From the NCBI RefSeq assembly GCF_003003055.1, contig NZ_PVTV01000015.1, positions 124,001 to 188,000 of the forward strand: a stretch of DNA of 64,000 nucleotides, in the 5' to 3' direction. The notes below the pieces were generated by a model that saw only the letters and a list, made by a program, of their open reading frames with translations, did no database searches and was not told where the DNA came from. Shown piece by piece: positions 1-64,000 of this stretch; positions within the stretch are counted from its first letter, which is position 1, and each line of letters starts with the position of its first letter. The translations under genes were made by a program, and so were the position numbers. This stretch comes from Jezberella montanilacus (lineage in GTDB: Bacteria > Pseudomonadota > Gammaproteobacteria > Burkholderiales > Burkholderiaceae_B).

Positions 1-450
1 ATGTCTGGCTGTGAGATGACACACGTGCCATACAAGGGCGCAGGTCCAGCACTCACCGATCTGATCGCCGGCCAAGTCCAAGTCATATTTGACAATTTAC
101 CTTCGTCCGCTCCGCATATTAATAGTGGACGTTTGAAAGCAATTGGCATGACCTCTGCTCAACGCGAACCATCAATGCCCGCTGTGCCCTCAATTGGCGA
201 GACAATCACTGGCTATGAAGCCACTGCTTGGTTTGGCCTTGGCATGCCGAAAGGATCACCGCGTGAAGCGATTGATCGGATCAATGCAGAGGTTAACAAA
301 GCACTGGCCGAGCCCAAGATGAAAGAGCGCCTGTTTGAACTAGGCGGCCTCCCCATCCCTGGCACGCCAGAAGACTTTGGTAAAACAATTGCCGACGAAA
401 CGAAGAAGTGGGCAAAGGTAGTGAAAGACTCTGGCGCTACCGCAGATTAA
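1..450 (+). CDS. Bug/TctC-type tripartite tricarboxylate transporter substrate-binding protein (C-terminal part)
   Basis: This is the last 149 or so residues of a periplasmic solute-binding protein of the Bug (TctC) family; the N-terminus lies off the left edge. The family motif around VPYKGAGPALTDLIAGQV sits at residues 9-26 of the visible part. In full-length Bug proteins it lies well inside the second lobe, so the ATG at position 1 is an internal methionine and not the start. The C-terminal region (GMPKGSPREAIDRINAEVNKAL) is also typical. Such proteins capture carboxylates or similar small solutes; the ligand cannot be told. No tctA or tctB membrane genes are visible, as is common for Bordetella-type Bug genes. 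Confidence 0.9.
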   Translation: MSGCEMTHVPYKGAGPALTDLIAGQVQVIFDNLPSSAPHINSGRLKAIGMTSAQREPSMPAVPSIGETITGYEATAWFGLGMPKGSPREAIDRINAEVNKALAEPKMKERLFELGGLPIPGTPEDFGKTIADETKKWAKVVKDSGATAD

Positions 451-483
451 GGCCCGATTAGGGGTCTGCATCGCTCGTTCAAA

Positions 484-1278
484 TCATTTGGTGGCGGCAA
501 TTAAACCGCCATCGACCACGATATCCTGAGCAGTCACGTAGCGGCTCTCGTCGCTCGCCAAGAACAGGACCGCGTTAGCCACGTCCCAGGCGTCCCCCAT
601 GTGACCTGCGGGCACTTGATTATGACGATGCTCGACGAAAGCCTCAAACTGCCCACCCGCGTACTTATCAGCGAGACGCTTAACCAAAGGGGTAAAAACC
701 AGACCGGGGACGACGCAGTTCAACCGTATCCCCTTGTTGGCATATAAAACAGCTGTGGTCTTGGTGAGCTGCATCAAAGCCGCTTTGGCTGCTGCGTAGG
801 CTACCTGAGGTTTGCCAACGTATCGCAATCCAGCCACGGAAGAGATGCTAATGACGGAGCCGCTTCCTTGTTTTTCCATGATCGGCAAGACCGACTTCAT
901 CGTCAGAAAAGCAGTTTTGACGTTTAAATCCATTTGCCCATCCCAGGTTGCTTCGCTCATTTCAACAGGACCACCCGGTTCTGACTGACCCACGTTGTTG
1001 ACCAGAATATCGATACGACCGTACTGATCTAAACACGCTTGCACCATCTTATTGACGTCGTCTGCGCTGGTTACGTCTGCCGTCATGACTACTGCTCTAC
1101 CACCTTCGTTGTCGATGAGCTGCTTGGTGACTTCGGCTGCACCCAAGTCTCGGTCCACACCAAAGATCGAGGCACCTTGTCGAGCCAGCAAAACGGTAAT
1201 CGCTTTGCCGTTGCCCCAGCCTTCACCGCGGGTACCGCAACCAGTGACCAAGGCCACTTTGCCCTCTAATCTAAACAT
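484..1278 (-). CDS. SDR family NAD(P)-dependent oxidoreductase
   Basis: A classical short-chain dehydrogenase/reductase of 264 residues. The nucleotide-binding glycine motif at residues 12-24 is expanded (TGCGTRGEGWGNG), the NNVG motif is at 94-97, and the catalytic Ser147, Tyr161 and Lys165 are present (SISSVAG, then YAAAK). The start at 1278 is chosen because AAAGGGAGA lies just upstream and because the family N-terminus begins at MFRLEGKVALVTG; an upstream in-frame start would add 18 unrelated residues. It points away from the MFS gene across a short intergenic region. The substrate is unknown; alcohol, keto-acid or hydroxyacyl oxidation are all possible for this family. Confidence 0.9.
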   Translation of the reverse strand: MFRLEGKVALVTGCGTRGEGWGNGKAITVLLARQGASIFGVDRDLGAAEVTKQLIDNEGGRAVVMTADVTSADDVNKMVQACLDQYGRIDILVNNVGQSEPGGPVEMSEATWDGQMDLNVKTAFLTMKSVLPIMEKQGSGSVISISSVAGLRYVGKPQVAYAAAKAALMQLTKTTAVLYANKGIRLNCVVPGLVFTPLVKRLADKYAGGQFEAFVEHRHNQVPAGHMGDAWDVANAVLFLASDESRYVTAQDIVVDGGLIAATK

Positions 1279-1412
1279 GACGTCTCCCTTTGAGCGATGA
1301 AGCATTTTTTTATTTCGTCCATCATAAATCAAGGCTGACCTTACCCGTTAGTGCGACAAGCAGGTAATATCGACTCGATTTACCTCAAAAAATTAAAAAA
1401 AATGGCTTGTTC

Positions 1413-2609
1413 ATGACGACAAAACCTAAGCTGTTCAATAAAAACCTCGTGATGATGATCATCTGTCAAGGATTATTTCTAACGAACAACGTGACCTTCG
1501 CCGCTATTAACGGCCTGGTTGGCTTCTCGCTGACCCCTATTCCCTGGCTGGCCACGCTGCCGCTGATGGGCTATGTCGTGGGTGGCGCGCTGTCCACCAG
1601 TCTCGTGGCCAAAACTCAACGTCGATACGGGCGAAAAAAATCATTTCAATTCGGGATTATTGTTGCTGTCTTGTCTGCTTTATTGTGTGCTTTAGCCGTT
1701 AGTTTGCACAGCTTTGCACTCCTGATTACAGGCACTGTTGTTGCCGGCTATTACAACGCAAACGGTCAAATTTATCGCTTCGCGGCGCCTGAGCTGACTC
1801 ATCCCAGCATGCGAGAAAAAGCGGTTTCATGGGTATTAGCGGGCGGCTTGATAGGGGGTGTGTTCGGCCCAGGCATGACCATCCTCACAAAGGACGCACT
1901 AAGCGTGCCCTTTATGGGCCCCTACTTAGCGCTATCAGTAATCGGCGTGGTGGCTTATTTGCTGATGCATCAGATTCACTTCCCGGACGACTCAAGAACA
2001 GAAGCACCTAAGAAGAGTGGTCGACCGCTTGCTGAGATAATCAGACAACCATTATTTATCGTCAGCGCACTCGGTGCATCCATGGGTTACGGGATCATGA
2101 ATCTATTGATGGCGGCTACCCCACTAGCGATGGATGTTTGTGGCTTTCCGTTTTCAGATGCAGCGCTGGTCTTGCAGTGGCATGTCATTGGTATGTTTGC
2201 ACCAGGATTTTTTACAGGATCATTGATCAAAAAATTCGGGGCAATCAAAATCATGACCGTCGGCTTAGGGCTCAACCTCCTCTGCATTGCTATTGCCCTC
2301 AGTGGGGTCGAGTTACATCACTTTTTAGCTGCTCTCTTCATGTTGGGGGTTGGTTGGAACTTCCTCTTCATTGGCAGCACGACACTTGTACTCAATGCCT
2401 ACAAACCAGAAGAAAAAGACAAAGCTCAAGGTGCGATCAATTTTTGTGTCTTCGCCGTCATGGCGGTGACATCAATTAGCTCGGGCGCCCTGCTCACGAC
2501 CAAGGGCTGGGATTGGATGAACTATGGATCGCTGATCCCTGTTGCACTGATTGGTCTTGGACTTGTCTGGCTTATTAGTCAATCTCGCAGCAACACCAAG
2601 TCTGTTTAA
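1413..2609 (+). CDS. MFS transporter
   Basis: A polytopic inner-membrane protein of about 398 residues with the hydrophobic periodicity of a 12-helix major facilitator. The cytoplasmic loop after helix 2 carries QRRYGRKK, a version of the MFS loop motif GxxxDRxGRR, and a second basic loop (KKFGAIK) lies in the second half. An upstream TTG at 1407 could add two residues; the ATG at 1413 is taken here, and no strong ribosome site is seen for either. It is followed at 33 bases by an MDR gene and then a porin, so these three may be co-transcribed as an uptake and modification unit. Substrate unknown. Confidence 0.85.
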   Translation: MTTKPKLFNKNLVMMIICQGLFLTNNVTFAAINGLVGFSLTPIPWLATLPLMGYVVGGALSTSLVAKTQRRYGRKKSFQFGIIVAVLSALLCALAVSLHSFALLITGTVVAGYYNANGQIYRFAAPELTHPSMREKAVSWVLAGGLIGGVFGPGMTILTKDALSVPFMGPYLALSVIGVVAYLLMHQIHFPDDSRTEAPKKSGRPLAEIIRQPLFIVSALGASMGYGIMNLLMAATPLAMDVCGFPFSDAALVLQWHVIGMFAPGFFTGSLIKKFGAIKIMTVGLGLNLLCIAIALSGVELHHFLAALFMLGVGWNFLFIGSTTLVLNAYKPEEKDKAQGAINFCVFAVMAVTSISSGALLTTKGWDWMNYGSLIPVALIGLGLVWLISQSRSNTKSV

Positions 2610-2641
2610 ACAAATCTTATTCAATTTAAAGAGGTTAAATC

Positions 2642-3628
2642 ATGTTGTCGCACTGGATGCACACCCGCGAAGGGAAAACCACGTTAGAGATGCGTACTGT
2701 TGACATCCCAAAACCTGGCCCCAAACAAGTACTCGTGCAACTGAAAGCGGCAAGCTTGAATCGTGGTGAATTTGTGGTCGGACATGGTCTGCACAAAGGC
2801 GATCAAGCCACTCAGATAGGGATGGAGGGTGCTGGGGTCATTGCCGCGCTGGGCGAAGACGTGCCGGACTTTGCTATTGGAGATAAAGTAATGGGCCGTT
2901 GCCGCGGGGCATTTGCGGAGTTTGCGTGCATGGACGCAAGAGAAGCCATGATCATCCCTGGTCAACTTTCTTTCGAAGAAGCCGCAAGCGCACCGCTGGC
3001 ATTTTTAGTAGTACACGACATGGTCACGCTTCAGGGTGAACTGAAAGCGGGCGAGTGGCTACTCATCAATGGCGTGTCTTCAGGTGTTGGGGTTTGTGCT
3101 CTGCAATATGCAAAAGCGATAGGCGCCAAAGTCATCGGTACTTCGGGATCCCCAGAAAAATTAGCCCGTTTGCGCGATTATGGTTTGGATGTAGCCATCT
3201 GCACACGTCAACCGGATTTTGCTCAAGAAGTGATGACAGCAACGAACGGCCACGGAGCTGACCTCGTGATCAATACTGTCGGTGGCACTGTCTTTGCAGA
3301 AAGCGTTAGTTGTATGGCGTTTGAAGGACGTCTGGCCATGGTGGGTTATGTCGACAATACACTGACGGCGGCAATTGACCTTCAGGCACTGCATGCCAAG
3401 CGCCTGAAATTGTTTGGCGTATCGAACAAATTACGCACCCCCGATCAGAGAGCCCAGTTTCTGCCAGAGTTCAAGCGTGACATTATTCCGTTATTGGGCG
3501 ATGGTCGGATTAAACCTTTGATCGATGCGGTCTTCCCGTTTGAAGAACTCGAGCACGCCAAACAGATGATGGAGACCAATGTGCACGTTGGAAAAATCAT
3601 TATTCAAATGCCAAATAGCAATAAATAG
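2642..3628 (+). CDS. NADPH:quinone reductase-like MDR family oxidoreductase
   Basis: A 328-residue medium-chain dehydrogenase/reductase of the zinc-independent quinone-oxidoreductase type. The catalytic-domain motif ASLNRGEFVVGHG is near residues 38-50, the GMEGAGVI motif follows, and the coenzyme-binding Rossmann motif GVSSGVGVCALQYAKAIGAKVIGT is near 144. No structural-zinc cysteine lobe is present. AAAGAGG precedes the ATG at a good distance. The stop codon shares one base with a possible GTG start of the following porin gene, suggesting co-transcription. It probably reduces an enone or quinone with NADPH; the true substrate is not evident. Confidence 0.88.
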   Translation: MLSHWMHTREGKTTLEMRTVDIPKPGPKQVLVQLKAASLNRGEFVVGHGLHKGDQATQIGMEGAGVIAALGEDVPDFAIGDKVMGRCRGAFAEFACMDAREAMIIPGQLSFEEAASAPLAFLVVHDMVTLQGELKAGEWLLINGVSSGVGVCALQYAKAIGAKVIGTSGSPEKLARLRDYGLDVAICTRQPDFAQEVMTATNGHGADLVINTVGGTVFAESVSCMAFEGRLAMVGYVDNTLTAAIDLQALHAKRLKLFGVSNKLRTPDQRAQFLPEFKRDIIPLLGDGRIKPLIDAVFPFEELEHAKQMMETNVHVGKIIIQMPNSNK

Positions 3629-4839
3629 TGAATAGAGTAATGATAAAAAAATACCTCATTACTGCGACAGCCCTGGCTTTGTTCAGCATCCAGTTATCAA
3701 GTAACGCTGAATCCTTGGTGACGATGTACGGCATTATTGATTCAGGTTTGGTTTACCAGAATCTGACCGGCAACGATACCTACAATGGCACAAGAGCTGG
3801 TCTGTCTAGCGGCACTCAAACCACTTCACGCTGGGGCATGAGAGGGACAGAAGATCTCGGTGATGGCTATTCACTTAATTTCGTGCTCGAGAGCAGTTTC
3901 GAGACCAATGATGGGGCGCTGCTGTCTGGTGGAAGAATGTTTGGTCTGCAGTCCTGGTTCGGGTTTGGGAAGCAAGACTTGGGGTATCTCAGATTTGGTC
4001 GCCAAAGTAGCTTCGCTCTCGAAAACTTTTTACCTATTGATCCGTTTCGAGGCGGATTTGGGCAAGCTCGGATGGCGATGGCCTTTGGATCATCGAACTC
4101 GAATACCAAGTACAGTAACTTGCTAAAAGCCATGATTGAGCCGGTCACTGGTTTGAAGTTAGGGGCGGGATATTCTTTCGCACCACAAATGAACACGACT
4201 TACTACAACGGGAGCGGGGTAACCTCAGCAACCGCTGCGGATTACAATTTCGACACCATGCACAACACGCGTCTGATCACGCTGGGCGCGAATTACACCA
4301 GTGGGCCACTAGTGTTGGCGGCCAGCTACGATCAAGTTATGCCGGATCCGAGCGCACCCGTGCCCGACGCACTCTCGCGGCCACCCAACATAAGAGAATG
4401 GATTCTCGGGGGTAAATACGATTTTGACTGGATCGCGTTATCGATCGCTTATGGACAAAACGCGGGCGGCACGATTAACAATCAAGCCGTGTCGGTCACC
4501 AGTAATGGCAAGGCCAGTCTCGATTCAGTTTCTTGGGGAGGTGGTCAAGCAACGATGATGTTTGACCCAAACATGAGCTACAACTCCTCTATGTTTGGTG
4601 CGACGATTCCGATCAATCAAAGATCCAAAGTTTTTACCTCTTGGACTCAAGCGCATAACACCGGCACCAGTAATGCTGCTGCGGGTGTTACGAGCCAAAA
4701 CATTTTCAGCTTGGGCTACCAATACGACCTGTCCGCAAGAACTGATCTGTACGCAGCGACCTCATACGCAACCAATGCGGGCTTCGTTAATGGCGTCAAC
4801 AGTTATATTTTGGTCAGTGGCATTCGCCATCGTTTCTAA
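3628..4839 (+). CDS. Burkholderiales-type outer-membrane porin
   Basis: A Gram-negative porin of about 403 residues. After a signal peptide ending near SSNAES the mature protein begins with the diagnostic VTMYGIIDSGLVY strand. The segments TSRWGMRGTEDLGDGYS and RFGRQS are hallmarks of the trimeric porins of Burkholderiales, and the protein ends in the aromatic terminal signature (SGIRHRF, final Phe) needed for outer-membrane insertion. Start is either GTG at 3628, overlapping the previous gene by one base, or ATG at 3640; neither has a strong ribosome site. It is likely a diffusion channel for the substrate handled by the adjacent MFS and MDR products. Confidence 0.92.
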   Translation: MNRVMIKKYLITATALALFSIQLSSNAESLVTMYGIIDSGLVYQNLTGNDTYNGTRAGLSSGTQTTSRWGMRGTEDLGDGYSLNFVLESSFETNDGALLSGGRMFGLQSWFGFGKQDLGYLRFGRQSSFALENFLPIDPFRGGFGQARMAMAFGSSNSNTKYSNLLKAMIEPVTGLKLGAGYSFAPQMNTTYYNGSGVTSATAADYNFDTMHNTRLITLGANYTSGPLVLAASYDQVMPDPSAPVPDALSRPPNIREWILGGKYDFDWIALSIAYGQNAGGTINNQAVSVTSNGKASLDSVSWGGGQATMMFDPNMSYNSSMFGATIPINQRSKVFTSWTQAHNTGTSNAAAGVTSQNIFSLGYQYDLSARTDLYAATSYATNAGFVNGVNSYILVSGIRHRF

Positions 4840-4840
4840 C

Positions 4841-6004
4841 TTAGGTTTGTGAGATCCCCGCGGCCCAGGTTGACGTGTTTTTGCCAAACCCACTGCCTGC
4901 GCGTTTTTCCAGCCAATAGGAGTAATTCGCCGGAATTGTTTTAAAGGCAGACTCATCGCCGAGTTTGTTTGCTGCATCAAAGGCCCAATGCGGATTGTTT
5001 AGCATCTCGCGCCCAATCGCTACCATATCCGCCTGCCCTTGCCGCAAAATCTTCTCTGCTTGATCGGCATGAATAATCAGACCCACCGCTTGTGTCATGA
5101 TGCCCGCCTCTGCACGGATTTGCTGGGCGTAGGGAACCTGATAACCAAAACCTGGGCGGCTCGCACTTGCCATGACAGAGCCTTCTGACATTCCCCCGCT
5201 ACTGCAATCAATCATATCGACGCCTTTTAACTTTAGCTCTCGGCAAAGCTTGACGCTGTCCTCAATCGACCAGCCTTGTTCATCCACCGCCGAAATACGA
5301 TAAAACAGTGGTTTACCTTGTGGCCAAAGGAATCTGACGTGCTCAATCAGCTCCAGCGCAAAGCGCATTCGATTATTGAAAGACCCGCCATAGGCATCGG
5401 TTCTTTGATTCGCGTGTTCAGAACAGAACTGATGAACCAGATAGCCGTGCGCCCCGTGCACTTCAACAATATCAAGACCTGCTTTCTCAGCTCTGAGCAC
5501 CGCCTGACCGAAGGTTTCGATCAACTCGTGAATCTCAGTCACTGACAACTCATGCGGCACTTGTGATTTGACCCCTGCTGCAATTGCGCTCGGCGCGATC
5601 AGCTCCCATTCTTCGCCGTGATCAACTCCTTTTTGTTCAGGTCCAAGTGGCAGGCGACCTTCCCATGGGACAGAGTTTCTTGCTTTGCGACCAGAATGTC
5701 CGAGCTGAATCCCGACAGTGGCACCTTGCGATTTGGCGAACTGGGCGATCTTGGCGATTGCTGGAATGAAATCATCCTTCCACAAGCCAGGGTCACGCGG
5801 CGTGGTGCAACCTCTGGGGTCAGCTTTGGTGGACTCAATCATGATGAGCCCCGCGCCGCCCAAGGCAAATTTTGCATAATGCGCAAAGTGCCAGTCAGAC
5901 ATGAAACCATGCTCAGCGGCATACGTGAGCATTGGGGACAACCCTATCCTGTTCTTAATTGTGACGTCTCTGATTGCTAGAGGAGAGAATAATTTTGTTT
6001 TCAC
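4841..6004 (-). CDS. Old yellow enzyme family NADH:flavin oxidoreductase (YqjM-like)
   Basis: An FMN-dependent ene-reductase-like TIM-barrel protein of about 387 residues. The GTG start at 6004 is chosen because GAGG lies upstream and because the N-terminus then lines up residue for residue with remembered YqjM (KLFSPLAIRDVTIKNRI). Visible family motifs are GIQLGHSGRK (FMN contact Gln) and VEVHGAHGYLVHQF (substrate-binding histidines and Tyr). In the SPMLTY segment residue 26 is Leu where YqjM has the flavin-tuning Cys; Tyr28 is kept. An upstream ATG at 6046 would add 14 residues. Convergent with the porin gene. It may reduce an alpha,beta-unsaturated carbonyl compound or act in demethylation-type chemistry; substrate unknown. 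Confidence 0.9.
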   Translation of the reverse strand: MKTKLFSPLAIRDVTIKNRIGLSPMLTYAAEHGFMSDWHFAHYAKFALGGAGLIMIESTKADPRGCTTPRDPGLWKDDFIPAIAKIAQFAKSQGATVGIQLGHSGRKARNSVPWEGRLPLGPEQKGVDHGEEWELIAPSAIAAGVKSQVPHELSVTEIHELIETFGQAVLRAEKAGLDIVEVHGAHGYLVHQFCSEHANQRTDAYGGSFNNRMRFALELIEHVRFLWPQGKPLFYRISAVDEQGWSIEDSVKLCRELKLKGVDMIDCSSGGMSEGSVMASASRPGFGYQVPYAQQIRAEAGIMTQAVGLIIHADQAEKILRQGQADMVAIGREMLNNPHWAFDAANKLGDESAFKTIPANYSYWLEKRAGSGFGKNTSTWAAGISQT

Positions 6005-6232
6005 TTTGTTTTGCCTCGCACCGATATTTTTTAGGATTCGTCCCATGCTTGAGTATCACAAATGGCGATGATCAAGGCAAGAAAGGTTTGCCAACGAGCC
6101 AACTAAGCTGGTTCGCAGATTGAAAAAGCAATAAAAAAACTAGCAGACAACCAGCAGGTTAGTCGTATATATTCGAAACAGGCGGAGCATCTCTAGCAAT
6201 TAAATACTTAAAAAGCCCCCCAGGAGACGAAC

Positions 6233-7270
6233 ATGAGCAACTCATTCAAGCAAGATAACTCTTCTTTCATTGTTAACCGGCGTGACATTTTGCGCGCTGC
6301 TAGCGGGATGGCAGGCATACTTGCCTTCAGGCAAGCACCCGTTTTCGCACAAGCGCAGGCGCAGAAAATGGTGATTGCACACATGAATCCGTTACCTGAA
6401 TCGGGTTCGGTATCGATGGATTTTCTCGCCAAAACATTAACCGAGCGATCCAAAGGTGAACTCGCAGTCGAGTTTCAAGGCGGCACGCTCTTGACCAAAG
6501 AAATTGATGTTATGAACGCGGTTAAAGCGGGCAATGTTGCAATCGGATCGCCTGCCGGCGGCGCTGCTACTTTGTTCCCAGAGATGGAGGCTTTCATGGT
6601 CTCCTATCTGATCAGCAATTACCAACAAGCCTACTCGATCCTGAACGGCAAAGTCGGTGAGCGTCTGGACAAGCTGTTTCAAGAGAAATACGGCGTCAAA
6701 GTCCTTTACTTCTACGACTATGGTTTCAGACACTTTTGGCTGAACAAAATGGCCATCACCCAACCGAAAGATCTTCGTGGGATCAAATTGCGGGTGCAAC
6801 CGTCAAAGGTTTTTGCGGATTGCGTCAATAGTCTTGGTGCTGTTGCTGTCCCAATGCAGTGGAATGAAGTCATCACAGCTTCTCAACAGGGTGTGATTGA
6901 CGGGGCCGACTTGCCTGTGGTGAATATGGTTCCGCTTAAAGCGTATGAGGTGTCGAAATACTTTTCGATGACTTACCATAACTACGGTGCGACCTTGGTT
7001 GGTATGAATGCTGGCTTATGGAACAAACTTCGCCCTGAGCAGCAAACCATGTTCATGGATGCCTCACGTGAAGCACAAGCGATGGTGAGAAAAAACACTG
7101 AAAGTGTAGACACCCTAGAGGCAGCGAAAAGAATACTGGAACCGCACGGCATGAAGGTCAACGCACCTGATCTGGGTCCTTTTAAAGCGGTGGCCCAACA
7201 AAAGCTGTGGCCCATGTATCAACAGAAATACGGCGCGCTGTGGGACGAAATCGTCGCCAGCAGTAAGTGA
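6233..7270 (+). CDS. dctP: TRAP transporter solute-binding protein, DctP family
   Basis: A 345-residue periplasmic binding protein, first gene of a TRAP operon. The N-terminus has a twin-arginine-type leader (Arg16-Arg17 in NRRDILRAASG) followed by a hydrophobic stretch and an AQAQAQ cleavage region. The DctP signature is visible around DLRGIKLRVQPSKVF (near 180), where the conserved arginine contacts a carboxylate, and in the QWNEVITASQQGVIDGAD segment. A strong AGGAGA site precedes the ATG. The stop overlaps the next gene. The ligand is probably an organic acid, as for most family members, but cannot be specified. Confidence 0.93.
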   Translation: MSNSFKQDNSSFIVNRRDILRAASGMAGILAFRQAPVFAQAQAQKMVIAHMNPLPESGSVSMDFLAKTLTERSKGELAVEFQGGTLLTKEIDVMNAVKAGNVAIGSPAGGAATLFPEMEAFMVSYLISNYQQAYSILNGKVGERLDKLFQEKYGVKVLYFYDYGFRHFWLNKMAITQPKDLRGIKLRVQPSKVFADCVNSLGAVAVPMQWNEVITASQQGVIDGADLPVVNMVPLKAYEVSKYFSMTYHNYGATLVGMNAGLWNKLRPEQQTMFMDASREAQAMVRKNTESVDTLEAAKRILEPHGMKVNAPDLGPFKAVAQQKLWPMYQQKYGALWDEIVASSK

Positions 7271-7794
7271 TCATGGTCCGCTCAATTGCACTGATCCCCA
7301 AGTTCATCTTGGGGTTTCTGGTTCTGTCGGCCATATTCGTCATGCTGTGTGGTGTTTTTTTACGATACATCATGCTCCCCCTCACCGACTGGATGGATGT
7401 GGATCCCGTGAATTTCTTCTGGGTCGAAGAAGTCGGTGAACTGGCATTGACTTGGTTAGTCATGATCGGTGCAGCGCTTGGGGTTCGTGAAAATAGTCAT
7501 TTTTATCTGTCTGTCTTCGTCCACACATTGCCGCCCCGTGTGCAAAAGGGCATGGCTATCTTTAATAACCTTCTGATTGCGGCCTTTGGCGGCTTAATTG
7601 CCTGGATCTGTTTTGGCTTAGCCATGATCAACAAAGATCTAGCCTCGCCGGCACTGGAAATGAGCCTGGGCCTTTTTTATATTTCGGCGACGGTGGGTGG
7701 AATGCTAATGGCGCTTCAAGCAGGGAGTTGCATCAAAGACGAGCTGTCTTCTGATCACGGCAAAGCAACAACCAACTTAACGCAGGGGCATTGA
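7267..7794 (+). CDS. dctQ: TRAP transporter small permease, DctQ family
   Basis: A 175-residue membrane protein with four hydrophobic segments, the size and topology of the DctQ subunit. The conserved segment VEEVGELALTWLVMIGAALGVRENSH (near 53-78) is diagnostic. The GTG at 7267 overlaps the dctP stop by four bases (GTGA), implying translational coupling; an ATG at 7273 is an alternative start. It sits between dctP and dctM and would link the binding protein to the large permease in the inner membrane. Confidence 0.92.
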   Translation: MIMVRSIALIPKFILGFLVLSAIFVMLCGVFLRYIMLPLTDWMDVDPVNFFWVEEVGELALTWLVMIGAALGVRENSHFYLSVFVHTLPPRVQKGMAIFNNLLIAAFGGLIAWICFGLAMINKDLASPALEMSLGLFYISATVGGMLMALQAGSCIKDELSSDHGKATTNLTQGH

Positions 7795-7795
7795 T

Positions 7796-9079
7796 ATGGT
7801 TTTGATTGTTATGGGGTTGGTTTTTGTAGCGGCGCTAGTTATTTCTCTGCCGATTGTCTTTTCGCTTGGCGCGTCAGCCATTGTGGGTTTGGTAATGGGC
7901 GGATATCCTCTTCAACAGCTTGGTTCAACTATTGTCAGCGCCTCGCAAAGCTGGGTATTGCTGGCCATACCGTCCTTTATTTTTGCTGGCAGCGTGATGG
8001 AAAGATGTGGCATGTCAAGTGCCCTGGTCGAGCTCGCCCGGGCGATGGTGGGTTGGTTGAGGGGCGGTCTTGGCATGTCGGTCATTGTGGTGTCTTATTT
8101 TTTCTCTGATATCTGCGGCTCAAAAATGGCAGAGGTATCTGCACTCAGCAGCGCCTTAGTTGAGCCGCTTAAAAAATCCGGTTACAGAGCGGAAGATGCG
8201 GCATCTCTGATAGCAGCAGGGACTGCAATGGGGATGCTGGTGCCGCCGGCAATCTTCATGATTGTGATCTCTGCAGTGACCAATCAGTCTGCGGTCACCT
8301 TGTTCCTGGCTGGATTCATCCCGGCGGCAACGATTGGCCTTTGCTTGTGCATTCTTGTGTTCATTCAAGCACATTTGTTAGGTTGGCCAAAGGATTCAAG
8401 GCCAAGTTTCAGCAGGTTATGGGCTTCGTTTAAAAAGGCTGCGGTACCTTTGGTGATCCCGATTGTGATTCTCGGTGGCTTTTACATCGGGGCCTTTACC
8501 GCGACCGAGGCAGGGGCAATTGTGGCGCTGTATTCCTTGCTGGCAGCAAAATTTTATTACCGCAACATCACCTGGAAAGAGATCGGTGTCATTGCCTACC
8601 AGAGCGGCATCATGACAGCGAGCGTGATCTTTCTTCTCGCAGTTGCCACAGTGTTTCAGTACATTCTCGGCGTGTCTGGGGTGCCTTTATTGTTTGCCAA
8701 AATTCTGGCACCGCTGGAGGCCTATCACTGGACTTTTCTCTTGGGCGTTGCTCTGATCACCATGGTCTTTGGGATGGTACTCGAAGGTTTACCCGCTGCT
8801 GTTGTATTGATCCCGGTTGTCTACCCCATTGCGGTCAAACTCGGTATCAATCCGATCCACTTTGACATTGTGCAGACTGCTGCCGTGGGTATTGGTCTAT
8901 TTCTACCACCGATGGGAGTAGGTCTCTTGATGGCGTTGAAATTTGCGAATGTGGGAGTCGGCCAGCATTTCAAATACTACTGGCCTTACCTGCTCGCACT
9001 GTTCGCTGGCTTAATGTTGATCATTTGTATCCCTGAATTGACATTGGCGTTACCGAGGAGCGCTGGCTTTATCAAATAG
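7796..9079 (+). CDS. dctM: TRAP transporter large permease, DctM family
   Basis: A 427-residue polytopic inner-membrane protein, the ion-coupled translocation subunit. Characteristic DctM segments include IPSFIFAGSVMERCGMS, the GSKMAEVSA loop, GTAMGMLVPPAIFMIV (near 142) and the second-half repeat AVGIGLFLPPMGVGLL. It follows dctQ by one base and ends the operon, facing the convergent hpd gene with only a few bases between stops. Together the three genes give a complete sodium-driven secondary uptake system. Confidence 0.93.
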   Translation: MVLIVMGLVFVAALVISLPIVFSLGASAIVGLVMGGYPLQQLGSTIVSASQSWVLLAIPSFIFAGSVMERCGMSSALVELARAMVGWLRGGLGMSVIVVSYFFSDICGSKMAEVSALSSALVEPLKKSGYRAEDAASLIAAGTAMGMLVPPAIFMIVISAVTNQSAVTLFLAGFIPAATIGLCLCILVFIQAHLLGWPKDSRPSFSRLWASFKKAAVPLVIPIVILGGFYIGAFTATEAGAIVALYSLLAAKFYYRNITWKEIGVIAYQSGIMTASVIFLLAVATVFQYILGVSGVPLLFAKILAPLEAYHWTFLLGVALITMVFGMVLEGLPAAVVLIPVVYPIAVKLGINPIHFDIVQTAAVGIGLFLPPMGVGLLMALKFANVGVGQHFKYYWPYLLALFAGLMLIICIPELTLALPRSAGFIK

Positions 9080-9086
9080 CCTGTGT

Positions 9087-10166
9087 TTAATCAACAGTTA
9101 AGGCGCCGCGTCGGACTTGATCCCTTTCCATTGAGTCGAACAGCGCTTTAAAGTTACCTTCACCAAAGCCTTCATCTTTTTTGCGCTGAATAAATTCGAA
9201 GAACACCGGACCCAACAAGGTCTCGGAGAATATCTGCAACAGCAACCTGGGATCACCCTGTTCTGTTGAACCATCCAGCAAAATCCCGCGCGCCTGCAAG
9301 GCATCGACGGGTTCGCCATGACCAGGCAAACGCTCAGCCAGCATATCGTAATAGGTTTGCGAAGGTGCCGTCATCAGCGGGATTCCCGCCCGACGTAAGG
9401 CATCGACACTTTCAATCAGGTTGTCACAACGCAAGGCAATGTGTTGAATGCCTTCGCCATTAAATTTCATCAAAAACTCTTCGATCTGGCCGCCACCGCC
9501 TTTGCTTGATTCTTCGTTGAGCGGGATTCGGATCAGACCGTCGGGTGCGGTCATCGCTTTACTCGTCAACCCGGTGTACTCGCCCTTAATATCAAAATAG
9601 CGAATCTCTCTGAAGTTAAAGATTTTTTCATAGAAACCAGCCCAGAAATTCATACGACCGCGATAAACATTGTGCGTCAGATGATCGATCACCTTGAATC
9701 CATGCCCTGGCGGATGTCTGTCGACCTCCGGCAAAAACTCAAAATCGATATCGTAAATACTTTTGCCGTCTTCAAAACGATCTATTAAATACAGCGGCGC
9801 GCCGCCTATCCCTTTAATTGCCGGAAGCCTGAGCTCCATGGGACCTGTTGGAATTTCAATTGGTTGAGCCCCCAGCTCAAGCGCCCTTGCGTAGGCTCGG
9901 TGAGAGTCCTTGACGCGAAACGCTAAGGCGCACGCAGAGCTACCGTGCTCTGCCGAAAAGTAACCAGCAATACTTTTGGGCTCACGGTTAACGATAAAAT
10001 TGATATCCCCCTGGCGATATAGCACGACATCTTTCGATCTGTGTTTAGCCACAAGTGAGAAGCCCATCAACTCGAAGATCCGTTCAAGTTTGTCTGCTTC
10101 AGGGGATGCGAACTCAACGAATTCGAAGCCACACAGGCCCATTGGATTATCGAATAGATCAGTCAT
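9087..10166 (-). CDS. hpd: 4-hydroxyphenylpyruvate dioxygenase
   Basis: A 359-residue two-domain VOC enzyme that converts 4-hydroxyphenylpyruvate to homogentisate. The C-terminal catalytic domain holds the expected Fe(II) ligands: His162 ([10 protein letters not shown]), His242 ([11 protein letters not shown]) and Glu324 (FFEFIQRKK). The tail ([22 protein letters not shown]) is the classical family ending. Two ATG codons stand in tandem; the second (10166) is chosen because AAAGGA lies at a better distance from it. It follows fahA by about a dozen bases and is the last gene of the minus-strand operon. A plain HPPD is most likely; hydroxymandelate synthase is unlikely given the fahA neighbour. 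Confidence 0.92.
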
Positions 10167-10181
10167 CATTATCCTTTCGTA

Positions 10182-11501
10182 TTAAATAACTCTTGCGGGT
10201 AAGACTTGCGCGGTGCACTGCCCAAACCCAATCCGAGCAAACCCAGCTCGCTGACACCAACCACGCAGCGTGACAGCGTCACCGTCTTCGAGAAACGTTC
10301 GGGTTTCACCGTTTGGCAAGATCACTGGTTTCTTACCCCCTTCCGTTATTTCAATGAGCGCACCCGCTTCGTCCGCAGTTGGTCCGGATAGGGTGCCGGT
10401 TCCGAACAAATCACCACCTTGCAGGTTGCAGCCGTTAACGGTGTGCTGCGTCACGAGTTGGGCTGCTGTCCAGTAGGCGTGGCGGTAATTAGACTGCGCT
10501 AATTTTGACGGGGCAATGCTTGCGTCTCGCATTGCTTGCGTCTGAATCAGAATGTCCAGTTCTATGTCGAGCGCACCCTGAGAATTGTTGTCTTCCGAGC
10601 TCAAGTAAGGCAGTGGCTGAGGGTCAGTCACTGGACGGGGTAGCGCTGCCCGATACGGCGCCAAAGCTTCTAGCGTCACTACCCACGGTGACACAGAAGT
10701 ACAAAAACTTTTCGCAAGAAAGGGGCCAAGCGGTTGCGACTCCCAAACCTGAATATCGCGCGCTGACCAATCATTGAGCAAGCAAATTCCGAAAATATGA
10801 TTTTCAGCGTCTTCGAGGGAGATAGCTTGCCCCATCGCATTACCGGTTCCGATGAAAATGCCCAATTCAAGTTCGAGATCGAGACGTTTACAAACCGATA
10901 AACTCGGACTCGTTGACCCTGGGGGAGAGGTCTGGCCCACTGGTCGATGAAAATTTTTGCCCGACACCACCACACTGGAAGCACGGCCGTGATAGCCGAT
11001 GGGCAACCACTTGTAATTGGGCAGAAGCGGATTGTCTGGCCGAAACAGCTTTCCAACATTCGTCGCGTGTTCAATCGAAGTATAAAAATCGGTGTAATCC
11101 CCGATCTTGGCTGCAACGGCGTATTCAACCCTTGCTTGTGGGATCAAACAGGCTGCGATGGGCTGCTGATTTGCATAGCTTTGGCGGAGCATTTCTGAAA
11201 GTGCGAGTCTAAGCGCGGACCAAGCCGGCCGTCCCAGCCCCATTAGGGAATTCAAACCCTCGTGGCTCGCGGCAAGTAGCGCCTCTTGCACGATACCTGA
11301 GCATAAATGAGCTTGGGCTAAGGCAGCGAGATCAACGATCTGATCACCAATCGCCACACCAAGCCTGAAGGATTCGTTGCTCTGCAACCGGCGGAAGTTT
11401 GCAAAAGGAAGATTTTGAATCGGGAAGTCAGTGCCAGGGATATTCGCGCTCTCAACCCAACTCTTTAAATCGGCGTGGTGCGTTTCATTGATCGTGTTCA
11501 T
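10182..11501 (-). CDS. fahA: Fumarylacetoacetase
   Basis: A 439-residue fumarylacetoacetate hydrolase, the last enzyme of tyrosine/homogentisate breakdown, giving fumarate and acetoacetate. The family block DYTDFYTSIEHATNVGK contains the metal-binding Asp and catalytic His. It is followed by LPIGYHGRASSVVVSG, an ELELGIFIG segment with metal-binding acids, LLNDWSARDIQ, and GDLFGTGTLSGP. The length is as expected for the full two-domain form. The ATG lies three bases after the stop of the upstream VOC gene, with AGGA inside that gene's end. Co-transcribed with hpd; homogentisate dioxygenase and maleylacetoacetate isomerase genes are not in the window. Confidence 0.94.
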   Translation of the reverse strand: MNTINETHHADLKSWVESANIPGTDFPIQNLPFANFRRLQSNESFRLGVAIGDQIVDLAALAQAHLCSGIVQEALLAASHEGLNSLMGLGRPAWSALRLALSEMLRQSYANQQPIAACLIPQARVEYAVAAKIGDYTDFYTSIEHATNVGKLFRPDNPLLPNYKWLPIGYHGRASSVVVSGKNFHRPVGQTSPPGSTSPSLSVCKRLDLELELGIFIGTGNAMGQAISLEDAENHIFGICLLNDWSARDIQVWESQPLGPFLAKSFCTSVSPWVVTLEALAPYRAALPRPVTDPQPLPYLSSEDNNSQGALDIELDILIQTQAMRDASIAPSKLAQSNYRHAYWTAAQLVTQHTVNGCNLQGGDLFGTGTLSGPTADEAGALIEITEGGKKPVILPNGETRTFLEDGDAVTLRGWCQRAGFARIGFGQCTAQVLPARVI

Positions 11502-11504
11502 GCG

Positions 11505-12041
11505 TCAAGTCCTGTATGTACCGTCGTGCATCCAGGAGGCGTGCACGGGCGCCTTTTTTGTTTCTGCCCACTCTTCGAGCATGGTCCATTTAACGTCGTC
11601 GAGTTTTTGGTACATCGCACTTGTACCGCAGTCAAAAGCAAGTTCTAGTCGGTGTCCGCTGGGATCAAAAAAATAAATACTTTTAAAAATCGTGTGATCA
11701 ACTGGACCCAGAACTTTGACACCATCACCTTCCAGTCTCGCCTTAGCCTCAATCAGCGCTTCAAAGGAATCCACCTTAAAAGCGAGGTGCTGTACCCATT
11801 CAGGGGTGTTGCGATCGCGATCCATCGGCTTTTGGGTTGGCAATTCGAAAAACGCCAAGATGTTGCCGCCCCCAGCATCGAGAAATACATGCATATAAGG
11901 ATCAGGGGCTTTTGTCGACGGCACCTGATTTTCAGCAATCGCCAGAACAAACTTCATGTGAAGATGCCGTTCGTACCACTCAACGGTCTGCTTTGCATCG
12001 TTACAGCGGTAAGCAACGTGATGAACACCTTGAGTCAACAT
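11505..12041 (-). CDS. VOC family protein (glyoxalase-like dioxygenase fold)
   Basis: A 178-residue vicinal-oxygen-chelate protein. It begins GVHHVAYRCNDAKQTVEWYERHL, with an N-terminal metal-type His, has VQHLAFKVDSFEA in the middle (second His) and FDPSGHRLELAF near 130 (third ligand Glu), so a metal site is plausible. The start at 12041 is supported by GGGAGG just upstream; a start 15 bases earlier is less likely. As first gene of the operon with fahA and hpd it may act on an aromatic-pathway intermediate, possibly as a ring-cleaving or isomerising enzyme, but its reaction cannot be read from sequence. Confidence 0.82.
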   Translation of the reverse strand: MLTQGVHHVAYRCNDAKQTVEWYERHLHMKFVLAIAENQVPSTKAPDPYMHVFLDAGGGNILAFFELPTQKPMDRDRNTPEWVQHLAFKVDSFEALIEAKARLEGDGVKVLGPVDHTIFKSIYFFDPSGHRLELAFDCGTSAMYQKLDDVKWTMLEEWAETKKAPVHASWMHDGTYRT

Positions 12042-12190
12042 ATTGATGCCTCCCATCTATTCGTCTTCGGGTTTGAGTCCCTGTTCAATCTGCTAAGTTA
12101 CACCAAGTGCATTGCCTAGCGTTGCTTTTATTATTTAGAAATCTCTGATCGGCTAAATTTAGAACCTTGGTTGCACCTGCAACTAATCAT

Positions 12191-13060
12191 TTATTTTGAT
12201 AGGTGCGCGCCAATAGCAGCAGCCGCTGTTCGGGTTTCAACACCAAGCTTATCGAAGATATGTTCAAGATGTTTATTCACTGTGCGTGGGCTCATGCCGA
12301 GAATATCGGCAATATCCCGATTAGTTTTGCCCTTAGCCAGCCAAGATAGCACTTCGCTTTCCCGTCGAGTCAGGGATGCATTTTGCAAACGAGTCATATC
12401 CCCTGAGGGTAAATCGTGTTTGGCTAACAACAGCATGCTCTCGCCCAGACCAACTAAACCAAGATTGCGAAACGATAAATCGGGATAACCAGGCAAACTG
12501 AGTTGCTCTGCGTTTGACGCGAGTATTGACAGCCACTGTTCTGATGTGAAATCACGGGTCAACCATTGTTTTGCTTGCGGAGATTGCCAGGCAACCCGGC
12601 CTTGAGAATCAATCACAACGACCCCAAAACCAGCAATATCCACCGCGTCGCGGGCAAGCCTCACCTCTTTTGCGTTACGGATATGCGTTTGTAGTCTTGC
12701 CAAAGCTTCTTCGACTTTAATGGGTTTGACGACGTAATCGACTCCACCACTTTCAAACGCTTGCACAATATGCTGAGTCTCAGACAGTCCGGTCATGAAG
12801 ATGACAGGCAAATGAGCTAGTACCGGATTGGCTTTAATCTGAACACAAGTTTCAAACCCGGACAGACCCGGCATGACGGCATCAAGTAAGACTGCATCGA
12901 CTGATACCAATTTAAGCCGGTCTAAAGCGGTTGCACCATCAAGCGCGACGACGACGCTGTAACCGGCTTGCTCAAGTGCTTCATACAGCATACCAAGACT
13001 GCGTGGATCATCATCAACAATCAAGACGACTGAGCGCGACGTTACATTACTCTCATTCAT
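12191..13060 (-). CDS. LuxR/NarL-type response regulator with central PAS-like region
   Basis: A 289-residue DNA-binding response regulator. Residues 10-130 form a receiver: acidic pocket Asp16-18, phospho-acceptor Asp60 (VLLDAVMPG), Thr90 and Lys112 (VVKPIK). Residues about 140-215 resemble a small PAS-like module (GFGVVVIDSQGRVAWQS). Residues 228-289 are a LuxR-type helix-turn-helix (LTRRESEVLSWLAKGKTNRDIA, then RTVNKHLEHIFDKLGV). Its ATG overlaps the stop of the kinase gene by eight bases (ATGAATGA), so the two are translationally coupled and surely partners. Divergent location from urtA suggests it controls the amide/urea operon. Pattern and context are strong; the target is inference. 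Confidence 0.93.
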   Translation of the reverse strand: MNESNVTSRSVVLIVDDDPRSLGMLYEALEQAGYSVVVALDGATALDRLKLVSVDAVLLDAVMPGLSGFETCVQIKANPVLAHLPVIFMTGLSETQHIVQAFESGGVDYVVKPIKVEEALARLQTHIRNAKEVRLARDAVDIAGFGVVVIDSQGRVAWQSPQAKQWLTRDFTSEQWLSILASNAEQLSLPGYPDLSFRNLGLVGLGESMLLLAKHDLPSGDMTRLQNASLTRRESEVLSWLAKGKTNRDIADILGMSPRTVNKHLEHIFDKLGVETRTAAAAIGAHLSK

Positions 13061-16000
13061 GGCTATCAGCCCTGGTCAATTCAATTAACTGCTGAAACTC
13101 AAATTGAGTCACTTTTGTTCTGAGTGTCTCGCAAAGCGCCCGGTGACTAGGATATTGTGTAGCAAATTGTTCTAACTCATCTAATAGCCCTTGCACATGG
13201 CCCATATGCAGTAACGAGGAGAGACGTCCGCGCAACGCTTGCGGGATATGTTCGGTGCCAAGTCCAGCGTCTGCCTGATCATGTGCGACAGGCGGGGCTA
13301 TCCCGCTAAGACCGGCGCTGATCCATTTAATGTCGAGAAATTGTCCCAACACACTTAAGAGCTCAGATTCGAGAACAGGTTTCCCAACGAAGGCTTGACA
13401 TTGAGCGCTTGCTATTTTGGCCGGTTGGTTATCAAACAAATTTGCGGAAACCAGGATGATCGGCAAATCCAGATAGCCCGCATCTCGGATTGCCCGAGCC
13501 GTTTCCCAGCCGTCCATTTCATCCATGGAGATATCCAACAGGACAGCGTTGGGCACCTCTACTTCCAGGCTGTCAAGGCACTCGCTACCACTGGCCGCTT
13601 CATTGACAGTAAAGCCTAACGGACGTAGCAAAGCCGCCAACATTTGTCTCTGATCAGGCTGATCGTCAACCGCCAGCAGCGTTAAGCGGCTACCTTCATA
13701 GCCAGTGACATGGCCAACCGTTTGCACGAGTGATCCGGGATCATCGACTTTCGGCAGGTAGAGTCGAACACAAAAGGAGCTGCCGAAATCTTGCTTGCTC
13801 TCCATGGATAACTCACCACCCATCATGGCAGTGAGTAAACCCGTAATCGTCAGGCCCAAACCAGTACCGGGCTCACCCCTTCTTCTAGCAGCTCCACCGC
13901 GCTCAAAAGGCAAAAAGATACGTTGCTGATCTTGAGGAGCCACACCCACGCCTGTATCAATGACATAAAACATCAATACTTCAGCATGTGCATCCACGCG
14001 CAGGGTCACGCTGCCTGTATCAGTGAATTTGATTGCGTTACCCAACAAATTGATCAGCACTTGCGTCAAGCGCTTGGCATCGCCTTTTACCCATTCGGGC
14101 AAAACGCCTATCACTTCATAATTAAACAGCAGACCTCTGGCAGTAGCCTGCGGCTCAATCATGTGAACAATTTCATCCAAAAGCGATCTCAGTGGCATAG
14201 GCGCTGTCTCCAGCCTAAGTCGGCCCGATTCGATATGGGCCAGATCCAGAAGATCGTCGACCAGAGAAGCCATATGCAACCCGCTGCGCTGGATAGTTTT
14301 AAGCGCATCCACCTGCTTACGGTCTTTGAGTTCGGTTTTCAAGAGAATCTGCAAATAGCCAAGGATGCTGTTGAGCGGGGTACGCAACTCATGCGTCATA
14401 CCCGCGACGTATCTGGTTTTAGCTCGATTGGCGTTCTCTGCTGCTTCTTTGGCCACTTGCAAAGCGGCATCAATTCTTCTTAAGGCTTCAACCTCTCGTT
14501 GCAGCAAACGACTTTGCGCGTTTGACTCATCTTGAGCTAACTGACGACTTTCGTTAATCAAAACGACCCACCAACTGCATACCGCAATAACCAAAATCAT
14601 CATCGCGAATATTTTCGTAAACGCGTCGATATGGTCGGCGTAAGGAATCGTGTCAGTACCGCCCTCTTGAGTCAGCGCAATGGCCATCACCGTCGCCAAG
14701 ACAAACGCAAGTGACAAGAAGACAATTAAAAACCTGCCAGCCCTCGATTTAAAGCGCTCTGAAATGTAAGCTGGCAAGACGAGTGTCATCCAACCCGCAA
14801 ACTGTTCGTCGATGCGAGAGTTTTCTTTGCACATATCGTGACAACGGGAGTCCAGCGTGCAACAGAGTGAACAAATGGGGGCGCCGTAAGCCGGACAATG
14901 TGTCATGTCCGGCGCTTCAAAGTGATTTTCGCAGACACTGCACTGCAGGATCTTTCCCGCGGTTGAAATATCAGAAGCCCGCCTTGCCAGATACCATTTG
15001 CCCTTGGTGAGCCAGGCAATCACAGGTGACAGTAAAAACGAGGCACATAAGGCGATAAACGGAGAGAAGGCACGGGCCACATCGCCGAAGAGGCCACCGT
15101 ACGCAGCCAACGCCACCCCAGCAGAAATAATCGTTGCCCCGAGTCCGACCGGATTGATATCGTATAAATGCGCTCGCTTGAATTCGATCCCTTTGGGCGA
15201 TAATCCGAGCGGCTTATTCACAACAAGATCAGCGACAATCGCGCCAATCCAGGCGATAGCAATATTGCTGTACAAGCCAAGCACTTGTTCAAGCGCTTTA
15301 AACACGCCCAAGGTCATCAGCAAAGTAGCGATCGTTACGTTAAATACTAGCCAAACCACCCTGCCTGGATGGCTGTGCGTGACTCGGGCAAAAAAGTTTG
15401 ACCAAGCCAGCGAGCCTGCGTAGGCGTTGGTGACGTTAATCTTTACTTGAGACAAAATGACAAAGAGAGCGGTGATTGCAACGACCCAGGCAGGATCTCT
15501 AAAGACATAGGCAAAGCCGGCCAAGTACATGCGAGTGGGTTCGCTCGCATATTCGGTTGATAGTTGCTGTTGCAAAACAAGAAACGCCAAAAACCCGCCA
15601 CCCAACATCTTTGCTGCACCGGGAACAATCCAGCCTGGTCCTGCCAGTGTTACGGCTGCCCACCACCGAAATCGATTTTCTTTGGTTTTTTCGGGCAAAA
15701 ATCTGAGGTAATCGACCTGTTCGCCGATCTGCACGACTAAAGAACAGGCAACGGTAAAAGCAGAGCCGAACATCAACCAACCAAATTCGCTTGTTCCAGA
15801 TAGCCGCCCACTCAGCCCCGTAAATTCGATAAATGCCCCGGGATCTTTAATCCCGATCGCCACATAGGGACAGACAAGCAACACCAGCCATAGCAGTTGA
15901 GTCCAAAGTTGTAAGCGAGAAATCAAAGTGATGCCTCGCAACACCAGTGGGATAATCACCAAAGCACTTAATACGTAACAAAGCGATATCGGCCAATCAA

Positions 16001-16436
16001 GATAAAGCTTGAGTGCGAGCGCCATAATCGCCGCCTCTAGCGCAAAGAAAATAAAAGTAAATGCCGCGTATATCAAAGACGTGATGGTGGAACCAACATA
16101 GCCAAAACCCGCACCTCGCGTCAGTAAATCGATATCTACGCCGAAACGTGCCGCAAAGTAGCTAATTGGAAAACCTGTAAAAAACGCAACCAGCGCCACG
16201 GCAAAAATAGCCCACATGGCGTTTGAAAAACCATAATTAAGCACCATCACGGCGCCAATCGCCTCGAGGGCGAGAAATGAAACGCCTCCCAGCGCTGTAT
16301 TGGCAACCTTCCATTCGGACCATTTCCGAAAAGAAACCGGTGTGTAGCGCAAAGCAAAATCCTCTAGGGACTCGTCTGCCACCCAACTGTTGTAGTCACG
16401 TCTGATGCGAATGATTTTTTGATTCGCGCTAGTCAT
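13053..16436 (-). CDS. NCS1-permease / histidine kinase / receiver fusion protein
   Basis: A 1127-residue hybrid sensor. Residues about 35-485 form a polytopic domain of the NCS1 nucleobase:cation symporter family (cytosine permease type; GGVSFLALEAIGAVMVLNYG, later VNVTNAYAG-like NVTNAYAGSLAWSNFF and IGAIVADLVV). Residues 499-536 hold eight cysteines at 499, 502, 514, 522, 525, 526, 532 and 536, a likely metal-binding cluster. Two more membrane segments lie near 567-625 and a coiled coil near 640-672. The kinase follows: His682 in MTHELRTPLNSILGY, N-box Asn800, DTGVGV 827-832 and GTGLGL 857-862. A receiver is at 919-1035 (Asp924-925, phospho-acceptor Asp968, Lys1019). The last 80 residues have no clear HPt histidine motif. 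Coupled to the LuxR regulator; likely senses a small amide or urea-like solute. Confidence 0.93.
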   Translation of the reverse strand: MTSANQKIIRIRRDYNSWVADESLEDFALRYTPVSFRKWSEWKVANTALGGVSFLALEAIGAVMVLNYGFSNAMWAIFAVALVAFFTGFPISYFAARFGVDIDLLTRGAGFGYVGSTITSLIYAAFTFIFFALEAAIMALALKLYLDWPISLCYVLSALVIIPLVLRGITLISRLQLWTQLLWLVLLVCPYVAIGIKDPGAFIEFTGLSGRLSGTSEFGWLMFGSAFTVACSLVVQIGEQVDYLRFLPEKTKENRFRWWAAVTLAGPGWIVPGAAKMLGGGFLAFLVLQQQLSTEYASEPTRMYLAGFAYVFRDPAWVVAITALFVILSQVKINVTNAYAGSLAWSNFFARVTHSHPGRVVWLVFNVTIATLLMTLGVFKALEQVLGLYSNIAIAWIGAIVADLVVNKPLGLSPKGIEFKRAHLYDINPVGLGATIISAGVALAAYGGLFGDVARAFSPFIALCASFLLSPVIAWLTKGKWYLARRASDISTAGKILQCSVCENHFEAPDMTHCPAYGAPICSLCCTLDSRCHDMCKENSRIDEQFAGWMTLVLPAYISERFKSRAGRFLIVFLSLAFVLATVMAIALTQEGGTDTIPYADHIDAFTKIFAMMILVIAVCSWWVVLINESRQLAQDESNAQSRLLQREVEALRRIDAALQVAKEAAENANRAKTRYVAGMTHELRTPLNSILGYLQILLKTELKDRKQVDALKTIQRSGLHMASLVDDLLDLAHIESGRLRLETAPMPLRSLLDEIVHMIEPQATARGLLFNYEVIGVLPEWVKGDAKRLTQVLINLLGNAIKFTDTGSVTLRVDAHAEVLMFYVIDTGVGVAPQDQQRIFLPFERGGAARRRGEPGTGLGLTITGLLTAMMGGELSMESKQDFGSSFCVRLYLPKVDDPGSLVQTVGHVTGYEGSRLTLLAVDDQPDQRQMLAALLRPLGFTVNEAASGSECLDSLEVEVPNAVLLDISMDEMDGWETARAIRDAGYLDLPIILVSANLFDNQPAKIASAQCQAFVGKPVLESELLSVLGQFLDIKWISAGLSGIAPPVAHDQADAGLGTEHIPQALRGRLSSLLHMGHVQGLLDELEQFATQYPSHRALCETLRTKVTQFEFQQLIELTRADSHE

Positions 16437-16504
16437 TGTTCAAACCTTAGTTAAGTCTCGGTATAGCTAAGCACAAAACATGCCAAGTCAATGGTTACGC
16501 CTGC

Positions 16505-16522
16505 ATACGTCAATTGACGTAT
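16505..16522. promoter_or_regulatory. 18-base perfect palindrome, candidate operator
   Basis: ATACGTCAATTGACGTAT reads identically on both strands. It lies about 75 bases before the urtA start and about 70 bases from the kinase start, in the only divergent promoter region of the amide locus. Size and symmetry suit a dimeric LuxR/NarL-type regulator, and the partner gene encodes one. That the regulator binds here is inference; no second intergenic copy was recognised in the window. Confidence 0.6.
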
Positions 16523-16595
16523 TGGGGTTCTCCCGAGTGTCACGCAGAATTCAGTCCAAGACGGTTATTCGTCTGTCAACCCCAGGAGCCCTCAA

Positions 16596-17861
16596 ATGAA
16601 GAAGCATCCTTCAGATTTGTCTGATTTGCCTATCAGCAGTGATCGTCGTCAGGTATTACAAGGTATTGTTGGTTTGGCTTTGGCCGCAGCAACAATGCGT
16701 GCTGGCGCACAAAAATTGCCTACCTCGCAAGTAAACACCACAAAATTAGCAGTCACCGACACAGAAGTCATCGTCGGTCAGTTGCATTCAGCAACCGGCA
16801 CGATGGCGATTTCTGAGACTGGCTCGATTCAAGCAGAACAGCTTGCCATCGACCAGATCAACGCCATGGGTGGCGTGTTGGGTCGTCAGATCAAAGTGAT
16901 CAAAGAAGACGGCGCATCAGATTGGCCAACCTTCGCTGAAAAAGCCAAGAAATTACTGGTCAATGACCACGTTGCCTCAGTATTCGGTTGCTGGACTTCA
17001 GCATCACGTAAGGCTGTATTGCCAATTTTTGAAAAAGAAAATGGCATGCTTTATTACCCAACCTTCTATGAAGGCCTGGAGCAGAGCAAAAACGTTATTT
17101 ATACCGGTCAAGAAGCGACTCAGCAGATTCTCTGGGGCCTCGATTGGGCGTCAAAAGATTTGGGTACCAAGACATACTTCCTGGTTGGTTCAGACTACAT
17201 CTGGCCACGTACATCAATGAAGATTGCGCGCAAGCACATTGAGGGACATCTGAACCAGAAAGTCGTGGGCGAAGAGTATTACCCATTGGGCAATACCAAC
17301 TTCAACTCGTTGATTAACAAGATCAAAGCTGCAAAACCTGATCTGATCTACGCAGCTGTGGTCGGTGGCAGTAACGTTGCCTTCTACAAACAGCTAAAAG
17401 CTGCTGGCATCACGTCAGCCAAGCAGAAACTGTTGACCATCTCGGTAACCGAAGACGAATTGCTCGGAATTGGTGGTGAGAACACAGAAGGCTTCTACTC
17501 ATGCATGAAGTACTTCCAATCTCTGGATAACGAAAACAACAAGAAATTTGTTGCGGCGTTTAAAGAGAAATACGGTGCCAAGTCGGTGATCGGTGACGTG
17601 ACCCAAGCTGGCTACCTCGGCCCATGGCTCTGGAAATACACCTGCGAAAAAGCAGGCAGCTTCGATGTGGACAAGATTGCAGCCGCTTCGACTGGCATCG
17701 AGTTCAAAGGGGCTCCAGAAGGCTATGTGCGCATTGATGACAACCATCATTTGTTCAGTAAAGCACGCATCGGTCAGATGCTGGCAGACGGACAATTCAA
17801 GGTGGTTGCAGAGTCGCCCGAGTTGATCAAACCTGATCCATTCCCTAAGGGTTATCAGTAA
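16596..17861 (+). CDS. urtA: Urea/short-chain amide ABC transporter substrate-binding protein
   Basis: A 421-residue periplasmic binding protein of the UrtA/FmdD family. A twin-arginine leader (Arg17-Arg18 in DRRQVLQGIVG) ends near AGAQ. The mature protein starts the type I periplasmic-binding fold (VIVGQLHSATGTMAISETGS, then GGVLGRQIKVIKEDGASDWPTFAEKAKKL). Other family blocks are FGCWTSASRKAVLPIFE and NGMLYYPTFYEGLEQS. AGGAG lies seven bases before the ATG. First gene of the urtABCDE-fmd-ami cluster and divergent from the NCS1-kinase gene. Next to formamidase and amidase genes, the ligand may be short amides as well as urea, as for FmdD of Methylophilus. Confidence 0.95.
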   Translation: MKKHPSDLSDLPISSDRRQVLQGIVGLALAAATMRAGAQKLPTSQVNTTKLAVTDTEVIVGQLHSATGTMAISETGSIQAEQLAIDQINAMGGVLGRQIKVIKEDGASDWPTFAEKAKKLLVNDHVASVFGCWTSASRKAVLPIFEKENGMLYYPTFYEGLEQSKNVIYTGQEATQQILWGLDWASKDLGTKTYFLVGSDYIWPRTSMKIARKHIEGHLNQKVVGEEYYPLGNTNFNSLINKIKAAKPDLIYAAVVGGSNVAFYKQLKAAGITSAKQKLLTISVTEDELLGIGGENTEGFYSCMKYFQSLDNENNKKFVAAFKEKYGAKSVIGDVTQAGYLGPWLWKYTCEKAGSFDVDKIAAASTGIEFKGAPEGYVRIDDNHHLFSKARIGQMLADGQFKVVAESPELIKPDPFPKGYQ

Positions 17862-17871
17862 GCATGAAGTG

Positions 17872-17901
17872 CAGGGATTGGCTGACGATTGCCAATCCCT
17901 G
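17872..17901 (+). terminator. Strong intercistronic hairpin between urtA and urtB
   Basis: CAGGGATTGGC (17872-17882) is followed by an eight-base loop and its exact complement GCCAATCCCTG (17891-17901), an 11-pair perfect stem. No T-run follows, so it is probably not a full terminator. A hairpin here is typical of ABC operons, where it protects the 3' end of the binding-protein message or partly terminates to raise urtA above the membrane subunits. Confidence 0.7.
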
Positions 17902-17942
17902 TTCAGTTACAGCTAGTTAGTTATGCGATACAAGGAAGCACC

Positions 17943-18857
17943 ATGGAACTCTCTGAAATTCTAAATATTGCCGTGATGCAGGGCTTCGCAGGTTTGAGCC
18001 TGTTTGCTGTTCTTCTCCTAATGGGGTTGGGACTTGCAATCATCTTTGGTCAGATGGGTGTGATCAACATGGCTCACGGTGAATTCATGGCTATTGGTGC
18101 CTACACCGTATTTCTGGGTTCGACTTTGACTGAGAAGTATGCGCCAGACTTAGCTCCGGTGTATTTCCCCTTCGCGATTTGTGCCGCTTTTGTTTTCGCC
18201 TTTGTCGGCGGTTGGCTTGCCGAGTGGGCCTTAATCCGGCATCTCTATAAACGACCTTTGGATACTTTGTTGGCGACGTGGGGACTTAGTCTCGCCTTGC
18301 AGCAAACGTTTCGCACCTTTATTAGCCCTAAAGAAGTGAGTCCTACCCTGCCCGACTGGTTAATGGGTTCGTGGGCACCTCAAGAAGGTTTGGATATTCC
18401 GATTAACGGTATGTTCGTGATGATGCTGACCTTATTGGTGACAGGCGGCGTCATGCTGGCCCTGTACCGAAGCCGCTGGGGTTTGCGAGTCCGCGCCACG
18501 GTGAGCAATCGTCCCATGGCAAATGCGGTAGGTATCAACACTAAAAAAACTGACCGGCTTACTTTTGCAATTGGTTGTGGCATTGCGGGCATTGCTGGCG
18601 CTGCGTTCACGACCATTGGTTCAACAGGCCCTACTTCTGGATCCCTTTATATCGTCGACTCCTTTTTAGTGGTTACCTTTGGCGGGGCAGCCAGTTTGTT
18701 AGGCACTGCCGCCTCCGCCTTCGGTATTGCACAGATTCAATCCATTACAGAATTCTTCATGACGGGTTCGATGGCGAAAGTGTTCACGTTGTCCTTCGTT
18801 GTAATCGTGTTGATGTTCCGCCCCCAGGGTTTGTTCGCGTCGAAGATTCGGCGTTAA
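17943..18857 (+). CDS. urtB: Urea/amide ABC transporter permease
   Basis: A 304-residue LivH-type inner-membrane permease. The start at 17943 is supported by AAGGAA upstream and by the family N-terminus MELSEILNIAVMQGFAGLSLFAV; an upstream in-frame start would add 18 polar residues. Conserved segments are GLGLAIIFGQMGVINMAHGEFMAIGAYT, the cytoplasmic loop RSRWGLRVRATVSNRPMANAVGINT (the EAA-like contact with the ATPases) and VVTFGGAASLLGT. Lies between urtA and urtC. Confidence 0.94.
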   Translation: MELSEILNIAVMQGFAGLSLFAVLLLMGLGLAIIFGQMGVINMAHGEFMAIGAYTVFLGSTLTEKYAPDLAPVYFPFAICAAFVFAFVGGWLAEWALIRHLYKRPLDTLLATWGLSLALQQTFRTFISPKEVSPTLPDWLMGSWAPQEGLDIPINGMFVMMLTLLVTGGVMLALYRSRWGLRVRATVSNRPMANAVGINTKKTDRLTFAIGCGIAGIAGAAFTTIGSTGPTSGSLYIVDSFLVVTFGGAASLLGTAASAFGIAQIQSITEFFMTGSMAKVFTLSFVVIVLMFRPQGLFASKIRR

Positions 18858-18884
18858 GCCCGGTCGTTAAAGGAGATTTCAACT

Positions 18885-20066
18885 ATGACTTCCATTAAAA
18901 CTTTCCTGAAACAACCCGGTTTGACTGGGTTCATCATTCTTGCGGGCATTTTGCTCATTGTTTTTCCAGCGTGCTTCGACATCTTCCGTCTCAATTTAAT
19001 CGGCAAGTACTTAACCTATGCTTTTGTCGCCATTGGCTTAGTCATGCTGTGGGGCTGGGGGGGCGTGCTCAGCTTGGGACAAGGTGTATTTTTTGGTTTG
19101 GGTGGCTATTGCATGGCTATGTTCCTGAAGCTCGAAGCTTCAGATCCCATTACGACCAAAATCCAGTCGACTCCCGGAATCCCGGATTTCATGGACTGGA
19201 ACCAACTTACAGCCTTACCCATCTGGTGGGAGCCGTTCCATAGTCTGACTTTCACTTTCATCGCAGTGATCGGAGTGCCCGTCATTCTGGCCTTCATTGT
19301 CAGCTATGCAATGTTCAAACGGAGAGTCGGTGGCGTTTACTTTGCGATCATTACTCAGGCTGTGTCCCTGATTTTGATGACACTGATTATCGGTCTGCAA
19401 GGCTATACAGGCGGCGTGAACGGCATGACAGATCTGAAGACAATGGCAGGGTGGGACACGCGCACTGACTCAGCAAAAATAATCCTCTACTACGCCTGCG
19501 CTGGCACGCTGTTGCTGTGTGTCCTGATTGGTACCTGGATGCAACGCAGCAAATTTGGCACCTTACTGCTCGCCATGAAAGATAAAGAGGATCGCGTCCG
19601 CTTCTCGGGCTATGACGTCTCTATGTTCAAAGTCGCGGTGTTCTGTCTAGCTGCGGGCGTGTCTGGTATTGGCGGCGCCTTCTTTGCGCTACAAGTTGGT
19701 TTCATGTCGCCCTCTTTTGTTGGCATTGTGCCTTCAATCGAGCTGGTCATTTTGTGCGCGGTCGGTGGTCGTATGAGCTTAGTCGGCGCGGTCTACGGTT
19801 CACTCCTTGTTAATGCAGCCAAGACCTTATTTTCTGAAAGTTTTCCGGACTTATGGCTGTTCTTAATGGCAGCCCTTTTTATTGGTGTGACCATGGCTTT
19901 TCCACTGGGCTTGGCGGGCCTCTGGGATGAAAAAATCAAACCCTGGTGGAAGAAGCGGAACGAAGATCGCTTGGCACTTCGAAACCGTCTGAAAGAACTG
20001 GAGAATGAACCAGTTGACCCGTCAGCACACACCACGAGCACCGGTATTGAAAGGAGCCCAGTATGA
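18885..20066 (+). CDS. urtC: Urea/amide ABC transporter permease
   Basis: A 393-residue LivM-type permease. Conserved segments include LTYAFVAIGLVMLWGWGGVLSLGQGVFFGLGGY, the loop RSKFGTLLLAMKDKEDRVRFSGYDV for ATPase contact, and the C-terminal GLAGLWDEKIKPWWKKR, which is characteristic of UrtC. AAAGGAG precedes the ATG. The end overlaps urtD by four bases (ATGA). With UrtB it forms the heterodimeric membrane channel. Confidence 0.94.
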   Translation: MTSIKTFLKQPGLTGFIILAGILLIVFPACFDIFRLNLIGKYLTYAFVAIGLVMLWGWGGVLSLGQGVFFGLGGYCMAMFLKLEASDPITTKIQSTPGIPDFMDWNQLTALPIWWEPFHSLTFTFIAVIGVPVILAFIVSYAMFKRRVGGVYFAIITQAVSLILMTLIIGLQGYTGGVNGMTDLKTMAGWDTRTDSAKIILYYACAGTLLLCVLIGTWMQRSKFGTLLLAMKDKEDRVRFSGYDVSMFKVAVFCLAAGVSGIGGAFFALQVGFMSPSFVGIVPSIELVILCAVGGRMSLVGAVYGSLLVNAAKTLFSESFPDLWLFLMAALFIGVTMAFPLGLAGLWDEKIKPWWKKRNEDRLALRNRLKELENEPVDPSAHTTSTGIERSPV

Positions 20067-20809
20067 GCAGCAACACTGACTTTGTCCTGGCTGTAGAAGA
20101 CCTAACGGTTTCGTTTGACGGCTTTAAGGCAATCGACAATCTTAATCTTTACGTCGATCACAACGAACTGCGAGTCATCATCGGACCAAACGGTGCTGGA
20201 AAAACGACTTTGCTCGACATGATCTGTGGCAAAACCAAAGCAACGTCTGGCAGCATCAAGTTTCACAATGAGGAAATGACCGCGCTGCCGGAGTTCACCC
20301 GTGTTCGCAAGGGTATCGGTAGAAAATTTCAAACGCCTTCGATTTATGAAAACTTATCGGTTTTTCAAAATCTCGAAGTGTCCTTCCCGAAAGGCCGTTC
20401 TGTCTTGGGCGCCGTATTCTTCAAATGCACCGCTGAGGTTAAAGACCGGGTGCAAGCTATTGCTGAGGAGATTGGTCTGGCAGACACCCTCAATACGGAA
20501 GCTGGCCTGCTCTCTCACGGGCAGAAGCAATGGCTCGAAGTCGGCATGCTGTTAATGCAGGATCCTGAGCTATTGATGCTTGACGAACCGATCGCTGGCA
20601 TGAGCGTGCGAGAGCGCGAAATCACCGCTGAACTGCTGAAGAAGATTTCTAACAATCGTTCGGTCATTGTCATTGAACACGACATGGAGTTTGTAAAGAA
20701 AATCGCGCAGAAAGTAACCGTGATGCATCAGGGAAAAATCCTGGCTGAAGGCTCGATGGACGACGTTCAGAACAACCCGCAAGTTATTGAAGTCTATCTG
20801 GGTCACTAG
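20063..20809 (+). CDS. urtD: Urea/amide ABC transporter ATP-binding protein
   Basis: A 248-residue LivG-type ATPase. Walker A is GPNGAGKT near residues 43-50, the signature appears as LSHGQKQWLEVGMLL (the UrtD-type variant of LSGGQ), Walker B is ELLMLDEPIAGMS, and the switch His follows in VIVIEHDMEFV. The start overlaps the urtC stop. SHGQKQ and the short LivG-like C-terminus support UrtD over a general LivG. Confidence 0.95.
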   Translation: MSSNTDFVLAVEDLTVSFDGFKAIDNLNLYVDHNELRVIIGPNGAGKTTLLDMICGKTKATSGSIKFHNEEMTALPEFTRVRKGIGRKFQTPSIYENLSVFQNLEVSFPKGRSVLGAVFFKCTAEVKDRVQAIAEEIGLADTLNTEAGLLSHGQKQWLEVGMLLMQDPELLMLDEPIAGMSVREREITAELLKKISNNRSVIVIEHDMEFVKKIAQKVTVMHQGKILAEGSMDDVQNNPQVIEVYLGH

Positions 20810-20818
20810 GAGAGCAAC

Positions 20819-21508
20819 ATGTTGAGTGTGAAAGATTTATTTGTTGCCTACGGCCAAAGTGAGGCCTTGCACGGTATTTCTCTTGAAGGCGACAAGGAAG
20901 AAACCATCGCCATCATGGGGCGAAATGGCATGGGTAAAACCACCTTATTCAAAAGTCTGATGGGGCTGCTACCCGCAAAAAGCGGCACGATTACGGTCAA
21001 TGGCAATGACATCACAAAAGACGAAAGCTTCCAACGGGTAGCCAAGGGCATCGCCTACGTCCCACAAGGGCGGATGATCTTCCCTACCCTGACCGTTGAA
21101 GAAAACATTCAGACTGGCCTGGAGAACGCCAAAGTAAAAACAATTCCTGACGAAATCTACGCATTGTTTCCTGTGCTTTGGGATATGCGTCGGCGCAAAG
21201 GTGGCAATCTTTCTGGTGGTCAACAACAGCAGCTTGCCATTGCAAGGGCGTTAGTCACGAATCCGAAGGTGTTGCTGCTGGACGAGCCCACTGAAGGTAT
21301 CCAACCATCAATTATCAAGGATATCGCCAAAGCCTTGAACGAAATCCGCAAAATGCGCGGCATCACCATCATCGTGTCTGAACAGGTGTTGAGCTTCGCA
21401 TTGGATGTCGCTGACCGCCTGTTTGTGATCGAAGGTGGCCGGCTGGTCTACGAAACATCGCGCAACGATACCGATGTTGATCGTATCAAGCAGTACCTTT
21501 CCGTTTAA
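20819..21508 (+). CDS. urtE: Urea/amide ABC transporter ATP-binding protein
   Basis: A 229-residue LivF-type ATPase. Walker A is GRNGMGKT, the signature is NLSGGQQQQLAIARALV, and Walker B is VLLLDEPTEGIQPSII; the GIQPSII stretch is typical of UrtE. It begins nine bases after urtD with GGAGAG upstream. Completes the UrtABCDE importer. The formamidase gene fmdA follows after 18 bases, so import and hydrolysis are co-transcribed. Confidence 0.95.
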   Translation: MLSVKDLFVAYGQSEALHGISLEGDKEETIAIMGRNGMGKTTLFKSLMGLLPAKSGTITVNGNDITKDESFQRVAKGIAYVPQGRMIFPTLTVEENIQTGLENAKVKTIPDEIYALFPVLWDMRRRKGGNLSGGQQQQLAIARALVTNPKVLLLDEPTEGIQPSIIKDIAKALNEIRKMRGITIIVSEQVLSFALDVADRLFVIEGGRLVYETSRNDTDVDRIKQYLSV

Positions 21509-21526
21509 CCCGATCTGAGGTGCACC

Positions 21527-22756
21527 ATGCCCGAAACCCTAATCTCCGTTGATCTAAAACAATCACCCTACGACAACCCAAAGATTCACAATCGCTGGCA
21601 CCCTGACATCCCGATGGCTTGTTGGGTCAAACCTGGCGATGACTTCGTCCTCGAGACGTTTGACTGGACCGGCGGTTTCATTAAAAACAATGACAGCGCC
21701 GATGATGTTCGTGATATCGATTTGTCAACTGTCCACTTCTTATCTGGCCCAGTCGGTGTCAAAGGTGCTGAGCCAGGTGACCTGCTGGTCGTGGACCTGC
21801 TCGATATCGGTGCCAAAGACGACAGCCTCTGGGGCTTTAACGGCTTTTTCAGCAAAAAGAACGGTGGTGGTTTTCTGACTGATCACTTCCCCTTAGCCCA
21901 GAAATCAATTTGGGATTTTCACGGCATGTTTACCAGCAGCCGTCACATCCCCAACGTCAAATTCGCTGGCCTCATCCACCCTGGTCTGATTGGTTGCTTG
22001 CCAGATCAGAAAATGCTCAATATGTGGAACGAGCGAGAAGTAGAGTTTATCGCGACTCAACCCGATCGTGTGCCACCCTTGGCTAATCCTCCTTTCGCTA
22101 AGACCACCCATGCTGGTGCCGCAACGGGCGACGTCAAGACAAAGATTGAGAATGAAGGTGCTCGCACGGTGCCCCCACGCGAACACGGCGGCAACTGTGA
22201 CATCAAAGACTTGTCACGCGGCTCAAAGATTTATTTCCCCGTCTATGTTGATGGAGCTGGTCTGTCAGTCGGTGACTTGCACTTTAGCCAAGGCGATGGC
22301 GAAATTACGTTCTGCGGTGCGATTGAAATGGCTGGCTGGGTTCATATGAAAGTCGAACTCATCAAAGGCGGTATGGCCAAGTATGGCATCAAGAATCCAA
22401 TTTTCAAGCCAAGCCCCATCACCCCTCAGTACAACGATTATCTGATCTTCGAAGGTATCTCGGTTGACGAGCAGGGCAAACAACATTATCTGGACGTCAA
22501 TGTTGCGTATCGCCAAGCTTGTTTGAATGCGATCGAATACATGACGAAGTTCGGCTACTCACGTGCACAAGCCTACTCGATTCTTGGTACTGCACCCGTG
22601 CAGGGCCATATCAGTGGTGTGGTTGACATACCCAATGCGTGCGCAACCTTGTGGCTGCCTACGGGAATCTTTGACTTCGACATTAATCCGACCGCTGCTG
22701 GCCCACAAAAACTGGTGACGCCAGGCTTCGATATGCCGCTGTCGCAAGATCTTTAA
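21527..22756 (+). CDS. fmdA: Formamidase (acetamidase/formamidase family)
   Basis: A 409-residue cytoplasmic amidohydrolase of the FmdA/AmdA family, hydrolysing formamide (and weakly other short amides) to ammonia and the acid. The full-length family pattern is visible: HNRWHPDIP near the N-terminus, DVRDIDLSTVHFLSGPVGVKGAEPGDLLVVD, PPREHGGNCDIKDLSRGSKIYFPVYV and SQGDGEITFCGAIEMAG. The GGNCD and QGDGE blocks carry the probable catalytic and metal-contact residues. Length matches the Methylophilus enzyme. Context after urtABCDE and before fmdB makes the assignment strong. Unrelated in fold to the AmiE amidase encoded downstream. Confidence 0.95.
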   Translation: MPETLISVDLKQSPYDNPKIHNRWHPDIPMACWVKPGDDFVLETFDWTGGFIKNNDSADDVRDIDLSTVHFLSGPVGVKGAEPGDLLVVDLLDIGAKDDSLWGFNGFFSKKNGGGFLTDHFPLAQKSIWDFHGMFTSSRHIPNVKFAGLIHPGLIGCLPDQKMLNMWNEREVEFIATQPDRVPPLANPPFAKTTHAGAATGDVKTKIENEGARTVPPREHGGNCDIKDLSRGSKIYFPVYVDGAGLSVGDLHFSQGDGEITFCGAIEMAGWVHMKVELIKGGMAKYGIKNPIFKPSPITPQYNDYLIFEGISVDEQGKQHYLDVNVAYRQACLNAIEYMTKFGYSRAQAYSILGTAPVQGHISGVVDIPNACATLWLPTGIFDFDINPTAAGPQKLVTPGFDMPLSQDL

Positions 22757-22792
22757 TGTTGTGATCATTTAGCAGTAAACAGGGAGACCCTT

Positions 22793-23146
22793 ATGCCTAC
22801 TTATGACTATTCATGCAAAACCTGCGGTAGTTTCGACTCTATCCGTCCGATGAGTCTTCGCAACGAGATGGCAGAGTGTCCTGAGTGCGGGGGTCTCTCT
22901 GAACGAATTTTCGCCTTTGGTTCAAACCTTGCCCGGTTGGACAGTGACACGCGGAAGGCTATTGAGGGTAATGAACGCGCTGCCAATTCGCCGATGATGT
23001 CACGTGACTATGACACCGGCTATAGCCGTATGCGGCACCCTTCTGGCTGCGGTTGCTGTAAGACTGGCAAGAAGGCCACCACACAGACTTATGCCAATGG
23101 CAATAAATCCTTCCTGGGCAAACGTCCCTGGATGATCAGCCATTAA
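22793..23146 (+). CDS. fmdB: FmdB family zinc-ribbon protein
   Basis: A 117-residue protein with the FmdB zinc ribbon at its N-terminus: MPTYDYSCKTCG, then ECPECGG, four cysteines in two CxxC pairs (residues 8, 11, 29, 32 approximately). The C-terminus has another Cys-rich patch, HPSGCGCCKTGKK. In Methylophilus fmdB lies next to fmdA and was proposed to regulate it; biochemical function remains uncertain. AGGGAGA precedes the ATG. Confidence 0.92.
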   Translation: MPTYDYSCKTCGSFDSIRPMSLRNEMAECPECGGLSERIFAFGSNLARLDSDTRKAIEGNERAANSPMMSRDYDTGYSRMRHPSGCGCCKTGKKATTQTYANGNKSFLGKRPWMISH

Positions 23147-23222
23147 ATGACGACCTCAACGTCATACCTTTGAATAATCACCTCTTCAGTATTTATTTAG
23201 CACCAGCTAAGGGAGCATCAAC

Positions 23223-24260
23223 ATGAGACACGGGGATATCTCCAGCAGTAAAGATTGCGTCGGCGTCGCTGTCGTCAACTATAAAATGCCACGTCTGCAC
23301 ACGAAAGCCGAAGTGCTGGATAACGCCCGTAAGATCGGCGAGATGCTGGTGGGTATGAAGCAAGGCTTGCCAGGCATGGATCTGGTTATATTCCCCGAAT
23401 ACAGCACGCATGGGATTATGTATGACGCGAAAGAAATGTATGAAACAGCGTCGACCATCCCAGGTGACGAGACCGAAATTTTCGCAGCAGCGTGCCGCAA
23501 AGCAAATGTCTGGGGCGTATTTTCGTTAACGGGTGAGCGCCATGAGGATCATCCTAACAAAGCGCCTTACAACACGTTGATTTTGATGAACAACGAAGGT
23601 GAGATTGTTCAAAAATACCGCAAAATCATGCCTTGGACTCCGATCGAAGGTTGGTATCCGGGCGATTGCACTTATGTATCAGATGGCCCCAAAGGCATGA
23701 AGATCAGCTTGATCATTTGTGACGATGGCAATTACCCTGAAATCTGGCGCGATTGTGCCATGCGTGGTGCTGAGCTCATCGTGCGTTGCCAGGGCTATAT
23801 GTACCCCGCAAAAGAGCAACAAGTGATGGTTGCCAAATGCATGGCCTGGATGAATAACACGTACGTTGCAGTGGCGAACGCAGCTGGCTTTGACGGTGTG
23901 TATTCATATTTCGGCCATTCGGCAATCGTTGGATTCGATGGGCGTACCCTAGGCGAATGTGGCGAAGAGGAAATGGGTATTAACTACGCTGAATTGTCAC
24001 TGAGCTTGATTCGAGACTTCCGTAAAAATGGCCAGTCTCAAAATCATCTCTTCAAACTCGTGCACCGTGGCTACACAGGCAAAATCAATTCGGGCGAAGA
24101 TGTCAATGGTGTTGCAGCCTGTCCTTATGAGTTTTATGGAAAATGGATCAACGACCCAGAGGGAACTCGAAAAATGGTTGAGTCGTTCACGAGGTCAACT
24201 GTTGGGACTGAGGAGTGCCCGATTCCAGGCATCCCTCACGAACCTGCTTCGCACCGATAA
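23223..24260 (+). CDS. amiE: Aliphatic amidase
   Basis: A 345-residue nitrilase-superfamily amidase very close to Pseudomonas AmiE, starting [21 protein letters not shown]. The catalytic residues fall at the classical numbers: Glu59 (FPEYS), Lys134 (KYRKIMPW) and Cys166 ([12 protein letters not shown]). Trp138, linked to chain-length selectivity in AmiE, is kept. The enzyme hydrolyses short aliphatic amides such as acetamide and propionamide to acid and ammonia and can transfer acyl groups to hydroxylamine. The distinct N-terminus and residues around 139-160 fit AmiE and not the AmiF formamidase. AGGGAG precedes the ATG. Followed after 15 bases by a MoxR-type ATPase. Confidence 0.96.
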
Positions 24261-24275
24261 TCAGGGTCAGAGATC

Positions 24276-25079
24276 ATGGCGCCTGATCTGACAGCCTATC
24301 GGCTTATACAGGCGCCTTATTACTGTCCGACTGGACGCGAGATTGACTTATACGAACAAGCCTATGCGCGCAGGCTTCCAATCTTGCTAAAGGGTCCAAC
24401 GGGATCCGGAAAAACTCGCTTTGTTGAGTACATGGCTTACAAGCTGGGACTGCCACTGATTACGCTAGCTTGTAACGAGGATATGACCGCGTCTGATCTG
24501 GTCGGTCGCTTTTTGTTGGATGACACCGGAACCGTCTGGCACGACGGGCCGTTAACGCAGGCCGTTCGATACGGCGCAATTTGCTATCTGGATGAAATAG
24601 TCGAAGCACGCCAGGATACGACCGTTGTCATTCACCCCCTTACGGATTCACGTCGAATTTTGCCTCTGGATAAAAAGGGGGAGCTCGTCCAGGCTCATCC
24701 CGACTTTCAGTTGGTTGTGTCCTACAACCCTGGCTACCAAAGTCATGCAAAAGACATGAAACCATCAACCAGGCAAAGGTTTGTCTCGCTCGACTTCAAT
24801 TATCCCGGTGCTGCTATCGAAGCGCAGATTGTGGTCAACGAAGCAGGCACTTCAACAGCTTTGGCCGATAAGCTTGTCGATATTGCCCATCGCAGTCGCG
24901 CATTGAAGAGCCACGGTTTGGCTGAAGGCGCCTCGACACGTATGCTGATCTACGCCGCCATGTTGATCGAAGACGGTGTTGCACCAACTGATGCCTGTGA
25001 GATGGCACTGGTTCAACCGCTCACCGATGATCCAGACATGACTTCCGCCTTGTTAGCGGTCGTGTCCGCACATTTCTGA
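24276..25079 (+). CDS. MoxR/CbbQ/NorQ-type AAA+ ATPase
   Basis: A 267-residue AAA+ chaperone-type ATPase of the CbbQ/NirQ/NorQ clade. Walker A is GPTGSGKT at 40-47 and Walker B ends in Asp106-Glu107 (ICYLDEIVEAR). The clade marker ACNEDMTASDLVGRFLLD follows the first strand, sensor 1 is SYNPGYQS, and the arginine-finger stretch STRQRFVSLDF is present. Its stop overlaps the ATG of the VWA gene by one base. In known pairs (CbbQ/CbbO, NorQ/NorD) the ATPase works with a VWA partner to activate or metallate a specific enzyme. Here the client is probably FmdA or AmiE; that is inference from position. Confidence 0.92.
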   Translation: MAPDLTAYRLIQAPYYCPTGREIDLYEQAYARRLPILLKGPTGSGKTRFVEYMAYKLGLPLITLACNEDMTASDLVGRFLLDDTGTVWHDGPLTQAVRYGAICYLDEIVEARQDTTVVIHPLTDSRRILPLDKKGELVQAHPDFQLVVSYNPGYQSHAKDMKPSTRQRFVSLDFNYPGAAIEAQIVVNEAGTSTALADKLVDIAHRSRALKSHGLAEGASTRMLIYAAMLIEDGVAPTDACEMALVQPLTDDPDMTSALLAVVSAHF

Positions 25080-26746
25080 TGCCCAGTGAAACGCATTCAC
25101 CGTCCCTTAACGGGCTCGCACTGTTGTTTAGCGCTCTCAATGACAACACAGCTCAAGTCAGCTTGATGACGGCAGCTCAGGGCTTGCCGTTACGAGCCCG
25201 CATGATCTTGACCCCTACTCATTGCCTCTTGCCAGCGCACTTAATAGAGCCGTCGACTTCGAATGAATTGAAACTTGCGGCGATCGCGCATGCAGCCGGG
25301 CACATCCTGTTCTCAAAACCGGCCCGTCCAGCTACGGGGCTGAAGCCCATGGGCATTGCCGTGGTGTCCGCACTGGAAGACGCTCGGATCGAAGCCTTAA
25401 TGACTAAGGTTTTCCCCGGGACTGCGCGGTGGTTTAAAAAATCATTGGCTTTCACTGCAGACGAATTGGGCATTAACTTTTCAACTCTGCTTCATCGACT
25501 GAGCAGAGCACTTGGAGATGAAGCGTATGAAGACGAGCACTTCTGGGTGCAGAAAGGGCGGCGCCTCTTCAGCGAAACAAGAAATTCGACAGGCCTAGCC
25601 GATTATCAAAGTTTTCGGCAAATTGCATCTATTCTTGCTAATGACCTGGGTCAGATGCGTGTTCAATTCAATGCACAGCAGTTCGTTGTACCAGAGCGTT
25701 ATCGGGACGATCATTCATTCCTTTGGCAATTCGCAGAACAAGGTGCCGCGGCGGACGCTTCAGAAGGACTTACCCTGCCCGATACTCGCCGGCCCAGAGA
25801 CGCAGCAGAGAGGACCCAAGCTGACAGCAACCAGCCCGTTGAGACAGTCAGACGCTTCGAGTACCCCGAGTGGGACTATCAGCGACATGTACTGAAAACA
25901 GACTGGTGTACCGTGCTTGAGACTGCCCCGCACCGCAATCTTGTTGGCAACAAGATCTTGCCAAAGAATCCCGATCTGCAACCAATGCGAGGACGGCCTG
26001 CAAAGCGGTTAAACCGGGATCGTCTCTTACGGGGGCAACGAGAAGGTGAACAAATCGATTTAAATGCAGCAGTCGAATTCATGGTGTCGCGTCAAGCAAG
26101 GCAGTTCGAAGAGCCCCGCTATTTTATGCGTCCACAGCTAAGCAGACGCACGGGCAGTATTCTATTAATGCTCGACTTGTCTGAATCATCCAATGACCTC
26201 CTTAAAAGCGATTCAATGCAGCGCAGTGTGCTGGATGTCGAGAAACAGGCAGCTCTGACCTTTGCAAAATCTGCTCTTGCGCAGGGGGATCGAATCGCCA
26301 TTCATGGGTTTTCTAGCGATACTCGTCAGTCAACCCGTTACGTGCGAATAGTGGATTTTGGCGAAATACTCACGCCAGACAAAGCACAATTAGTCTTGGC
26401 TCAGCGAGCAAGACATTCAACGCGTTTGGGCACGGCAGTCAGACATGGCGTCAACCTTTTAAGCCTTGAGCATACCGACTATCGGGCCATGCTTGTGTTA
26501 AGTGATGGGATTCCTGCAGATATTGATGTTTTTGATCCAAAATATCTGGTGGAGGATGCCCGGCAAGCAATCCAATTCGCAAAACAAAATAGCGTTCACT
26601 GTTACGGTCTGACCCTCGAACCTCAAGCTGAAGCGTCATCCCGCAGAATCTTTGGTGCCGACAATTATCGTATTGTTGATTACCTCACTGCACTACCTCG
26701 TCATTTGGAAAACTGCTATCAAGTCTTGTCGCATCGTCATTCATAA
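25079..26746 (+). CDS. VWA-domain protein, NorD/CbbO-like partner of the AAA+ ATPase
   Basis: A 555-residue protein. The N-terminal half contains an AHAAGHILFS helix and an ALEDARIEALM segment as in NorD-type proteins. The C-terminal third (from about 355) is a von Willebrand A domain with a complete MIDAS: Asp366-x-Ser368-x-Ser370 (MLDLSES), a Thr in RLGTAVRHG, and the LSDG acidic loop. It starts at the MoxR stop, so the two are coupled. By analogy it would recognise the client enzyme and carry it to the ATPase ring. No transmembrane segment is seen. Confidence 0.9.
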   Translation: MPSETHSPSLNGLALLFSALNDNTAQVSLMTAAQGLPLRARMILTPTHCLLPAHLIEPSTSNELKLAAIAHAAGHILFSKPARPATGLKPMGIAVVSALEDARIEALMTKVFPGTARWFKKSLAFTADELGINFSTLLHRLSRALGDEAYEDEHFWVQKGRRLFSETRNSTGLADYQSFRQIASILANDLGQMRVQFNAQQFVVPERYRDDHSFLWQFAEQGAAADASEGLTLPDTRRPRDAAERTQADSNQPVETVRRFEYPEWDYQRHVLKTDWCTVLETAPHRNLVGNKILPKNPDLQPMRGRPAKRLNRDRLLRGQREGEQIDLNAAVEFMVSRQARQFEEPRYFMRPQLSRRTGSILLMLDLSESSNDLLKSDSMQRSVLDVEKQAALTFAKSALAQGDRIAIHGFSSDTRQSTRYVRIVDFGEILTPDKAQLVLAQRARHSTRLGTAVRHGVNLLSLEHTDYRAMLVLSDGIPADIDVFDPKYLVEDARQAIQFAKQNSVHCYGLTLEPQAEASSRRIFGADNYRIVDYLTALPRHLENCYQVLSHRHS

Positions 26747-26781
26747 TCAATACTGTCAATGTATCCAAACAGGAGCCACTC

Positions 26782-27384
26782 ATGCGCATTTTGACAATCT
26801 CAACAGGTAAGGTAGCTAAGATACTTGTCAGTGACGGCGGTCCTGTTCGCACCGTTCACTCTGCAATTAACAAAGCACCTGTCAGCGAGCTGAGTAAACC
26901 GCTCGGTGTATTTGCTGGTCACTTAGGACTCGAGCAAGACGAACAAGCCGACCACAATGTTCACGGTGGTCCCGGGATGGCGGTTTACGCCTACCCCGTC
27001 GAGCACTACCCTTTCTGGGAAAAGTTGCTCGAAACGCAAAATAGCGATCTTCGCGATCTGCCGCACGGATTTTTTGGCGAAAACCTGACGGTTGAAGGTT
27101 TTATTGAAAAGGACGTTTTTGAAGGCGACGTTTGGACGGTTGGTGAAGTTGAGTTCATGGTGGAAAAACTTCGCGAACCTTGCTTTAAATTCGACGCCAA
27201 AATCGGCTTTCCTGCTGGCCCTTCAATGATCTTGTCTGCGCGTAGCGGTTGGTACCTGCGTGTATTGACACCTGGCGTTATTCACGCAGGCGATGCGATT
27301 GAAGTCAGTCCGGGCGAGCGGCTCGTTAGCATCGCAGATCAAAATGCGGTGACAGCACAAAAACGCAGATTATCAACAGACTGA
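26782..27384 (+). CDS. MOSC-domain protein (YiiM-like)
   Basis: A 200-residue MOSC-family protein. The core pattern DEQADHNVHGGPGMAVYAYPVEHYPFW (near 52-78), FFGENLTVEGF, and the cysteine-containing LREPCFKF (near 132-139) follow the YiiM layout, the Cys being the probable sulfur or metal contact. YiiM-like proteins act with a molybdenum cofactor in reduction of N-hydroxylated compounds. The gene is short of the usual YiiM C-terminal helices only slightly. It starts 35 bases after the VWA gene with AGGAG upstream and is the last gene in this direction of the amide cluster; hydroxamates or other N-oxygenated compounds might be its substrate (inference). Confidence 0.82.
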   Translation: MRILTISTGKVAKILVSDGGPVRTVHSAINKAPVSELSKPLGVFAGHLGLEQDEQADHNVHGGPGMAVYAYPVEHYPFWEKLLETQNSDLRDLPHGFFGENLTVEGFIEKDVFEGDVWTVGEVEFMVEKLREPCFKFDAKIGFPAGPSMILSARSGWYLRVLTPGVIHAGDAIEVSPGERLVSIADQNAVTAQKRRLSTD

Positions 27385-27465
27385 ACACCCATCACTTTTA
27401 AAATGAGTGGTTAATGGGTAAAAAAACGAGTAAAACTAGGGGCCGAACCACAAATAAGAAAAAAC

Positions 27466-28440
27466 ATGAGACAAGCTAGTGCTGCAGGGTGGAGATCCGC
27501 GGGTTTATTCTGTGCGCTTTTGCTCGCGACCTGCTGCACTGCAATTGCCCAGACCTTCCCGGTACGACCAATTAGTATTGTGTGTCCATACGGGGCTGGC
27601 AGTGGCAACGATATGATTGCCAGAGAGCTTGCTCAGAAACTGACTGAAATTTTTAAAAGTACGGTCATTGTCGAAAACAAACCTGGTGCAACCGGCAACA
27701 TCGCAACCGATTATGTGGCGCAGTCGAAGCCTGACGGCTACACCCTGTTTTTGAACAGCACCAGCGGCATCATCTATCAGGCCACCAACCCTGGACTGAA
27801 AACAGATATTGCGCGAGATTTGGCGGTGGTGGGCTTCGCAGCAGTGATGCCTTATGTCATCGCCGTGCCACCCAGTTTTGAAGCACACTCGATGAAAGAA
27901 CTGATCGGGCTTGCTCAAGCAAATCCCGGAAAGATCAACTACAACGGGCCGCCTGGCAGTATGTCGGATTATTTAGCCAATACTTTGAAGACATTCGCGT
28001 CGCTTGACATGGTAATGATCCCATATAAAAGCACTTCAGATGCACAAGTCGATGTGCTGGCTAATCGGATTCAAGTCTGGATAACCACAGCAGCCTCTGC
28101 AGTCCCTTTTGCGAAGTCGGGAAAAGTCCGCGCCCTTGCTGTGACAGGTGAAAATCGTCTTGCGCTCATCCCAGACGTACCAACCATCGCGGAGGCAGGC
28201 ATCCCGCAAATGCAAACTGAAGTCACTTTTTATTTAATGGCGCCCAAAGGGGTTTCGCCTGAAATCGTGCAAAAAATCAATGAAGCAGTCAATGACGCCT
28301 TGACTGACCCCGCCTTGATAGATCGGTTGGCGCTGATGACGGTACAGCCTAAAACTGGCACCTCAGACGAAGCGACCAAACATGTCAAACAAGAAATTAC
28401 AAAATGGACCACTGAATTGCAAGGTGTAGTCGGCAAGTAA
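27466..28440 (+). CDS. Bug/TctC-type substrate-binding protein
   Basis: A complete 324-residue periplasmic binding protein. A signal peptide (residues 1-28, LFCALLLATCCTAIAQ) is followed by FPVRPISIVCPYGAGSGNDMIAREL, the standard first-lobe pattern of Bug proteins; later ENKPGATGNIATDYVAQSKPDGYT, MIPYKSTSDAQVDVLANRIQVW and GKVRALAVTG also fit. No tctAB genes are nearby. Ligand unknown. It may feed the following alcohol dehydrogenase, 31 bases downstream. No clear ribosome site was found for the ATG. Confidence 0.92.
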   Translation: MRQASAAGWRSAGLFCALLLATCCTAIAQTFPVRPISIVCPYGAGSGNDMIARELAQKLTEIFKSTVIVENKPGATGNIATDYVAQSKPDGYTLFLNSTSGIIYQATNPGLKTDIARDLAVVGFAAVMPYVIAVPPSFEAHSMKELIGLAQANPGKINYNGPPGSMSDYLANTLKTFASLDMVMIPYKSTSDAQVDVLANRIQVWITTAASAVPFAKSGKVRALAVTGENRLALIPDVPTIAEAGIPQMQTEVTFYLMAPKGVSPEIVQKINEAVNDALTDPALIDRLALMTVQPKTGTSDEATKHVKQEITKWTTELQGVVGK

Positions 28441-28471
28441 AAATAGAAAAATAGAAAATAGGGAGACAAAA

Positions 28472-29524
28472 ATGAAGGGAGTCGTATTCGCAGGCGACAG
28501 GAAAATCGAGTTTATGAATTTTGCGGATCCCAGCCCAGGCCCTGGCGAAGTGGTTCTGGAAATCAAGGCATCAGGGATGTGTGGCAGTGATCTCAAATTT
28601 TATCGGTCGCCAGCCGGCGAGGCGGCGAAGTCCTTAGGCTTAGGTAGTTCGGCGCCAGTCATCAGCGGGCACGAGCCTTGTGGCATCGTGGTTGCCGTGG
28701 GTTCTGGCGTCAATCCTAAACAGGCCTACATTGGCCAACGCGCCATGGTTCATCACTACCGGGGTTGTGGTGCCTGCCCTCACTGCACGACAGGTTGGAT
28801 GCAATTGTGTGACGAAGGGGTTAAAGAGGTCTATGGCGTGACAGGCCACGGCGCGCACGCAAAATATATGAAATGCCCCGCAGCGACAATTGTCGAACTG
28901 CCTGATGAATTATCTTTCTCGACTGGTGCTGCGATTGCCTGTGGCACGGGCACTGCTTGGGGGGCGTTAAAACGACTCGATTTGGCGGGCGATCAAACCA
29001 TCGCCATCTTTGGCCAGGGTCCAGTTGGTTTATCCGCGACCCAACTGGCTAGTGCAATGGGTGCTCGCGTGATTGCTCTGGATATCAGCGACGAGCGTTT
29101 AAAGCGTGCCACCGAGCTTGGTGCTGACGCAGTGATCAATCCTTTACAGACGCCCGACATCGTCGGAGCCATCAAAAGTTTGACTCACGGCTTGGGCGCT
29201 CACGCGACACTTGACGCCTCTTCATCCGCAGAGGCGCGCAAGCAAGCGGTACAAAGCGTTCGCACTTGGGGCAAGGCCTGTTTTGTCGGTGAAGGCGGTA
29301 GCGTCTCTCTGGACGTCAGCCCGGATATGTTGAGAAGGCAGGTGACCGTAATTGGATCTTGGACTTTTTCAACGAAAGGCCAAGCCGAATGTGCTCGCTT
29401 CATTGCGGATCGCAACGTGCAAGTAGACGAGCTATTTACTCACAGATGGTCACTAGACGACGCAGATCAAGCGTACAAATTATTCGATCACCAAACCTCC
29501 GGGAAAGGTGTGTTTTTGATGTAA
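28472..29524 (+). CDS. Zinc-dependent alcohol dehydrogenase, MDR family
   Basis: A 350-residue zinc-type medium-chain dehydrogenase. Catalytic zinc ligands Cys37 (MCGSD) and His67-Glu68 (SGHEPCG) are visible. The structural-zinc lobe has Cys99, Cys102, Cys105 and Cys113. The coenzyme motif GQGPVGLSATQLASAMGARVIALDI starts near 182 and suggests NAD(H), an acidic residue ending the second strand. AGGGAGA precedes the ATG. Similar to threonine/sorbitol-dehydrogenase-like enzymes; the actual polyol or alcohol substrate is unknown. Confidence 0.9.
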   Translation: MKGVVFAGDRKIEFMNFADPSPGPGEVVLEIKASGMCGSDLKFYRSPAGEAAKSLGLGSSAPVISGHEPCGIVVAVGSGVNPKQAYIGQRAMVHHYRGCGACPHCTTGWMQLCDEGVKEVYGVTGHGAHAKYMKCPAATIVELPDELSFSTGAAIACGTGTAWGALKRLDLAGDQTIAIFGQGPVGLSATQLASAMGARVIALDISDERLKRATELGADAVINPLQTPDIVGAIKSLTHGLGAHATLDASSSAEARKQAVQSVRTWGKACFVGEGGSVSLDVSPDMLRRQVTVIGSWTFSTKGQAECARFIADRNVQVDELFTHRWSLDDADQAYKLFDHQTSGKGVFLM

Positions 29525-29555
29525 GTCAACTAAAACACACCCACAGTCAGCAATG

Positions 29556-30707
29556 CTATCGATTTCTATCCAAAAATTCGAGCAGCAACCGGCTGACTGC
29601 CTCGGGCTGTTCTTGCTGCACCCAGTGCCCTGCTCTATCGACTAAGTGGGTGCCTTGATAATTGGTCGTCAACTCGTTCTCGACGTATTGAAGGCCGCCT
29701 GGGGTTTGATAAACACCCCAGTCGCTTCTGCCGCCCATGAACATTGACGGCACGGTGATTTTTACACCTGCAAAGATCTGCAACTCCTGATCCACAGGAC
29801 CAATGCGATAGCCTTGCAGTCCGCCTTGAAAGCCGGTACGTCCATACTCGCCGCTATACACCTGCAGTTCAGCATCAGGCAACCACTCGCACCGAGCAAT
29901 CGCCTCTGATGAAGGCATCTCGGGGCCAACTGACTCCGCCATCCCTTTGTCGAGATCCATCACGTAATAACGGGGCAGCTTCTCCCATTCACTGGCGATC
30001 AGCGAGCTAAGTGGGAACGGCTTGTTCTGCACCCAGTCTGCACTTTTCATGTGATAGTAAGCGCGCAAGAAATTGTGTAGTCCTTGTTTAGCGTGCCACA
30101 TATTGTCGTTGGCAGGGGGCGTTGTGTAATAACGCATGTAGTACTTACGAGGCGGAGTGAGGTGAGTCAAGGCCTCATGGATATCGTCCGCGGCACTGCT
30201 GGCTGGTGCACTGGCGACAGGTTGATTGGCCGTGTTGAACGGGAACGCTCCGGGTGCCCCTCGAAAGGGAGAACTCATCAACACCACAGACTTGAACACG
30301 TCAGGTCTTGTCAGCGCACACCATCCCGCAATGGGTGAACCTTGGTCATGGCCGATCACCGCATCAACAGAGCGATAACCCAATGCGGCCACTAAAGCCA
30401 AATTATCGATGACCTTATTGCGGGTGCCGAAAGGACGTAAATCATCTTCGTGTTTAACATCTGAACCAGAGCTTCGGCCATACCCTCGGGCGTCGGGCGC
30501 AATCACATGGTAGCCAGCGCGAGCCAAAGGCAACATTACCTTACGCCAGCTATACGCCAGTTCGGGAAAACCATGCAACAACAGTACCGCTGGTCGACCA
30601 GGCGTTTCAAAGCCAGCCTCGAGTAGGTGAATGGTGATGTCGTTGACGTTGCGAATCAGTCGTGAACGAATCCCTACGGGTAGTACAGAAGCATCAAGTG
30701 GGGACAT
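29556..30707 (-). CDS. Alpha/beta hydrolase, epoxide-hydrolase-like
   Basis: A 383-residue alpha/beta hydrolase. The oxyanion motif HGFPE is at 45-49, the nucleophile is Asp121 in GHDQGS (an Asp nucleophile is the mark of epoxide hydrolases and haloalkane dehalogenases), and the base is His361 (RAGHWVQQEQPE). The cap region carries tyrosines in KYYMRYYTTPP. Length is greater than the usual 290-330 because of an extended cap. Convergent with the alcohol dehydrogenase. Epoxide hydrolase is preferred over fluoroacetate or haloalkane dehalogenase because of HGFPE and the cap tyrosines. Confidence 0.82.
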   Translation of the reverse strand: MSPLDASVLPVGIRSRLIRNVNDITIHLLEAGFETPGRPAVLLLHGFPELAYSWRKVMLPLARAGYHVIAPDARGYGRSSGSDVKHEDDLRPFGTRNKVIDNLALVAALGYRSVDAVIGHDQGSPIAGWCALTRPDVFKSVVLMSSPFRGAPGAFPFNTANQPVASAPASSAADDIHEALTHLTPPRKYYMRYYTTPPANDNMWHAKQGLHNFLRAYYHMKSADWVQNKPFPLSSLIASEWEKLPRYYVMDLDKGMAESVGPEMPSSEAIARCEWLPDAELQVYSGEYGRTGFQGGLQGYRIGPVDQELQIFAGVKITVPSMFMGGRSDWGVYQTPGGLQYVENELTTNYQGTHLVDRAGHWVQQEQPEAVSRLLLEFLDRNR

Positions 30708-30807
30708 GGCGCCAGCCTAAATATGAATGAAAGGTCTAATTGATTTTTTGTGTATTTACTATACATTAGGGACTAGCACTATAAAAATGCGGACAAGAGA
30801 CAACACC

Positions 30808-32478
30808 ATGCCAAACACAATAGACAGCAAACAACTGCTCATGGGTCAAATGATGACTCAGCCGCTCATGATCTCTAGTTTATTGACCCATGCCAGCAAC
30901 GCCTATGGGTCGACTGAGGTCGTTTCGCAGCGAGTGGAAGGTGACCGACATCGTTACACCTACTCCGATTGTGAGCGTCGCGCTAAAAAAGCTGCACAAA
31001 TGCTGGCCAAACTGGCATTACAGCCTGGTGAACGTGTCGCCACCATCGCTTGGAACGGCTATCGCCATCTCGAGCTGTATTACGCAATTTCTGGTGGAGG
31101 TTTGGTTTGCCACACCATCAACCCACGCTTGTTCGAAGAGCAAATTCATTACATCATCAACCATGCAGAAGATGCAGCGATCTGTTTCGATTTGACTTTT
31201 CTGCCTCTTGTTGAAAAGCTTCAGCCCAGCTGCAGTTCGGTGCGTCACTGGATCTGCCTGATTGACGAAGACAAAATGCCGCAAAGCAGCATTCCAAATC
31301 TGCTCTGCTACGAGACGCTGATTGAAGCCGAAGACGGCGATTACGAATGGCCTAGCTTTGATGAGAATGCTGCTTCAGCCCTTTGCTATACGTCTGGCAC
31401 GACCGGTCGTCCAAAAGGTGCTTTGTACACACACCGTTCGACGGTCTTGCACTCTTATGCCTCAGCGTTACCAGATTCACTCGATGCATCGACACGAGAT
31501 GTCATCATGCCTGTCGTCCCTATGTTTCATGTAAATGCCTGGGGGCTCCCTTACACCTGCCCGATGGTTGGCGCAAAACTTGTTTTTCCGGGTGCGAAAC
31601 TCGACGGTGCCTCGCTGTACGAGTTGATTGAAAGTGAGGGGGTGACTATGTCGGCAGGAGTTCCCACCATCTGGGCGGGCCTCTTGCAGCATTGCAAGGA
31701 TCACAAGCTTGCGTTTACTAAATTCAAACGAACAATTATTGGTGGATCCGCGTGTCCGCCTGCGATGATGCAAACCTTTCAGTCCTTGGGTGTTCAAGTG
31801 ATTCACGCCTGGGGCATGACAGAGCTTTCGCCTTTGGGCACTGTCGCTAAATTGAAAGCCACGGATCTGAATAAGCCCAAAGTAGAACAGGACGCCATTC
31901 TGCAAAAGCAAGGTCGAGTGATCTACGGCATCAGCATGAAGATCGTTAATGGCGAAGGTGACTCACTAGCTCACGACGGTAAAGCTTTTGGCGATCTGTT
32001 GGTCAAAGGCTCCTGGGTAGTAGATCGATATTTCCGTGGCGACGAGTCGCCACTGATAGATGGCTGGTTTCCAACGGGTGATGTTGCAACCATCGATCAA
32101 GATGGCAATATGCAAATAACCGATCGAAGCAAAGACGTGATCAAATCCGGCGGTGAATGGATCTCGTCGATTGACATCGAGAACGTAGCCGCAGCCCACC
32201 CCGATGTGCATCTTGCTGCATGCGTGGCCGTCGATCACCCAAAATGGGATGAACGACCTTTGTTAGTCGTTGTAAAAAAGCCCGACAGCACTCGAACTGA
32301 CGAGGATCTGAAACAAGACCTACTGCAATCTTTCGAAGGTAAGGTTGCGAAATGGTGGATTCCCGACGACGTAGCTTTTATCGAAAAGATGCCGCTTACT
32401 GCGACGGGTAAATTACTTAAACTGGAATTGAGAAATCAGTTTCGCAGCAGAAATATGTTGGCACCACAGCAACGTTAG
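30808..32478 (+). CDS. Acyl-CoA synthetase (AMP-forming, fatty-acid-CoA ligase type)
   Basis: A 556-residue member of the ANL superfamily that activates a carboxylate through an acyl-adenylate to a CoA thioester. The P-loop-like motif [11 protein letters not shown] is at 194-204, [10 protein letters not shown] is the adenine-contact region, [15 protein letters not shown] and [15 protein letters not shown] form the hinge region, and the catalytic Lys is in TATGKLLK near the C-terminus. The ATG at 30808 is chosen (AGAGA upstream, family start); in-frame starts at 30787 and 30727 exist. Overall pattern matches medium/long-chain synthetases. An amidohydrolase gene follows after 50 bases. Confidence 0.9.
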
Positions 32479-32528
32479 GCTTAACTCACTCAACTCAAGC
32501 ACCGAATAAACAGGAGGAGCAATAAAAA

Positions 32529-33362
32529 ATGATCATTGACGCGCAAGTTCATGCTTACGAGAAAGACCACCCAGGCCGCCCCTGGGCAGCTGTACTGGTT
32601 GGGCCCAGCGAAGTCACCGGTGCTCAGATGTGCGCCGCGATGGATAGTGTTGGCGTTGATGCCGCGATCCTGGTTTCAGTCTTCACCATGTATCGCTGGG
32701 ACGATAGTTACGCACGTGAAGTCTACGCGGCCTACCCCAAGCGGTTTCGTTTAATCAAGCCAGTCAACCCAAATGATCCCAAGGTGACGGACACGATTGC
32801 AGCTTGGGCAAAAACGCCTGGCGCGATCGCAATTCGAATCATGATGAATGACGAGATCTCTAGTGACCCTGCCGACCCGGCCGTCAATCAGGTGCTGGCA
32901 ACAGCGGCTAAACACAATCTGCCGGTCAACTTGTTTTGCTGGGGACGAATTGAGCAAGTCAAACAGCTTGCCCTGCGTAATCCCGATACCCAGATAGTCG
33001 TCGATCACGTTGGTTTGCAACAACCTTACGAGCCACCTTTACTCGACGACCCTTTTAAAAATTTACCGGCTGTCTTAGCCTTAGCGGCCTGCCCGAATGT
33101 CGCGATCAAGATCAGTGGTGCTGGCACGCTCTCAAAACTGCCCTATCCTTACCCTGACATTTGGGATCCGATCAAACGCATTTTGGATGCATACTCGCTT
33201 GATCGGTGCATGTGGGGCACTGACTGGACTCGCACCAGCAAGATACTCACTTACAAGCAAGGGGTTGACGCATTTACGCTGAACGATCGACTGAGCGACT
33301 CAGATCGCAAGAAACTGATGGGTGAAAGTCTGCTGAAAGTCTATCGTTGCGATTTCAACTAA
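32529..33362 (+). CDS. Amidohydrolase-2 family TIM-barrel hydrolase
   Basis: A 277-residue metal-dependent hydrolase or decarboxylase of the amidohydrolase_2 family. It opens with IIDAQVHAYE, the Asp-x-x-x-His variant of the first metal motif, continues with VDAAILVSV, a VDHVGLQQ strand (His on beta strand near 159) and ends with CMWGTDWTR, whose Asp is the final barrel-strand metal ligand. AGGAGG precedes the ATG. Family members hydrolyse lactones such as 2-pyrone-4,6-dicarboxylate or decarboxylate aromatic acids; which applies is unclear. Likely co-transcribed with the CoA ligase. Confidence 0.85.
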   Translation: MIIDAQVHAYEKDHPGRPWAAVLVGPSEVTGAQMCAAMDSVGVDAAILVSVFTMYRWDDSYAREVYAAYPKRFRLIKPVNPNDPKVTDTIAAWAKTPGAIAIRIMMNDEISSDPADPAVNQVLATAAKHNLPVNLFCWGRIEQVKQLALRNPDTQIVVDHVGLQQPYEPPLLDDPFKNLPAVLALAACPNVAIKISGAGTLSKLPYPYPDIWDPIKRILDAYSLDRCMWGTDWTRTSKILTYKQGVDAFTLNDRLSDSDRKKLMGESLLKVYRCDFN

Positions 33363-33378
33363 CCCGATCTAAGGTTAG
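33359..33378. terminator. Small hairpin between convergent genes
   Basis: CTAACC and GGTTAG form a six-pair stem around an eight-base loop, starting at the amidohydrolase stop codon and placed before the end of the convergent gene. There is no clear T-run, so termination is only suggested. Confidence 0.35.
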
Positions 33379-33393
33379 TCATTTGCAACGCGA

Positions 33394-34050
33394 TTAAAAC
33401 GGCGACTGACTATCTGTTGCAATACCCAGGCGAATTGCCCGGTTGCCGTTCAGCCAGACCATATTTTCGGTCGGATTACCTTCATCTGTTTTAACGATCC
33501 AGGCAACCGCTGCGGCGGGCAACATCTCTTTTAAGTAAGGGATGATATTCTGCTCGTAAAACATGTCTTTGCTATCTCTTGCCCCATTCGCATTGGGCAA
33601 GTGATACCCGAGCCCTCGTCTCGAGCTGACATTTTTACCTGTCATTATGTTGTCAGCTCTTGAATAAACTCGTTTTAATCCGCCTGCGAAAACTCGATTG
33701 CACCCACTAGAGCAAACATCTTGTTTACCGTCAGTCCAGGTTGTTAATTTATTGGCTCGCAAATAGCGCCCCATTTTAATAGCGTCTAATCCCAAACCAC
33801 CCATGTTGTTCAGTCGAAGGACTTTGTAAGGCTGTCCCTTGCCCTGCATAAATTGAATAAATTTATCGCTATCCCCTTCGCAGATTCCACCGGTCATATA
33901 GACGTATGAATCCTTGATCGCGAGTTTCATTGGCACTGTGCAAGCCGTGTCAGCCAAAACGGCTGTGTGACCGAGACTCAAGAGGAATGTATAGGCTAGC
34001 AAACGAGCCGCCACGAAAACGCGACGACTGGTCTTAACAAAAGTGAACAT
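33394..34050 (-). CDS. Secreted ClpP/crotonase-like periplasmic protein (COG3904-like), function unknown
   Basis: A 218-residue protein with an N-terminal signal (LLAYTFLLSLGHTAVLADT, cleavage near residue 33). The mature part shows a pattern seen in predicted periplasmic proteins related to the ClpP/SppA fold: VLRLNNMGGLGLDAIKMGRYLR (a GG oxyanion turn followed by a helix), then DVCSSGCNRVFAGGLKRVY, where the Ser-Gly-Cys would stand at the nucleophile position. Four cysteines may form disulfides. It is divergent from a TRAP operon but has no evident functional link to it. A function is not assigned. Confidence 0.75.
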   Translation of the reverse strand: MFTFVKTSRRVFVAARLLAYTFLLSLGHTAVLADTACTVPMKLAIKDSYVYMTGGICEGDSDKFIQFMQGKGQPYKVLRLNNMGGLGLDAIKMGRYLRANKLTTWTDGKQDVCSSGCNRVFAGGLKRVYSRADNIMTGKNVSSRRGLGYHLPNANGARDSKDMFYEQNIIPYLKEMLPAAAVAWIVKTDEGNPTENMVWLNGNRAIRLGIATDSQSPF

Positions 34051-34270
34051 AAGCTAAATCTCAAACCCGCCAGACGCGATGGCTCTGAACGCCGGAACTA
34101 TAGCACCTCATCCTTCCCAACAAAATTACCTCCTCCCTCTAAGGGTTTTCCTTGAGAAACGCCGTTGCCTTAAGCTTGCCTAAAAGCGATACTTGCACAT
34201 TGAAATTAGGCAGCCAGGCTTTGACTGTCTGTTCTACACCTGAGTTGGAAACACGCTCGAAGGATCCTAA

Positions 34271-35305
34271 ATGAATACGACAACGACTCGCCGTAAATTT
34301 ATTTTAAGCACGGCCGCCCTTGCAACCACTTCTTTCATGAGTAGCTCAACGCGCGCCGCTGATGAGCCCTTGCTGATCCGTTGCTCGCTCGACACGGCTC
34401 CTTCACACGGAAGAAACAAGGCTTTCCAGGACTATTTGGCTAAGCTTGAAGCGCAATCAGGTGGCCGTATCAAGACAAAGCTTTATGAAAGCGGTCAACT
34501 TTTCAAAGATTTAGAAGTCGCCAAAGCCATGTTGCAAAATCAGGTCGAAATGGCCTGTCCTGGTAGTTGGGTGATAACGGGCATCGTGCCCGACGCTGAT
34601 GCCTTCCAGCTGCCAGTCTTATATGGCCGCACGGCTGATGAAGTGCACAAAATATTTGATAACGAAGCTGGCAAACTGATTAACGCAAAGATCGCTGAAA
34701 AGTTACGTGGCCAAGTGCTAGGCCCCTGGATAGATTTGGGTTACGAGAACTGGTACAGCACGAAGACGCCACTGACGAGTCTTGATTCAGTCAAGGGACT
34801 AAAGGTTCGTAATTCAGGTGGTCCAGGCCAAGCCTGGCGCGCCAAATTTGTAGGCGCGATACCGAACACCACGGCTTGGCCTAGTGTCCCGCTTTCGCTG
34901 TCTCAAGGTGTGTTTGATACCTTGGTCAGCACCAATGAAAGCTTGGTCACCGCTCAATTATGGGATGCCGGCGTGAAATACGCCTACGAAGACCATCAGT
35001 TCTTTGCTATGTATATCCCCATGATCAGCACGACTTTCTGGTCTAAGCTGACACCGGATCTTCAAAAACTAGTCACTGGTATCTGGGCAGAAAATATTCC
35101 TACCTACCGCGCACACATGGCCGAAGCCCAGACAAAAGCAAGGACGACGCTCGAAGCTCACAACATCAAATTTGTCGATCCGAGCGCTGAGCAGCTGGCT
35201 GCTGATCGCAAACGTATGATGCCAGAGCAAGAGTCCCTCGCGAAAGAGCTCAAGCTATCGCCTGATGTCGTCAAACTCATTAACGCAGGTTTTCCAAGTG
35301 CTTAA
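34271..35305 (+). CDS. dctP: TRAP transporter solute-binding protein, DctP family
   Basis: A 344-residue periplasmic binding protein. The leader has a textbook twin-arginine motif (TRRKFILST, Arg7-Arg8) and a cleavage region near TRAADEP. The conserved DctP block LDSVKGLKVRNSGGPGQAWRAKFVGA (near 177) includes the ligand-contact Arg. AAGGA lies before the ATG. First gene of the second TRAP operon in the window. The dctQ and dctM genes follow without other genes between. Ligand unknown. Confidence 0.92.
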   Translation: MNTTTTRRKFILSTAALATTSFMSSSTRAADEPLLIRCSLDTAPSHGRNKAFQDYLAKLEAQSGGRIKTKLYESGQLFKDLEVAKAMLQNQVEMACPGSWVITGIVPDADAFQLPVLYGRTADEVHKIFDNEAGKLINAKIAEKLRGQVLGPWIDLGYENWYSTKTPLTSLDSVKGLKVRNSGGPGQAWRAKFVGAIPNTTAWPSVPLSLSQGVFDTLVSTNESLVTAQLWDAGVKYAYEDHQFFAMYIPMISTTFWSKLTPDLQKLVTGIWAENIPTYRAHMAEAQTKARTTLEAHNIKFVDPSAEQLAADRKRMMPEQESLAKELKLSPDVVKLINAGFPSA

Positions 35306-35327
35306 TCGTTCGAAGCTTCAATCGTTT

Positions 35328-35864
35328 ATGAAATTTTGGGATTCCATTGAGCAAAAGCTCGTTGGATTCCTTGGAATCTTTGCACTCGCTGTTGCACTTT
35401 GGCAAGTGATTGGGCGCTATGCAACGCCCGACCATGCTATCAGCTTCGCTGAGGAAATTATCGTTTATCTGATGATCTGGGCAGTCATGATTGTGTCGAG
35501 TCAGCTGGTCAAACGAGATGGCCATGTACGCCCTGATTTGGTGCTACGAATACTGCCTATTCAAGTAGCGCGATGGGTAGAGGTCTTCAATTGTTTGGTT
35601 GCCATCATTTTTTGCGGGGGTATGGTGTGGTACGGCAGCAGCATCGTGGAAACTGCCATCATGATCGATGAGGTTAGCTCTAGCGATTTGCAGTTTCCCA
35701 TGTGGATCTATTATCTAGCGCTGCCTGTCGGCACTGGCTTGATGACCGTTCGCTATATTGCAAAACTTATTGACTACATCGCGTTCTACGACGCTGGAAC
35801 CATGAAGCCCGGACACGTTCTGCACGATAACGTCGACGGTCTTGAAACACCCAAACTGAATTAA
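35328..35864 (+). CDS. dctQ: TRAP transporter small permease, DctQ family
   Basis: A 178-residue four-segment membrane protein. The conserved region SFAEEIIVYLMIWAVMIVSSQLVKRDGHVRPDL is typical of DctQ. The open frame extends upstream to 35265, overlapping dctP by 41 bases, but the ATG at 35328 gives the usual N-terminus (MKFWDSIEQKLVGF) and is preferred; its ribosome site is weak, so coupling to dctP translation is likely. Confidence 0.88.
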   Translation: MKFWDSIEQKLVGFLGIFALAVALWQVIGRYATPDHAISFAEEIIVYLMIWAVMIVSSQLVKRDGHVRPDLVLRILPIQVARWVEVFNCLVAIIFCGGMVWYGSSIVETAIMIDEVSSSDLQFPMWIYYLALPVGTGLMTVRYIAKLIDYIAFYDAGTMKPGHVLHDNVDGLETPKLN

Positions 35865-35874
35865 TCGACACATC

Positions 35875-37161
35875 ATGGGCTATTTATTTTTTGCATTATT
35901 CTTTGGCTTGCTTGCTGCAGGCATGCCAATATTTTTGGTTTTGGGCACGTGTGCGGCGGCGTTATTTTTTGCCTCAGGGCACGAATTAGTCGGGGTTGCT
36001 CAGACGATTTGCAATGACATGAACTCCAGCACGCTGATGGCTTTGCCACTCTTTGTGATGGCGAGCGCTTTTATGCGATCTGGTGGGATTGCTACAGCAT
36101 TGGTCAACTTGGCGGGTGTCTGGTTGGGCGGTGTCAGAGGATCGCTGGGACTGATCACTGTCGTATCCTGTACCTTGTTTGCGGCGATTTGCGGCTCGAG
36201 TGTCGCGACTGCATTAGCAATGGGGTCTATCCTGGTGCCAGCAATGATTGAGCGTGGCTATCCACGATCGTTTGCGCTGGGTGTCGTCGGTGCTTCAGGC
36301 ACGATTGGCATCGTCGTCCCGCCTAGCCTGGCACTTTTGCTCTACGGGATCGTGACCGAGCAGTCGGTTCCTCGCTTATTTCTCGCAGGCATTTTGCCTG
36401 GTCTCTTGCAGGCAGTTGTCTTCTTCCTTTGGGTCATGTACTACGCACGCAAACATAACTTCCCGATCGAACCCAAACGTCCTGTGGCTGAACGAGTGCA
36501 AATGACAATACGTGGTCTGCCATCTTTGATCGTGCCGGTTGTGGTGCTGGTCGGCATTTACGGCGGCTTTGTGACAGTCACCGAGGCGGCAGCCTTGGCT
36601 GCGATTACTTCTCTGTTGGTCTCTTTGCTGTTTTATAAAGGCTTTCGGTGGACTAAAACCCTGGATGTCGTTGCTGACGGGATACGCAGTGCTGCGGCCA
36701 TTATGTTGATTGTTGCGACGGCATTGGCATTAGGGCACTGGGTAACTGAATCAGGCATTCCCGAGAAACTTGTCCAGTTCACGGTTGATCACGAATTTAG
36801 TCGTTGGCAATTTTTGCTTGCAATCAACGTGTTACTGCTGGTGATTGGCTGCTTTTTGGAAGTGATTGCGACCTTGCTGTTGATCATGCCCTTGCTTGCG
36901 CCAGTGCTCAAACCACTGGGGATTGACCCAGTGCACTTCTCAATCATCTTTACGCACAACATGGAAATTGGTCTGATTCATCCACCGGTTGGTCTAAACC
37001 TGTTTGTACTGTCGACGATTGTGGCTGCGCCCATCAGCGAGGTAATCAAAGGCGTTTTCCCTTTCTTGGTATTACTGATCATTTGCCTGGGCATCATTAC
37101 TTACGTCCCAGAACTAACCATGTGGCTGCCAAACTATGTGTTCGGACCAGCCACGCATTGA
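35875..37161 (+). CDS. dctM: TRAP transporter large permease, DctM family
   Basis: A 428-residue polytopic permease. DctM landmarks are LMALPLFVMASAFMRSGGIA, AICGSSVATALAMGSILVPAM, GASGTIGIVVPPSLALLLYG (near 140) and HNMEIGLIHPPVGLNLFVLS in the second repeat. It starts 10 bases after dctQ and ends seven bases before the stop of a convergent small gene. Completes the second TRAP system. Confidence 0.93.
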   Translation: MGYLFFALFFGLLAAGMPIFLVLGTCAAALFFASGHELVGVAQTICNDMNSSTLMALPLFVMASAFMRSGGIATALVNLAGVWLGGVRGSLGLITVVSCTLFAAICGSSVATALAMGSILVPAMIERGYPRSFALGVVGASGTIGIVVPPSLALLLYGIVTEQSVPRLFLAGILPGLLQAVVFFLWVMYYARKHNFPIEPKRPVAERVQMTIRGLPSLIVPVVVLVGIYGGFVTVTEAAALAAITSLLVSLLFYKGFRWTKTLDVVADGIRSAAAIMLIVATALALGHWVTESGIPEKLVQFTVDHEFSRWQFLLAINVLLLVIGCFLEVIATLLLIMPLLAPVLKPLGIDPVHFSIIFTHNMEIGLIHPPVGLNLFVLSTIVAAPISEVIKGVFPFLVLLIICLGIITYVPELTMWLPNYVFGPATH

Positions 37162-37167
37162 TCAAAG

Positions 37168-37476
37168 TCAGGTCGGCGACATAATGTGGATAACACGGCT
37201 TGCGATGAACTCTTTCGTCTTCGCTGCGTAGGCTGCCATATGTGGTGCCGCACCGTGGGCCTTTAAAGCTTCAATGGTCTCCCACTTTTCAACTACAACA
37301 AAGGTATCCGGACCCCAGGGCGTTTGAATCGCCGGGGCACCTTCCGTATCAATGGCTGCCCCATATTCGATGCAACCTTGTTCAGCCCGAACAGCAGGGA
37401 CATTGGCTCTAAAGTGCCCAAGTATCGTCTCGCGTTGACCTGGTTTTGCGGTAATCACTGCAATGACGTGAATCAT
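37168..37476 (-). CDS. Antibiotic-biosynthesis-monooxygenase (ABM) domain protein, putative quinol monooxygenase
   Basis: A 102-residue single ABM-domain protein: IHVIAVITAKPGQRETILGHF at the N-terminus, then EQGCIEYG and FVVVEKWETIEALKAHGAAPHM with the conserved Trp and His. The start at 37476 has AAAGGA upstream; the frame extends 33 bases further without support. Relatives such as YgiN act on quinols or without cofactor on aromatic substrates. It may form dimers. Substrate unknown. Confidence 0.85.
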   Translation of the reverse strand: MIHVIAVITAKPGQRETILGHFRANVPAVRAEQGCIEYGAAIDTEGAPAIQTPWGPDTFVVVEKWETIEALKAHGAAPHMAAYAAKTKEFIASRVIHIMSPT

Positions 37477-37599
37477 ATTTTTTTCCTTTTTCATTGAAGG
37501 GTCTGCCACCTATCGCACTAGCCATAGGCCTTGCGGCTTATACGGTAACATGAGTGCTTAAGTTTGCTGCACTGGCAGTCTCGATCATTTTCGCTAACC

Positions 37600-38337
37600 A
37601 TGTCCACTCTCTTTATTTTTGTTTTTCTAGGTGCCTTTGCAGGTGGTTTGGTAAATGGCCTATCGGGTTTTGGCACGGGCTTAACCGCGCTCCCCTTCTG
37701 GTTAATCGTGTTGCCGCCTCAATTAGCATCGCCACTGGCGGTAGTCTGCTCAGTGGTCTCACAAGCAGGCACCTTGCCTCAAGTCTGGCGCATCATTGAC
37801 TTTAAAAAAGTAAAACCTCTCGTTATCGGTGGTCTTCTCGGCGTACCAGTCGGGACATTTTTTTTACCGCTGGTTTCGTTGAATGTTTGTAAAGCTGGGG
37901 TTGGTATTTTGTTAGTTAGCTATTGCAGCTTTCAACTCATCAGTCGAACTCAGTTCCAGGTCACCTGGGGTGGACGAATCGCTGATGGTTTTGTTGGCCT
38001 GGCAGGTGGAGTGCTAGGGGGCTTAGTCGGATTATCCGGGCCCCTGCCCACGATCTGGGCCAATATCCGAGGATGGGGAAAAGATACTAAACGCGGAGTC
38101 TTTCAAGCCTACAACGGCAGTATTCTGCTCTTTGCCTTCATCTCCCAATGTGTCACAGGTATCATTACCGTTGAAAAAATGGGCCATCTGTTTCTGCTCG
38201 CTTTACCCGGCACCCTAATAGGGGTCTGGTGCGGTCGTCAGCTGTACTCCCGTCTGAGCGACCAGCGATTCGATCATATATTGATGGTCATGTTGTTGAT
38301 TTCCGGCTGTTCCCTCCTTATCTCAGTCTTTGGTTAA
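37600..38337 (+). CDS. TauE/SafE family membrane protein (putative sulfite/organosulfonate exporter)
   Basis: A 245-residue inner-membrane protein. The TauE/SafE repeat signature is seen twice: FAGGLVNGLSGFGTGLTALP at the N-terminus and VGLAGGVLGGLVGLSGPLPTIWANIRGW in the second half. The ATG at 37600 is preferred to an upstream TTG at 37564, though no strong ribosome site is visible. The family exports sulfite, sulfoacetate or other small anions, but many members have no known substrate. The next gene, a secreted hydrolase, starts 12 bases downstream. Confidence 0.85.
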   Translation: MSTLFIFVFLGAFAGGLVNGLSGFGTGLTALPFWLIVLPPQLASPLAVVCSVVSQAGTLPQVWRIIDFKKVKPLVIGGLLGVPVGTFFLPLVSLNVCKAGVGILLVSYCSFQLISRTQFQVTWGGRIADGFVGLAGGVLGGLVGLSGPLPTIWANIRGWGKDTKRGVFQAYNGSILLFAFISQCVTGIITVEKMGHLFLLALPGTLIGVWCGRQLYSRLSDQRFDHILMVMLLISGCSLLISVFG

Positions 38338-38349
38338 AGGTGTTTCCTG

Positions 38350-39192
38350 ATGACACGTCAAAGCATCAAATACTTGATCGTCGCGTTAGCTGCTTTGCTA
38401 TCAGCAGGGGCGACAGCAAAAAACACGAAGGGCGAAATCAAAGGGCACGCGCTTCAACACACAGAGGCATCTCGAGTCTCGGTTGTTTCAGAGGCAAGCG
38501 TCTTTTTGCCAGCACAAGTCGTCGGCAAGGAAGTCTTCAACGGCAAGTTCAACACAATCCCCGCGCACATCATTTCAAAAAAAGTGCCAGTGATCATTTT
38601 TTTACACGGATCCTCGGGACTAGGGCTAAAAGCAATCTCTGAGTGGCAATCCTGGTTGGCCGATAATGGTCTCGCCAGCGTGGCGCCTGACTCGTTCGCT
38701 CTGCCTGATCGCGTTAGCTACACGTCTCCGATCGACAAAGATACTTATGAAAAAATTCACGCCTTAAGGCAATCAGAGATTGCCTTCGCGCTCACCGCAT
38801 TGCGTCAAACTCAATGGGCAGACATGGATAAAATCATTTTGGCTGGTGCTAGTGAAGGGGGAGTGCCGGTCGCGCGCAACGATCAGAAATGGCTAGGACG
38901 AATGATCTTCAGCTGGAGCTGCGAGAACAATTATTTCGTTACGGATCATCAAACATACAACATAGAAGAGCCGGTCTTAAATGTAATCAGCTCGACCGAC
39001 CCCTTCTTTTCGACCGAAAATCCCTGGTTAGGCAACCCCGCAGCCACTGGTAACTGCGCCAAAACCTTGAAACAGAACAAATCGACAACCGTCGTGCTAA
39101 TCCCTGGCGCTCCTCACACGCTGTTAAACCTCAGCTCGGTTCGAGTGGTTACCAAGGCTTGGCTAACGAGTGTCTTAGGCTCGAAAGAGTGA
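38350..39192 (+). CDS. Secreted alpha/beta hydrolase, dienelactone-hydrolase-like
   Basis: A 280-residue protein with a signal peptide (LIVALAALLSAGATAKN). The alpha/beta-hydrolase core shows VIIFLHGSSGLG (oxyanion), the nucleophile motif GASEGG with Ser near 167, an acid in SSTDPFF, and a C-terminal His in PGAPHTLLN. Dienelactone hydrolases normally have Cys as nucleophile; this protein has Ser. Probably periplasmic. AAGGTG precedes the ATG. It may be co-transcribed with the TauE gene. Confidence 0.82.
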   Translation: MTRQSIKYLIVALAALLSAGATAKNTKGEIKGHALQHTEASRVSVVSEASVFLPAQVVGKEVFNGKFNTIPAHIISKKVPVIIFLHGSSGLGLKAISEWQSWLADNGLASVAPDSFALPDRVSYTSPIDKDTYEKIHALRQSEIAFALTALRQTQWADMDKIILAGASEGGVPVARNDQKWLGRMIFSWSCENNYFVTDHQTYNIEEPVLNVISSTDPFFSTENPWLGNPAATGNCAKTLKQNKSTTVVLIPGAPHTLLNLSSVRVVTKAWLTSVLGSKE

Positions 39193-39215
39193 GGCTAAAC
39201 TGTTGAATTAGCCTC
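39191..39215 (+). terminator. Hairpin after the secreted hydrolase gene
   Basis: GAGGCTAA and TTAGCCTC pair over eight bases around a nine-base loop, beginning inside the hydrolase stop codon. No run of T follows, so it may be an mRNA 3'-end stabiliser or a weak terminator separating this gene from the PhyH gene. Confidence 0.45.
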
Positions 39216-39325
39216 GTAAAGCTGTAGAATCGGTTTTAATAAACGAATAGATCGACACAAAATTTACATACTAACGGCAAGATAAGCCGGCAATTGTTTA
39301 CAACAATACACACGGGAGACAAGTC

Positions 39326-40198
39326 GTGCATTTAACCCCTGAGCAACTAGAGCAATTCGACCGCGATGGATACCTTTTCTTTCCAGGCTTATTTACACCT
39401 GAAGAAACTCGCGGATTAAACGCTGCCGTACCAGAGCTTTACAGCCGTCGAGAAGCCTACAACATCCGCGAAAAAGATAGTGATGCTGTTCGTACGAACT
39501 TTGCTGCCCATATGTATAGCGATCCGTTCGCTCGTCTCGCCCGCCACCCCCGCATGATCAAGCCGGTAGAAGAGTTATTTGGCGAAGAAGTCTACATGCA
39601 CCAATTTAAGATTAACGGCAAGATGGCCTTTGAAGGCGATGTCTGGCAATGGCATCAAGACTATGGAACATGGATGAACGATGACATGATGCCCACTGAG
39701 CGCGCCATGAACGTTGCCATCTTTCTGGACGACGTCAATCCTTATAACGGTCCGCTCATGTTTATCCCTGGAAGCCACAAAAAAGGGGTAATTGACGCTA
39801 AACACGATTTGACTACCACGAGCTATCCACTGTGGACGATAGACAATGATTTGATTAAACAGCTTGTTGAGCGCGCTGGCGACAAAGACGGTGGCATCGT
39901 TAGCCCGACTGGGCCAGCAGGCTCAATGATTCTGTTTCATAGTTGCTTGATTCATGCCTCGGCAAGCAACCTGTCGCCCTGGAATCGTGTCAGCGTCTAC
40001 TTGAGTCTTTGCGCTGTGTCGAATCATATCCGTCGTCACAAACGTCCCGAGTTCATTACACACCGTGATTTCACACCCATAGAATGCCTACCTGATGACT
40101 GTTTGACGAAAAACTATCCTGTCGACACGCCCTGGAAACAGGGTATGCCAGCAAGTGCGTTACAAACTTCATTGGAAGAAATCTCGGTCAGCGTTTAA
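39326..40198 (+). CDS. Phytanoyl-CoA dioxygenase (PhyH) family protein
   Basis: A 290-residue non-heme Fe(II)/2-oxoglutarate dioxygenase. The iron-binding His110-x-Asp112 is in WHQDYGTW, the distal iron His is in SCLIHASASNLSPWNRVSVYLSL, and the Arg of NRVS would bind 2-oxoglutarate. The block MNVAIFLDDVNPYNGPLMFIPGSHKKG is standard for ectoine-hydroxylase-like PhyH proteins. Start is GTG at 39326, with GGGAGA upstream. Substrate is not ectoine by context; a hydroxylation step in a catabolic route is the safest statement. Confidence 0.9.
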   Translation: MHLTPEQLEQFDRDGYLFFPGLFTPEETRGLNAAVPELYSRREAYNIREKDSDAVRTNFAAHMYSDPFARLARHPRMIKPVEELFGEEVYMHQFKINGKMAFEGDVWQWHQDYGTWMNDDMMPTERAMNVAIFLDDVNPYNGPLMFIPGSHKKGVIDAKHDLTTTSYPLWTIDNDLIKQLVERAGDKDGGIVSPTGPAGSMILFHSCLIHASASNLSPWNRVSVYLSLCAVSNHIRRHKRPEFITHRDFTPIECLPDDCLTKNYPVDTPWKQGMPASALQTSLEEISVSV

Positions 40199-40226
40199 AG
40201 CACCGCTTGAACCTTGGCACTTAGCA

Positions 40227-40251
40227 GCGTGAATCGGTACTCGAATCACGC
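40227..40251. terminator. Imperfect hairpin between convergent genes
   Basis: GCGTGA and TCACGC form six outer pairs; after an A/A mismatch TCG pairs with CGA around a short loop. It lies between the PhyH stop and the end of the convergent ABC ATPase gene and overlaps the latter's stop codon. A bidirectional terminator role is possible, but there is no strong T-run. Confidence 0.4.
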
Positions 40252-41235
40252 ATCATTTAAGTGGCAGGCTGCCCAATGACCGTCCCCGAGATCGCGCAGC
40301 ACCGGACTCTCTTGCTTGCACCGATCTTCTGCACGCGGGCAGCGCGTATGAAAATGGCAACCGCTAGGCCGGTTGACCGGGTTTGGGATATCACCCTTTA
40401 ACACGATGCGTTTACGCTTTAACGTGGGTTCAGGGATTGGCACAGCCGATAGCAACGCTTCGGTATAAGGGTGTTTAGGATTGAGGTAAAGTTCACGCGA
40501 CGGGGCGATCTCGACAACACGCCCAAGATACATGACAGCTACCCGATCGCTGATATGCTCAACGACTGAGAGATCATGCGCAATAAACAAATAGGTCAGA
40601 CCGAGATCGCGCTGTAAATCTGACAGCAAATTGATGACCTGAGCCTGAATTGATACGTCCAGTGCTGAGACCGGTTCGTCACACACAATAATCTTGGGCG
40701 AGACTGCCAAGGCGCGAGCAATACCAACACGTTGCCTCTGTCCACCAGAAAACTCATGCGGAAAACGACGGAGATGGCCAGCATTTAAGCCTACTGTCTC
40801 AAGCAAATGGACGATACGGTCTTCATACTCTTGCGCTGTCTTAGTCAACCCGTGGATGATGAGCGGCTCGCCAATGATTTCACGCACCGACATACGAGGA
40901 TTCAGAGAAGCAAACGGATCTTGAAAAATGATCTGCATATCACGTCGAGCTGCCTGGAGCGACTTGGCATCCATACGGGTTACGTCTTGACCATTAAAGC
41001 GAACCTCGCCGGCAGTCGGTTCGATCAAGCGCAACACACAACGACCGGTTGTCGATTTGCCACAACCCGACTCACCCACCATGCCAAGCGTTTCGCCGGC
41101 AGCGATATCGAAACTAATCCCGTCTACAGCATGCAGGGTTTCGGTGACGCGACCAAAGAAATCCCGTTTTACCGGAAACTGTTTAACCAGATTTTTTACT
41201 TCAAGAAGAGGAACAGGCTGTGTCATAACAATCAC
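40246..41235 (-). CDS. Peptide/nickel-type ABC transporter ATP-binding protein (OppF/DppF)
   Basis: A 329-residue ATPase. Walker A is GESGCGKST, the signature is [16 protein letters not shown], Walker B is [16 protein letters not shown], and the C-terminal oligopeptide-transporter extension ends with the cysteine-rich [14 protein letters not shown], which binds an iron-sulfur cluster in some relatives. It overlaps the upstream ATPase gene by four bases. Last gene of the five-gene minus-strand importer operon. Confidence 0.94.
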
Positions 41236-42236
41236 GCAATAAGGTGGCAGGCGACTCGATGCCCTGGTGCAGTTTCGCGCGAGACCGGATCGGCTTCTTT
41301 ACACACCGGCATGGCATGTGGACAGCGTGGAGCAAACCGACAACCCGCGCCCAGACCAATCAACTTTGGTACCGAGCCCGTAATCGTAGACAAACGCGTT
41401 TTCTCCGACGCATCCAGATCGATACGAGGAATTGAGCGGATCAAACCTTGTGTGTAAGGATGCTGGGGGTTAGCAAACAGGTCTTGAACATTTGCCTCTT
41501 CGACGACTCGCCCGGCATACATGACGACTACGCGCTGAGTCGATTCTGCAACCACACCCATCGCGTGCGTAATCAACATGATGGCCATATTGAATTTGCT
41601 TTTGAGACTATCCAACAAATCCAAAATTTGTGCCTGAATCGTCACGTCCAAAGCAGTCGTTGGTTCGTCTGCAATCAACAGTTTAGGATTGCACGATAGC
41701 GCCATCGCAATCATGACGCGCTGCCGCATACCACCTGAGAACTGATGGGGATAATCATGAATCCTGGTTTCGGGACGAGGAATATTGACAAGGCTCAGCA
41801 TCTCCATCGCTCGCTGATAAGCTTGTTTCCTGGTTAAACCCTCATGCAGGCGACAGGCTTCAGATACTTGATCACCAACCGTTAAGACGGGGTTGAGTGA
41901 TGTCATGGGCTCTTGAAATACCATGCCGATCTCACGGCTACGGATTTTGCACATTTGTGCCTCATCCGTCTTCACCAAGTCACGACCCTCGAAATGGATA
42001 GAACCGCTCGCAATCCGACCTGGCGGCATAGCAAGGAGCTTCATGATGGACATGGCTGTGACACTTTTACCGCAACCCGATTCACCTACCACCCCAAGTG
42101 TTTCACCGCGATGGATAGAGAAGCTAACACCGTCAACAGATTGAACAGTGCCCTCATCCGTATCGAAATAGACCCTCAGGTCGCGAATATCCAGCAAGGG
42201 ATCAGTCATGTTATTTTCGAACCCAGAGTGATCCAT
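41232..42236 (-). CDS. Peptide/nickel-type ABC transporter ATP-binding protein (OppD/DppD)
   Basis: A 334-residue ATPase with Walker [10 protein letters not shown], the [14 protein letters not shown]-loop region, signature [15 protein letters not shown], Walker [17 protein letters not shown], and the cysteine-rich C-terminal extension ([14 protein letters not shown]). The start at 42236 is preferred because TGAGGTG, which includes the previous gene's stop, lies just upstream; a second ATG at 42209 is the conventional family N-terminus. The two ATPases would form the heterodimeric motor. Confidence 0.94.
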
Positions 42237-42247
42237 ACGATGACACC

Positions 42248-43183
42248 TCAGATAACACGTCGCGGATCGTAGGCATCACGCAGCCCATCCCCAATGTAGT
42301 TGATGGTCAGGACGGTGATGAAAATCAGCAAGCCCGGCGCTAGCGCCCAATGAGGAGCCACATCCATTTGATCTTTAGCGTCATACAGAATCCGTCCCCA
42401 GGTGGGGACATCGGGCGGGAACCCCAGACCCAAAAAGGACAAAGTAGATTCAGCAATAATCGCCGCGGCCACATCGATCGTCGCGGCAACAATCACGGGG
42501 CCTATCGCATTGGGCAAAATGTGCTTGACCACTTGCCGCCAACGGCTGGCGCCCAAGGCTCGCGCTGCCTCGACAAACTCTTTCTCGCGCAAGGTCAAAA
42601 ACTGAGCGCGTACCAAACGAGCGACCGGCATCCAGCGCAACCCTCCGATCACGGACACCACCAAGATGAAGATACCCATCTCAATGCCAACAAGCTTTTT
42701 CAAGGTGTCGTTAAAAAGATAAAAGATCAAGAGTAATAAGGGCAATTGAGGTAACGATAAAAACAGGTCAGTGAGCCACATCAGGCAAGTATCCAATAAA
42801 CCCCTCGACATGCCAGCCAGCGCACCCACCAACACCCCAAACGTCATGGCGATCAACATGGCGACCAGGCCCACTGCCAGCGAGATACGGCCGCCATAAA
42901 GAATCCTGGCCAACAAGTCTTGCCCTAAATCATCGGTACCAAGCGGGTGCTTCAAGGACGGTGGGGACAGCGACGCACTGAAATCAATTTCATTGATAGG
43001 CACTCGCCACAACCAGGGGCCGAGTATGACCGCACCCACAATGATAGAGAGTACTCCCAGGCATATCAGGGCGAGCCTATGCTTTCTGAAACGACGCCAG
43101 GCCTCCTGGCCGGGGGTAACGGGTGCAGCTGGGGGCTTAGTTTTAAGCTCAGCTAAACGAGATGCGGGGGTCGAGCCAGCCAT
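42248..43183 (-). CDS. Peptide/nickel-type ABC transporter permease (OppC/DppC)
   Basis: A 311-residue permease with an extended N-terminal cytoplasmic segment followed by the OppC_N pattern [21 protein letters not shown]. It contains [24 protein letters not shown] (DppC hallmark) and the EAA loop [25 protein letters not shown]. The start overlaps the upstream permease by 35 bases and lacks a visible ribosome site, so it is probably translationally coupled or starts slightly inside. Confidence 0.93.
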
Positions 43184-44108
43184 AAATCAAATCTGCTAAA
43201 AGGTTGCAAGCAATGACAAGCGCCGAAAAAACGAAGGTGACGGCCATAATGACTGGCGTATCGTTGGCAAGCATTGAACTGATTAATAAGGAACCAATAC
43301 CCGGGATTCTGAAGATTTGCTCAGTGACGATCGCCCCACCAAAAATAGCCGGCATTTGCAAAGCAACGAGCGTCACCACTGGGATCAGAGCATTGCGAAG
43401 CACGTGCTTAGTCATCACAATTTTTTTAGGTAATCCCTTTGATCGTGCTGTCGTGACGTAGTCGAGTCTAATCACATCGAGCACGGCAGATCTGACGTAG
43501 CGAGTCCAGGACCCTGCCTGAAACAGTCCAAGGACTGCAACTGGCATGATCATCTGCTTGATTTGATCCCATACTAACTGCCACCCTGTTGACGTGAGAT
43601 TTGCTTGATAAACGAAGGGCAACCAGTTTAGGTAAACGCTGAAGAACAAAATAAACAAAATGCCTGTAAAGAAAGTAGGCAAGGAAAAACCAATGAAAGC
43701 CAAGGTATTAGCTAATTGATCAAAAATTGAATAAGGCCGCGAGGCTGCAATGACACCAATCGGGATTGCAATCGCTAAAGCCAGTAACTGGGATGATCCG
43801 ATCACAAGCAGCGACGTACCTACGCGCTGCCGGATCAAGACATCAACATCCATGCGACTGATGAAAGAAAAGCCCCAGTCGCCCTGCAACATTGCCAGCA
43901 ACCAATGCCAATAACGCACCATAATGGGATCATTCAAACCGAACTTCTCACGCAAGGCCTCAGCGACCTCGCGTGGGATATTCGGATTGCTGGTCATTTC
44001 ACTAAACGGATCCCCAGGCGCAAGCGCCAGGATAGTGAATAAGACCAAACTGATCCCAAGCAAGCTCGGGATCGCGATCAAAATACGGCGTAAGAGATAC
44101 CGAGACAT
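43149..44108 (-). CDS. Peptide/nickel-type ABC transporter permease (OppB/DppB)
   Basis: A 319-residue permease beginning SRYLLRRILIAIPSLLGISLVLF, the standard DppB start. Other features are the periplasmic PGDPF motif, RYWHWLLAMLQGDWGFS and the EAA loop DYVTTARSKGLPKKIVMTKHVLRNA. GAGC precedes the ATG weakly. Pairs with the OppC-type subunit. Confidence 0.93.
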   Translation of the reverse strand: MSRYLLRRILIAIPSLLGISLVLFTILALAPGDPFSEMTSNPNIPREVAEALREKFGLNDPIMVRYWHWLLAMLQGDWGFSFISRMDVDVLIRQRVGTSLLVIGSSQLLALAIAIPIGVIAASRPYSIFDQLANTLAFIGFSLPTFFTGILFILFFSVYLNWLPFVYQANLTSTGWQLVWDQIKQMIMPVAVLGLFQAGSWTRYVRSAVLDVIRLDYVTTARSKGLPKKIVMTKHVLRNALIPVVTLVALQMPAIFGGAIVTEQIFRIPGIGSLLISSMLANDTPVIMAVTFVFSALVIACNLLADLIYGWLDPRISFS

Positions 44109-44141
44109 AGCTTTGCTGCTCTAAATAAAACCAAGCGGCGA

Positions 44142-45932
44142 TTATGCCACGCGATACCAATCTTTCAGAATAGCCAGATCGTTATCCCAACCTGTTGGGG
44201 TCACGCGCAGGTTGGAGGCAATACCTGACACCATCGGGCGATGCAAGATAGGGATGATGCAATGTGAGTTACACACCATATCGTTCATCTGGATGTACAG
44301 CGCAGCGCGTTTGAAGGGATCCAGCTCATGCTGAGCCAGCGCATACAAACGATCGTACTCAGGATTGACGTAACGAACCGTATTGCGGCCTTGCCATTTA
44401 TTGGCTTTAGAACCGGCATTCGTCGAGACATACTGATCCATAAAGCGCTCTGGATCAGGTTGCTGCTGAGTGGTCGTGTACATCTGCATATCGCAGTAAA
44501 ACTTGATGTAAATGTCATCGTTACCAGGGTCGCTTGAGAAAAACACCGACGATGTGACCTGTTTGAGATCGATATCCACGCCAGCTTTCTGGCAAGCCCC
44601 TTTGATGATTTGCTGACACTTCTGACGCGGGCCGTTGATTGAAGTCTGAAATTGCAACTTGAGCGGCTTGCCGTCTTTCATGCGGATGCCGTCGGCACCG
44701 GGTTTCCAGCCTGCCTCGTCAAGCAGCTTTTTAGCTTTCTCGATATCGAACTCGGACTTGGTATTTTTCGATGCAAACTGAGCTGGGCCATTTTCGTAGT
44801 TGGAGGTCGCCCTCGCGGTTCGGCCGTAGATGAACTTCTGCATGCTGTCTTTGTCAACCAGCAGAGCAAGTGCGTCCCGGACTTTGGGATCGGTGAGGAT
44901 TGGATGAGGCGCCTTGAGGCTTGACCTTTCGCCATCCACTTCTTTCAGCGGATCTGTCTGGTTGAGCTGAATGAACTCTAGATTGCCACCCCAGCTCAAA
45001 TGCAGCGCGCCTTTACCGCCTTGTTCGAAGCGCTTAAGCACTTCGTCCTCGACTTGCAAATTCCAGGCGTAGTCGTACTCACCAGTTTGCAAGACTGCCC
45101 GAGCGGCTGATGGCGCATCGCCGCCGCCTTTCATCTCGATAGTGTCAAAATGCGGACGATTGTCTTCATGGTAATCCATGTTAATCGCGCCTTTCACCAT
45201 ATCGCCTGGTTTGAACTCGACAAATTTGTATGGACCTGTGCCAACTGGCGCGAGGTTGACCGGTGCTTCACGCGATTTTTCGCCTGCGAAGGCCTCAAAC
45301 AAGTGCTTGGGAATAATGCAACCATAGATGCCGCAATAGGGATCGGCCCAGAATGGTGTTGGTTCAGGGAACTCAACCCGCACCGTGTAATCATCAACTT
45401 TGATGAATTTGCGATCTTTATAGCTGCCAATTGACACGGAGCTCGTGGCAGGATTGGCAGCATAGGCAGCAGTAAACACGACATCATCAGCACTGAAAGG
45501 CTTACCATCATGCCATTTCACGCCTTTTTTCAGCTTCCAAGTAACCGATTTACCATCAGCGGCAACGCCGCCATTGGCCACGCTTGGGATCTCAGCTGCC
45601 AAAATAGGCACTAAACCGCCGTCAGAGTCATACGCGGCAAGCGGTTCGTAGAAAATGCGCGAGCCTTCCATGTCTTTGGTACCCACGGCAAAGTGGGGAT
45701 TCAACAGCGTAGCACCTTGCCACCAGAGCAATTTAAGCGCACCGCCGCCGCCGCGCTTAGTGGGCGCATAGTCAGGCTTACCAGCAGCCTGCGCAACGCC
45801 AGCATGGGTTAACAACTGAGACGCAATCGGTGCTGTGAGACCAACCCCAACCATCAGTCGAATAAAGTCCTTGCGGGACATTTTGTGGCTTTTTACACCG
45901 TCAATCAACTGACGAATATTGGATTCATTCAT
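44142..45932 (-). CDS. Peptide/nickel-type ABC transporter substrate-binding protein (SBP family 5)
   Basis: A 596-residue extracytoplasmic binding protein, larger than average for DppA. The leader contains SRKDFIRLMVGVGLTAP, a single-Arg variant of the Tat motif (Arg20-Lys21), after an unusual 18-residue polar extension. The mature part has the family 5 pattern: LLWWQGATLLNPHFAVG, VTWKLKKGVKWHDGKPFSADDVVFT, KVRDALALLVDKDSM and GPRQKCQQI. GGAGC precedes the ATG. First gene of the importer operon, divergent from the deacylase gene at 46051, which suggests uptake of an N-acylated or amide-linked compound. Confidence 0.92.
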   Translation of the reverse strand: MNESNIRQLIDGVKSHKMSRKDFIRLMVGVGLTAPIASQLLTHAGVAQAAGKPDYAPTKRGGGGALKLLWWQGATLLNPHFAVGTKDMEGSRIFYEPLAAYDSDGGLVPILAAEIPSVANGGVAADGKSVTWKLKKGVKWHDGKPFSADDVVFTAAYAANPATSSVSIGSYKDRKFIKVDDYTVRVEFPEPTPFWADPYCGIYGCIIPKHLFEAFAGEKSREAPVNLAPVGTGPYKFVEFKPGDMVKGAINMDYHEDNRPHFDTIEMKGGGDAPSAARAVLQTGEYDYAWNLQVEDEVLKRFEQGGKGALHLSWGGNLEFIQLNQTDPLKEVDGERSSLKAPHPILTDPKVRDALALLVDKDSMQKFIYGRTARATSNYENGPAQFASKNTKSEFDIEKAKKLLDEAGWKPGADGIRMKDGKPLKLQFQTSINGPRQKCQQIIKGACQKAGVDIDLKQVTSSVFFSSDPGNDDIYIKFYCDMQMYTTTQQQPDPERFMDQYVSTNAGSKANKWQGRNTVRYVNPEYDRLYALAQHELDPFKRAALYIQMNDMVCNSHCIIPILHRPMVSGIASNLRVTPTGWDNDLAILKDWYRVA

Positions 45933-46050
45933 TTATTGCTCCAAATTTGAACCGGCAAACCGTAAACGTAATATAAAGTCACGATTAGGGCAATGCTATT
46001 TTGATTAATTTATAAGCACAATACGCTATTTACAAAAAGGCACTTTTGAT

Positions 46051-47205
46051 ATGGCTATCAAGAAACACGCGATCAAACTCCCCATGATGACCCCGGGAAC
46101 CGAGCGAGAAATCGCTGTTTTTCGTTACGGCAAAAAGGGCGCACGGCCCAAGGTATACATCCAAGCGGCCATTCATGCCAACGAAATGCCAGGCACGATG
46201 GCCTTGCATTATTTGCTGCCGATGTTGACTGAAGCGGACAGCAAAGGTCTGATTCAAGGTGAAATCATTGTGGTGCCCACGGTCAATCCGATCGGGCAGG
46301 CGCAATTGGTAGGCAATGGCCATGCTGGTCGATATCACTTGCTCAGCTACGATAACTTCAATCGCAACTGGCTTGAGTTATCTACGGCTGTTGCAGACAA
46401 GGTTGGCAAAAAACTGGGTCAAGATGGCGACAAGAATATCGAGTTGATCCGCAAAGCTGCCCTCGACGCTTTGAACAAAATGAAGCCTGTCAACGAGTTG
46501 CAAACCTTGCGGGTCGAAATACAGAAGCTTTCGACTGACGCCGATTTTGTCTTGGACTTGCATTGCGACATCCAAGCAGCCATGCACATCTTTTCGGGCG
46601 CCCGTGACTGGGCTCACGAACCCATCAAGTCGCTGACCGCCGATTTAGGCGCCGTAGCCAGTGTTTATAACGAGCCTTACCCTCGCGTGCAGACCTTCTC
46701 TGGTGTCAATGGGGCCTTGTGGGCCCGTTTGGCAGAGAAGTTCCCAGAAGCGAATATCCCTCAGGCGTGTATGTCAGTCACCGTTGAAATGCGCAGCCAG
46801 CATGACGTTAGTCACGACATGGGTCAAGCAGATGCGGGCAACTTATACAACTGGTTAACTCGCCAAGGCGTATTGGCTGGCAAAGCTCCAACGCTGCCTC
46901 GTGCAAAAGCACCAGGCACCCCGATGAGCGGCGTCGATGTCGGTTATAGCCAGGGAACCGGATTTTTGGTTTATCACCTCAAGGCTGGCAGCAAAGTCAA
47001 AAAGGGCGACGCCATTTGTGATGTGATTAATCCCTCTGATCCCCGGGGCCCGAAAGCTCGCACCACTTATCACTGCCAAACAGATGGCGTTTTGTTCTCA
47101 CGACGCCTTGACGGTTACTTGTCCTGGCCTGGCCAGGTGTTGTGGCGCATTGCTGGCGCTGAGCCACTGGCACATCGCATAGGCGCAACGGGCCTGGATG
47201 ACTAA
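46051..47205 (+). CDS. Succinylglutamate desuccinylase/aspartoacylase family zinc deacylase
   Basis: A 384-residue M14-like metallohydrolase. Zinc ligands His42 and Glu45 (IHANEMPG) and His171 (DLHCD) are in place, and the NRNW block at 105-108 carries the substrate-carboxylate arginine. The C-terminal beta-rich domain ends KGDAICDVINPSD and TDGVLFSRR as in the AstE/ASPA group. It probably removes an acyl group from an N-acyl amino acid or similar amide. Divergent from the peptide-type ABC operon, which may import its substrate. Overlaps the next gene by eight bases. Confidence 0.88.
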   Translation: MAIKKHAIKLPMMTPGTEREIAVFRYGKKGARPKVYIQAAIHANEMPGTMALHYLLPMLTEADSKGLIQGEIIVVPTVNPIGQAQLVGNGHAGRYHLLSYDNFNRNWLELSTAVADKVGKKLGQDGDKNIELIRKAALDALNKMKPVNELQTLRVEIQKLSTDADFVLDLHCDIQAAMHIFSGARDWAHEPIKSLTADLGAVASVYNEPYPRVQTFSGVNGALWARLAEKFPEANIPQACMSVTVEMRSQHDVSHDMGQADAGNLYNWLTRQGVLAGKAPTLPRAKAPGTPMSGVDVGYSQGTGFLVYHLKAGSKVKKGDAICDVINPSDPRGPKARTTYHCQTDGVLFSRRLDGYLSWPGQVLWRIAGAEPLAHRIGATGLDD

Positions 47206-47668
47206 TACGCTGGCCCCAGACAGCCACGAAGCCGCTGGTCAACGACTTTTCGCGTTGGTCGGCGTCTGGCAGTTTTTCAGAGTGGTTTCAGGGTCATCTG
47301 CTGCAACGGTCAGCGGCGAGGCGACACTCTCGTTGGCTGAGCCTGATCTCATGCGTTATGACGAAAAAGGATCAGTTCTCCTGGTAGATGGTCAATCCCT
47401 TGTTGCCACACAGTCGTATCTGTATCAGCCAACTCGACAGGGCATGATCGTGCATTTCGCCAGCGAACCAAGACGCGTGTTTCATGAAGTTTTACTGCAA
47501 GAACATACCGATTGTTTGCGGGCGAATGGCCATCATCTTTGCGGTCACGATAGCTACGCGACTGACTACGTTTTTGATGCAGCGATGCGCACTTTTCAAA
47601 TCATTCATCAAGTGGCAGGTCCCCACAAAAACTACAAGAGCGATACAACCTACATCAGAAGCACCTGA
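47198..47668 (+). CDS. DUF6314-like (lipocalin-fold) protein
   Basis: A 156-residue protein without signal peptide. From memory it matches the DUF6314 pattern: GVWQFFRVV near the N-terminus, GEATLSLAEPDLMRYDEKGSV, SYLYQPTRQGMIVHFASEPRRVFHEV, then HHLCGHDSYATDYVF and a terminal VAGPHKNYKSDTTYIR. Its repeating amphipathic strands suggest a small beta barrel. The ATG overlaps the deacylase stop by eight bases (ATGACTAA), so the two are co-translated. Ligand binding or carrier function can be guessed but not shown. Confidence 0.72.
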   Translation: MTNTLAPDSHEAAGQRLFALVGVWQFFRVVSGSSAATVSGEATLSLAEPDLMRYDEKGSVLLVDGQSLVATQSYLYQPTRQGMIVHFASEPRRVFHEVLLQEHTDCLRANGHHLCGHDSYATDYVFDAAMRTFQIIHQVAGPHKNYKSDTTYIRST

Positions 47669-47704
47669 GCCTGGTCGAACCAGATCGGCTGTAGCAATTC
47701 AGGA

Positions 47705-48937
47705 TTAACGTTTGCCGTTCGCCAAACGGGAAGCCTCTGGCAAACAACGTAAGCGATACATGGCGACACAACCCAGCGCAGGCCCGATTGCCAGCATCGC
47801 AAAACCCATCCGCCAACCAGACCACGTCACTACTTCAGGCACCAAATGAATACTGATAAGCGTTAACAAAAATCCTGCACACGTTTGCACGGTGAGCATG
47901 GTCCCCGTAATCGATGGCTCGCTCAGTTCAGCGATACTGGCAGAGAACTGAGCAGAGTCGGCCACCACAGATATCCCCCAGATTAACGCCAACACAATTA
48001 CCAACCAAGGCGTCAAACCAAACGAGAAAGCGATCAGCAGCGCGCACAGTGAACTCGTGGCCATCGCCAAGATCGTAAGCGTCGTGCGACCAATTCGATC
48101 CGCAAACCAACCGCCCGCAATCGCGCCAAGAGACCCTGCCGAGATCGCCGCAAAGGTAACCACGCTGGCGACGCGATTAGCATTCAACAGACCAGATGCT
48201 GTAAAACTGGCGGCCAAGAAGACGGCTAGCCAAGACCACATGGCATAGAGCTCCCACATATGACCCAGATAACCAAGATTGACTAATCGAAGCGAGCGAT
48301 TACGCCAGGCTTGCATCATGAAACCAAGGTCGATGCGGCTGCTACGTGCCATGTTGGGACCAAGGCTGCAAAAAGAGATGCCCAAACCAGCCAAGAGTGC
48401 GCAAGAAGCCGCTAAGCCATAGATCAGTCGCCAATCAAGCGCATCAAAGGCAGCGAGCAGATGTGGGCTAGCGGATCCCAGGGTAAGCCCGCCAACTAAC
48501 AACCCGATGAGTAAACCCATATCTCGCTGCGCCCAAGTAACCGCAAGACGCATCCCCACAGGATAGACGCCTGCCATGCACATACCTGTCAAAAAGCGCA
48601 GCGCAAAGACCGCCACGCCCACGGGTGGCAGCAAAGCCAGAGACCCAGTGGCAACGCCAGCCGTCAAGGCACTCAACATGAATAGCCGACGCGGATCATA
48701 GCGATCGGCGAGTGACAAGGCCGCACTGACAATCGTCCCAACGACAAAACCACATTGCACTGAGCTGGTTAGCAAGGCTTGGTCAAGCGGCAATATCTGA
48801 TACGTTCGTTTGATCGTTGCGACGGCTGACGCAGACGAGAACCAAACCGCCATGGCGCCGATCTCGCATAAAAGCAAGAACAGCAGTGACCTGAACTTGC
48901 CCGGCAAGCCTATCTCGCCATTTGTGGCGGCGATCAT
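47705..48937 (-). CDS. MFS transporter
   Basis: A 410-residue 12-helix-type transporter. The loop after helix 2 is DRYDPRRLFM, a form of the MFS motif, and the symmetrical loop in the second half is ADRIGRTTL. Helix 1 contains MAVWFSSASAV, as in transporters related to cyanate or nitrate-type MFS clades. GAGGCG precedes the ATG. The gene follows the LLM monooxygenase in the same direction after 38 bases, so export or import of the monooxygenase substrate is plausible. Confidence 0.87.
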   Translation of the reverse strand: MIAATNGEIGLPGKFRSLLFLLLCEIGAMAVWFSSASAVATIKRTYQILPLDQALLTSSVQCGFVVGTIVSAALSLADRYDPRRLFMLSALTAGVATGSLALLPPVGVAVFALRFLTGMCMAGVYPVGMRLAVTWAQRDMGLLIGLLVGGLTLGSASPHLLAAFDALDWRLIYGLAASCALLAGLGISFCSLGPNMARSSRIDLGFMMQAWRNRSLRLVNLGYLGHMWELYAMWSWLAVFLAASFTASGLLNANRVASVVTFAAISAGSLGAIAGGWFADRIGRTTLTILAMATSSLCALLIAFSFGLTPWLVIVLALIWGISVVADSAQFSASIAELSEPSITGTMLTVQTCAGFLLTLISIHLVPEVVTWSGWRMGFAMLAIGPALGCVAMYRLRCLPEASRLANGKR

Positions 48938-48975
48938 TCAGTACGCCTCATTGTGTAGCAATCATTGCTTTTGGT

Positions 48976-50343
48976 TCAGCCTACCGAGTTCGCACGAAAA
49001 CGATTGGCAGCATGGCTTGTTGGCAAGCGATCAGTGCCAAATAACTTGCTGCGCAGGGCACCGGAGCGATAAGCGGTTTTATACACGCCCCGCTCCTGCA
49101 AAATCGGGATCACATGTTCGATGATGTCATCAAAGCACTCGGGCACCACCGTACGGGATAAGTTGAAGCCGTCAACACCAGCCTCTTGCGTCCAGGCAAT
49201 CAAAGCATCAGCAACCTGCTCGGCTGATCCAACCAAAGGTGGCTGACGACTGCCCAGAGTCATTTGTTCGAGCAATTTCCGTTTGGTCCATTGCGGACCA
49301 GCAGCGCGCTTCATTGCCTCGATATTGGAGACGATCGCTTGACTCTTTTCATCGACAATTGGCTCGTCGAGCTCGTATTTTTCAAAATCAATCCCCATTG
49401 AGGCAGCTGCATGAACGAGTGCCGCCTCTGAACTGACGTATTTTCTGTAGTCTTCAAACTTCTCCTTTGCGTCAGCCTCAGTTTTACCGGTCACGATCGT
49501 CGCGCCGAGAAATACCTTAATGTCGCTAGCAGCACGACCAAGACCCACTGCCTGCGCTCTGATATCGCTGACAATGGACTGCACCCCTTCTTTGCTCTGA
49601 CCGTTAACAAAAACGCACTCCGCATGGGTAGCCGCAAAAAGACGTCCTCGGGTAGATGAACCCGCCTGATACAAAACAGGTGTTCGTTGAGGCGATGGCT
49701 CTGACAGGTGCATAGCATCCACCTGATATTGGTGACCATGATGATGGATGACATGAACCTTGGCTGGGTCAGCGTAAACGCCAGTGTCTTGATTCCTGTT
49801 TACGGCATCGTCCTCCCAACTGCCTTCCCATAGCTTGTAGACCAGCTCCATGTACTCTTCTGCGAGGTCATAACGATCGTCATGCGCCATTTGGCCTGAC
49901 AATCCAATCGCGCGGGCTGCGCTGTCGAGATAACCGGTGACGATGTTCCAACCAATCCGTCCGCCCGTCAAATGATCAAGTGTCGACATCCTGCGTGCAA
50001 ACTGAAAAGGCGATTCGTACACCAAGTTGCTGGTAACACCGAAACCCAAGTGTTGTGTCACAGCAGCCATTGCAGGGATCAATAGGGTTGGGTCGTTTAC
50101 CGGCACCTGTACCGCGCCGCGCAAGGCTGCATCCGGACTGGCACCGTAGACATCGTAAACACCCAAGACATCTGCAAAGAAAATGCCATCAAAGAGCCCT
50201 TTCTCAAGCTTCCGAGCGTATTCAGTCCAGTATTGGATATTTTTGTATTCAGTAGAACGATCTCGGGGATGACGCCACAAACCCTGCTGGATATGGCCAA
50301 CGCAATTCATGTCGAAGGCGTTGAAATGGATTTCTTTGGACAT
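48976..50343 (-). CDS. LLM class flavin-dependent monooxygenase, NtaA/SnaA/DszA family
   Basis: A 455-residue FMNH2-dependent monooxygenase of the bacterial-luciferase superfamily. Family blocks include FNAFDMNCVGHIQQGLWRHP at the N-terminus, DGIFFADVLGVYDVYG, the GRIGWNIVTGYLDSAARAIGL flavin-site segment and PVLYQAGSSTRGRLFAATHAECVF. Such enzymes (nitrilotriacetate, dibenzothiophene sulfone and pristinamycin II monooxygenases) cleave C-N or C-S bonds of chelators or heterocycles. A flavin reductase partner is not encoded nearby. The 290-base gap upstream is divergent with livG. Confidence 0.92.
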   Translation of the reverse strand: MSKEIHFNAFDMNCVGHIQQGLWRHPRDRSTEYKNIQYWTEYARKLEKGLFDGIFFADVLGVYDVYGASPDAALRGAVQVPVNDPTLLIPAMAAVTQHLGFGVTSNLVYESPFQFARRMSTLDHLTGGRIGWNIVTGYLDSAARAIGLSGQMAHDDRYDLAEEYMELVYKLWEGSWEDDAVNRNQDTGVYADPAKVHVIHHHGHQYQVDAMHLSEPSPQRTPVLYQAGSSTRGRLFAATHAECVFVNGQSKEGVQSIVSDIRAQAVGLGRAASDIKVFLGATIVTGKTEADAKEKFEDYRKYVSSEAALVHAAASMGIDFEKYELDEPIVDEKSQAIVSNIEAMKRAAGPQWTKRKLLEQMTLGSRQPPLVGSAEQVADALIAWTQEAGVDGFNLSRTVVPECFDDIIEHVIPILQERGVYKTAYRSGALRSKLFGTDRLPTSHAANRFRANSVG

Positions 50344-50635
50344 TGTTTCTCTATTTTAATTGTTGAGTCTTGACGGATTACACCAGCTCACCGGTCAGCG
50401 GCAGCCATTCATCAAGCATCGACCCTTATTATCTGATCATTGCGCTGAACGAAGTATAAACGTCGAGCCAACTGAACCGATCCTGACTAGTCTGCAAACA
50501 TGCAAGTCAGGGAAAACACTTAAGCGCAAACCCACCTTCTTTAAGTTAAGTTGACCAGAGACAATTTAAGCCTTAAGGTCACGCCTACAAAACAAAAATC
50601 AAAATAAAAAAATTTAAAAAAAATGGAGCAAGCTT
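50344..50635. other. Divergent intergenic region between the monooxygenase gene and livG
   Basis: The longest gene-free stretch of the window. It presumably holds both promoters. The last 50 bases before the livG ribosome site are very A-rich (runs of A and AAATTT), which would raise promoter or translation-initiation activity. A small ORF reading through part of it has no recognisable features. No defined operator or RNA element was recognised. Confidence 0.5.
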
Positions 50636-51430
50636 TTGTCGAATCAACCTGCATCAGCCTTACTCAGTGTCAGGGATATCACTGTTCGCTTCGGCGGAAT
50701 TGTGGCGCTCGACTGCGTCAGTTTCGACGTTCCTCGCAATAAAGTTTGCGGGTTAATCGGGCCTAACGGCGCAGGAAAAACAACGCTTTTTAATTGTCTA
50801 AGCAGGCTCTACTCATACCAGTCCGGAGACCTGCAGTTTGATGGTCAATCGATCACCAACACGCCTGTGCATGAAATGCCCCGCATTGGCGTTGGTAGAA
50901 CCTTCCAGAACTTGGCGATGTTTAAAACCATGACTGTGCGTCAAAATGTGATGGTCGGTGCGCACAGCTGTTCGAACAAAGGTTTTATTGGCAACATGTT
51001 GAAGACGCCCTCCTCGCGCTTAGAAGAAAAGCGCTTGACCGACGATGCCAACGCCCTGATGGATTACCTGAAGCTATCTGAATACGCTGACAACATCGTT
51101 GGTGATCTCCCTTTTGGTATTCAGAAACGTGTTGAGTTTGCGCGTGCGTTAGCCGCCAAGCCAAAAATGTTGTTACTGGATGAGCCTGCGGCGGGCCTAA
51201 ACCATACTGAAATGAACGACTTGGGCACTTTTATCCGCTCAGTGAGAGACGACATGGGTATCACTGTCTTGCTTGTCGAACATCATATGAATCTGGTCAT
51301 GGCTGTATCGGACTGGATTGTTGTTTTGAATTTTGGAAAAAAGATTGCCGAAGGAACGCCGGAAGAAATCCAGCAGCATCCGGAAGTGATCCGTGCCTAT
51401 CTTGGAGACGGCGACCGTGAAGCTGCTTGA
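50636..51430 (+). CDS. livG: LIV-type ABC transporter ATP-binding protein
   Basis: A 264-residue LivG-type ATPase. Walker A is GPNGAGKTTLFN, then GRTFQNLAMF, the signature region LPFGIQKRVEFARALA (LivG variant), Walker B MLLLDEPAAGLNHTEM and the switch VLLVEHHMNLV. The start is TTG at 50636 with GGAG eight bases upstream. First gene of livGFHMK. Overlaps livF. Confidence 0.93.
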   Translation: MSNQPASALLSVRDITVRFGGIVALDCVSFDVPRNKVCGLIGPNGAGKTTLFNCLSRLYSYQSGDLQFDGQSITNTPVHEMPRIGVGRTFQNLAMFKTMTVRQNVMVGAHSCSNKGFIGNMLKTPSSRLEEKRLTDDANALMDYLKLSEYADNIVGDLPFGIQKRVEFARALAAKPKMLLLDEPAAGLNHTEMNDLGTFIRSVRDDMGITVLLVEHHMNLVMAVSDWIVVLNFGKKIAEGTPEEIQQHPEVIRAYLGDGDREAA

Positions 51431-52127
51431 TGCCGACAACCTAAATGCCGGGTATGGCCCGAACCAAGTTCTCTTTGATTTGACGTTCAACCTCGAAGTC
51501 GGAGGGATCACCACCATTCTGGGAGCCAATGGCGCAGGCAAAACCACCACGCTTCGCGCGGTATGCCAAACCGTCAAGACCTCGGGGAGCTTGACGTTTC
51601 TGGGTAATCGGATCGACGGTCGACCTACCGAAGAGATCGTCAAAGTGGGCATTGCCCATGTGCCGGATGGCAGGGGAACCTTCACTCAATTAACGGTAGA
51701 AGAGAACTTGCGTCTGGGTGCTTACACGCGCAAAGACAGAAATGAGGTCGCGGCCGATATCGAACAGATGTATCGGAGGTTTCCGCGGTTAAAAGAGCGA
51801 TATCGACAACAGGCTGGCACGCTCTCTGGGGGCGAGCAGCAAATGCTGGCGATCAGTCGTGCCTTGATGTTGCGGCCACGTTTACTTTTGCTTGACGAGC
51901 CCTCGTTCGGCCTGGCACCACTGATCGTCCGTGAAATCTTCGACATCATGCGTCAGATCAATCAAGAAGACAAAGTGAGCATGCTACTGGTTGAGCAAAA
52001 CGCGACGTTAGCGCTGAGCTTGGCTAATCATGCTTACCTACTTGAGACCGGCAAAATCGTCCTGTCAGGATCATCAGCGGACATCAAAGCGGACGAATCG
52101 ATTCGTCGCATCTATTTAGGTTATTGA
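51417..52127 (+). CDS. livF: LIV-type ABC transporter ATP-binding protein
   Basis: A 236-residue LivF-type ATPase with Walker A GANGAGKTTT, LVEENLRLG after the Q-loop, signature TLSGGEQQMLAISRALM and Walker B LLLLDEPSFGLAPLIV. The GTG at 51417 is chosen because GGAGACGG lies upstream within the end of livG and because the family N-terminus begins at KLLDADNLNAGYG; a longer frame from 51393 is less likely. Overlaps livG by 14 bases. Confidence 0.92.
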   Translation: MKLLDADNLNAGYGPNQVLFDLTFNLEVGGITTILGANGAGKTTTLRAVCQTVKTSGSLTFLGNRIDGRPTEEIVKVGIAHVPDGRGTFTQLTVEENLRLGAYTRKDRNEVAADIEQMYRRFPRLKERYRQQAGTLSGGEQQMLAISRALMLRPRLLLLDEPSFGLAPLIVREIFDIMRQINQEDKVSMLLVEQNATLALSLANHAYLLETGKIVLSGSSADIKADESIRRIYLGY

Positions 52128-52153
52128 TCCACTCGTTGGATTGCGGAGCACGC

Positions 52154-53026
52154 ATGGATTCTCTACTACAACAAATATCTGCAGGCCTCGCAAATGGCGG
52201 CATCTATGCAGCGATCGGTCTGGCTCTGGTGATGATCCACCAATCGACCCATCACATCAATTTTGCACAGGGTGAAATGGCGACGTTTTCCACCTTTATC
52301 GCCTGGGCGTTGATTCAACACGGCGTGCCTTACTGGATCGCCTTTGTCATAACGGTGGTTGTCTCCTTTGTCATCGGTGTATTAATCCAGCGGATTTTTC
52401 TGAAACCAGTTGAAAAAGCACCCGTGCTAACCAATGTGATCGTGTTTATTGGACTACTCGTTATCCTTAACTCAGTTGCTGGCTGGATATTTGATTACAC
52501 GATCAAATCCTTCCCGAGTCCTTTCCCGCTCGAAGGGATGTTTCTACCGAAGTATTTCTCAGGCCATCAGATCGGTTCGATCGCGGTCACACTGGTTGTC
52601 CTGTTAGCAGTTTTTTCGTTCTTTCGCTTTACGCCCTTAGGTCTGGCAATGAGAGCCGCAGCATTTAACCCAGAGTCTGCGCGTCTAGTCGGGATCAAAG
52701 TATCCTGGATGCTGGCACTCGGCTGGGGGATGGCCGCACTCATCGGCGCTGTCGCGGGCATGATGATTGCGCCTGTTGTGTTTCTGGATCCGAACATGAT
52801 GGCGGGTATTTTGCTTTATGGCTTCGCCGCTGCGCTGCTGGGTGGCATCGACAATCCGTGGGGTGCGGTCTTGGGTGGCGTGATTTTGGGTGTGCTTGAA
52901 AACCTGCTAGGCGCGTACGTTATTGGCAGCGATCTGAAACTAACAATGGCACTCGTTCTGATCGTCACCATCCTGATATTTCGGCCCTATGGTTTGTTTG
53001 GCAAGCCGATTTTTTCACGAGTTTAA
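52154..53026 (+). CDS. livH: LIV-type ABC transporter permease
   Basis: A 290-residue LivH-type permease: QISAGLANGGIYAAIGLALVMIHQSTHHINFAQGE at the N-terminus, the ATPase-contact loop TPLGLAMRAAAFNPESARLVGIKVSWML, and AALLGGIDNPWGAVLGGVILGV near the end. The ATG at 52154 has GGAG upstream; a TTG at 52124 overlapping livF by four bases would add ten residues and is less likely. Confidence 0.93.
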   Translation: MDSLLQQISAGLANGGIYAAIGLALVMIHQSTHHINFAQGEMATFSTFIAWALIQHGVPYWIAFVITVVVSFVIGVLIQRIFLKPVEKAPVLTNVIVFIGLLVILNSVAGWIFDYTIKSFPSPFPLEGMFLPKYFSGHQIGSIAVTLVVLLAVFSFFRFTPLGLAMRAAAFNPESARLVGIKVSWMLALGWGMAALIGAVAGMMIAPVVFLDPNMMAGILLYGFAAALLGGIDNPWGAVLGGVILGVLENLLGAYVIGSDLKLTMALVLIVTILIFRPYGLFGKPIFSRV

Positions 53027-53036
53027 GAGAGCAGAC

Positions 53037-53993
53037 ATGCAAATCACATCTAAAAAGCTCGCTTATCCTTTTGGGTTACTTCTGCTGATCTTGCTGCCTT
53101 TTTTCGTTGAAGACTTTCGCGTCTCGCAGTTCAGCCAAGTATTGATTTATGCCATTGCAATCTTGGGCCTCAATATTCTGACAGGCTTTGGTGGGCAGAT
53201 TTCTCTGGGCCACGGTGCGTTTTATGCTGTTGGTGCCTATACCAGCGCAATCCTGATCACGCAATTCGATATGTCGCCGTATCTAACCTTGCCGATTGCA
53301 GGCGTCGTCTGTCTGGTTATGGGGGTGCTGATGGGCTTCCCTGCCCTCAGGCTGGCAGGTCACTATCTCGCGCTGGCTACCTTTGCACTGGCGATTGCGA
53401 CCCCGCAACTGCTCAAACACAAGGCCATCGAAAAATGGACAGGTGGCGTTCAGGGACTGATTCTTGACAAGCCACAATCACCCTTGAAATTCAGCGTTTT
53501 CGGTAACGAGTTCAGCGAAGACCGCTGGCTCTACTTTGTAATTTTGCTGATTGCAATTTTACTGTTTTGGCTAGCGAGCAATCTGTTAAACGGCCGTATT
53601 GGACGAGCGATAGTTGCTGTTCGTGATCAACCCGTTGCAGCCGCCGCACTTGGGGTGAACTTAACAGTTTTAAAAACTGCTACTTTTGGCGTCTCGGCCG
53701 CCTACACGGGTATCGCCGGTGCGCTCAGCGCACTCGCTGTCTCCTTTGTTGCACCTGATAGCTTCCCCTCATTCTTATCCATCAGCCTGCTTGTCGGGAC
53801 TGTTGTAGGTGGTTTAGGTTCAATTTACGGCGCAATTTTTGGTGCACTGTTTATTCAGTTTGTGCCAAACATCGCTGATCAACTTTCGAAATCTGCGCCA
53901 TGGGCTGTCTATGGCGCTATTTTGTTAGCGTTTGCCTACGCTGCACCAAATGGTGTGATGGGCATAGTCAAAAAAATCACAAAAAGGAGATAA
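53037..53993 (+). CDS. livM: LIV-type ABC transporter permease
   Basis: A 318-residue LivM-type permease: YAIAILGLNILTGFGGQISLGHGAFYAVGAYTSA, the ATPase-contact loop GRIGRAIVAVRDQPVAAAALGVNLTVLKT and VVGGLGSIYGAIFGALF. The ATG at 53037 follows the livH stop by ten bases; the open frame upstream overlaps livH but starts without support. Confidence 0.93.
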   Translation: MQITSKKLAYPFGLLLLILLPFFVEDFRVSQFSQVLIYAIAILGLNILTGFGGQISLGHGAFYAVGAYTSAILITQFDMSPYLTLPIAGVVCLVMGVLMGFPALRLAGHYLALATFALAIATPQLLKHKAIEKWTGGVQGLILDKPQSPLKFSVFGNEFSEDRWLYFVILLIAILLFWLASNLLNGRIGRAIVAVRDQPVAAAALGVNLTVLKTATFGVSAAYTGIAGALSALAVSFVAPDSFPSFLSISLLVGTVVGGLGSIYGAIFGALFIQFVPNIADQLSKSAPWAVYGAILLAFAYAAPNGVMGIVKKITKRR

Positions 53994-53995
53994 CT

Positions 53996-55204
53996 GTGAC
54001 ACTAAGATTGAAGAGCTTATCCTCGATCGCCCTGACAGCCGCATTGGCGCTTGGCGGTTCACTGGCCATGGGACAACCGTATGATCCAGGTGCGACCGAT
54101 AAAGAAATCAAAATTGGCAATATCGAACCTTACTCAGGCCCAGCCTCTGCTTATGCCTCTTACGGCAAAGCCCAAGCGGCCTGGTTCAATAAAATCAATG
54201 ACGAAGGTGGGATCAATGGTCGAAAAATTAACTTCATCTCGCTAGATGATGGCTATTCGCCACCAAAAACACTTGAACAAGCTCGTAAGCTCGTCGAACA
54301 GGACAAAGTCTTGTTCTTGTTTGCAACACTTGGTACACCGACCAACAGCGCGATTCAAAAGTACATGAATCAGAAGAAAGTGCCACAGCTGTTTGTGCAG
54401 ACTGGTGCCTCTAAGTGGGGTGACCCAAAGAATTTCCCCTGGACAATGGGTTGGCAGACCAACTACTTCAGCGAAGGTAAGGTTTTTGCGCAAGCGATCC
54501 TCGATAATCAGCCAAACGCCAAGATCGCGGTGATTTACCAGAATGATGACTTTGGCAAAGATTACCTGGCAGGCCTCGAAGCCGGTTTAGGTGACAAGAA
54601 AAGCATGATCATTGCCCGCGAAACCTATGAGGTAACTGACCCAACGGTTGATAGCCAAATTGTCAAGCTAAAGTCCACTGGCGCTGACGTATTAATGAAC
54701 TTATCGACACCCAAATTCGCAGCTCAGATCATCAAAAAGGTTGCGGAACTTGGTTGGAAACCAGTTCACTATTTATGTCAAGTATCGAGTTCACCAGGTG
54801 CCACGCTCGTGCCTGCAGGTCTGGAGAACTCCGTAGGGCTGATTACGACTGGCTTCTTCAAAGATCCAAGTGATCCACAATGGAAAGAAGACAAAGCGAT
54901 GCTCGAGTACCACGCTTGGTTCAAGAAATACTTGCCTAATGCCGACCCGCTTGATACTTATTATCTTCAGGGTATGCTGAATGCCCAAACGATGGAGTAC
55001 GTGCTCAGGCAAGCTGGCAACAATTTGACGCGTGAAAACATCATGAAACAAGCGGCCAGCATCAAAGATCTACAACTGCCCTTGCTCTTGCCCGGCATCA
55101 ATGTGCAAACCGGACCAGAGGATTTCTATCCTATTGAACGTTTGCAACTCGCCAAGTTCAACGGTAAAGAGTGGGTCCTGTACGGCAAGATTTACGGCAA
55201 TTAA
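53996..55204 (+). CDS. livK: LIV-type ABC transporter substrate-binding protein
   Basis: A 402-residue periplasmic binding protein. Start is GTG at 53996, two bases after the livM stop, with AAAAGGAGAT upstream; a longer frame inside livM is a shadow. Signal peptide: LSSIALTAALALGGSLAMGQ. The mature part has IKIGNIEPYSGPASAYASYGKAQAAWFNKIN, the INGRKINFISLDDGYSPPKTLEQARKLVEQD block and the LNAQTMEYVLRQAGNNLTRENIM segment typical of the larger LivK-like proteins linked to aromatic or other carboxylate uptake. Ligand unknown. Confidence 0.93.
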   Translation: MTLRLKSLSSIALTAALALGGSLAMGQPYDPGATDKEIKIGNIEPYSGPASAYASYGKAQAAWFNKINDEGGINGRKINFISLDDGYSPPKTLEQARKLVEQDKVLFLFATLGTPTNSAIQKYMNQKKVPQLFVQTGASKWGDPKNFPWTMGWQTNYFSEGKVFAQAILDNQPNAKIAVIYQNDDFGKDYLAGLEAGLGDKKSMIIARETYEVTDPTVDSQIVKLKSTGADVLMNLSTPKFAAQIIKKVAELGWKPVHYLCQVSSSPGATLVPAGLENSVGLITTGFFKDPSDPQWKEDKAMLEYHAWFKKYLPNADPLDTYYLQGMLNAQTMEYVLRQAGNNLTRENIMKQAASIKDLQLPLLLPGINVQTGPEDFYPIERLQLAKFNGKEWVLYGKIYGN

Positions 55205-55213
55205 AATAGCTAG

Positions 55214-55747
55214 CTAGAGTTTGCGGATGGGATTCGTCCCATCCCAACTCACCGAAGCCTGATGAATCGTCGCTAAGAACTTCTCTTGCGCGTCGGTGAA
55301 CTCGATGAGTTCAAGCATGCCAGGCAAATCTTTGGTGGTGTCAAAGTAGGCAAATCTTATCCCTCGAACTGACTTGCCAGAGAACGCCAACTCGTACCCC
55401 AGCTTGAGATATTTTTCTACATCGCGTTCGAAATCTCTGGTGGCCATGCCAAGATGGTGAAAACCAAAACCTCGTTGCCGGACAACATCGTGATAAACCG
55501 AAGGACGGTCATCGATACTTTGTATTAACTCAAAACACATGTGACCTGAGAAACCGAGAGCCAACGCCATCTGTATGTCGGTCGGCTGCCCGCGGTAGGT
55601 ACCCTCAGTGAATGTGTATGCATCCGTGTAATACCAAGGACCCACATTAAACTTGGCAGCGAACTCTGCCATCGATTGATGTAGATCTTCAACCACATAA
55701 GCGACTTGAATAATGCCGCCAACGGGTTGCCCAAAACTCGTTTCCAT
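55214..55747 (-). CDS. VOC family protein
   Basis: A 177-residue glyoxalase-fold protein: IIQVAYVVEDLHQSMAEFAAKFNVGPWYY at the N-terminus, YHDVVRQRGFGFHHLGMATRDFE in the middle and FAYFDTTKDLPGMLELIEF near the end, giving candidate ligands His near 119 and Glu near 162. The first-module His position is Gln, so the metal site may be incomplete. An in-frame GTG sits directly before the ATG. The pattern resembles methylmalonyl-CoA-epimerase-like VOC proteins, but no firm assignment is possible. Convergent with livK and in line with the downstream-oriented catabolic genes. Confidence 0.8.
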   Translation of the reverse strand: METSFGQPVGGIIQVAYVVEDLHQSMAEFAAKFNVGPWYYTDAYTFTEGTYRGQPTDIQMALALGFSGHMCFELIQSIDDRPSVYHDVVRQRGFGFHHLGMATRDFERDVEKYLKLGYELAFSGKSVRGIRFAYFDTTKDLPGMLELIEFTDAQEKFLATIHQASVSWDGTNPIRKL

Positions 55748-55765
55748 CACGGCAAAGCCCCCTTC

Positions 55766-57229
55766 TCAAGTATTTAAATTAACAGAGACTTGTTTGACTT
55801 CGGTGTAGCTCTCGAGCATGCCCTCCAGAGAGAATTCGCGCCCTGCGCCGCTTTGCTTCATCCCGCCGTACGACTGGCCAAGTTGCTGTCCACCGCCCTG
55901 ATTGACCATTACCCAGCCAGCTTCGAGTTCGTGAGCGATACGCAAGGCCGGCCCGCCGGCTTTCGCCCAAACAAAAGCAGCCAATCCATAAATTGAATCA
56001 TTGGCGCGGGCGATTACATCCGCCTCATCGCGCCAAGTCGAGATGGACAGCACCGGACCAAAAACCTCTTCACGTGTCAGGCGGACGTCCTCAGGTAAGT
56101 TTAAAAATACAGTCGGTTCGAAAAAATAACCTTCGGACAATGGCCCAGCTGTGGGTGGCAGTCCACCCATGATCAGCGAACTGGGCTTGGCCTCCATGGC
56201 CTCTTGCACATACGAACAAACTCGAGAAAACTGCTTAGCATTGACCAAGGAACCGGTATCGGTTTCTTCGCTAAGCGGATCTCCAACTCGCATTTTTTTG
56301 AGCTTGTCAGTCAGCGTTGCTAAGAATGAATCAGCAATGGACTCGTGTAAGAACAGTCTTGAGCCTGCGGTACATGACTGGCTCTGTCGAGTGAAACGCA
56401 TCGCAGTTATCACACCATCAGCGGTAAAGTTTTGATCCACATCCGGCAAAATTATTTGTGCGCTTTTGCCACCAAGTTCGAGCGACACTGCCGCAATGCG
56501 GCTACTGGCCGCGGCAAGAATCGAACGCCCCACCGCCGTTGACCCCGTAAACGACACTTTAGGGATACCTGGATGCTCTGCGATTGCAGCACCACACTCG
56601 ATGCCATAGCCTGTCAAAACATTAAGCACGCCAGCGGGTAAGAATTCCGAACAGATACGTGCCATCTCAAGCACAGCCAAGGGTGCTTCTTCAGATGCTT
56701 TGAGCACCATGGTGTTGCCTGTCATGATGGCGGGCGCAATCTTCAAAGCAGAAAGCATTAAAGGAGCGTTCCAGGGGACGATCGCGCCGACCACACCATA
56801 GGGCTCACGACGGGTGTAATCGAGATTATCAGGGCTCAAATAGGTCGTTTTACCTTTGATTTCACGTGCCAACCCAGCCACATAGCGAAATATTTGAGCA
56901 GTGACGCCCGCTTCGCCACGACTTTGAGTGCGCAGTGCATTGCCGTTTTCGGTACTGATCAGTCTGGCCAGATTCTCTTGGTTTGCCTCGAGGCTGTCGG
57001 CAATCTGATGCAGAATCTTGCCACGCTCCGCTGCCGTCGCTCGTTTCCACGATTTAAATGCCTGCTTTGCCGCGTCGACGGCGATAGCGACGTCGCGGGC
57101 ACCTGCTCGCGGCACTTTGGCAAAGACGGTTTTCTTGGAGGGGTTTTCGACATTGATCCAGTCACCGTCAGCGCTATCCACCCACTGACCATTAATCAAC
57201 ATCTGTTGCAACTTTACCTGCGAATCCAT
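55766..57229 (-). CDS. Aldehyde dehydrogenase (NAD(P)-dependent)
   Basis: A 487-residue aldehyde dehydrogenase oxidising an aldehyde to the acid. The catalytic general base Glu251 (LELGGKSAQII) and nucleophile Cys286 (RQSQSCTAGSR) are present, together with VPWNAPLMLSALKIAPA (oxyanion Asn), SFTGSTAVGR (coenzyme) and EEVFGPVLS. AAGG precedes the ATG. The length and motifs agree with general ALDHs of the betaine or hydroxymuconic-semialdehyde type. Located 55 bases after the BVMO gene in the same direction, likely acting downstream of it. Confidence 0.94.
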   Translation of the reverse strand: MDSQVKLQQMLINGQWVDSADGDWINVENPSKKTVFAKVPRAGARDVAIAVDAAKQAFKSWKRATAAERGKILHQIADSLEANQENLARLISTENGNALRTQSRGEAGVTAQIFRYVAGLAREIKGKTTYLSPDNLDYTRREPYGVVGAIVPWNAPLMLSALKIAPAIMTGNTMVLKASEEAPLAVLEMARICSEFLPAGVLNVLTGYGIECGAAIAEHPGIPKVSFTGSTAVGRSILAAASSRIAAVSLELGGKSAQIILPDVDQNFTADGVITAMRFTRQSQSCTAGSRLFLHESIADSFLATLTDKLKKMRVGDPLSEETDTGSLVNAKQFSRVCSYVQEAMEAKPSSLIMGGLPPTAGPLSEGYFFEPTVFLNLPEDVRLTREEVFGPVLSISTWRDEADVIARANDSIYGLAAFVWAKAGGPALRIAHELEAGWVMVNQGGGQQLGQSYGGMKQSGAGREFSLEGMLESYTEVKQVSVNLNT

Positions 57230-57284
57230 GTTTCAACCTTCTTCAAAAAAACTTCCGCAAACTAAACCAGTGATCTGAGAAAAT

Positions 57285-58904
57285 TTACTTAACCAAAGAA
57301 ATACCGCGATACCCCTCTGCAGCAACTTCGTTGCAGATCACTCTGTACTTGTCCAGGCCAGCCACATAAGGCATGAAGACTCTTGGTTTGCCAGGGATAT
57401 TGGCCCCGACATACCAAGAATTAGCCAAAGGGTAAAGCGTTGAGTCAGCAACCTCGTTGACATGCTTGACCCAGCTTTCTTCCGCCTCAAGTTCAGCCTC
57501 AACACGTTTGTATTGACTCTCTTTGACGCATTTGAGCAAATCAAAGATCCAGTCAACATGCTGCTCGATAGCAGAGATCATATTGGTCTTTACTGAGGGG
57601 CTGCCCGGTCCAGTGATAATCAACATATTGGGGAAACCAGCTGTCATGATACCTAAATAGGTCTTGGGGCCTTCGGACCATTTTTGACGCAGTTCGTGAC
57701 CATCGCTGACTTGAATGTCTATGTCCATGATCGCACCAGTCATGGCATCGAAGCCCGTCGCAAAAATGATGGCATCAAATTCGTACTCAGCGTCTGTTGT
57801 CTTGATGCCCTTTTCAGTGATTTCTACAATCGGTGCGTTTTTAATATTGACCAAAGATACGTTGTCGCGGTTATAAGTCTCAAAATAACCAATATCAAGC
57901 GGCAGTCGCTTGGTACCGATATAGTGGTCGTTCGGGCAAAGAATCTCAGCAACCTTAGCGTCTTTAACAATACCGCGGATTTTTCTACGAACGAAGTCAG
58001 ACAGTTGCTCGTTGGCTTCTTTGTTCGTCAAAACATCTTTGTAGCCATAAAGAAAACTGATATTGCCGCCTGTGTTCCATTTCTTTTCGAAAATTTCTTC
58101 ACGTGCCTCAGCGCTATCTTCAAGCAGAGATTTTGTTGGAGGTGGATAACCCGAGATCCCGAATGGTGTCCTATCAGCTTCTGCTCGTGCTTGTTTGTAA
58201 TTCTCTTTGTGTTTTTTAACAACCTCGGGCGGCAGAACATAATTAACTGACGGCACAGAGAAATTAGCGCTGCGCTGAAACACCGTCAGATGTTTGGCCT
58301 CTTTGGCGACCACTGGAATAGTCTGAATCCCCGAGGCGCCGGTTCCAATGATGCCAACACGCTGGCCAGTGAAATCAACTTTTTCATGAGGCCATTGACC
58401 CGTGTGATACCACTTGCCCTTGAAGTTCTCGAGACCTTTGAAGTCAGGCACGCGAGGCAGCGAAAGATTGCCCGAAGCCATGATGCAGAACTGTGCTTGG
58501 ATAATTTCTCCTTTTGTCGTGGTCAGCGTCCAAAGATTGGTTTGACGATCGAATACCGCTGACTTCACGCGGGTATTGAACTGAATGTCTCGACGAAGAT
58601 CGAAACGATCGGCAACGTGATTCGCGTATTTGAGAATATCAGGCTGTGCTGCGAAGCGCTCTGGCCATTCCCATTCTTGCTGCAGCTCATCCGAAAATGA
58701 ATACGAGTATTCGAGACTCTCAACGTCGCAGCGAGCACCCGGATAGCGATTCCAATACCACGTACCACCGACGTTGTCGCCAGCCTCGACGACCTTTATG
58801 TTGAGATTGAGTGCACGAAGTTTGTGCAAGGTGTACATACCAGCAAAACCAGCACCGATTACTACCACGTCGTATTGCGACGAAGCATTTGCAGCTGCAG
58901 TCAT
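57285..58904 (-). CDS. Baeyer-Villiger type flavin monooxygenase
   Basis: A 539-residue class B flavoprotein monooxygenase that uses FAD, NADPH and oxygen to insert oxygen next to a ketone. The first Rossmann motif GAGFAG is at 17-22, the second (NADPH) GTGASG at 187-192. Between them the type I BVMO fingerprint FxGxxxHxxxWP is exact at residues 161-172 (FKGKWYHTGQWP). ATGFD near 375 and the C-terminal domain fit cyclohexanone-monooxygenase-like proteins. GGAGA precedes the ATG. The substrate is probably a cyclic or aliphatic ketone, supplied by the adjacent dehydrogenases. Confidence 0.94.
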   Translation of the reverse strand: MTAAANASSQYDVVVIGAGFAGMYTLHKLRALNLNIKVVEAGDNVGGTWYWNRYPGARCDVESLEYSYSFSDELQQEWEWPERFAAQPDILKYANHVADRFDLRRDIQFNTRVKSAVFDRQTNLWTLTTTKGEIIQAQFCIMASGNLSLPRVPDFKGLENFKGKWYHTGQWPHEKVDFTGQRVGIIGTGASGIQTIPVVAKEAKHLTVFQRSANFSVPSVNYVLPPEVVKKHKENYKQARAEADRTPFGISGYPPPTKSLLEDSAEAREEIFEKKWNTGGNISFLYGYKDVLTNKEANEQLSDFVRRKIRGIVKDAKVAEILCPNDHYIGTKRLPLDIGYFETYNRDNVSLVNIKNAPIVEITEKGIKTTDAEYEFDAIIFATGFDAMTGAIMDIDIQVSDGHELRQKWSEGPKTYLGIMTAGFPNMLIITGPGSPSVKTNMISAIEQHVDWIFDLLKCVKESQYKRVEAELEAEESWVKHVNEVADSTLYPLANSWYVGANIPGKPRVFMPYVAGLDKYRVICNEVAAEGYRGISLVK

Positions 58905-59039
58905 TTTTTGTCTCCGTTGAAGCTGTATTAAAACTGCTATCTTTTAGCCTTGATCGGCTATTTTTTATTTAACTGATCATAGTCTAAAACGATTTCGCTC
59001 TGAGTTGAAGCCTGACTTGATATCATGCTCATTATTAGT

Positions 59040-59052
59040 CCGGCTAAGCCGG
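59040..59052. promoter_or_regulatory. Short palindrome before the gldA-like gene
   Basis: CCGGCTAAGCCGG is symmetrical around a central A, with six-base arms, 25 bases before the start of the gldA-like gene and in the divergent region with the BVMO gene. It could be an operator or a 5' leader hairpin; it is short enough to arise by chance. Confidence 0.3.
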
Positions 59053-59077
59053 CCAAGATTGGCTTTGGGAGACAAAA

Positions 59078-60181
59078 ATGCTTAGAACCATAGGATTTCC
59101 GGGTCGATATCTTCAAGGACCCAACGCGATTGAACAGTTACCAGTGCTGTTAAGTGAGTTTGCCGTCCAGTCGCCCGTCATTGTCATGGACGACATTGTG
59201 CAGGCTGCCGCCGGTGAACTCATCCTGACACCCATGCGCCGGGCTGGGATCAACGCGAAGGTATTAAGATTTCCGGGCGAATGCTCGGCGCGCGCCATCG
59301 CTGATATGAGCAAAGCAATCGACCCGACGATAGACAATGTCATCATTGGTTTCGGCGGTGGCAAAACAATCGATGCAGCCAAAGGCGTTTCAAAAGCACA
59401 TGGTTTGCGACTAATTATCGCGCCAACGATTGCCTCAAACGACTCGCCGACAAGCCGACTGATTGTGTTGTACGACGCCAATCACCGCGTCGCTGCTGTC
59501 GATATCCTCACCCGCAATCCTGATGTTGTTTTGGTCGATAGCAACATCATCGCTAAGGCGCCCGTGCGTTTCTTTGCGGCTGGCATGGGCGACGCCTTAA
59601 GCAAAAAGTTTGAGGCAACACAGTGCCATCTAGCTGGGGGTAACAACTTCTTCGGTACGCCCTCACTTTCGACGGCTCGTTTGTTGGCTGAAAAATGCTA
59701 CGAAACAATTTTGGAATTCGGGATAGCAGCACTCGATCGCATTCAGTCGATGGGCAGACCAGACGAAAGCGTTGAGCGTGTTATTGAAGCCACGGTGTTA
59801 TTAAGCGGTCTTGGGTTCGAGAGTGGCGGTTTATCCATCTCTCACGCCTTGACCAGAGGTTTCACCGCCCACCCGCGGATGAGTCAGATGCTGCATGGCG
59901 AGCTCGTTGCTTTTGGCTCTATTGTGCAGTTGATTGCAGAAGATCGATCTACACCAGAGATCGTCGCTCATGCGCGGTTCTGTCACCAGGCACAATTACC
60001 TGTTACGCTGGCTCAACTGGGAGCGGCCAATGCTACTGCAGCTGATCTTTTAGTCATGGGAACACTAACGATGGCTGCGCCTTATATCGGTAATATCTAC
60101 CCAGCAGCCGATGCAGATAGACTCGCGGACTGCATCCGGCGCGCCGATACAATCGGTCAACGACTACTCAGCGCCAGTTAA
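59078..60181 (+). CDS. Iron/zinc-containing alcohol dehydrogenase, GldA family
   Basis: A 367-residue protein of the glycerol-dehydrogenase branch of the metal-dependent alcohol dehydrogenases. The nucleotide motif GGGKTIDAAK is at 93-102, IAPTIASNDSPTS follows, and the metal ligands are Asp172 (GMGDALSKKFEA), His256 (SISHALTRGF) and His273 (MLHGE), exactly the GldA set. GGGAG precedes the ATG. It would oxidise a polyol, hydroxyketone or other secondary alcohol. Divergent from the BVMO gene and upstream of an MDR gene by 13 bases. Confidence 0.92.
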   Translation: MLRTIGFPGRYLQGPNAIEQLPVLLSEFAVQSPVIVMDDIVQAAAGELILTPMRRAGINAKVLRFPGECSARAIADMSKAIDPTIDNVIIGFGGGKTIDAAKGVSKAHGLRLIIAPTIASNDSPTSRLIVLYDANHRVAAVDILTRNPDVVLVDSNIIAKAPVRFFAAGMGDALSKKFEATQCHLAGGNNFFGTPSLSTARLLAEKCYETILEFGIAALDRIQSMGRPDESVERVIEATVLLSGLGFESGGLSISHALTRGFTAHPRMSQMLHGELVAFGSIVQLIAEDRSTPEIVAHARFCHQAQLPVTLAQLGAANATAADLLVMGTLTMAAPYIGNIYPAADADRLADCIRRADTIGQRLLSAS

Positions 60182-60194
60182 ACAAGGATAACAA

Positions 60195-61175
60195 ATGAAA
60201 GCAGCCTGGTATGAAAACAATGGTGAAGCGCGTGACGTGATGGTGGTTGGCGATATGCCTTGCCCCGACGTTGGCCCCGGTGAAGTAAAAGTCAAAATTC
60301 ACGTCTCAGGCGTCAACCCATCTGATGTTAAATCGCGCCGCGCCAGACCACTGGGCACGAATCGCGTGATCCCGAACAGTGATGCTGCGGGCACCATCGA
60401 AGCGGTAGGGGCAGGAGTACCTGAGACCCGTGTCGGTCAGCGAGTCTGGATCTGGAACGGTCAATTCGGCCGAGCACTGGGTACTAGTGCGCAATACATC
60501 GTTCTACCAACGGCTCAAGCCGTTGTATTGCCAGACAACACAGATTTTGATGCAGGCGCTTGCATGGGCATCCCCGGGCTAACCGCACTTGAAGCTGTAC
60601 ATCGATGTGGCGATCTTGCTGGCAAAACCGTTTTAATTATTGGTGCAGCCTCGTCGGTTAGTCACTATGCCGCACAAATGGCGGTTCAGAAAGGCGCTCA
60701 TGTCATTGGTACGGTCAGTTCAGTCGTCAAGGCCGCTCACGCTTCGGCTGCGGGCGTCTCTGACATCATCAACTACAAAACTGAGGATGTCGCGGAGCGT
60801 ATCAAGCAGCTAACCCATGGGCAAGGCGTTGACGCCATCATTGATATGGATTTTTCTGCTACGTCGCAGCTGATTCATAAAGGAGCACTCAAAGCGCACG
60901 GCACAGTAGTATGTTTTGGATCGAACCAGTTAGGCGACCATGCCATTCCTTTCAGGATCAGCCTATTCGGTTCCTTGAGTTACCAATTTTTTCTGGTGTA
61001 TGACTTGTCACCTGCCCGCCGGTTAGACGCACTGGAAGAACTAAACGAATTACTGGCGGCTGGAAAGCTCAAGCATACGATTGGTGCCCGCTACCCCTTG
61101 TCGGACATTGTTGCGGCCCATGAGGCCGTAGAGCAAGGTAGCATCATGGGCAACATCGTGATTGATCTCGACTAA
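60195..61175 (+). CDS. NADPH:quinone reductase-like MDR oxidoreductase
   Basis: A 326-residue zinc-independent medium-chain dehydrogenase. VSGVNPSDVKSRRARPLG (near 38) and NSDAAGTIEAVGAGVPETRVGQRVW are the quinone-reductase pattern, and the coenzyme motif is an unusual GAASSVSHYAAQMAVQKGAHVIGT near 154 (GxxSxVxH instead of GxxGxVG). AAGGA precedes the ATG. Co-transcribed with the gldA-like gene. It may reduce an unsaturated intermediate. Confidence 0.88.
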   Translation: MKAAWYENNGEARDVMVVGDMPCPDVGPGEVKVKIHVSGVNPSDVKSRRARPLGTNRVIPNSDAAGTIEAVGAGVPETRVGQRVWIWNGQFGRALGTSAQYIVLPTAQAVVLPDNTDFDAGACMGIPGLTALEAVHRCGDLAGKTVLIIGAASSVSHYAAQMAVQKGAHVIGTVSSVVKAAHASAAGVSDIINYKTEDVAERIKQLTHGQGVDAIIDMDFSATSQLIHKGALKAHGTVVCFGSNQLGDHAIPFRISLFGSLSYQFFLVYDLSPARRLDALEELNELLAAGKLKHTIGARYPLSDIVAAHEAVEQGSIMGNIVIDLD

Positions 61176-61202
61176 CTCTTGGCATGCTCGGTACGTGAAC
61201 AA

Positions 61203-61991
61203 CTAGTCGGCGGATCCCGTGAACGCATCGCTGGGTGCGCCCCAACTGGTATATCCGCCATCCACTGGCACGGTTACACCCGTCATGTATGAGGCTTGGT
61301 CGGATGCAAGAAACAGCATCACCTTGGCGATGTCTTCTGGTGCACCCAGCCTGCCCATGGGGGTATGCCGTTCGATTTCACGACGGTCCAGCTTTCCTTG
61401 ATCAATCACGGTTTGAACCAACGGCGTCAGAATGTAGCCGGGCGCAATGGCATTGACACGTACTCCGGCAGCAGCCCATTCGCAACCCATCGTGCGCGTG
61501 ATCATTGAAATCCCCGCTTTAGCGGCACTGTAACCATTGCGCAAGGTCAAACCAGACACCCCAGCGATTGAACTGATGTTAATTACACTTCCCTTGCCTT
61601 GCGCCAGCATGTGCTTGGCGCAGGCTTTTGTCATCATATAAGTGCCAGTCAGATGTATATCAAGCAGCCGGCGAAACACTGCGACATCCTGTTCAATGGT
61701 TGGTCTGGCCTGATCAGCAATGCCCGCGCAGTTCACCAGAACGTCGATATGGCCGTATTGCTCCATTACTGTATCTACAACATGGTTAACTTGACCTTCT
61801 TCGGCTACATCGCAACCGATGCCTAAGTGCTGAGTGCCTAGTTGATTAGCGATAGTGATTGCTGTTGCCTGATTTAGGTCAGCAACGACCACAATGGCTC
61901 CTTCTTTTGCGAACGCAATGGCACCTGCTAACCCCAGACCGCTGGCTCCTCCGGTGATCAAAATAACTTTGGATGCGAGTTCTGAATACAA
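61203..61991 (-). CDS. SDR family oxidoreductase
   Basis: A 262-residue classical SDR. The glycine motif TGGASGLG is at 13-20, NCAG near 87, and the catalytic Ser141, Tyr154 and Lys158 are present (NISSIAG, then YSAAK). The end GVTVPVDGGYTSWG is standard for 3-oxoacyl-reductase-like SDRs. The start is a TTG at 61991 preceded by GGGGA; an alternative TTG at 62003 has no ribosome site. Convergent with the MDR gene. It may interconvert the alcohol and ketone forms of the compound handled by the neighbouring BVMO (inference). Confidence 0.88.
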   Translation of the reverse strand: MYSELASKVILITGGASGLGLAGAIAFAKEGAIVVVADLNQATAITIANQLGTQHLGIGCDVAEEGQVNHVVDTVMEQYGHIDVLVNCAGIADQARPTIEQDVAVFRRLLDIHLTGTYMMTKACAKHMLAQGKGSVINISSIAGVSGLTLRNGYSAAKAGISMITRTMGCEWAAAGVRVNAIAPGYILTPLVQTVIDQGKLDRREIERHTPMGRLGAPEDIAKVMLFLASDQASYMTGVTVPVDGGYTSWGAPSDAFTGSAD

Positions 61992-62023
61992 GATTGTCCC
62001 CAATTTGATTTATTGTGAGGTCA

Positions 62024-62323
62024 TCATATCAAAGCAAGACAAGGTAGGCGCAAGGTCACAACAGCTAGCCCGTTCGGCCCACTGAAATCCTGCTCGAAAG
62101 TGCCAGCATGCCCGTTGACCACTTGTTGCACAAACGCTAAGCCAAGACCAAAGCCCTTCTGTTCGATCTCTTTCGGACCTTGTTGTGCCTCGTCATTGAT
62201 AACGTTTTCTATCCGACACACTAAATATGGCCGATCCGTCTCATCTGCATCGACCGTTACCCGCACCGTTATCGTGGTGTTCATCAAGGAATACCGGATT
62301 GCATTAACAAATAGATTGACCAA
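62024..62323 (-). pseudogene. C-terminal histidine-kinase ATPase fragment (relic)
   Basis: About 99 residues of a sensor-kinase catalytic domain. The N-box is clear and begins upstream of the first ATG: in frame it reads HLRVLVNLFVNAIRYS. The G2 box GFGLGLAFVQQVV is also present. The DxGxG (G1) position is degenerate (ENVINDEAQ). A stop codon closes the frame about a dozen codons before the N-box, so sensor, dimerisation and phospho-histidine regions are absent. It is shifted in frame relative to the receiver gene and overlaps its end by about 40 bases. Best explained as the surviving tail of a kinase gene fused by deletion to the regulator gene. Could still be translated by coupling, but has no obvious autonomous role. 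Confidence 0.75.
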
Positions 62324-62730
62324 TACCCGCAGATGGTTTTGTGAGTGACCGGCTCAACCGCCGACCTAGCAAGCCTTCGATCGATAGCGTGGATGCGTGC
62401 CAGGAGTTCTTTCCATTTGACAGGTTTCACGCAGTAGTCATCTGCGCCGCTATTTAAAGCGCGGACAATTTCAGGCTCAGACGAGGCACTGGTCAGGAAA
62501 ATTACGGGTTCAGTCATGGACAGGGTTTGACGGATGTGAATCAACACATCGAGCCCCGTGGCTTTCGGCACATTCCAGTCCAGCACATAGAGGTCAAATA
62601 AACCTCGCTTCAGCAGTCGCAAAAGCGCATCACCTTGTTTGAAGATATGAGACTGGTGACCCGCTTCAATGAGAAGCTTGTGCAAACCCTGTGCCAACGT
62701 TGCGTCATCTTCTAAAATCGCAATCTTCAA
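62284..62730 (-). pseudogene. Truncated OmpR-type response regulator (receiver domain only)
   Basis: A 148-residue product. Residues 1-118 are an intact receiver: acidic Glu7-Asp8-Asp9, phospho-acceptor Asp51 (VLDWNVP), Thr80 and Lys102 (YCVKPVK). The winged-helix output domain expected after about residue 125 is missing; residues from about 130 to 148 are an out-of-frame reading of kinase N-box DNA (see the overlapping kinase fragment). The receiver is in good condition, so either the loss is recent or a stand-alone receiver is still made. Called a pseudogene because the original regulator is clearly broken; a functional single-domain receiver remains possible. Confidence 0.72.
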
Positions 62731-62900
62731 TCGTCATCCCAATTCTGCCCTCGCCACAAAGGATAGTTCTGGTCACCCACCACATGATTACAACAGCAGC
62801 GAGGATTTAGTGCAAACAACTTGCATGGTGATCGCATTTACTGCAAGCATCAACGACCACTCGGTTGAGCATTTACTTTACAGAGAGCGTATCCAGTCAT

Positions 62901-62918
62901 TTGTTAACAATTGTTAAC
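62901..62918. promoter_or_regulatory. Direct-repeat/palindrome box upstream of the relic regulator
   Basis: TTGTTAAC occurs twice with a 10-base period (62901 and 62911). The inner 16 bases, GTTAACAATTGTTAAC (62903-62918), are also a perfect palindrome. Tandem half-sites one helical turn apart are the usual target of OmpR-type regulators. It lies about 170 bases before the relic regulator start, in the intergenic region that also follows the exonuclease gene. Probable old autoregulatory site; binding is inference. Confidence 0.5.
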
Positions 62919-62954
62919 TCGAGAGAAATACATCACACTATTATTACAAGTAAG

Positions 62955-64000
62955 TTACTGTGGAATGAGGGCAATTTGACTTGATGGCAAGCTAGCAATG
63001 GTTTTTTTTAAGATTTTATAGATATCCAGGTCAAAATCGACCTCTGCCCGCCTGACAAGAGATCGCAACTCATCCTCGTCACCAGCGACACCCAGATAAC
63101 ACCAGTTGTGAACCACATGAAAATGCAAGCCTTCTCTGATCGCAATCGGTCCGTCGTAAGGCCAAACCTTAATTTTCAGTGCCTCGAAGGCGATTTTTAG
63201 TCTCAGGTTGTGATGCGTCGAAGATTCAAGACCTACACACGCCCCATTGCATTGTTTAAGCTGAAAACCAAAACACGGTTTACCCAAACTCGTTTTCTCA
63301 ATACCTAAGACGGCCTCACACAAGCTATTTTTTTTGGCAAGTGCGCGCAGGCAAGTGTTGGCCTCACGTTTACTGTGAAACAAGCCGTAAAGATTGTCCT
63401 GAATACCCGGTTGTAATTCTGCGTGAGTCACCAACTCGGGCAGACATACGCCATTTACGTTTTCCTTAATCCGCCATGCACACAGATCCTTCGAGCGCCT
63501 GAGTTTGACATTCATCACAGGCAAATGTTGTTTGATCAGGGTTGACTCGAGCAATAACGCACCAATCTCACCAGAGGTTTCAATCCAGCTGATATCTCTG
63601 ACCTGAAGGGCAAGTTTCATCTCTTTGCGAACGGTCAACGCAGCCTGGAAATGACTCATCACGCGAGTTCGCATGTGTATGCTTTTACCAATATAGAGTG
63701 GCACCCGATCCTCGGCATATAAGATATATACACCTGGACTATCTGGGACTTCATTGATCAGCGCCTTGTCAATATGCGGGGGGACGCTAGCCTCGCCGAT
63801 CAGCTCGCTGACTTCTTTCAATAAGCGTTCCCGGCCAAACCGAGCCTCGCAAATCTGCCAGAACTGCCACAGCAAATCAGCGTCTCCGAGTGCACGATGC
63901 CTCGAACTGACCTTAAGGTCGTGCGTCTCGATCAAGGTATCGAGGTTATGTCTTGTCTGAGTTGGAAAAAGACGACGCGATAGTTTGACCGTACAAAGCA
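62955..64000 (-). CDS. DNA polymerase III epsilon-type exonuclease / GIY-YIG nuclease fusion (N-terminus off window)
   Basis: About 347 residues are visible; the frame stays open to the right edge, so the TTG near 63935 is internal. The first visible stretch (CTVKLSRRLFP, HNLDTLI, then SSRHRALGDADLLWQF) is the C-terminal part of a DnaQ-type 3'-5' exonuclease, with the third motif His and Asp. A linker leads to a GIY-YIG endonuclease domain (GVYILYAEDRVPLYIGKS, an Arg in MRTRVMSH and a Glu in LLLESTLIKQ). The C-terminus resembles the Cho/UvrC-like region (KPCFGFQLKQCNGACVG). Such fusions are known in Burkholderiales and probably act in DNA repair. Confidence 0.9.
   Translation of the reverse strand, partial: LCTVKLSRRLFPTQTRHNLDTLIETHDLKVSSRHRALGDADLLWQFWQICEARFGRERLLKEVSELIGEASVPPHIDKALINEVPDSPGVYILYAEDRVPLYIGKSIHMRTRVMSHFQAALTVRKEMKLALQVRDISWIETSGEIGALLLESTLIKQHLPVMNVKLRRSKDLCAWRIKENVNGVCLPELVTHAELQPGIQDNLYGLFHSKREANTCLRALAKKNSLCEAVLGIEKTSLGKPCFGFQLKQCNGACVGLESSTHHNLRLKIAFEALKIKVWPYDGPIAIREGLHFHVVHNWCYLGVAGDEDELRSLVRRAEVDFDLDIYKILKKTIASLPSSQIALIPQ

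Follow-up and report, generated by a model that had tools for sequence, protein, structure and literature searches.

The locus described here raises the question of what is perceived by a histidine kinase that carries a complete transporter-like domain, and of which transporter family that domain comes from. The kinase gene lies on the reverse strand (13053..16436) of the window, i.e. the whole stretch of 64,000 nucleotides of Jezberella montanilacus DNA that was analysed, and encodes from its ATG start a protein of 1127 amino acids. It overlaps by 8 bases the gene of a response regulator on the same strand (12191..13060), in which Pfam recognizes a receiver and a LuxR-type (GerE) DNA-binding domain. 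On the other side, a gap of 159 bases separates it from urtA (16596..17861), which encodes a urea/amide ABC substrate-binding protein (TIGR03407, above cut-off) and opens a divergent series of genes on the forward strand. This series continues with urtB (17889..18857; PF02653, 61% to the annotated Klebsiella UrtB), urtC (18885..20066; 65% to annotated Klebsiella UrtC), urtD (20063..20809; 65% to annotated Klebsiella UrtD), urtE (20819..21508; 56% to annotated Klebsiella UrtE), the formamidase gene fmdA (21527..22756; NF045496, 762 bits, cut-off 500), a gene for an fmdB-type zinc-ribbon protein (22793..23146; PF09723) and the aliphatic amidase gene amiE (23223..24260; NF009802, 718 bits, cut-off 427), which adjoins a gene for a CbbQ/NirQ/NorQ-type AAA protein (24276..25079; PF07728, PF08406). 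The divergence from urtABCDE-fmdA-amiE reported in the initial annotation is borne out, all these genes being present according to Pfam, family models and the comparison with Klebsiella.

The fused architecture proposed there also holds over the 1127 residues. A hydropathy scan finds 14 membrane segments, 12 within residues 48-474 and two at 570-627. The former make up the membrane domain (residues 1-488, 14973..16436), assigned to the NCS1 type by hydropathy, an AlphaFold2 (AF2) model, fold matches in the PDB and hhalign. It is followed by an eight-cysteine module (residues 499-536, 14829..14942; cysteines 499, 502, 514, 522, 525, 526, 532 and 536), delimited by cysteine conservation and considered a putative binuclear zinc finger, and by two extra transmembrane helices seen by AF2 and hydropathy (residues 565-639 in the model, 14520..14744). 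Then come the domains of a hybrid kinase found by Pfam within the single chain, namely HisKA (residues 672-738, 14223..14423), HATPase_c (785-894, 13755..14084) and a receiver (Response_reg, 921-1029, 13350..13676), with His682 as phospho-acceptor and Asp968 identified by alignment. Pfam detects neither an Hpt domain in the protein nor any family in residues 1-650, and residues 1040-1127 are devoid of a conserved His. The AF2 model of residues 1-640, built on an alignment of 52 rows, has a mean pLDDT of 79 and a pTM of 0.81, and its second extra helix runs unbroken to residue 639, towards HisKA. Fused open frames of about 1120-1250 codons starting with the same membrane domain recur across many genomes, and His682 and Asp968 are invariant in 92/92 full-length kinase rows; an artefact joining two genes is thus excluded.

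The domain search supports the initial annotation for HisKA, HATPase_c and the receiver, whereas for NCS1 it fails in Pfam and succeeds by fold, by profile and through a 45% identical homologue. Indeed, PF02133 (NCS1) matches neither the window protein nor any of 23 family members at E<=1, nor anything in the organism's own genome, so that the assignment is based on fold and profile evidence. A Foldseek comparison of the AF2 model with the PDB has CodB and Mhp1 in its top five places, with E values from 8e-10 to 6e-7 and a TM score, referred to the target, of up to 0.77; transporters of the sialic-acid, APC, Nramp and SGLT types rank below them. The domain thus has 12 segments and a LeuT-type fold, with CodB and Mhp1 as nearest solved relatives. 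By hhalign, the 23 kinase members align to 19 NCS1 proteins (one ambiguous row having been dropped) at 99.5%, with an E of 2.3e-23 over 416 columns, and at 99.7-99.8% once kinase-free relatives are included, compared with at most 0.4% for 20 column-shuffled NCS1 profiles. Towards 16 SSF proteins the value is only 0.5% for the kinase members alone and ranges from 0.5 to 2.3%, which led to the rejection of an SSF/SLC5 origin of the membrane domain. The NCS1 and SSF profiles align with each other at 44%, which makes SSF a fair but distant control.

A bridge to recognized NCS1 proteins is provided by a permease of K. pneumoniae, 45% identical to the window domain, which matches PF02133 with 37.7 bits (cut-off 23.5), while PF02133 does not match one distant relative and three further permeases without a kinase. 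Within a small local set, BLAST also links to a PF02133-positive protein with an E of 1.7e-6 (its own PF02133 E being 2.7e-19). By fold and by sequence comparison, the membrane domain is a divergent NCS1 member that lies beyond the reach of current Pfam.

This divergence is visible in helix 8. In contrast with CodB and Mhp1, which carry no kinase and have a Ser/Thr pair there (Thr-Thr in CodB), the window protein has K332 and I333 at the aligned positions, which we take to be those of the sodium-site pair of Mhp1. K332, which aligns to a Thr of CodB, is a Lys in 92/92 kinases, and together with N334, N337 and Y339 of helix 8 and E134 of helix 3 it is invariant in 92/92 rows. To our knowledge, sodium coupling is not universal among NCS1 proteins, so the K332/I333 pair does not exclude membership of this family; a Lys at the sodium-site position rather suggests that ligand binding by the domain may be sodium-independent.

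Besides the fused proteins, the same branch includes permeases without a kinase, 43-55% identical to the NCS1 domain. These are found beside urease genes on three Acinetobacter plasmids, after ureG in Klebsiella (in a urease cluster with an insertion sequence in it) and beside a formamidase gene in Moraxella and Tsukamurella. In Arthrobacter the permease gene adjoins those of an aliphatic amidase and an acetate-CoA ligase, in Methylovirgula it is grouped with a kinase, a regulator, a formamidase and an amidase, and in Acinetobacter baumannii it faces the kinase gene. Two Streptomyces plasmid permeases have no urea or amide gene as neighbour in the region examined. Nine such permeases end with a tail that contains 4, 5 or 8 cysteines, or 1-2 in two actinobacterial cases; since this tail is shared, the module came with the permease. 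The cysteine tail would therefore originally have belonged to the permease and later have become nearly invariant in kinases.

The conservation expected for the cysteines in the initial annotation is confirmed. All eight are kept in 23/23 alignment rows, and the pattern occurs in 98/99 kinase-type homologues, a few of which end at contig ends, and in 98/100 sequences overall. The two exceptions are a kinase-free permease and one kinase (L092) that lacks the last two cysteines; in the full-length alignment (n=92), C499 to C526 are present in 92/92 rows and C532 and C536 in 91. The module is probably a binuclear zinc finger, and its modelled structure (pLDDT 72, pTM 0.53), compared with cross-brace and treble-clef zinc fingers, weakly suggests a fold of that kind: a fold search returned zero matches at E<=0.001, and the best 50 (E >=0.35) are mostly PHD, ZZ, RING, LIM, FYVE and E6 zinc domains. 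No known zinc-finger family was matched significantly.

Homologues were searched with the membrane part as query, a design to which kinases devoid of the permease part are invisible. Matches were obtained in 12/61 genomes, including the organism's own, in 42/299 genomes sampled from the phylum (distant and in short frames in three of these 42: G098, G233 and G252) and in 536/72,556 plasmid records. Named genomes contain at least 585 relatives, of which the closest 80 (L048-L127) come mainly from Betaproteobacteria and Pseudomonas, plus one cyanobacterial contig. The fusion family is real, widespread and coherent.

Gene neighbourhoods were surveyed by tblastn (E 1e-15), using window, Klebsiella and Acinetobacter gene products against the loci. 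Within the closest 80 of the at least 585 named relatives, a restriction that makes the linkage count lean to near relatives, a regulator lies downstream on the same strand in 69 of the 71 loci with at least 4.5 kb of downstream sequence, and a divergent urtA adjoins the kinase in 49 of the 78 with at least 1 kb upstream. The conserved linkage to urt, fmd and ami genes anticipated in the initial annotation is found among these same relatives: urt, formamidase, amidase or urease genes occur in 61 of the 64 loci with at least 7 kb upstream (fmdA in 37, amiE in 24, urease in 18, urtA/B anywhere in 52), and all of these markers are absent from the stretch examined in the other three (L098, L106, L123). 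A rough estimate of the linkage expected by chance is about 1-2%, assuming about 1-2 such clusters per genome of several Mb. Of 14 unnamed loci, picked from the matches of the 61-genome and 299-genome searches, 13 have sufficient flanking sequence, and every one of these 13 has one or more of the markers. A Klebsiella plasmid combines kinase, regulator, urtABCDE and formamidase in the divergent arrangement of the window, while the stretch examined in A. baumannii contains no urt, fmd, ami or urease gene.

The kinase phylogeny tracks the gene neighbourhood. In a quick IQ-TREE reconstruction of 100 rows (98 kinase-type sequences and two permeases), in which some branches are long and their placement unsure, kinases that neighbour urease genes or a distant urtABCDE (about 40%) fall into one clade of 30 rows with an SH-aLRT of 100. 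This urease clade also holds one fmd locus (L126) and two marker-less loci (L098 and L123), and two urease-labelled rows (L140 and L115) stand outside it. The neighbourhood label changes four times over the 89 labelled rows, against at least 16 times (mean 23.4) in 1000 shuffles. An amide-type and a urease-type kinase occur in tandem in two loci (L067 and L099).

The divergent promoter region contains a perfect palindrome, ATACGTCAATTGACGTAT (16505..16522, without strand), which is the sole site of the window with at least 11/14 matches to ATACGTC-N4-GACGTAT. Its conservation was assessed in 61 divergent regions between kinase and urtA, one from the window and 60 from other loci, all 60-700 bp long and with a urtA at least 60% identical. 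The shorter pattern TACGT-N6-ACGTA is present in 48/61 of them, and the longer one, with at least 11/14 matches, in 54/61 of these amide-type regions versus 0.8% of 1220 shuffled regions. The remaining seven have ATACGC-N6-GCGTAT, or a near variant of it in L107. In the organism's own genome, TACGT-N6-ACGTA occurs in four places and a control pattern in one. Two amide-type loci left outside the 61 by the length cut (L072 and L139) have no good palindrome in the 600 bp that precede the kinase, nor was the palindrome found in most urease-type loci; the operator claim is hence limited to most amide-type loci, and no shared operator was found for the urease clade. In A. baumannii, the interval between the permease and kinase genes contains a similar site (11/14; L044, 11869). 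This conservation makes the palindrome a candidate binding site of the response regulator. Sigma-54-like promoters have another distribution: a loose pattern on either strand occurs in 6/61 amide-type divergent regions, and such a promoter is found upstream of the kinase in 15/28 urease-clade loci, 2/68 others and 0.4% of shuffled sequences.

Set beside the computed architecture, NCS1 relationship, cysteines, gene linkage, split of clades by neighbourhood and conserved palindrome, the prediction that we favour, with a probability of roughly 0.78, is a transporter-derived sensor kinase of the transceptor type that responds to urea or short aliphatic amides and activates the divergent operon through its regulator. 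Since its relatives usually stand beside genes for urea or amide uptake and breakdown, those nitrogen sources are probably what is sensed. The initial annotation had suggested urea, formamide or a nucleobase-like amide; gene context makes a urea or amide ligand the likely one, and nothing found points to a nucleobase. In the proposed mechanism, the NCS1-type domain would bind urea or a short amide in the membrane, and the resulting conformational change would reach the signalling helix and the HisKA/HATPase core by way of the eight-cysteine module, which probably holds zinc, and of helices 13-14. This core would phosphorylate its own receiver and the LuxR-type regulator of the overlapping gene; with no Hpt domain in the chain, the phosphate may pass directly to the partner regulator or via a separate Hpt protein. 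Bound to the palindrome at 16505-16522, as its conservation suggests, the regulator would then activate urtABCDE-fmdA-fmdB-amiE.

The input could enter the protein elsewhere. The ligand might actually be bound by UrtA, with the kinase reading loaded UrtA or the flux through UrtBC and the NCS1 domain serving as a docking scaffold only. The divergent urtA directly upstream in the 49 of 78 named loci cited above, from the closest 80 of at least 585, fits this proposal, as do kinases reported to be activated by loaded binding proteins (PMC11113362, in its accessible part). We nevertheless regard it as improbable, because urease-type loci and Methylovirgula have the kinase without an adjacent close urtA, and because the polar residues E134, N334 and N337 at the aligned central helices of the NCS1 domain are invariant in 92/92 rows. 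Equally improbable is a primary sensor in the eight-cysteine module itself, perceiving zinc, redox or the energy state of the membrane, with the role of the transporter part reduced to setting gain or location. The near invariance of these cysteines among kinases agrees with it, and so does the induction of the amsSR promoter of A. baumannii by CCCP, for which the accessible text of PMC10112286 has its authors speculate on quinone sensing via a lone cysteine, which they align with ArcB. Yet the tail is shared by the nine kinase-free permeases, two of which have just 1 or 2 cysteines, so that the module arrived with the permease, and the gene linkage tracks the nitrogen substrate.

Of another nature is the idea that the fusion, besides being a kinase, still actively transports urea or amides, which we hold possible but rather doubtful. 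A complete NCS1 domain has been kept, at 43-55% identity to the kinase-free permeases, and the parts consulted of PMC7096432 and PMC13022988 present CbrA as a transporter and a kinase at once; on the other hand, an ABC transporter is encoded next to the sensor in most amide-type loci, so that uptake by the sensor is not required. Returning to the transceptor-type sensor, a broader scenario seems to us about evenly balanced. It would comprise an unrecognized NCS1 branch of urea/short-amide permeases with K332 in place of the sodium-site pair, the capture of permease plus cysteine tail as the input of a hybrid kinase, and a widespread proteobacterial sensor split into amide- and urea-sensing clades, each wired to its own operon.

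The closest known counterpart is in A. baumannii. A homologue with all eight cysteines, 51% identical across the membrane part, is encoded in the record NZ_CP104448.1. That record encodes 14 HisKA proteins, only one other of which is of similar size, with a PAS domain and 12 segments; two further large ones show 2 and 5 segments, respectively, within the portions analysed. The homologue is therefore probably AmsS/StkS, by elimination rather than by accession. The PAS-containing kinase, presumably of SLC5 type, has no SSF match in Pfam, which makes Pfam alone a weak SSF test. AmsS (ABUW_2427, A1S_1393) resembles the window kinase in its 14 membrane domains, in being a hybrid kinase that lacks Hpt or other Pfam domains, and in the LuxR-type regulator encoded next door, downstream (PMC10112286, PMC11784087, as far as their accessible text goes). 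It differs in that the gene opposite its own encodes a permease of this branch without a kinase, in place of the urt-fmd-ami genes. The pair AmsSR (ABUW_2427-2426, A1S_1393-1394) is also named StkSR (PMC9146086), an equation made in PMC11011904, and the portions of the reports consulted assign it a role in alternative metabolism or in the colistin response (PMC10112286, PMC9146086, PMC11784087). The CCCP response of its promoter and the broad metabolic effects of its mutants, as given in the accessible part of PMC10112286, do not obviously indicate urea or amide sensing. The initial annotation, which named no biochemical study of an NCS1 sensor, needs correction to the extent that the genetics of this probable orthologue have been published, so the family is not wholly unstudied; in the accessible parts of PMC10112286, PMC9146086 and PMC11784087, no transporter domain or ligand is recognized.

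The SLC5/STAC kinases CbrA and CrbS, a mechanistic parallel that works alike in principle, also carry an N-terminal LeuT-fold transporter domain on a histidine kinase, but combine SLC5 with a STAC (and PAS) linker, according to the accessible text of PMC13022988, whereas the window kinase has NCS1, the cysteine module and two helices. Neither Foldseek nor hhalign places an SSF domain in the latter, and the Pfam families found in it include no STAC, although Pfam may hold no STAC model. The ammonium-transporter fold differs from the NCS1 fold. The ammonium sensor kinase of Kuenenia stuttgartiensis shares the fusion of a nitrogen-source transporter domain to a histidine kinase, with an ammonium-transporter domain instead of NCS1 (PMC5764959, accessible part). 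In Ectopseudomonas, a hybrid kinase and a LuxR-type regulator are mentioned beside a urtABCDE operon in PMC13296017, whose accessible text does not discuss the sensor part. A literature search on titles and abstract openings, covering few subscription journals, yielded transporter-kinase fusions with SLC5 or ammonium-transporter domains, and neither an NCS1-kinase fusion nor a urea-sensing kinase of the type seen here.

NCS1 would thus join SLC5 and ammonium transporters as an input domain of transceptor kinases. The present analysis supplies a ligand hypothesis for AmsSR/StkSR of A. baumannii and names a candidate operator for testing. Some permeases annotated for 'cytosine' or 'allantoin' beside urease or formamidase genes are perhaps mis-annotated urea/amide carriers, and the kinase-regulator pair is the likely control system of a urea/formamide island that recurs in hundreds of plasmid records of Klebsiella.

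The second acidic residue of the kinase receiver, at position 925, is an Asp in 61 of the 92 kinases and an Asn in the other 31, with Asn found in all 30 rows of the urease clade. Two loci carry a pair of kinase-regulator systems in tandem (L067, 10.0-21 kb; L099, 4.4-16 kb), each pair combining, by tree position, one amide-type and one urease-type system.

A sensor of this family is also carried on plasmids, as in NZ_CP022926.1, where a 10.4 kb island (5906-16300) comprises a formamidase gene, urtABCDE, the sensor kinase and the regulator. Of the 375 plasmid records that match this island, 341 retain at least 80% of it, and Klebsiella is the source of 352 of the full 375. Among 5426 E. coli genomes, six contain a match to the kinase gene of the island, and in four of the six this match spans at least 80% of the gene. 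In the one region inspected, predicted resistance genes are located near the island.

On a contig labelled as the cyanobacterium Phormidium, a relative of 988 aa (L106, 9986-12952) includes the kinase and is devoid of a receiver, and no match to urt, fmd, ami or urease genes was found at this locus. In the genome of J. montanilacus itself, a urease alpha gene stands on a different contig (C1:648744-649097), distant from the window sensor. Downstream of the regulator, the genes at 9087-12056 (a glyoxalase-fold gene, fumarylacetoacetase and 4-hydroxyphenylpyruvate dioxygenase) are part of tyrosine degradation, and no connection with the sensor is evident.

Some members of the NCS1 branch are permeases lacking a kinase. 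A Methylovirgula permease (L196, 11941-13590), encoded downstream of a kinase-regulator pair, displays the complete eight-cysteine tail. In a urease cluster of K. pneumoniae, the gene following ureG (L193, 6956-8563), annotated as 'cytosine permease', belongs to the same NCS1 branch as the membrane domain of the window kinase, and its product is a candidate urea permease.
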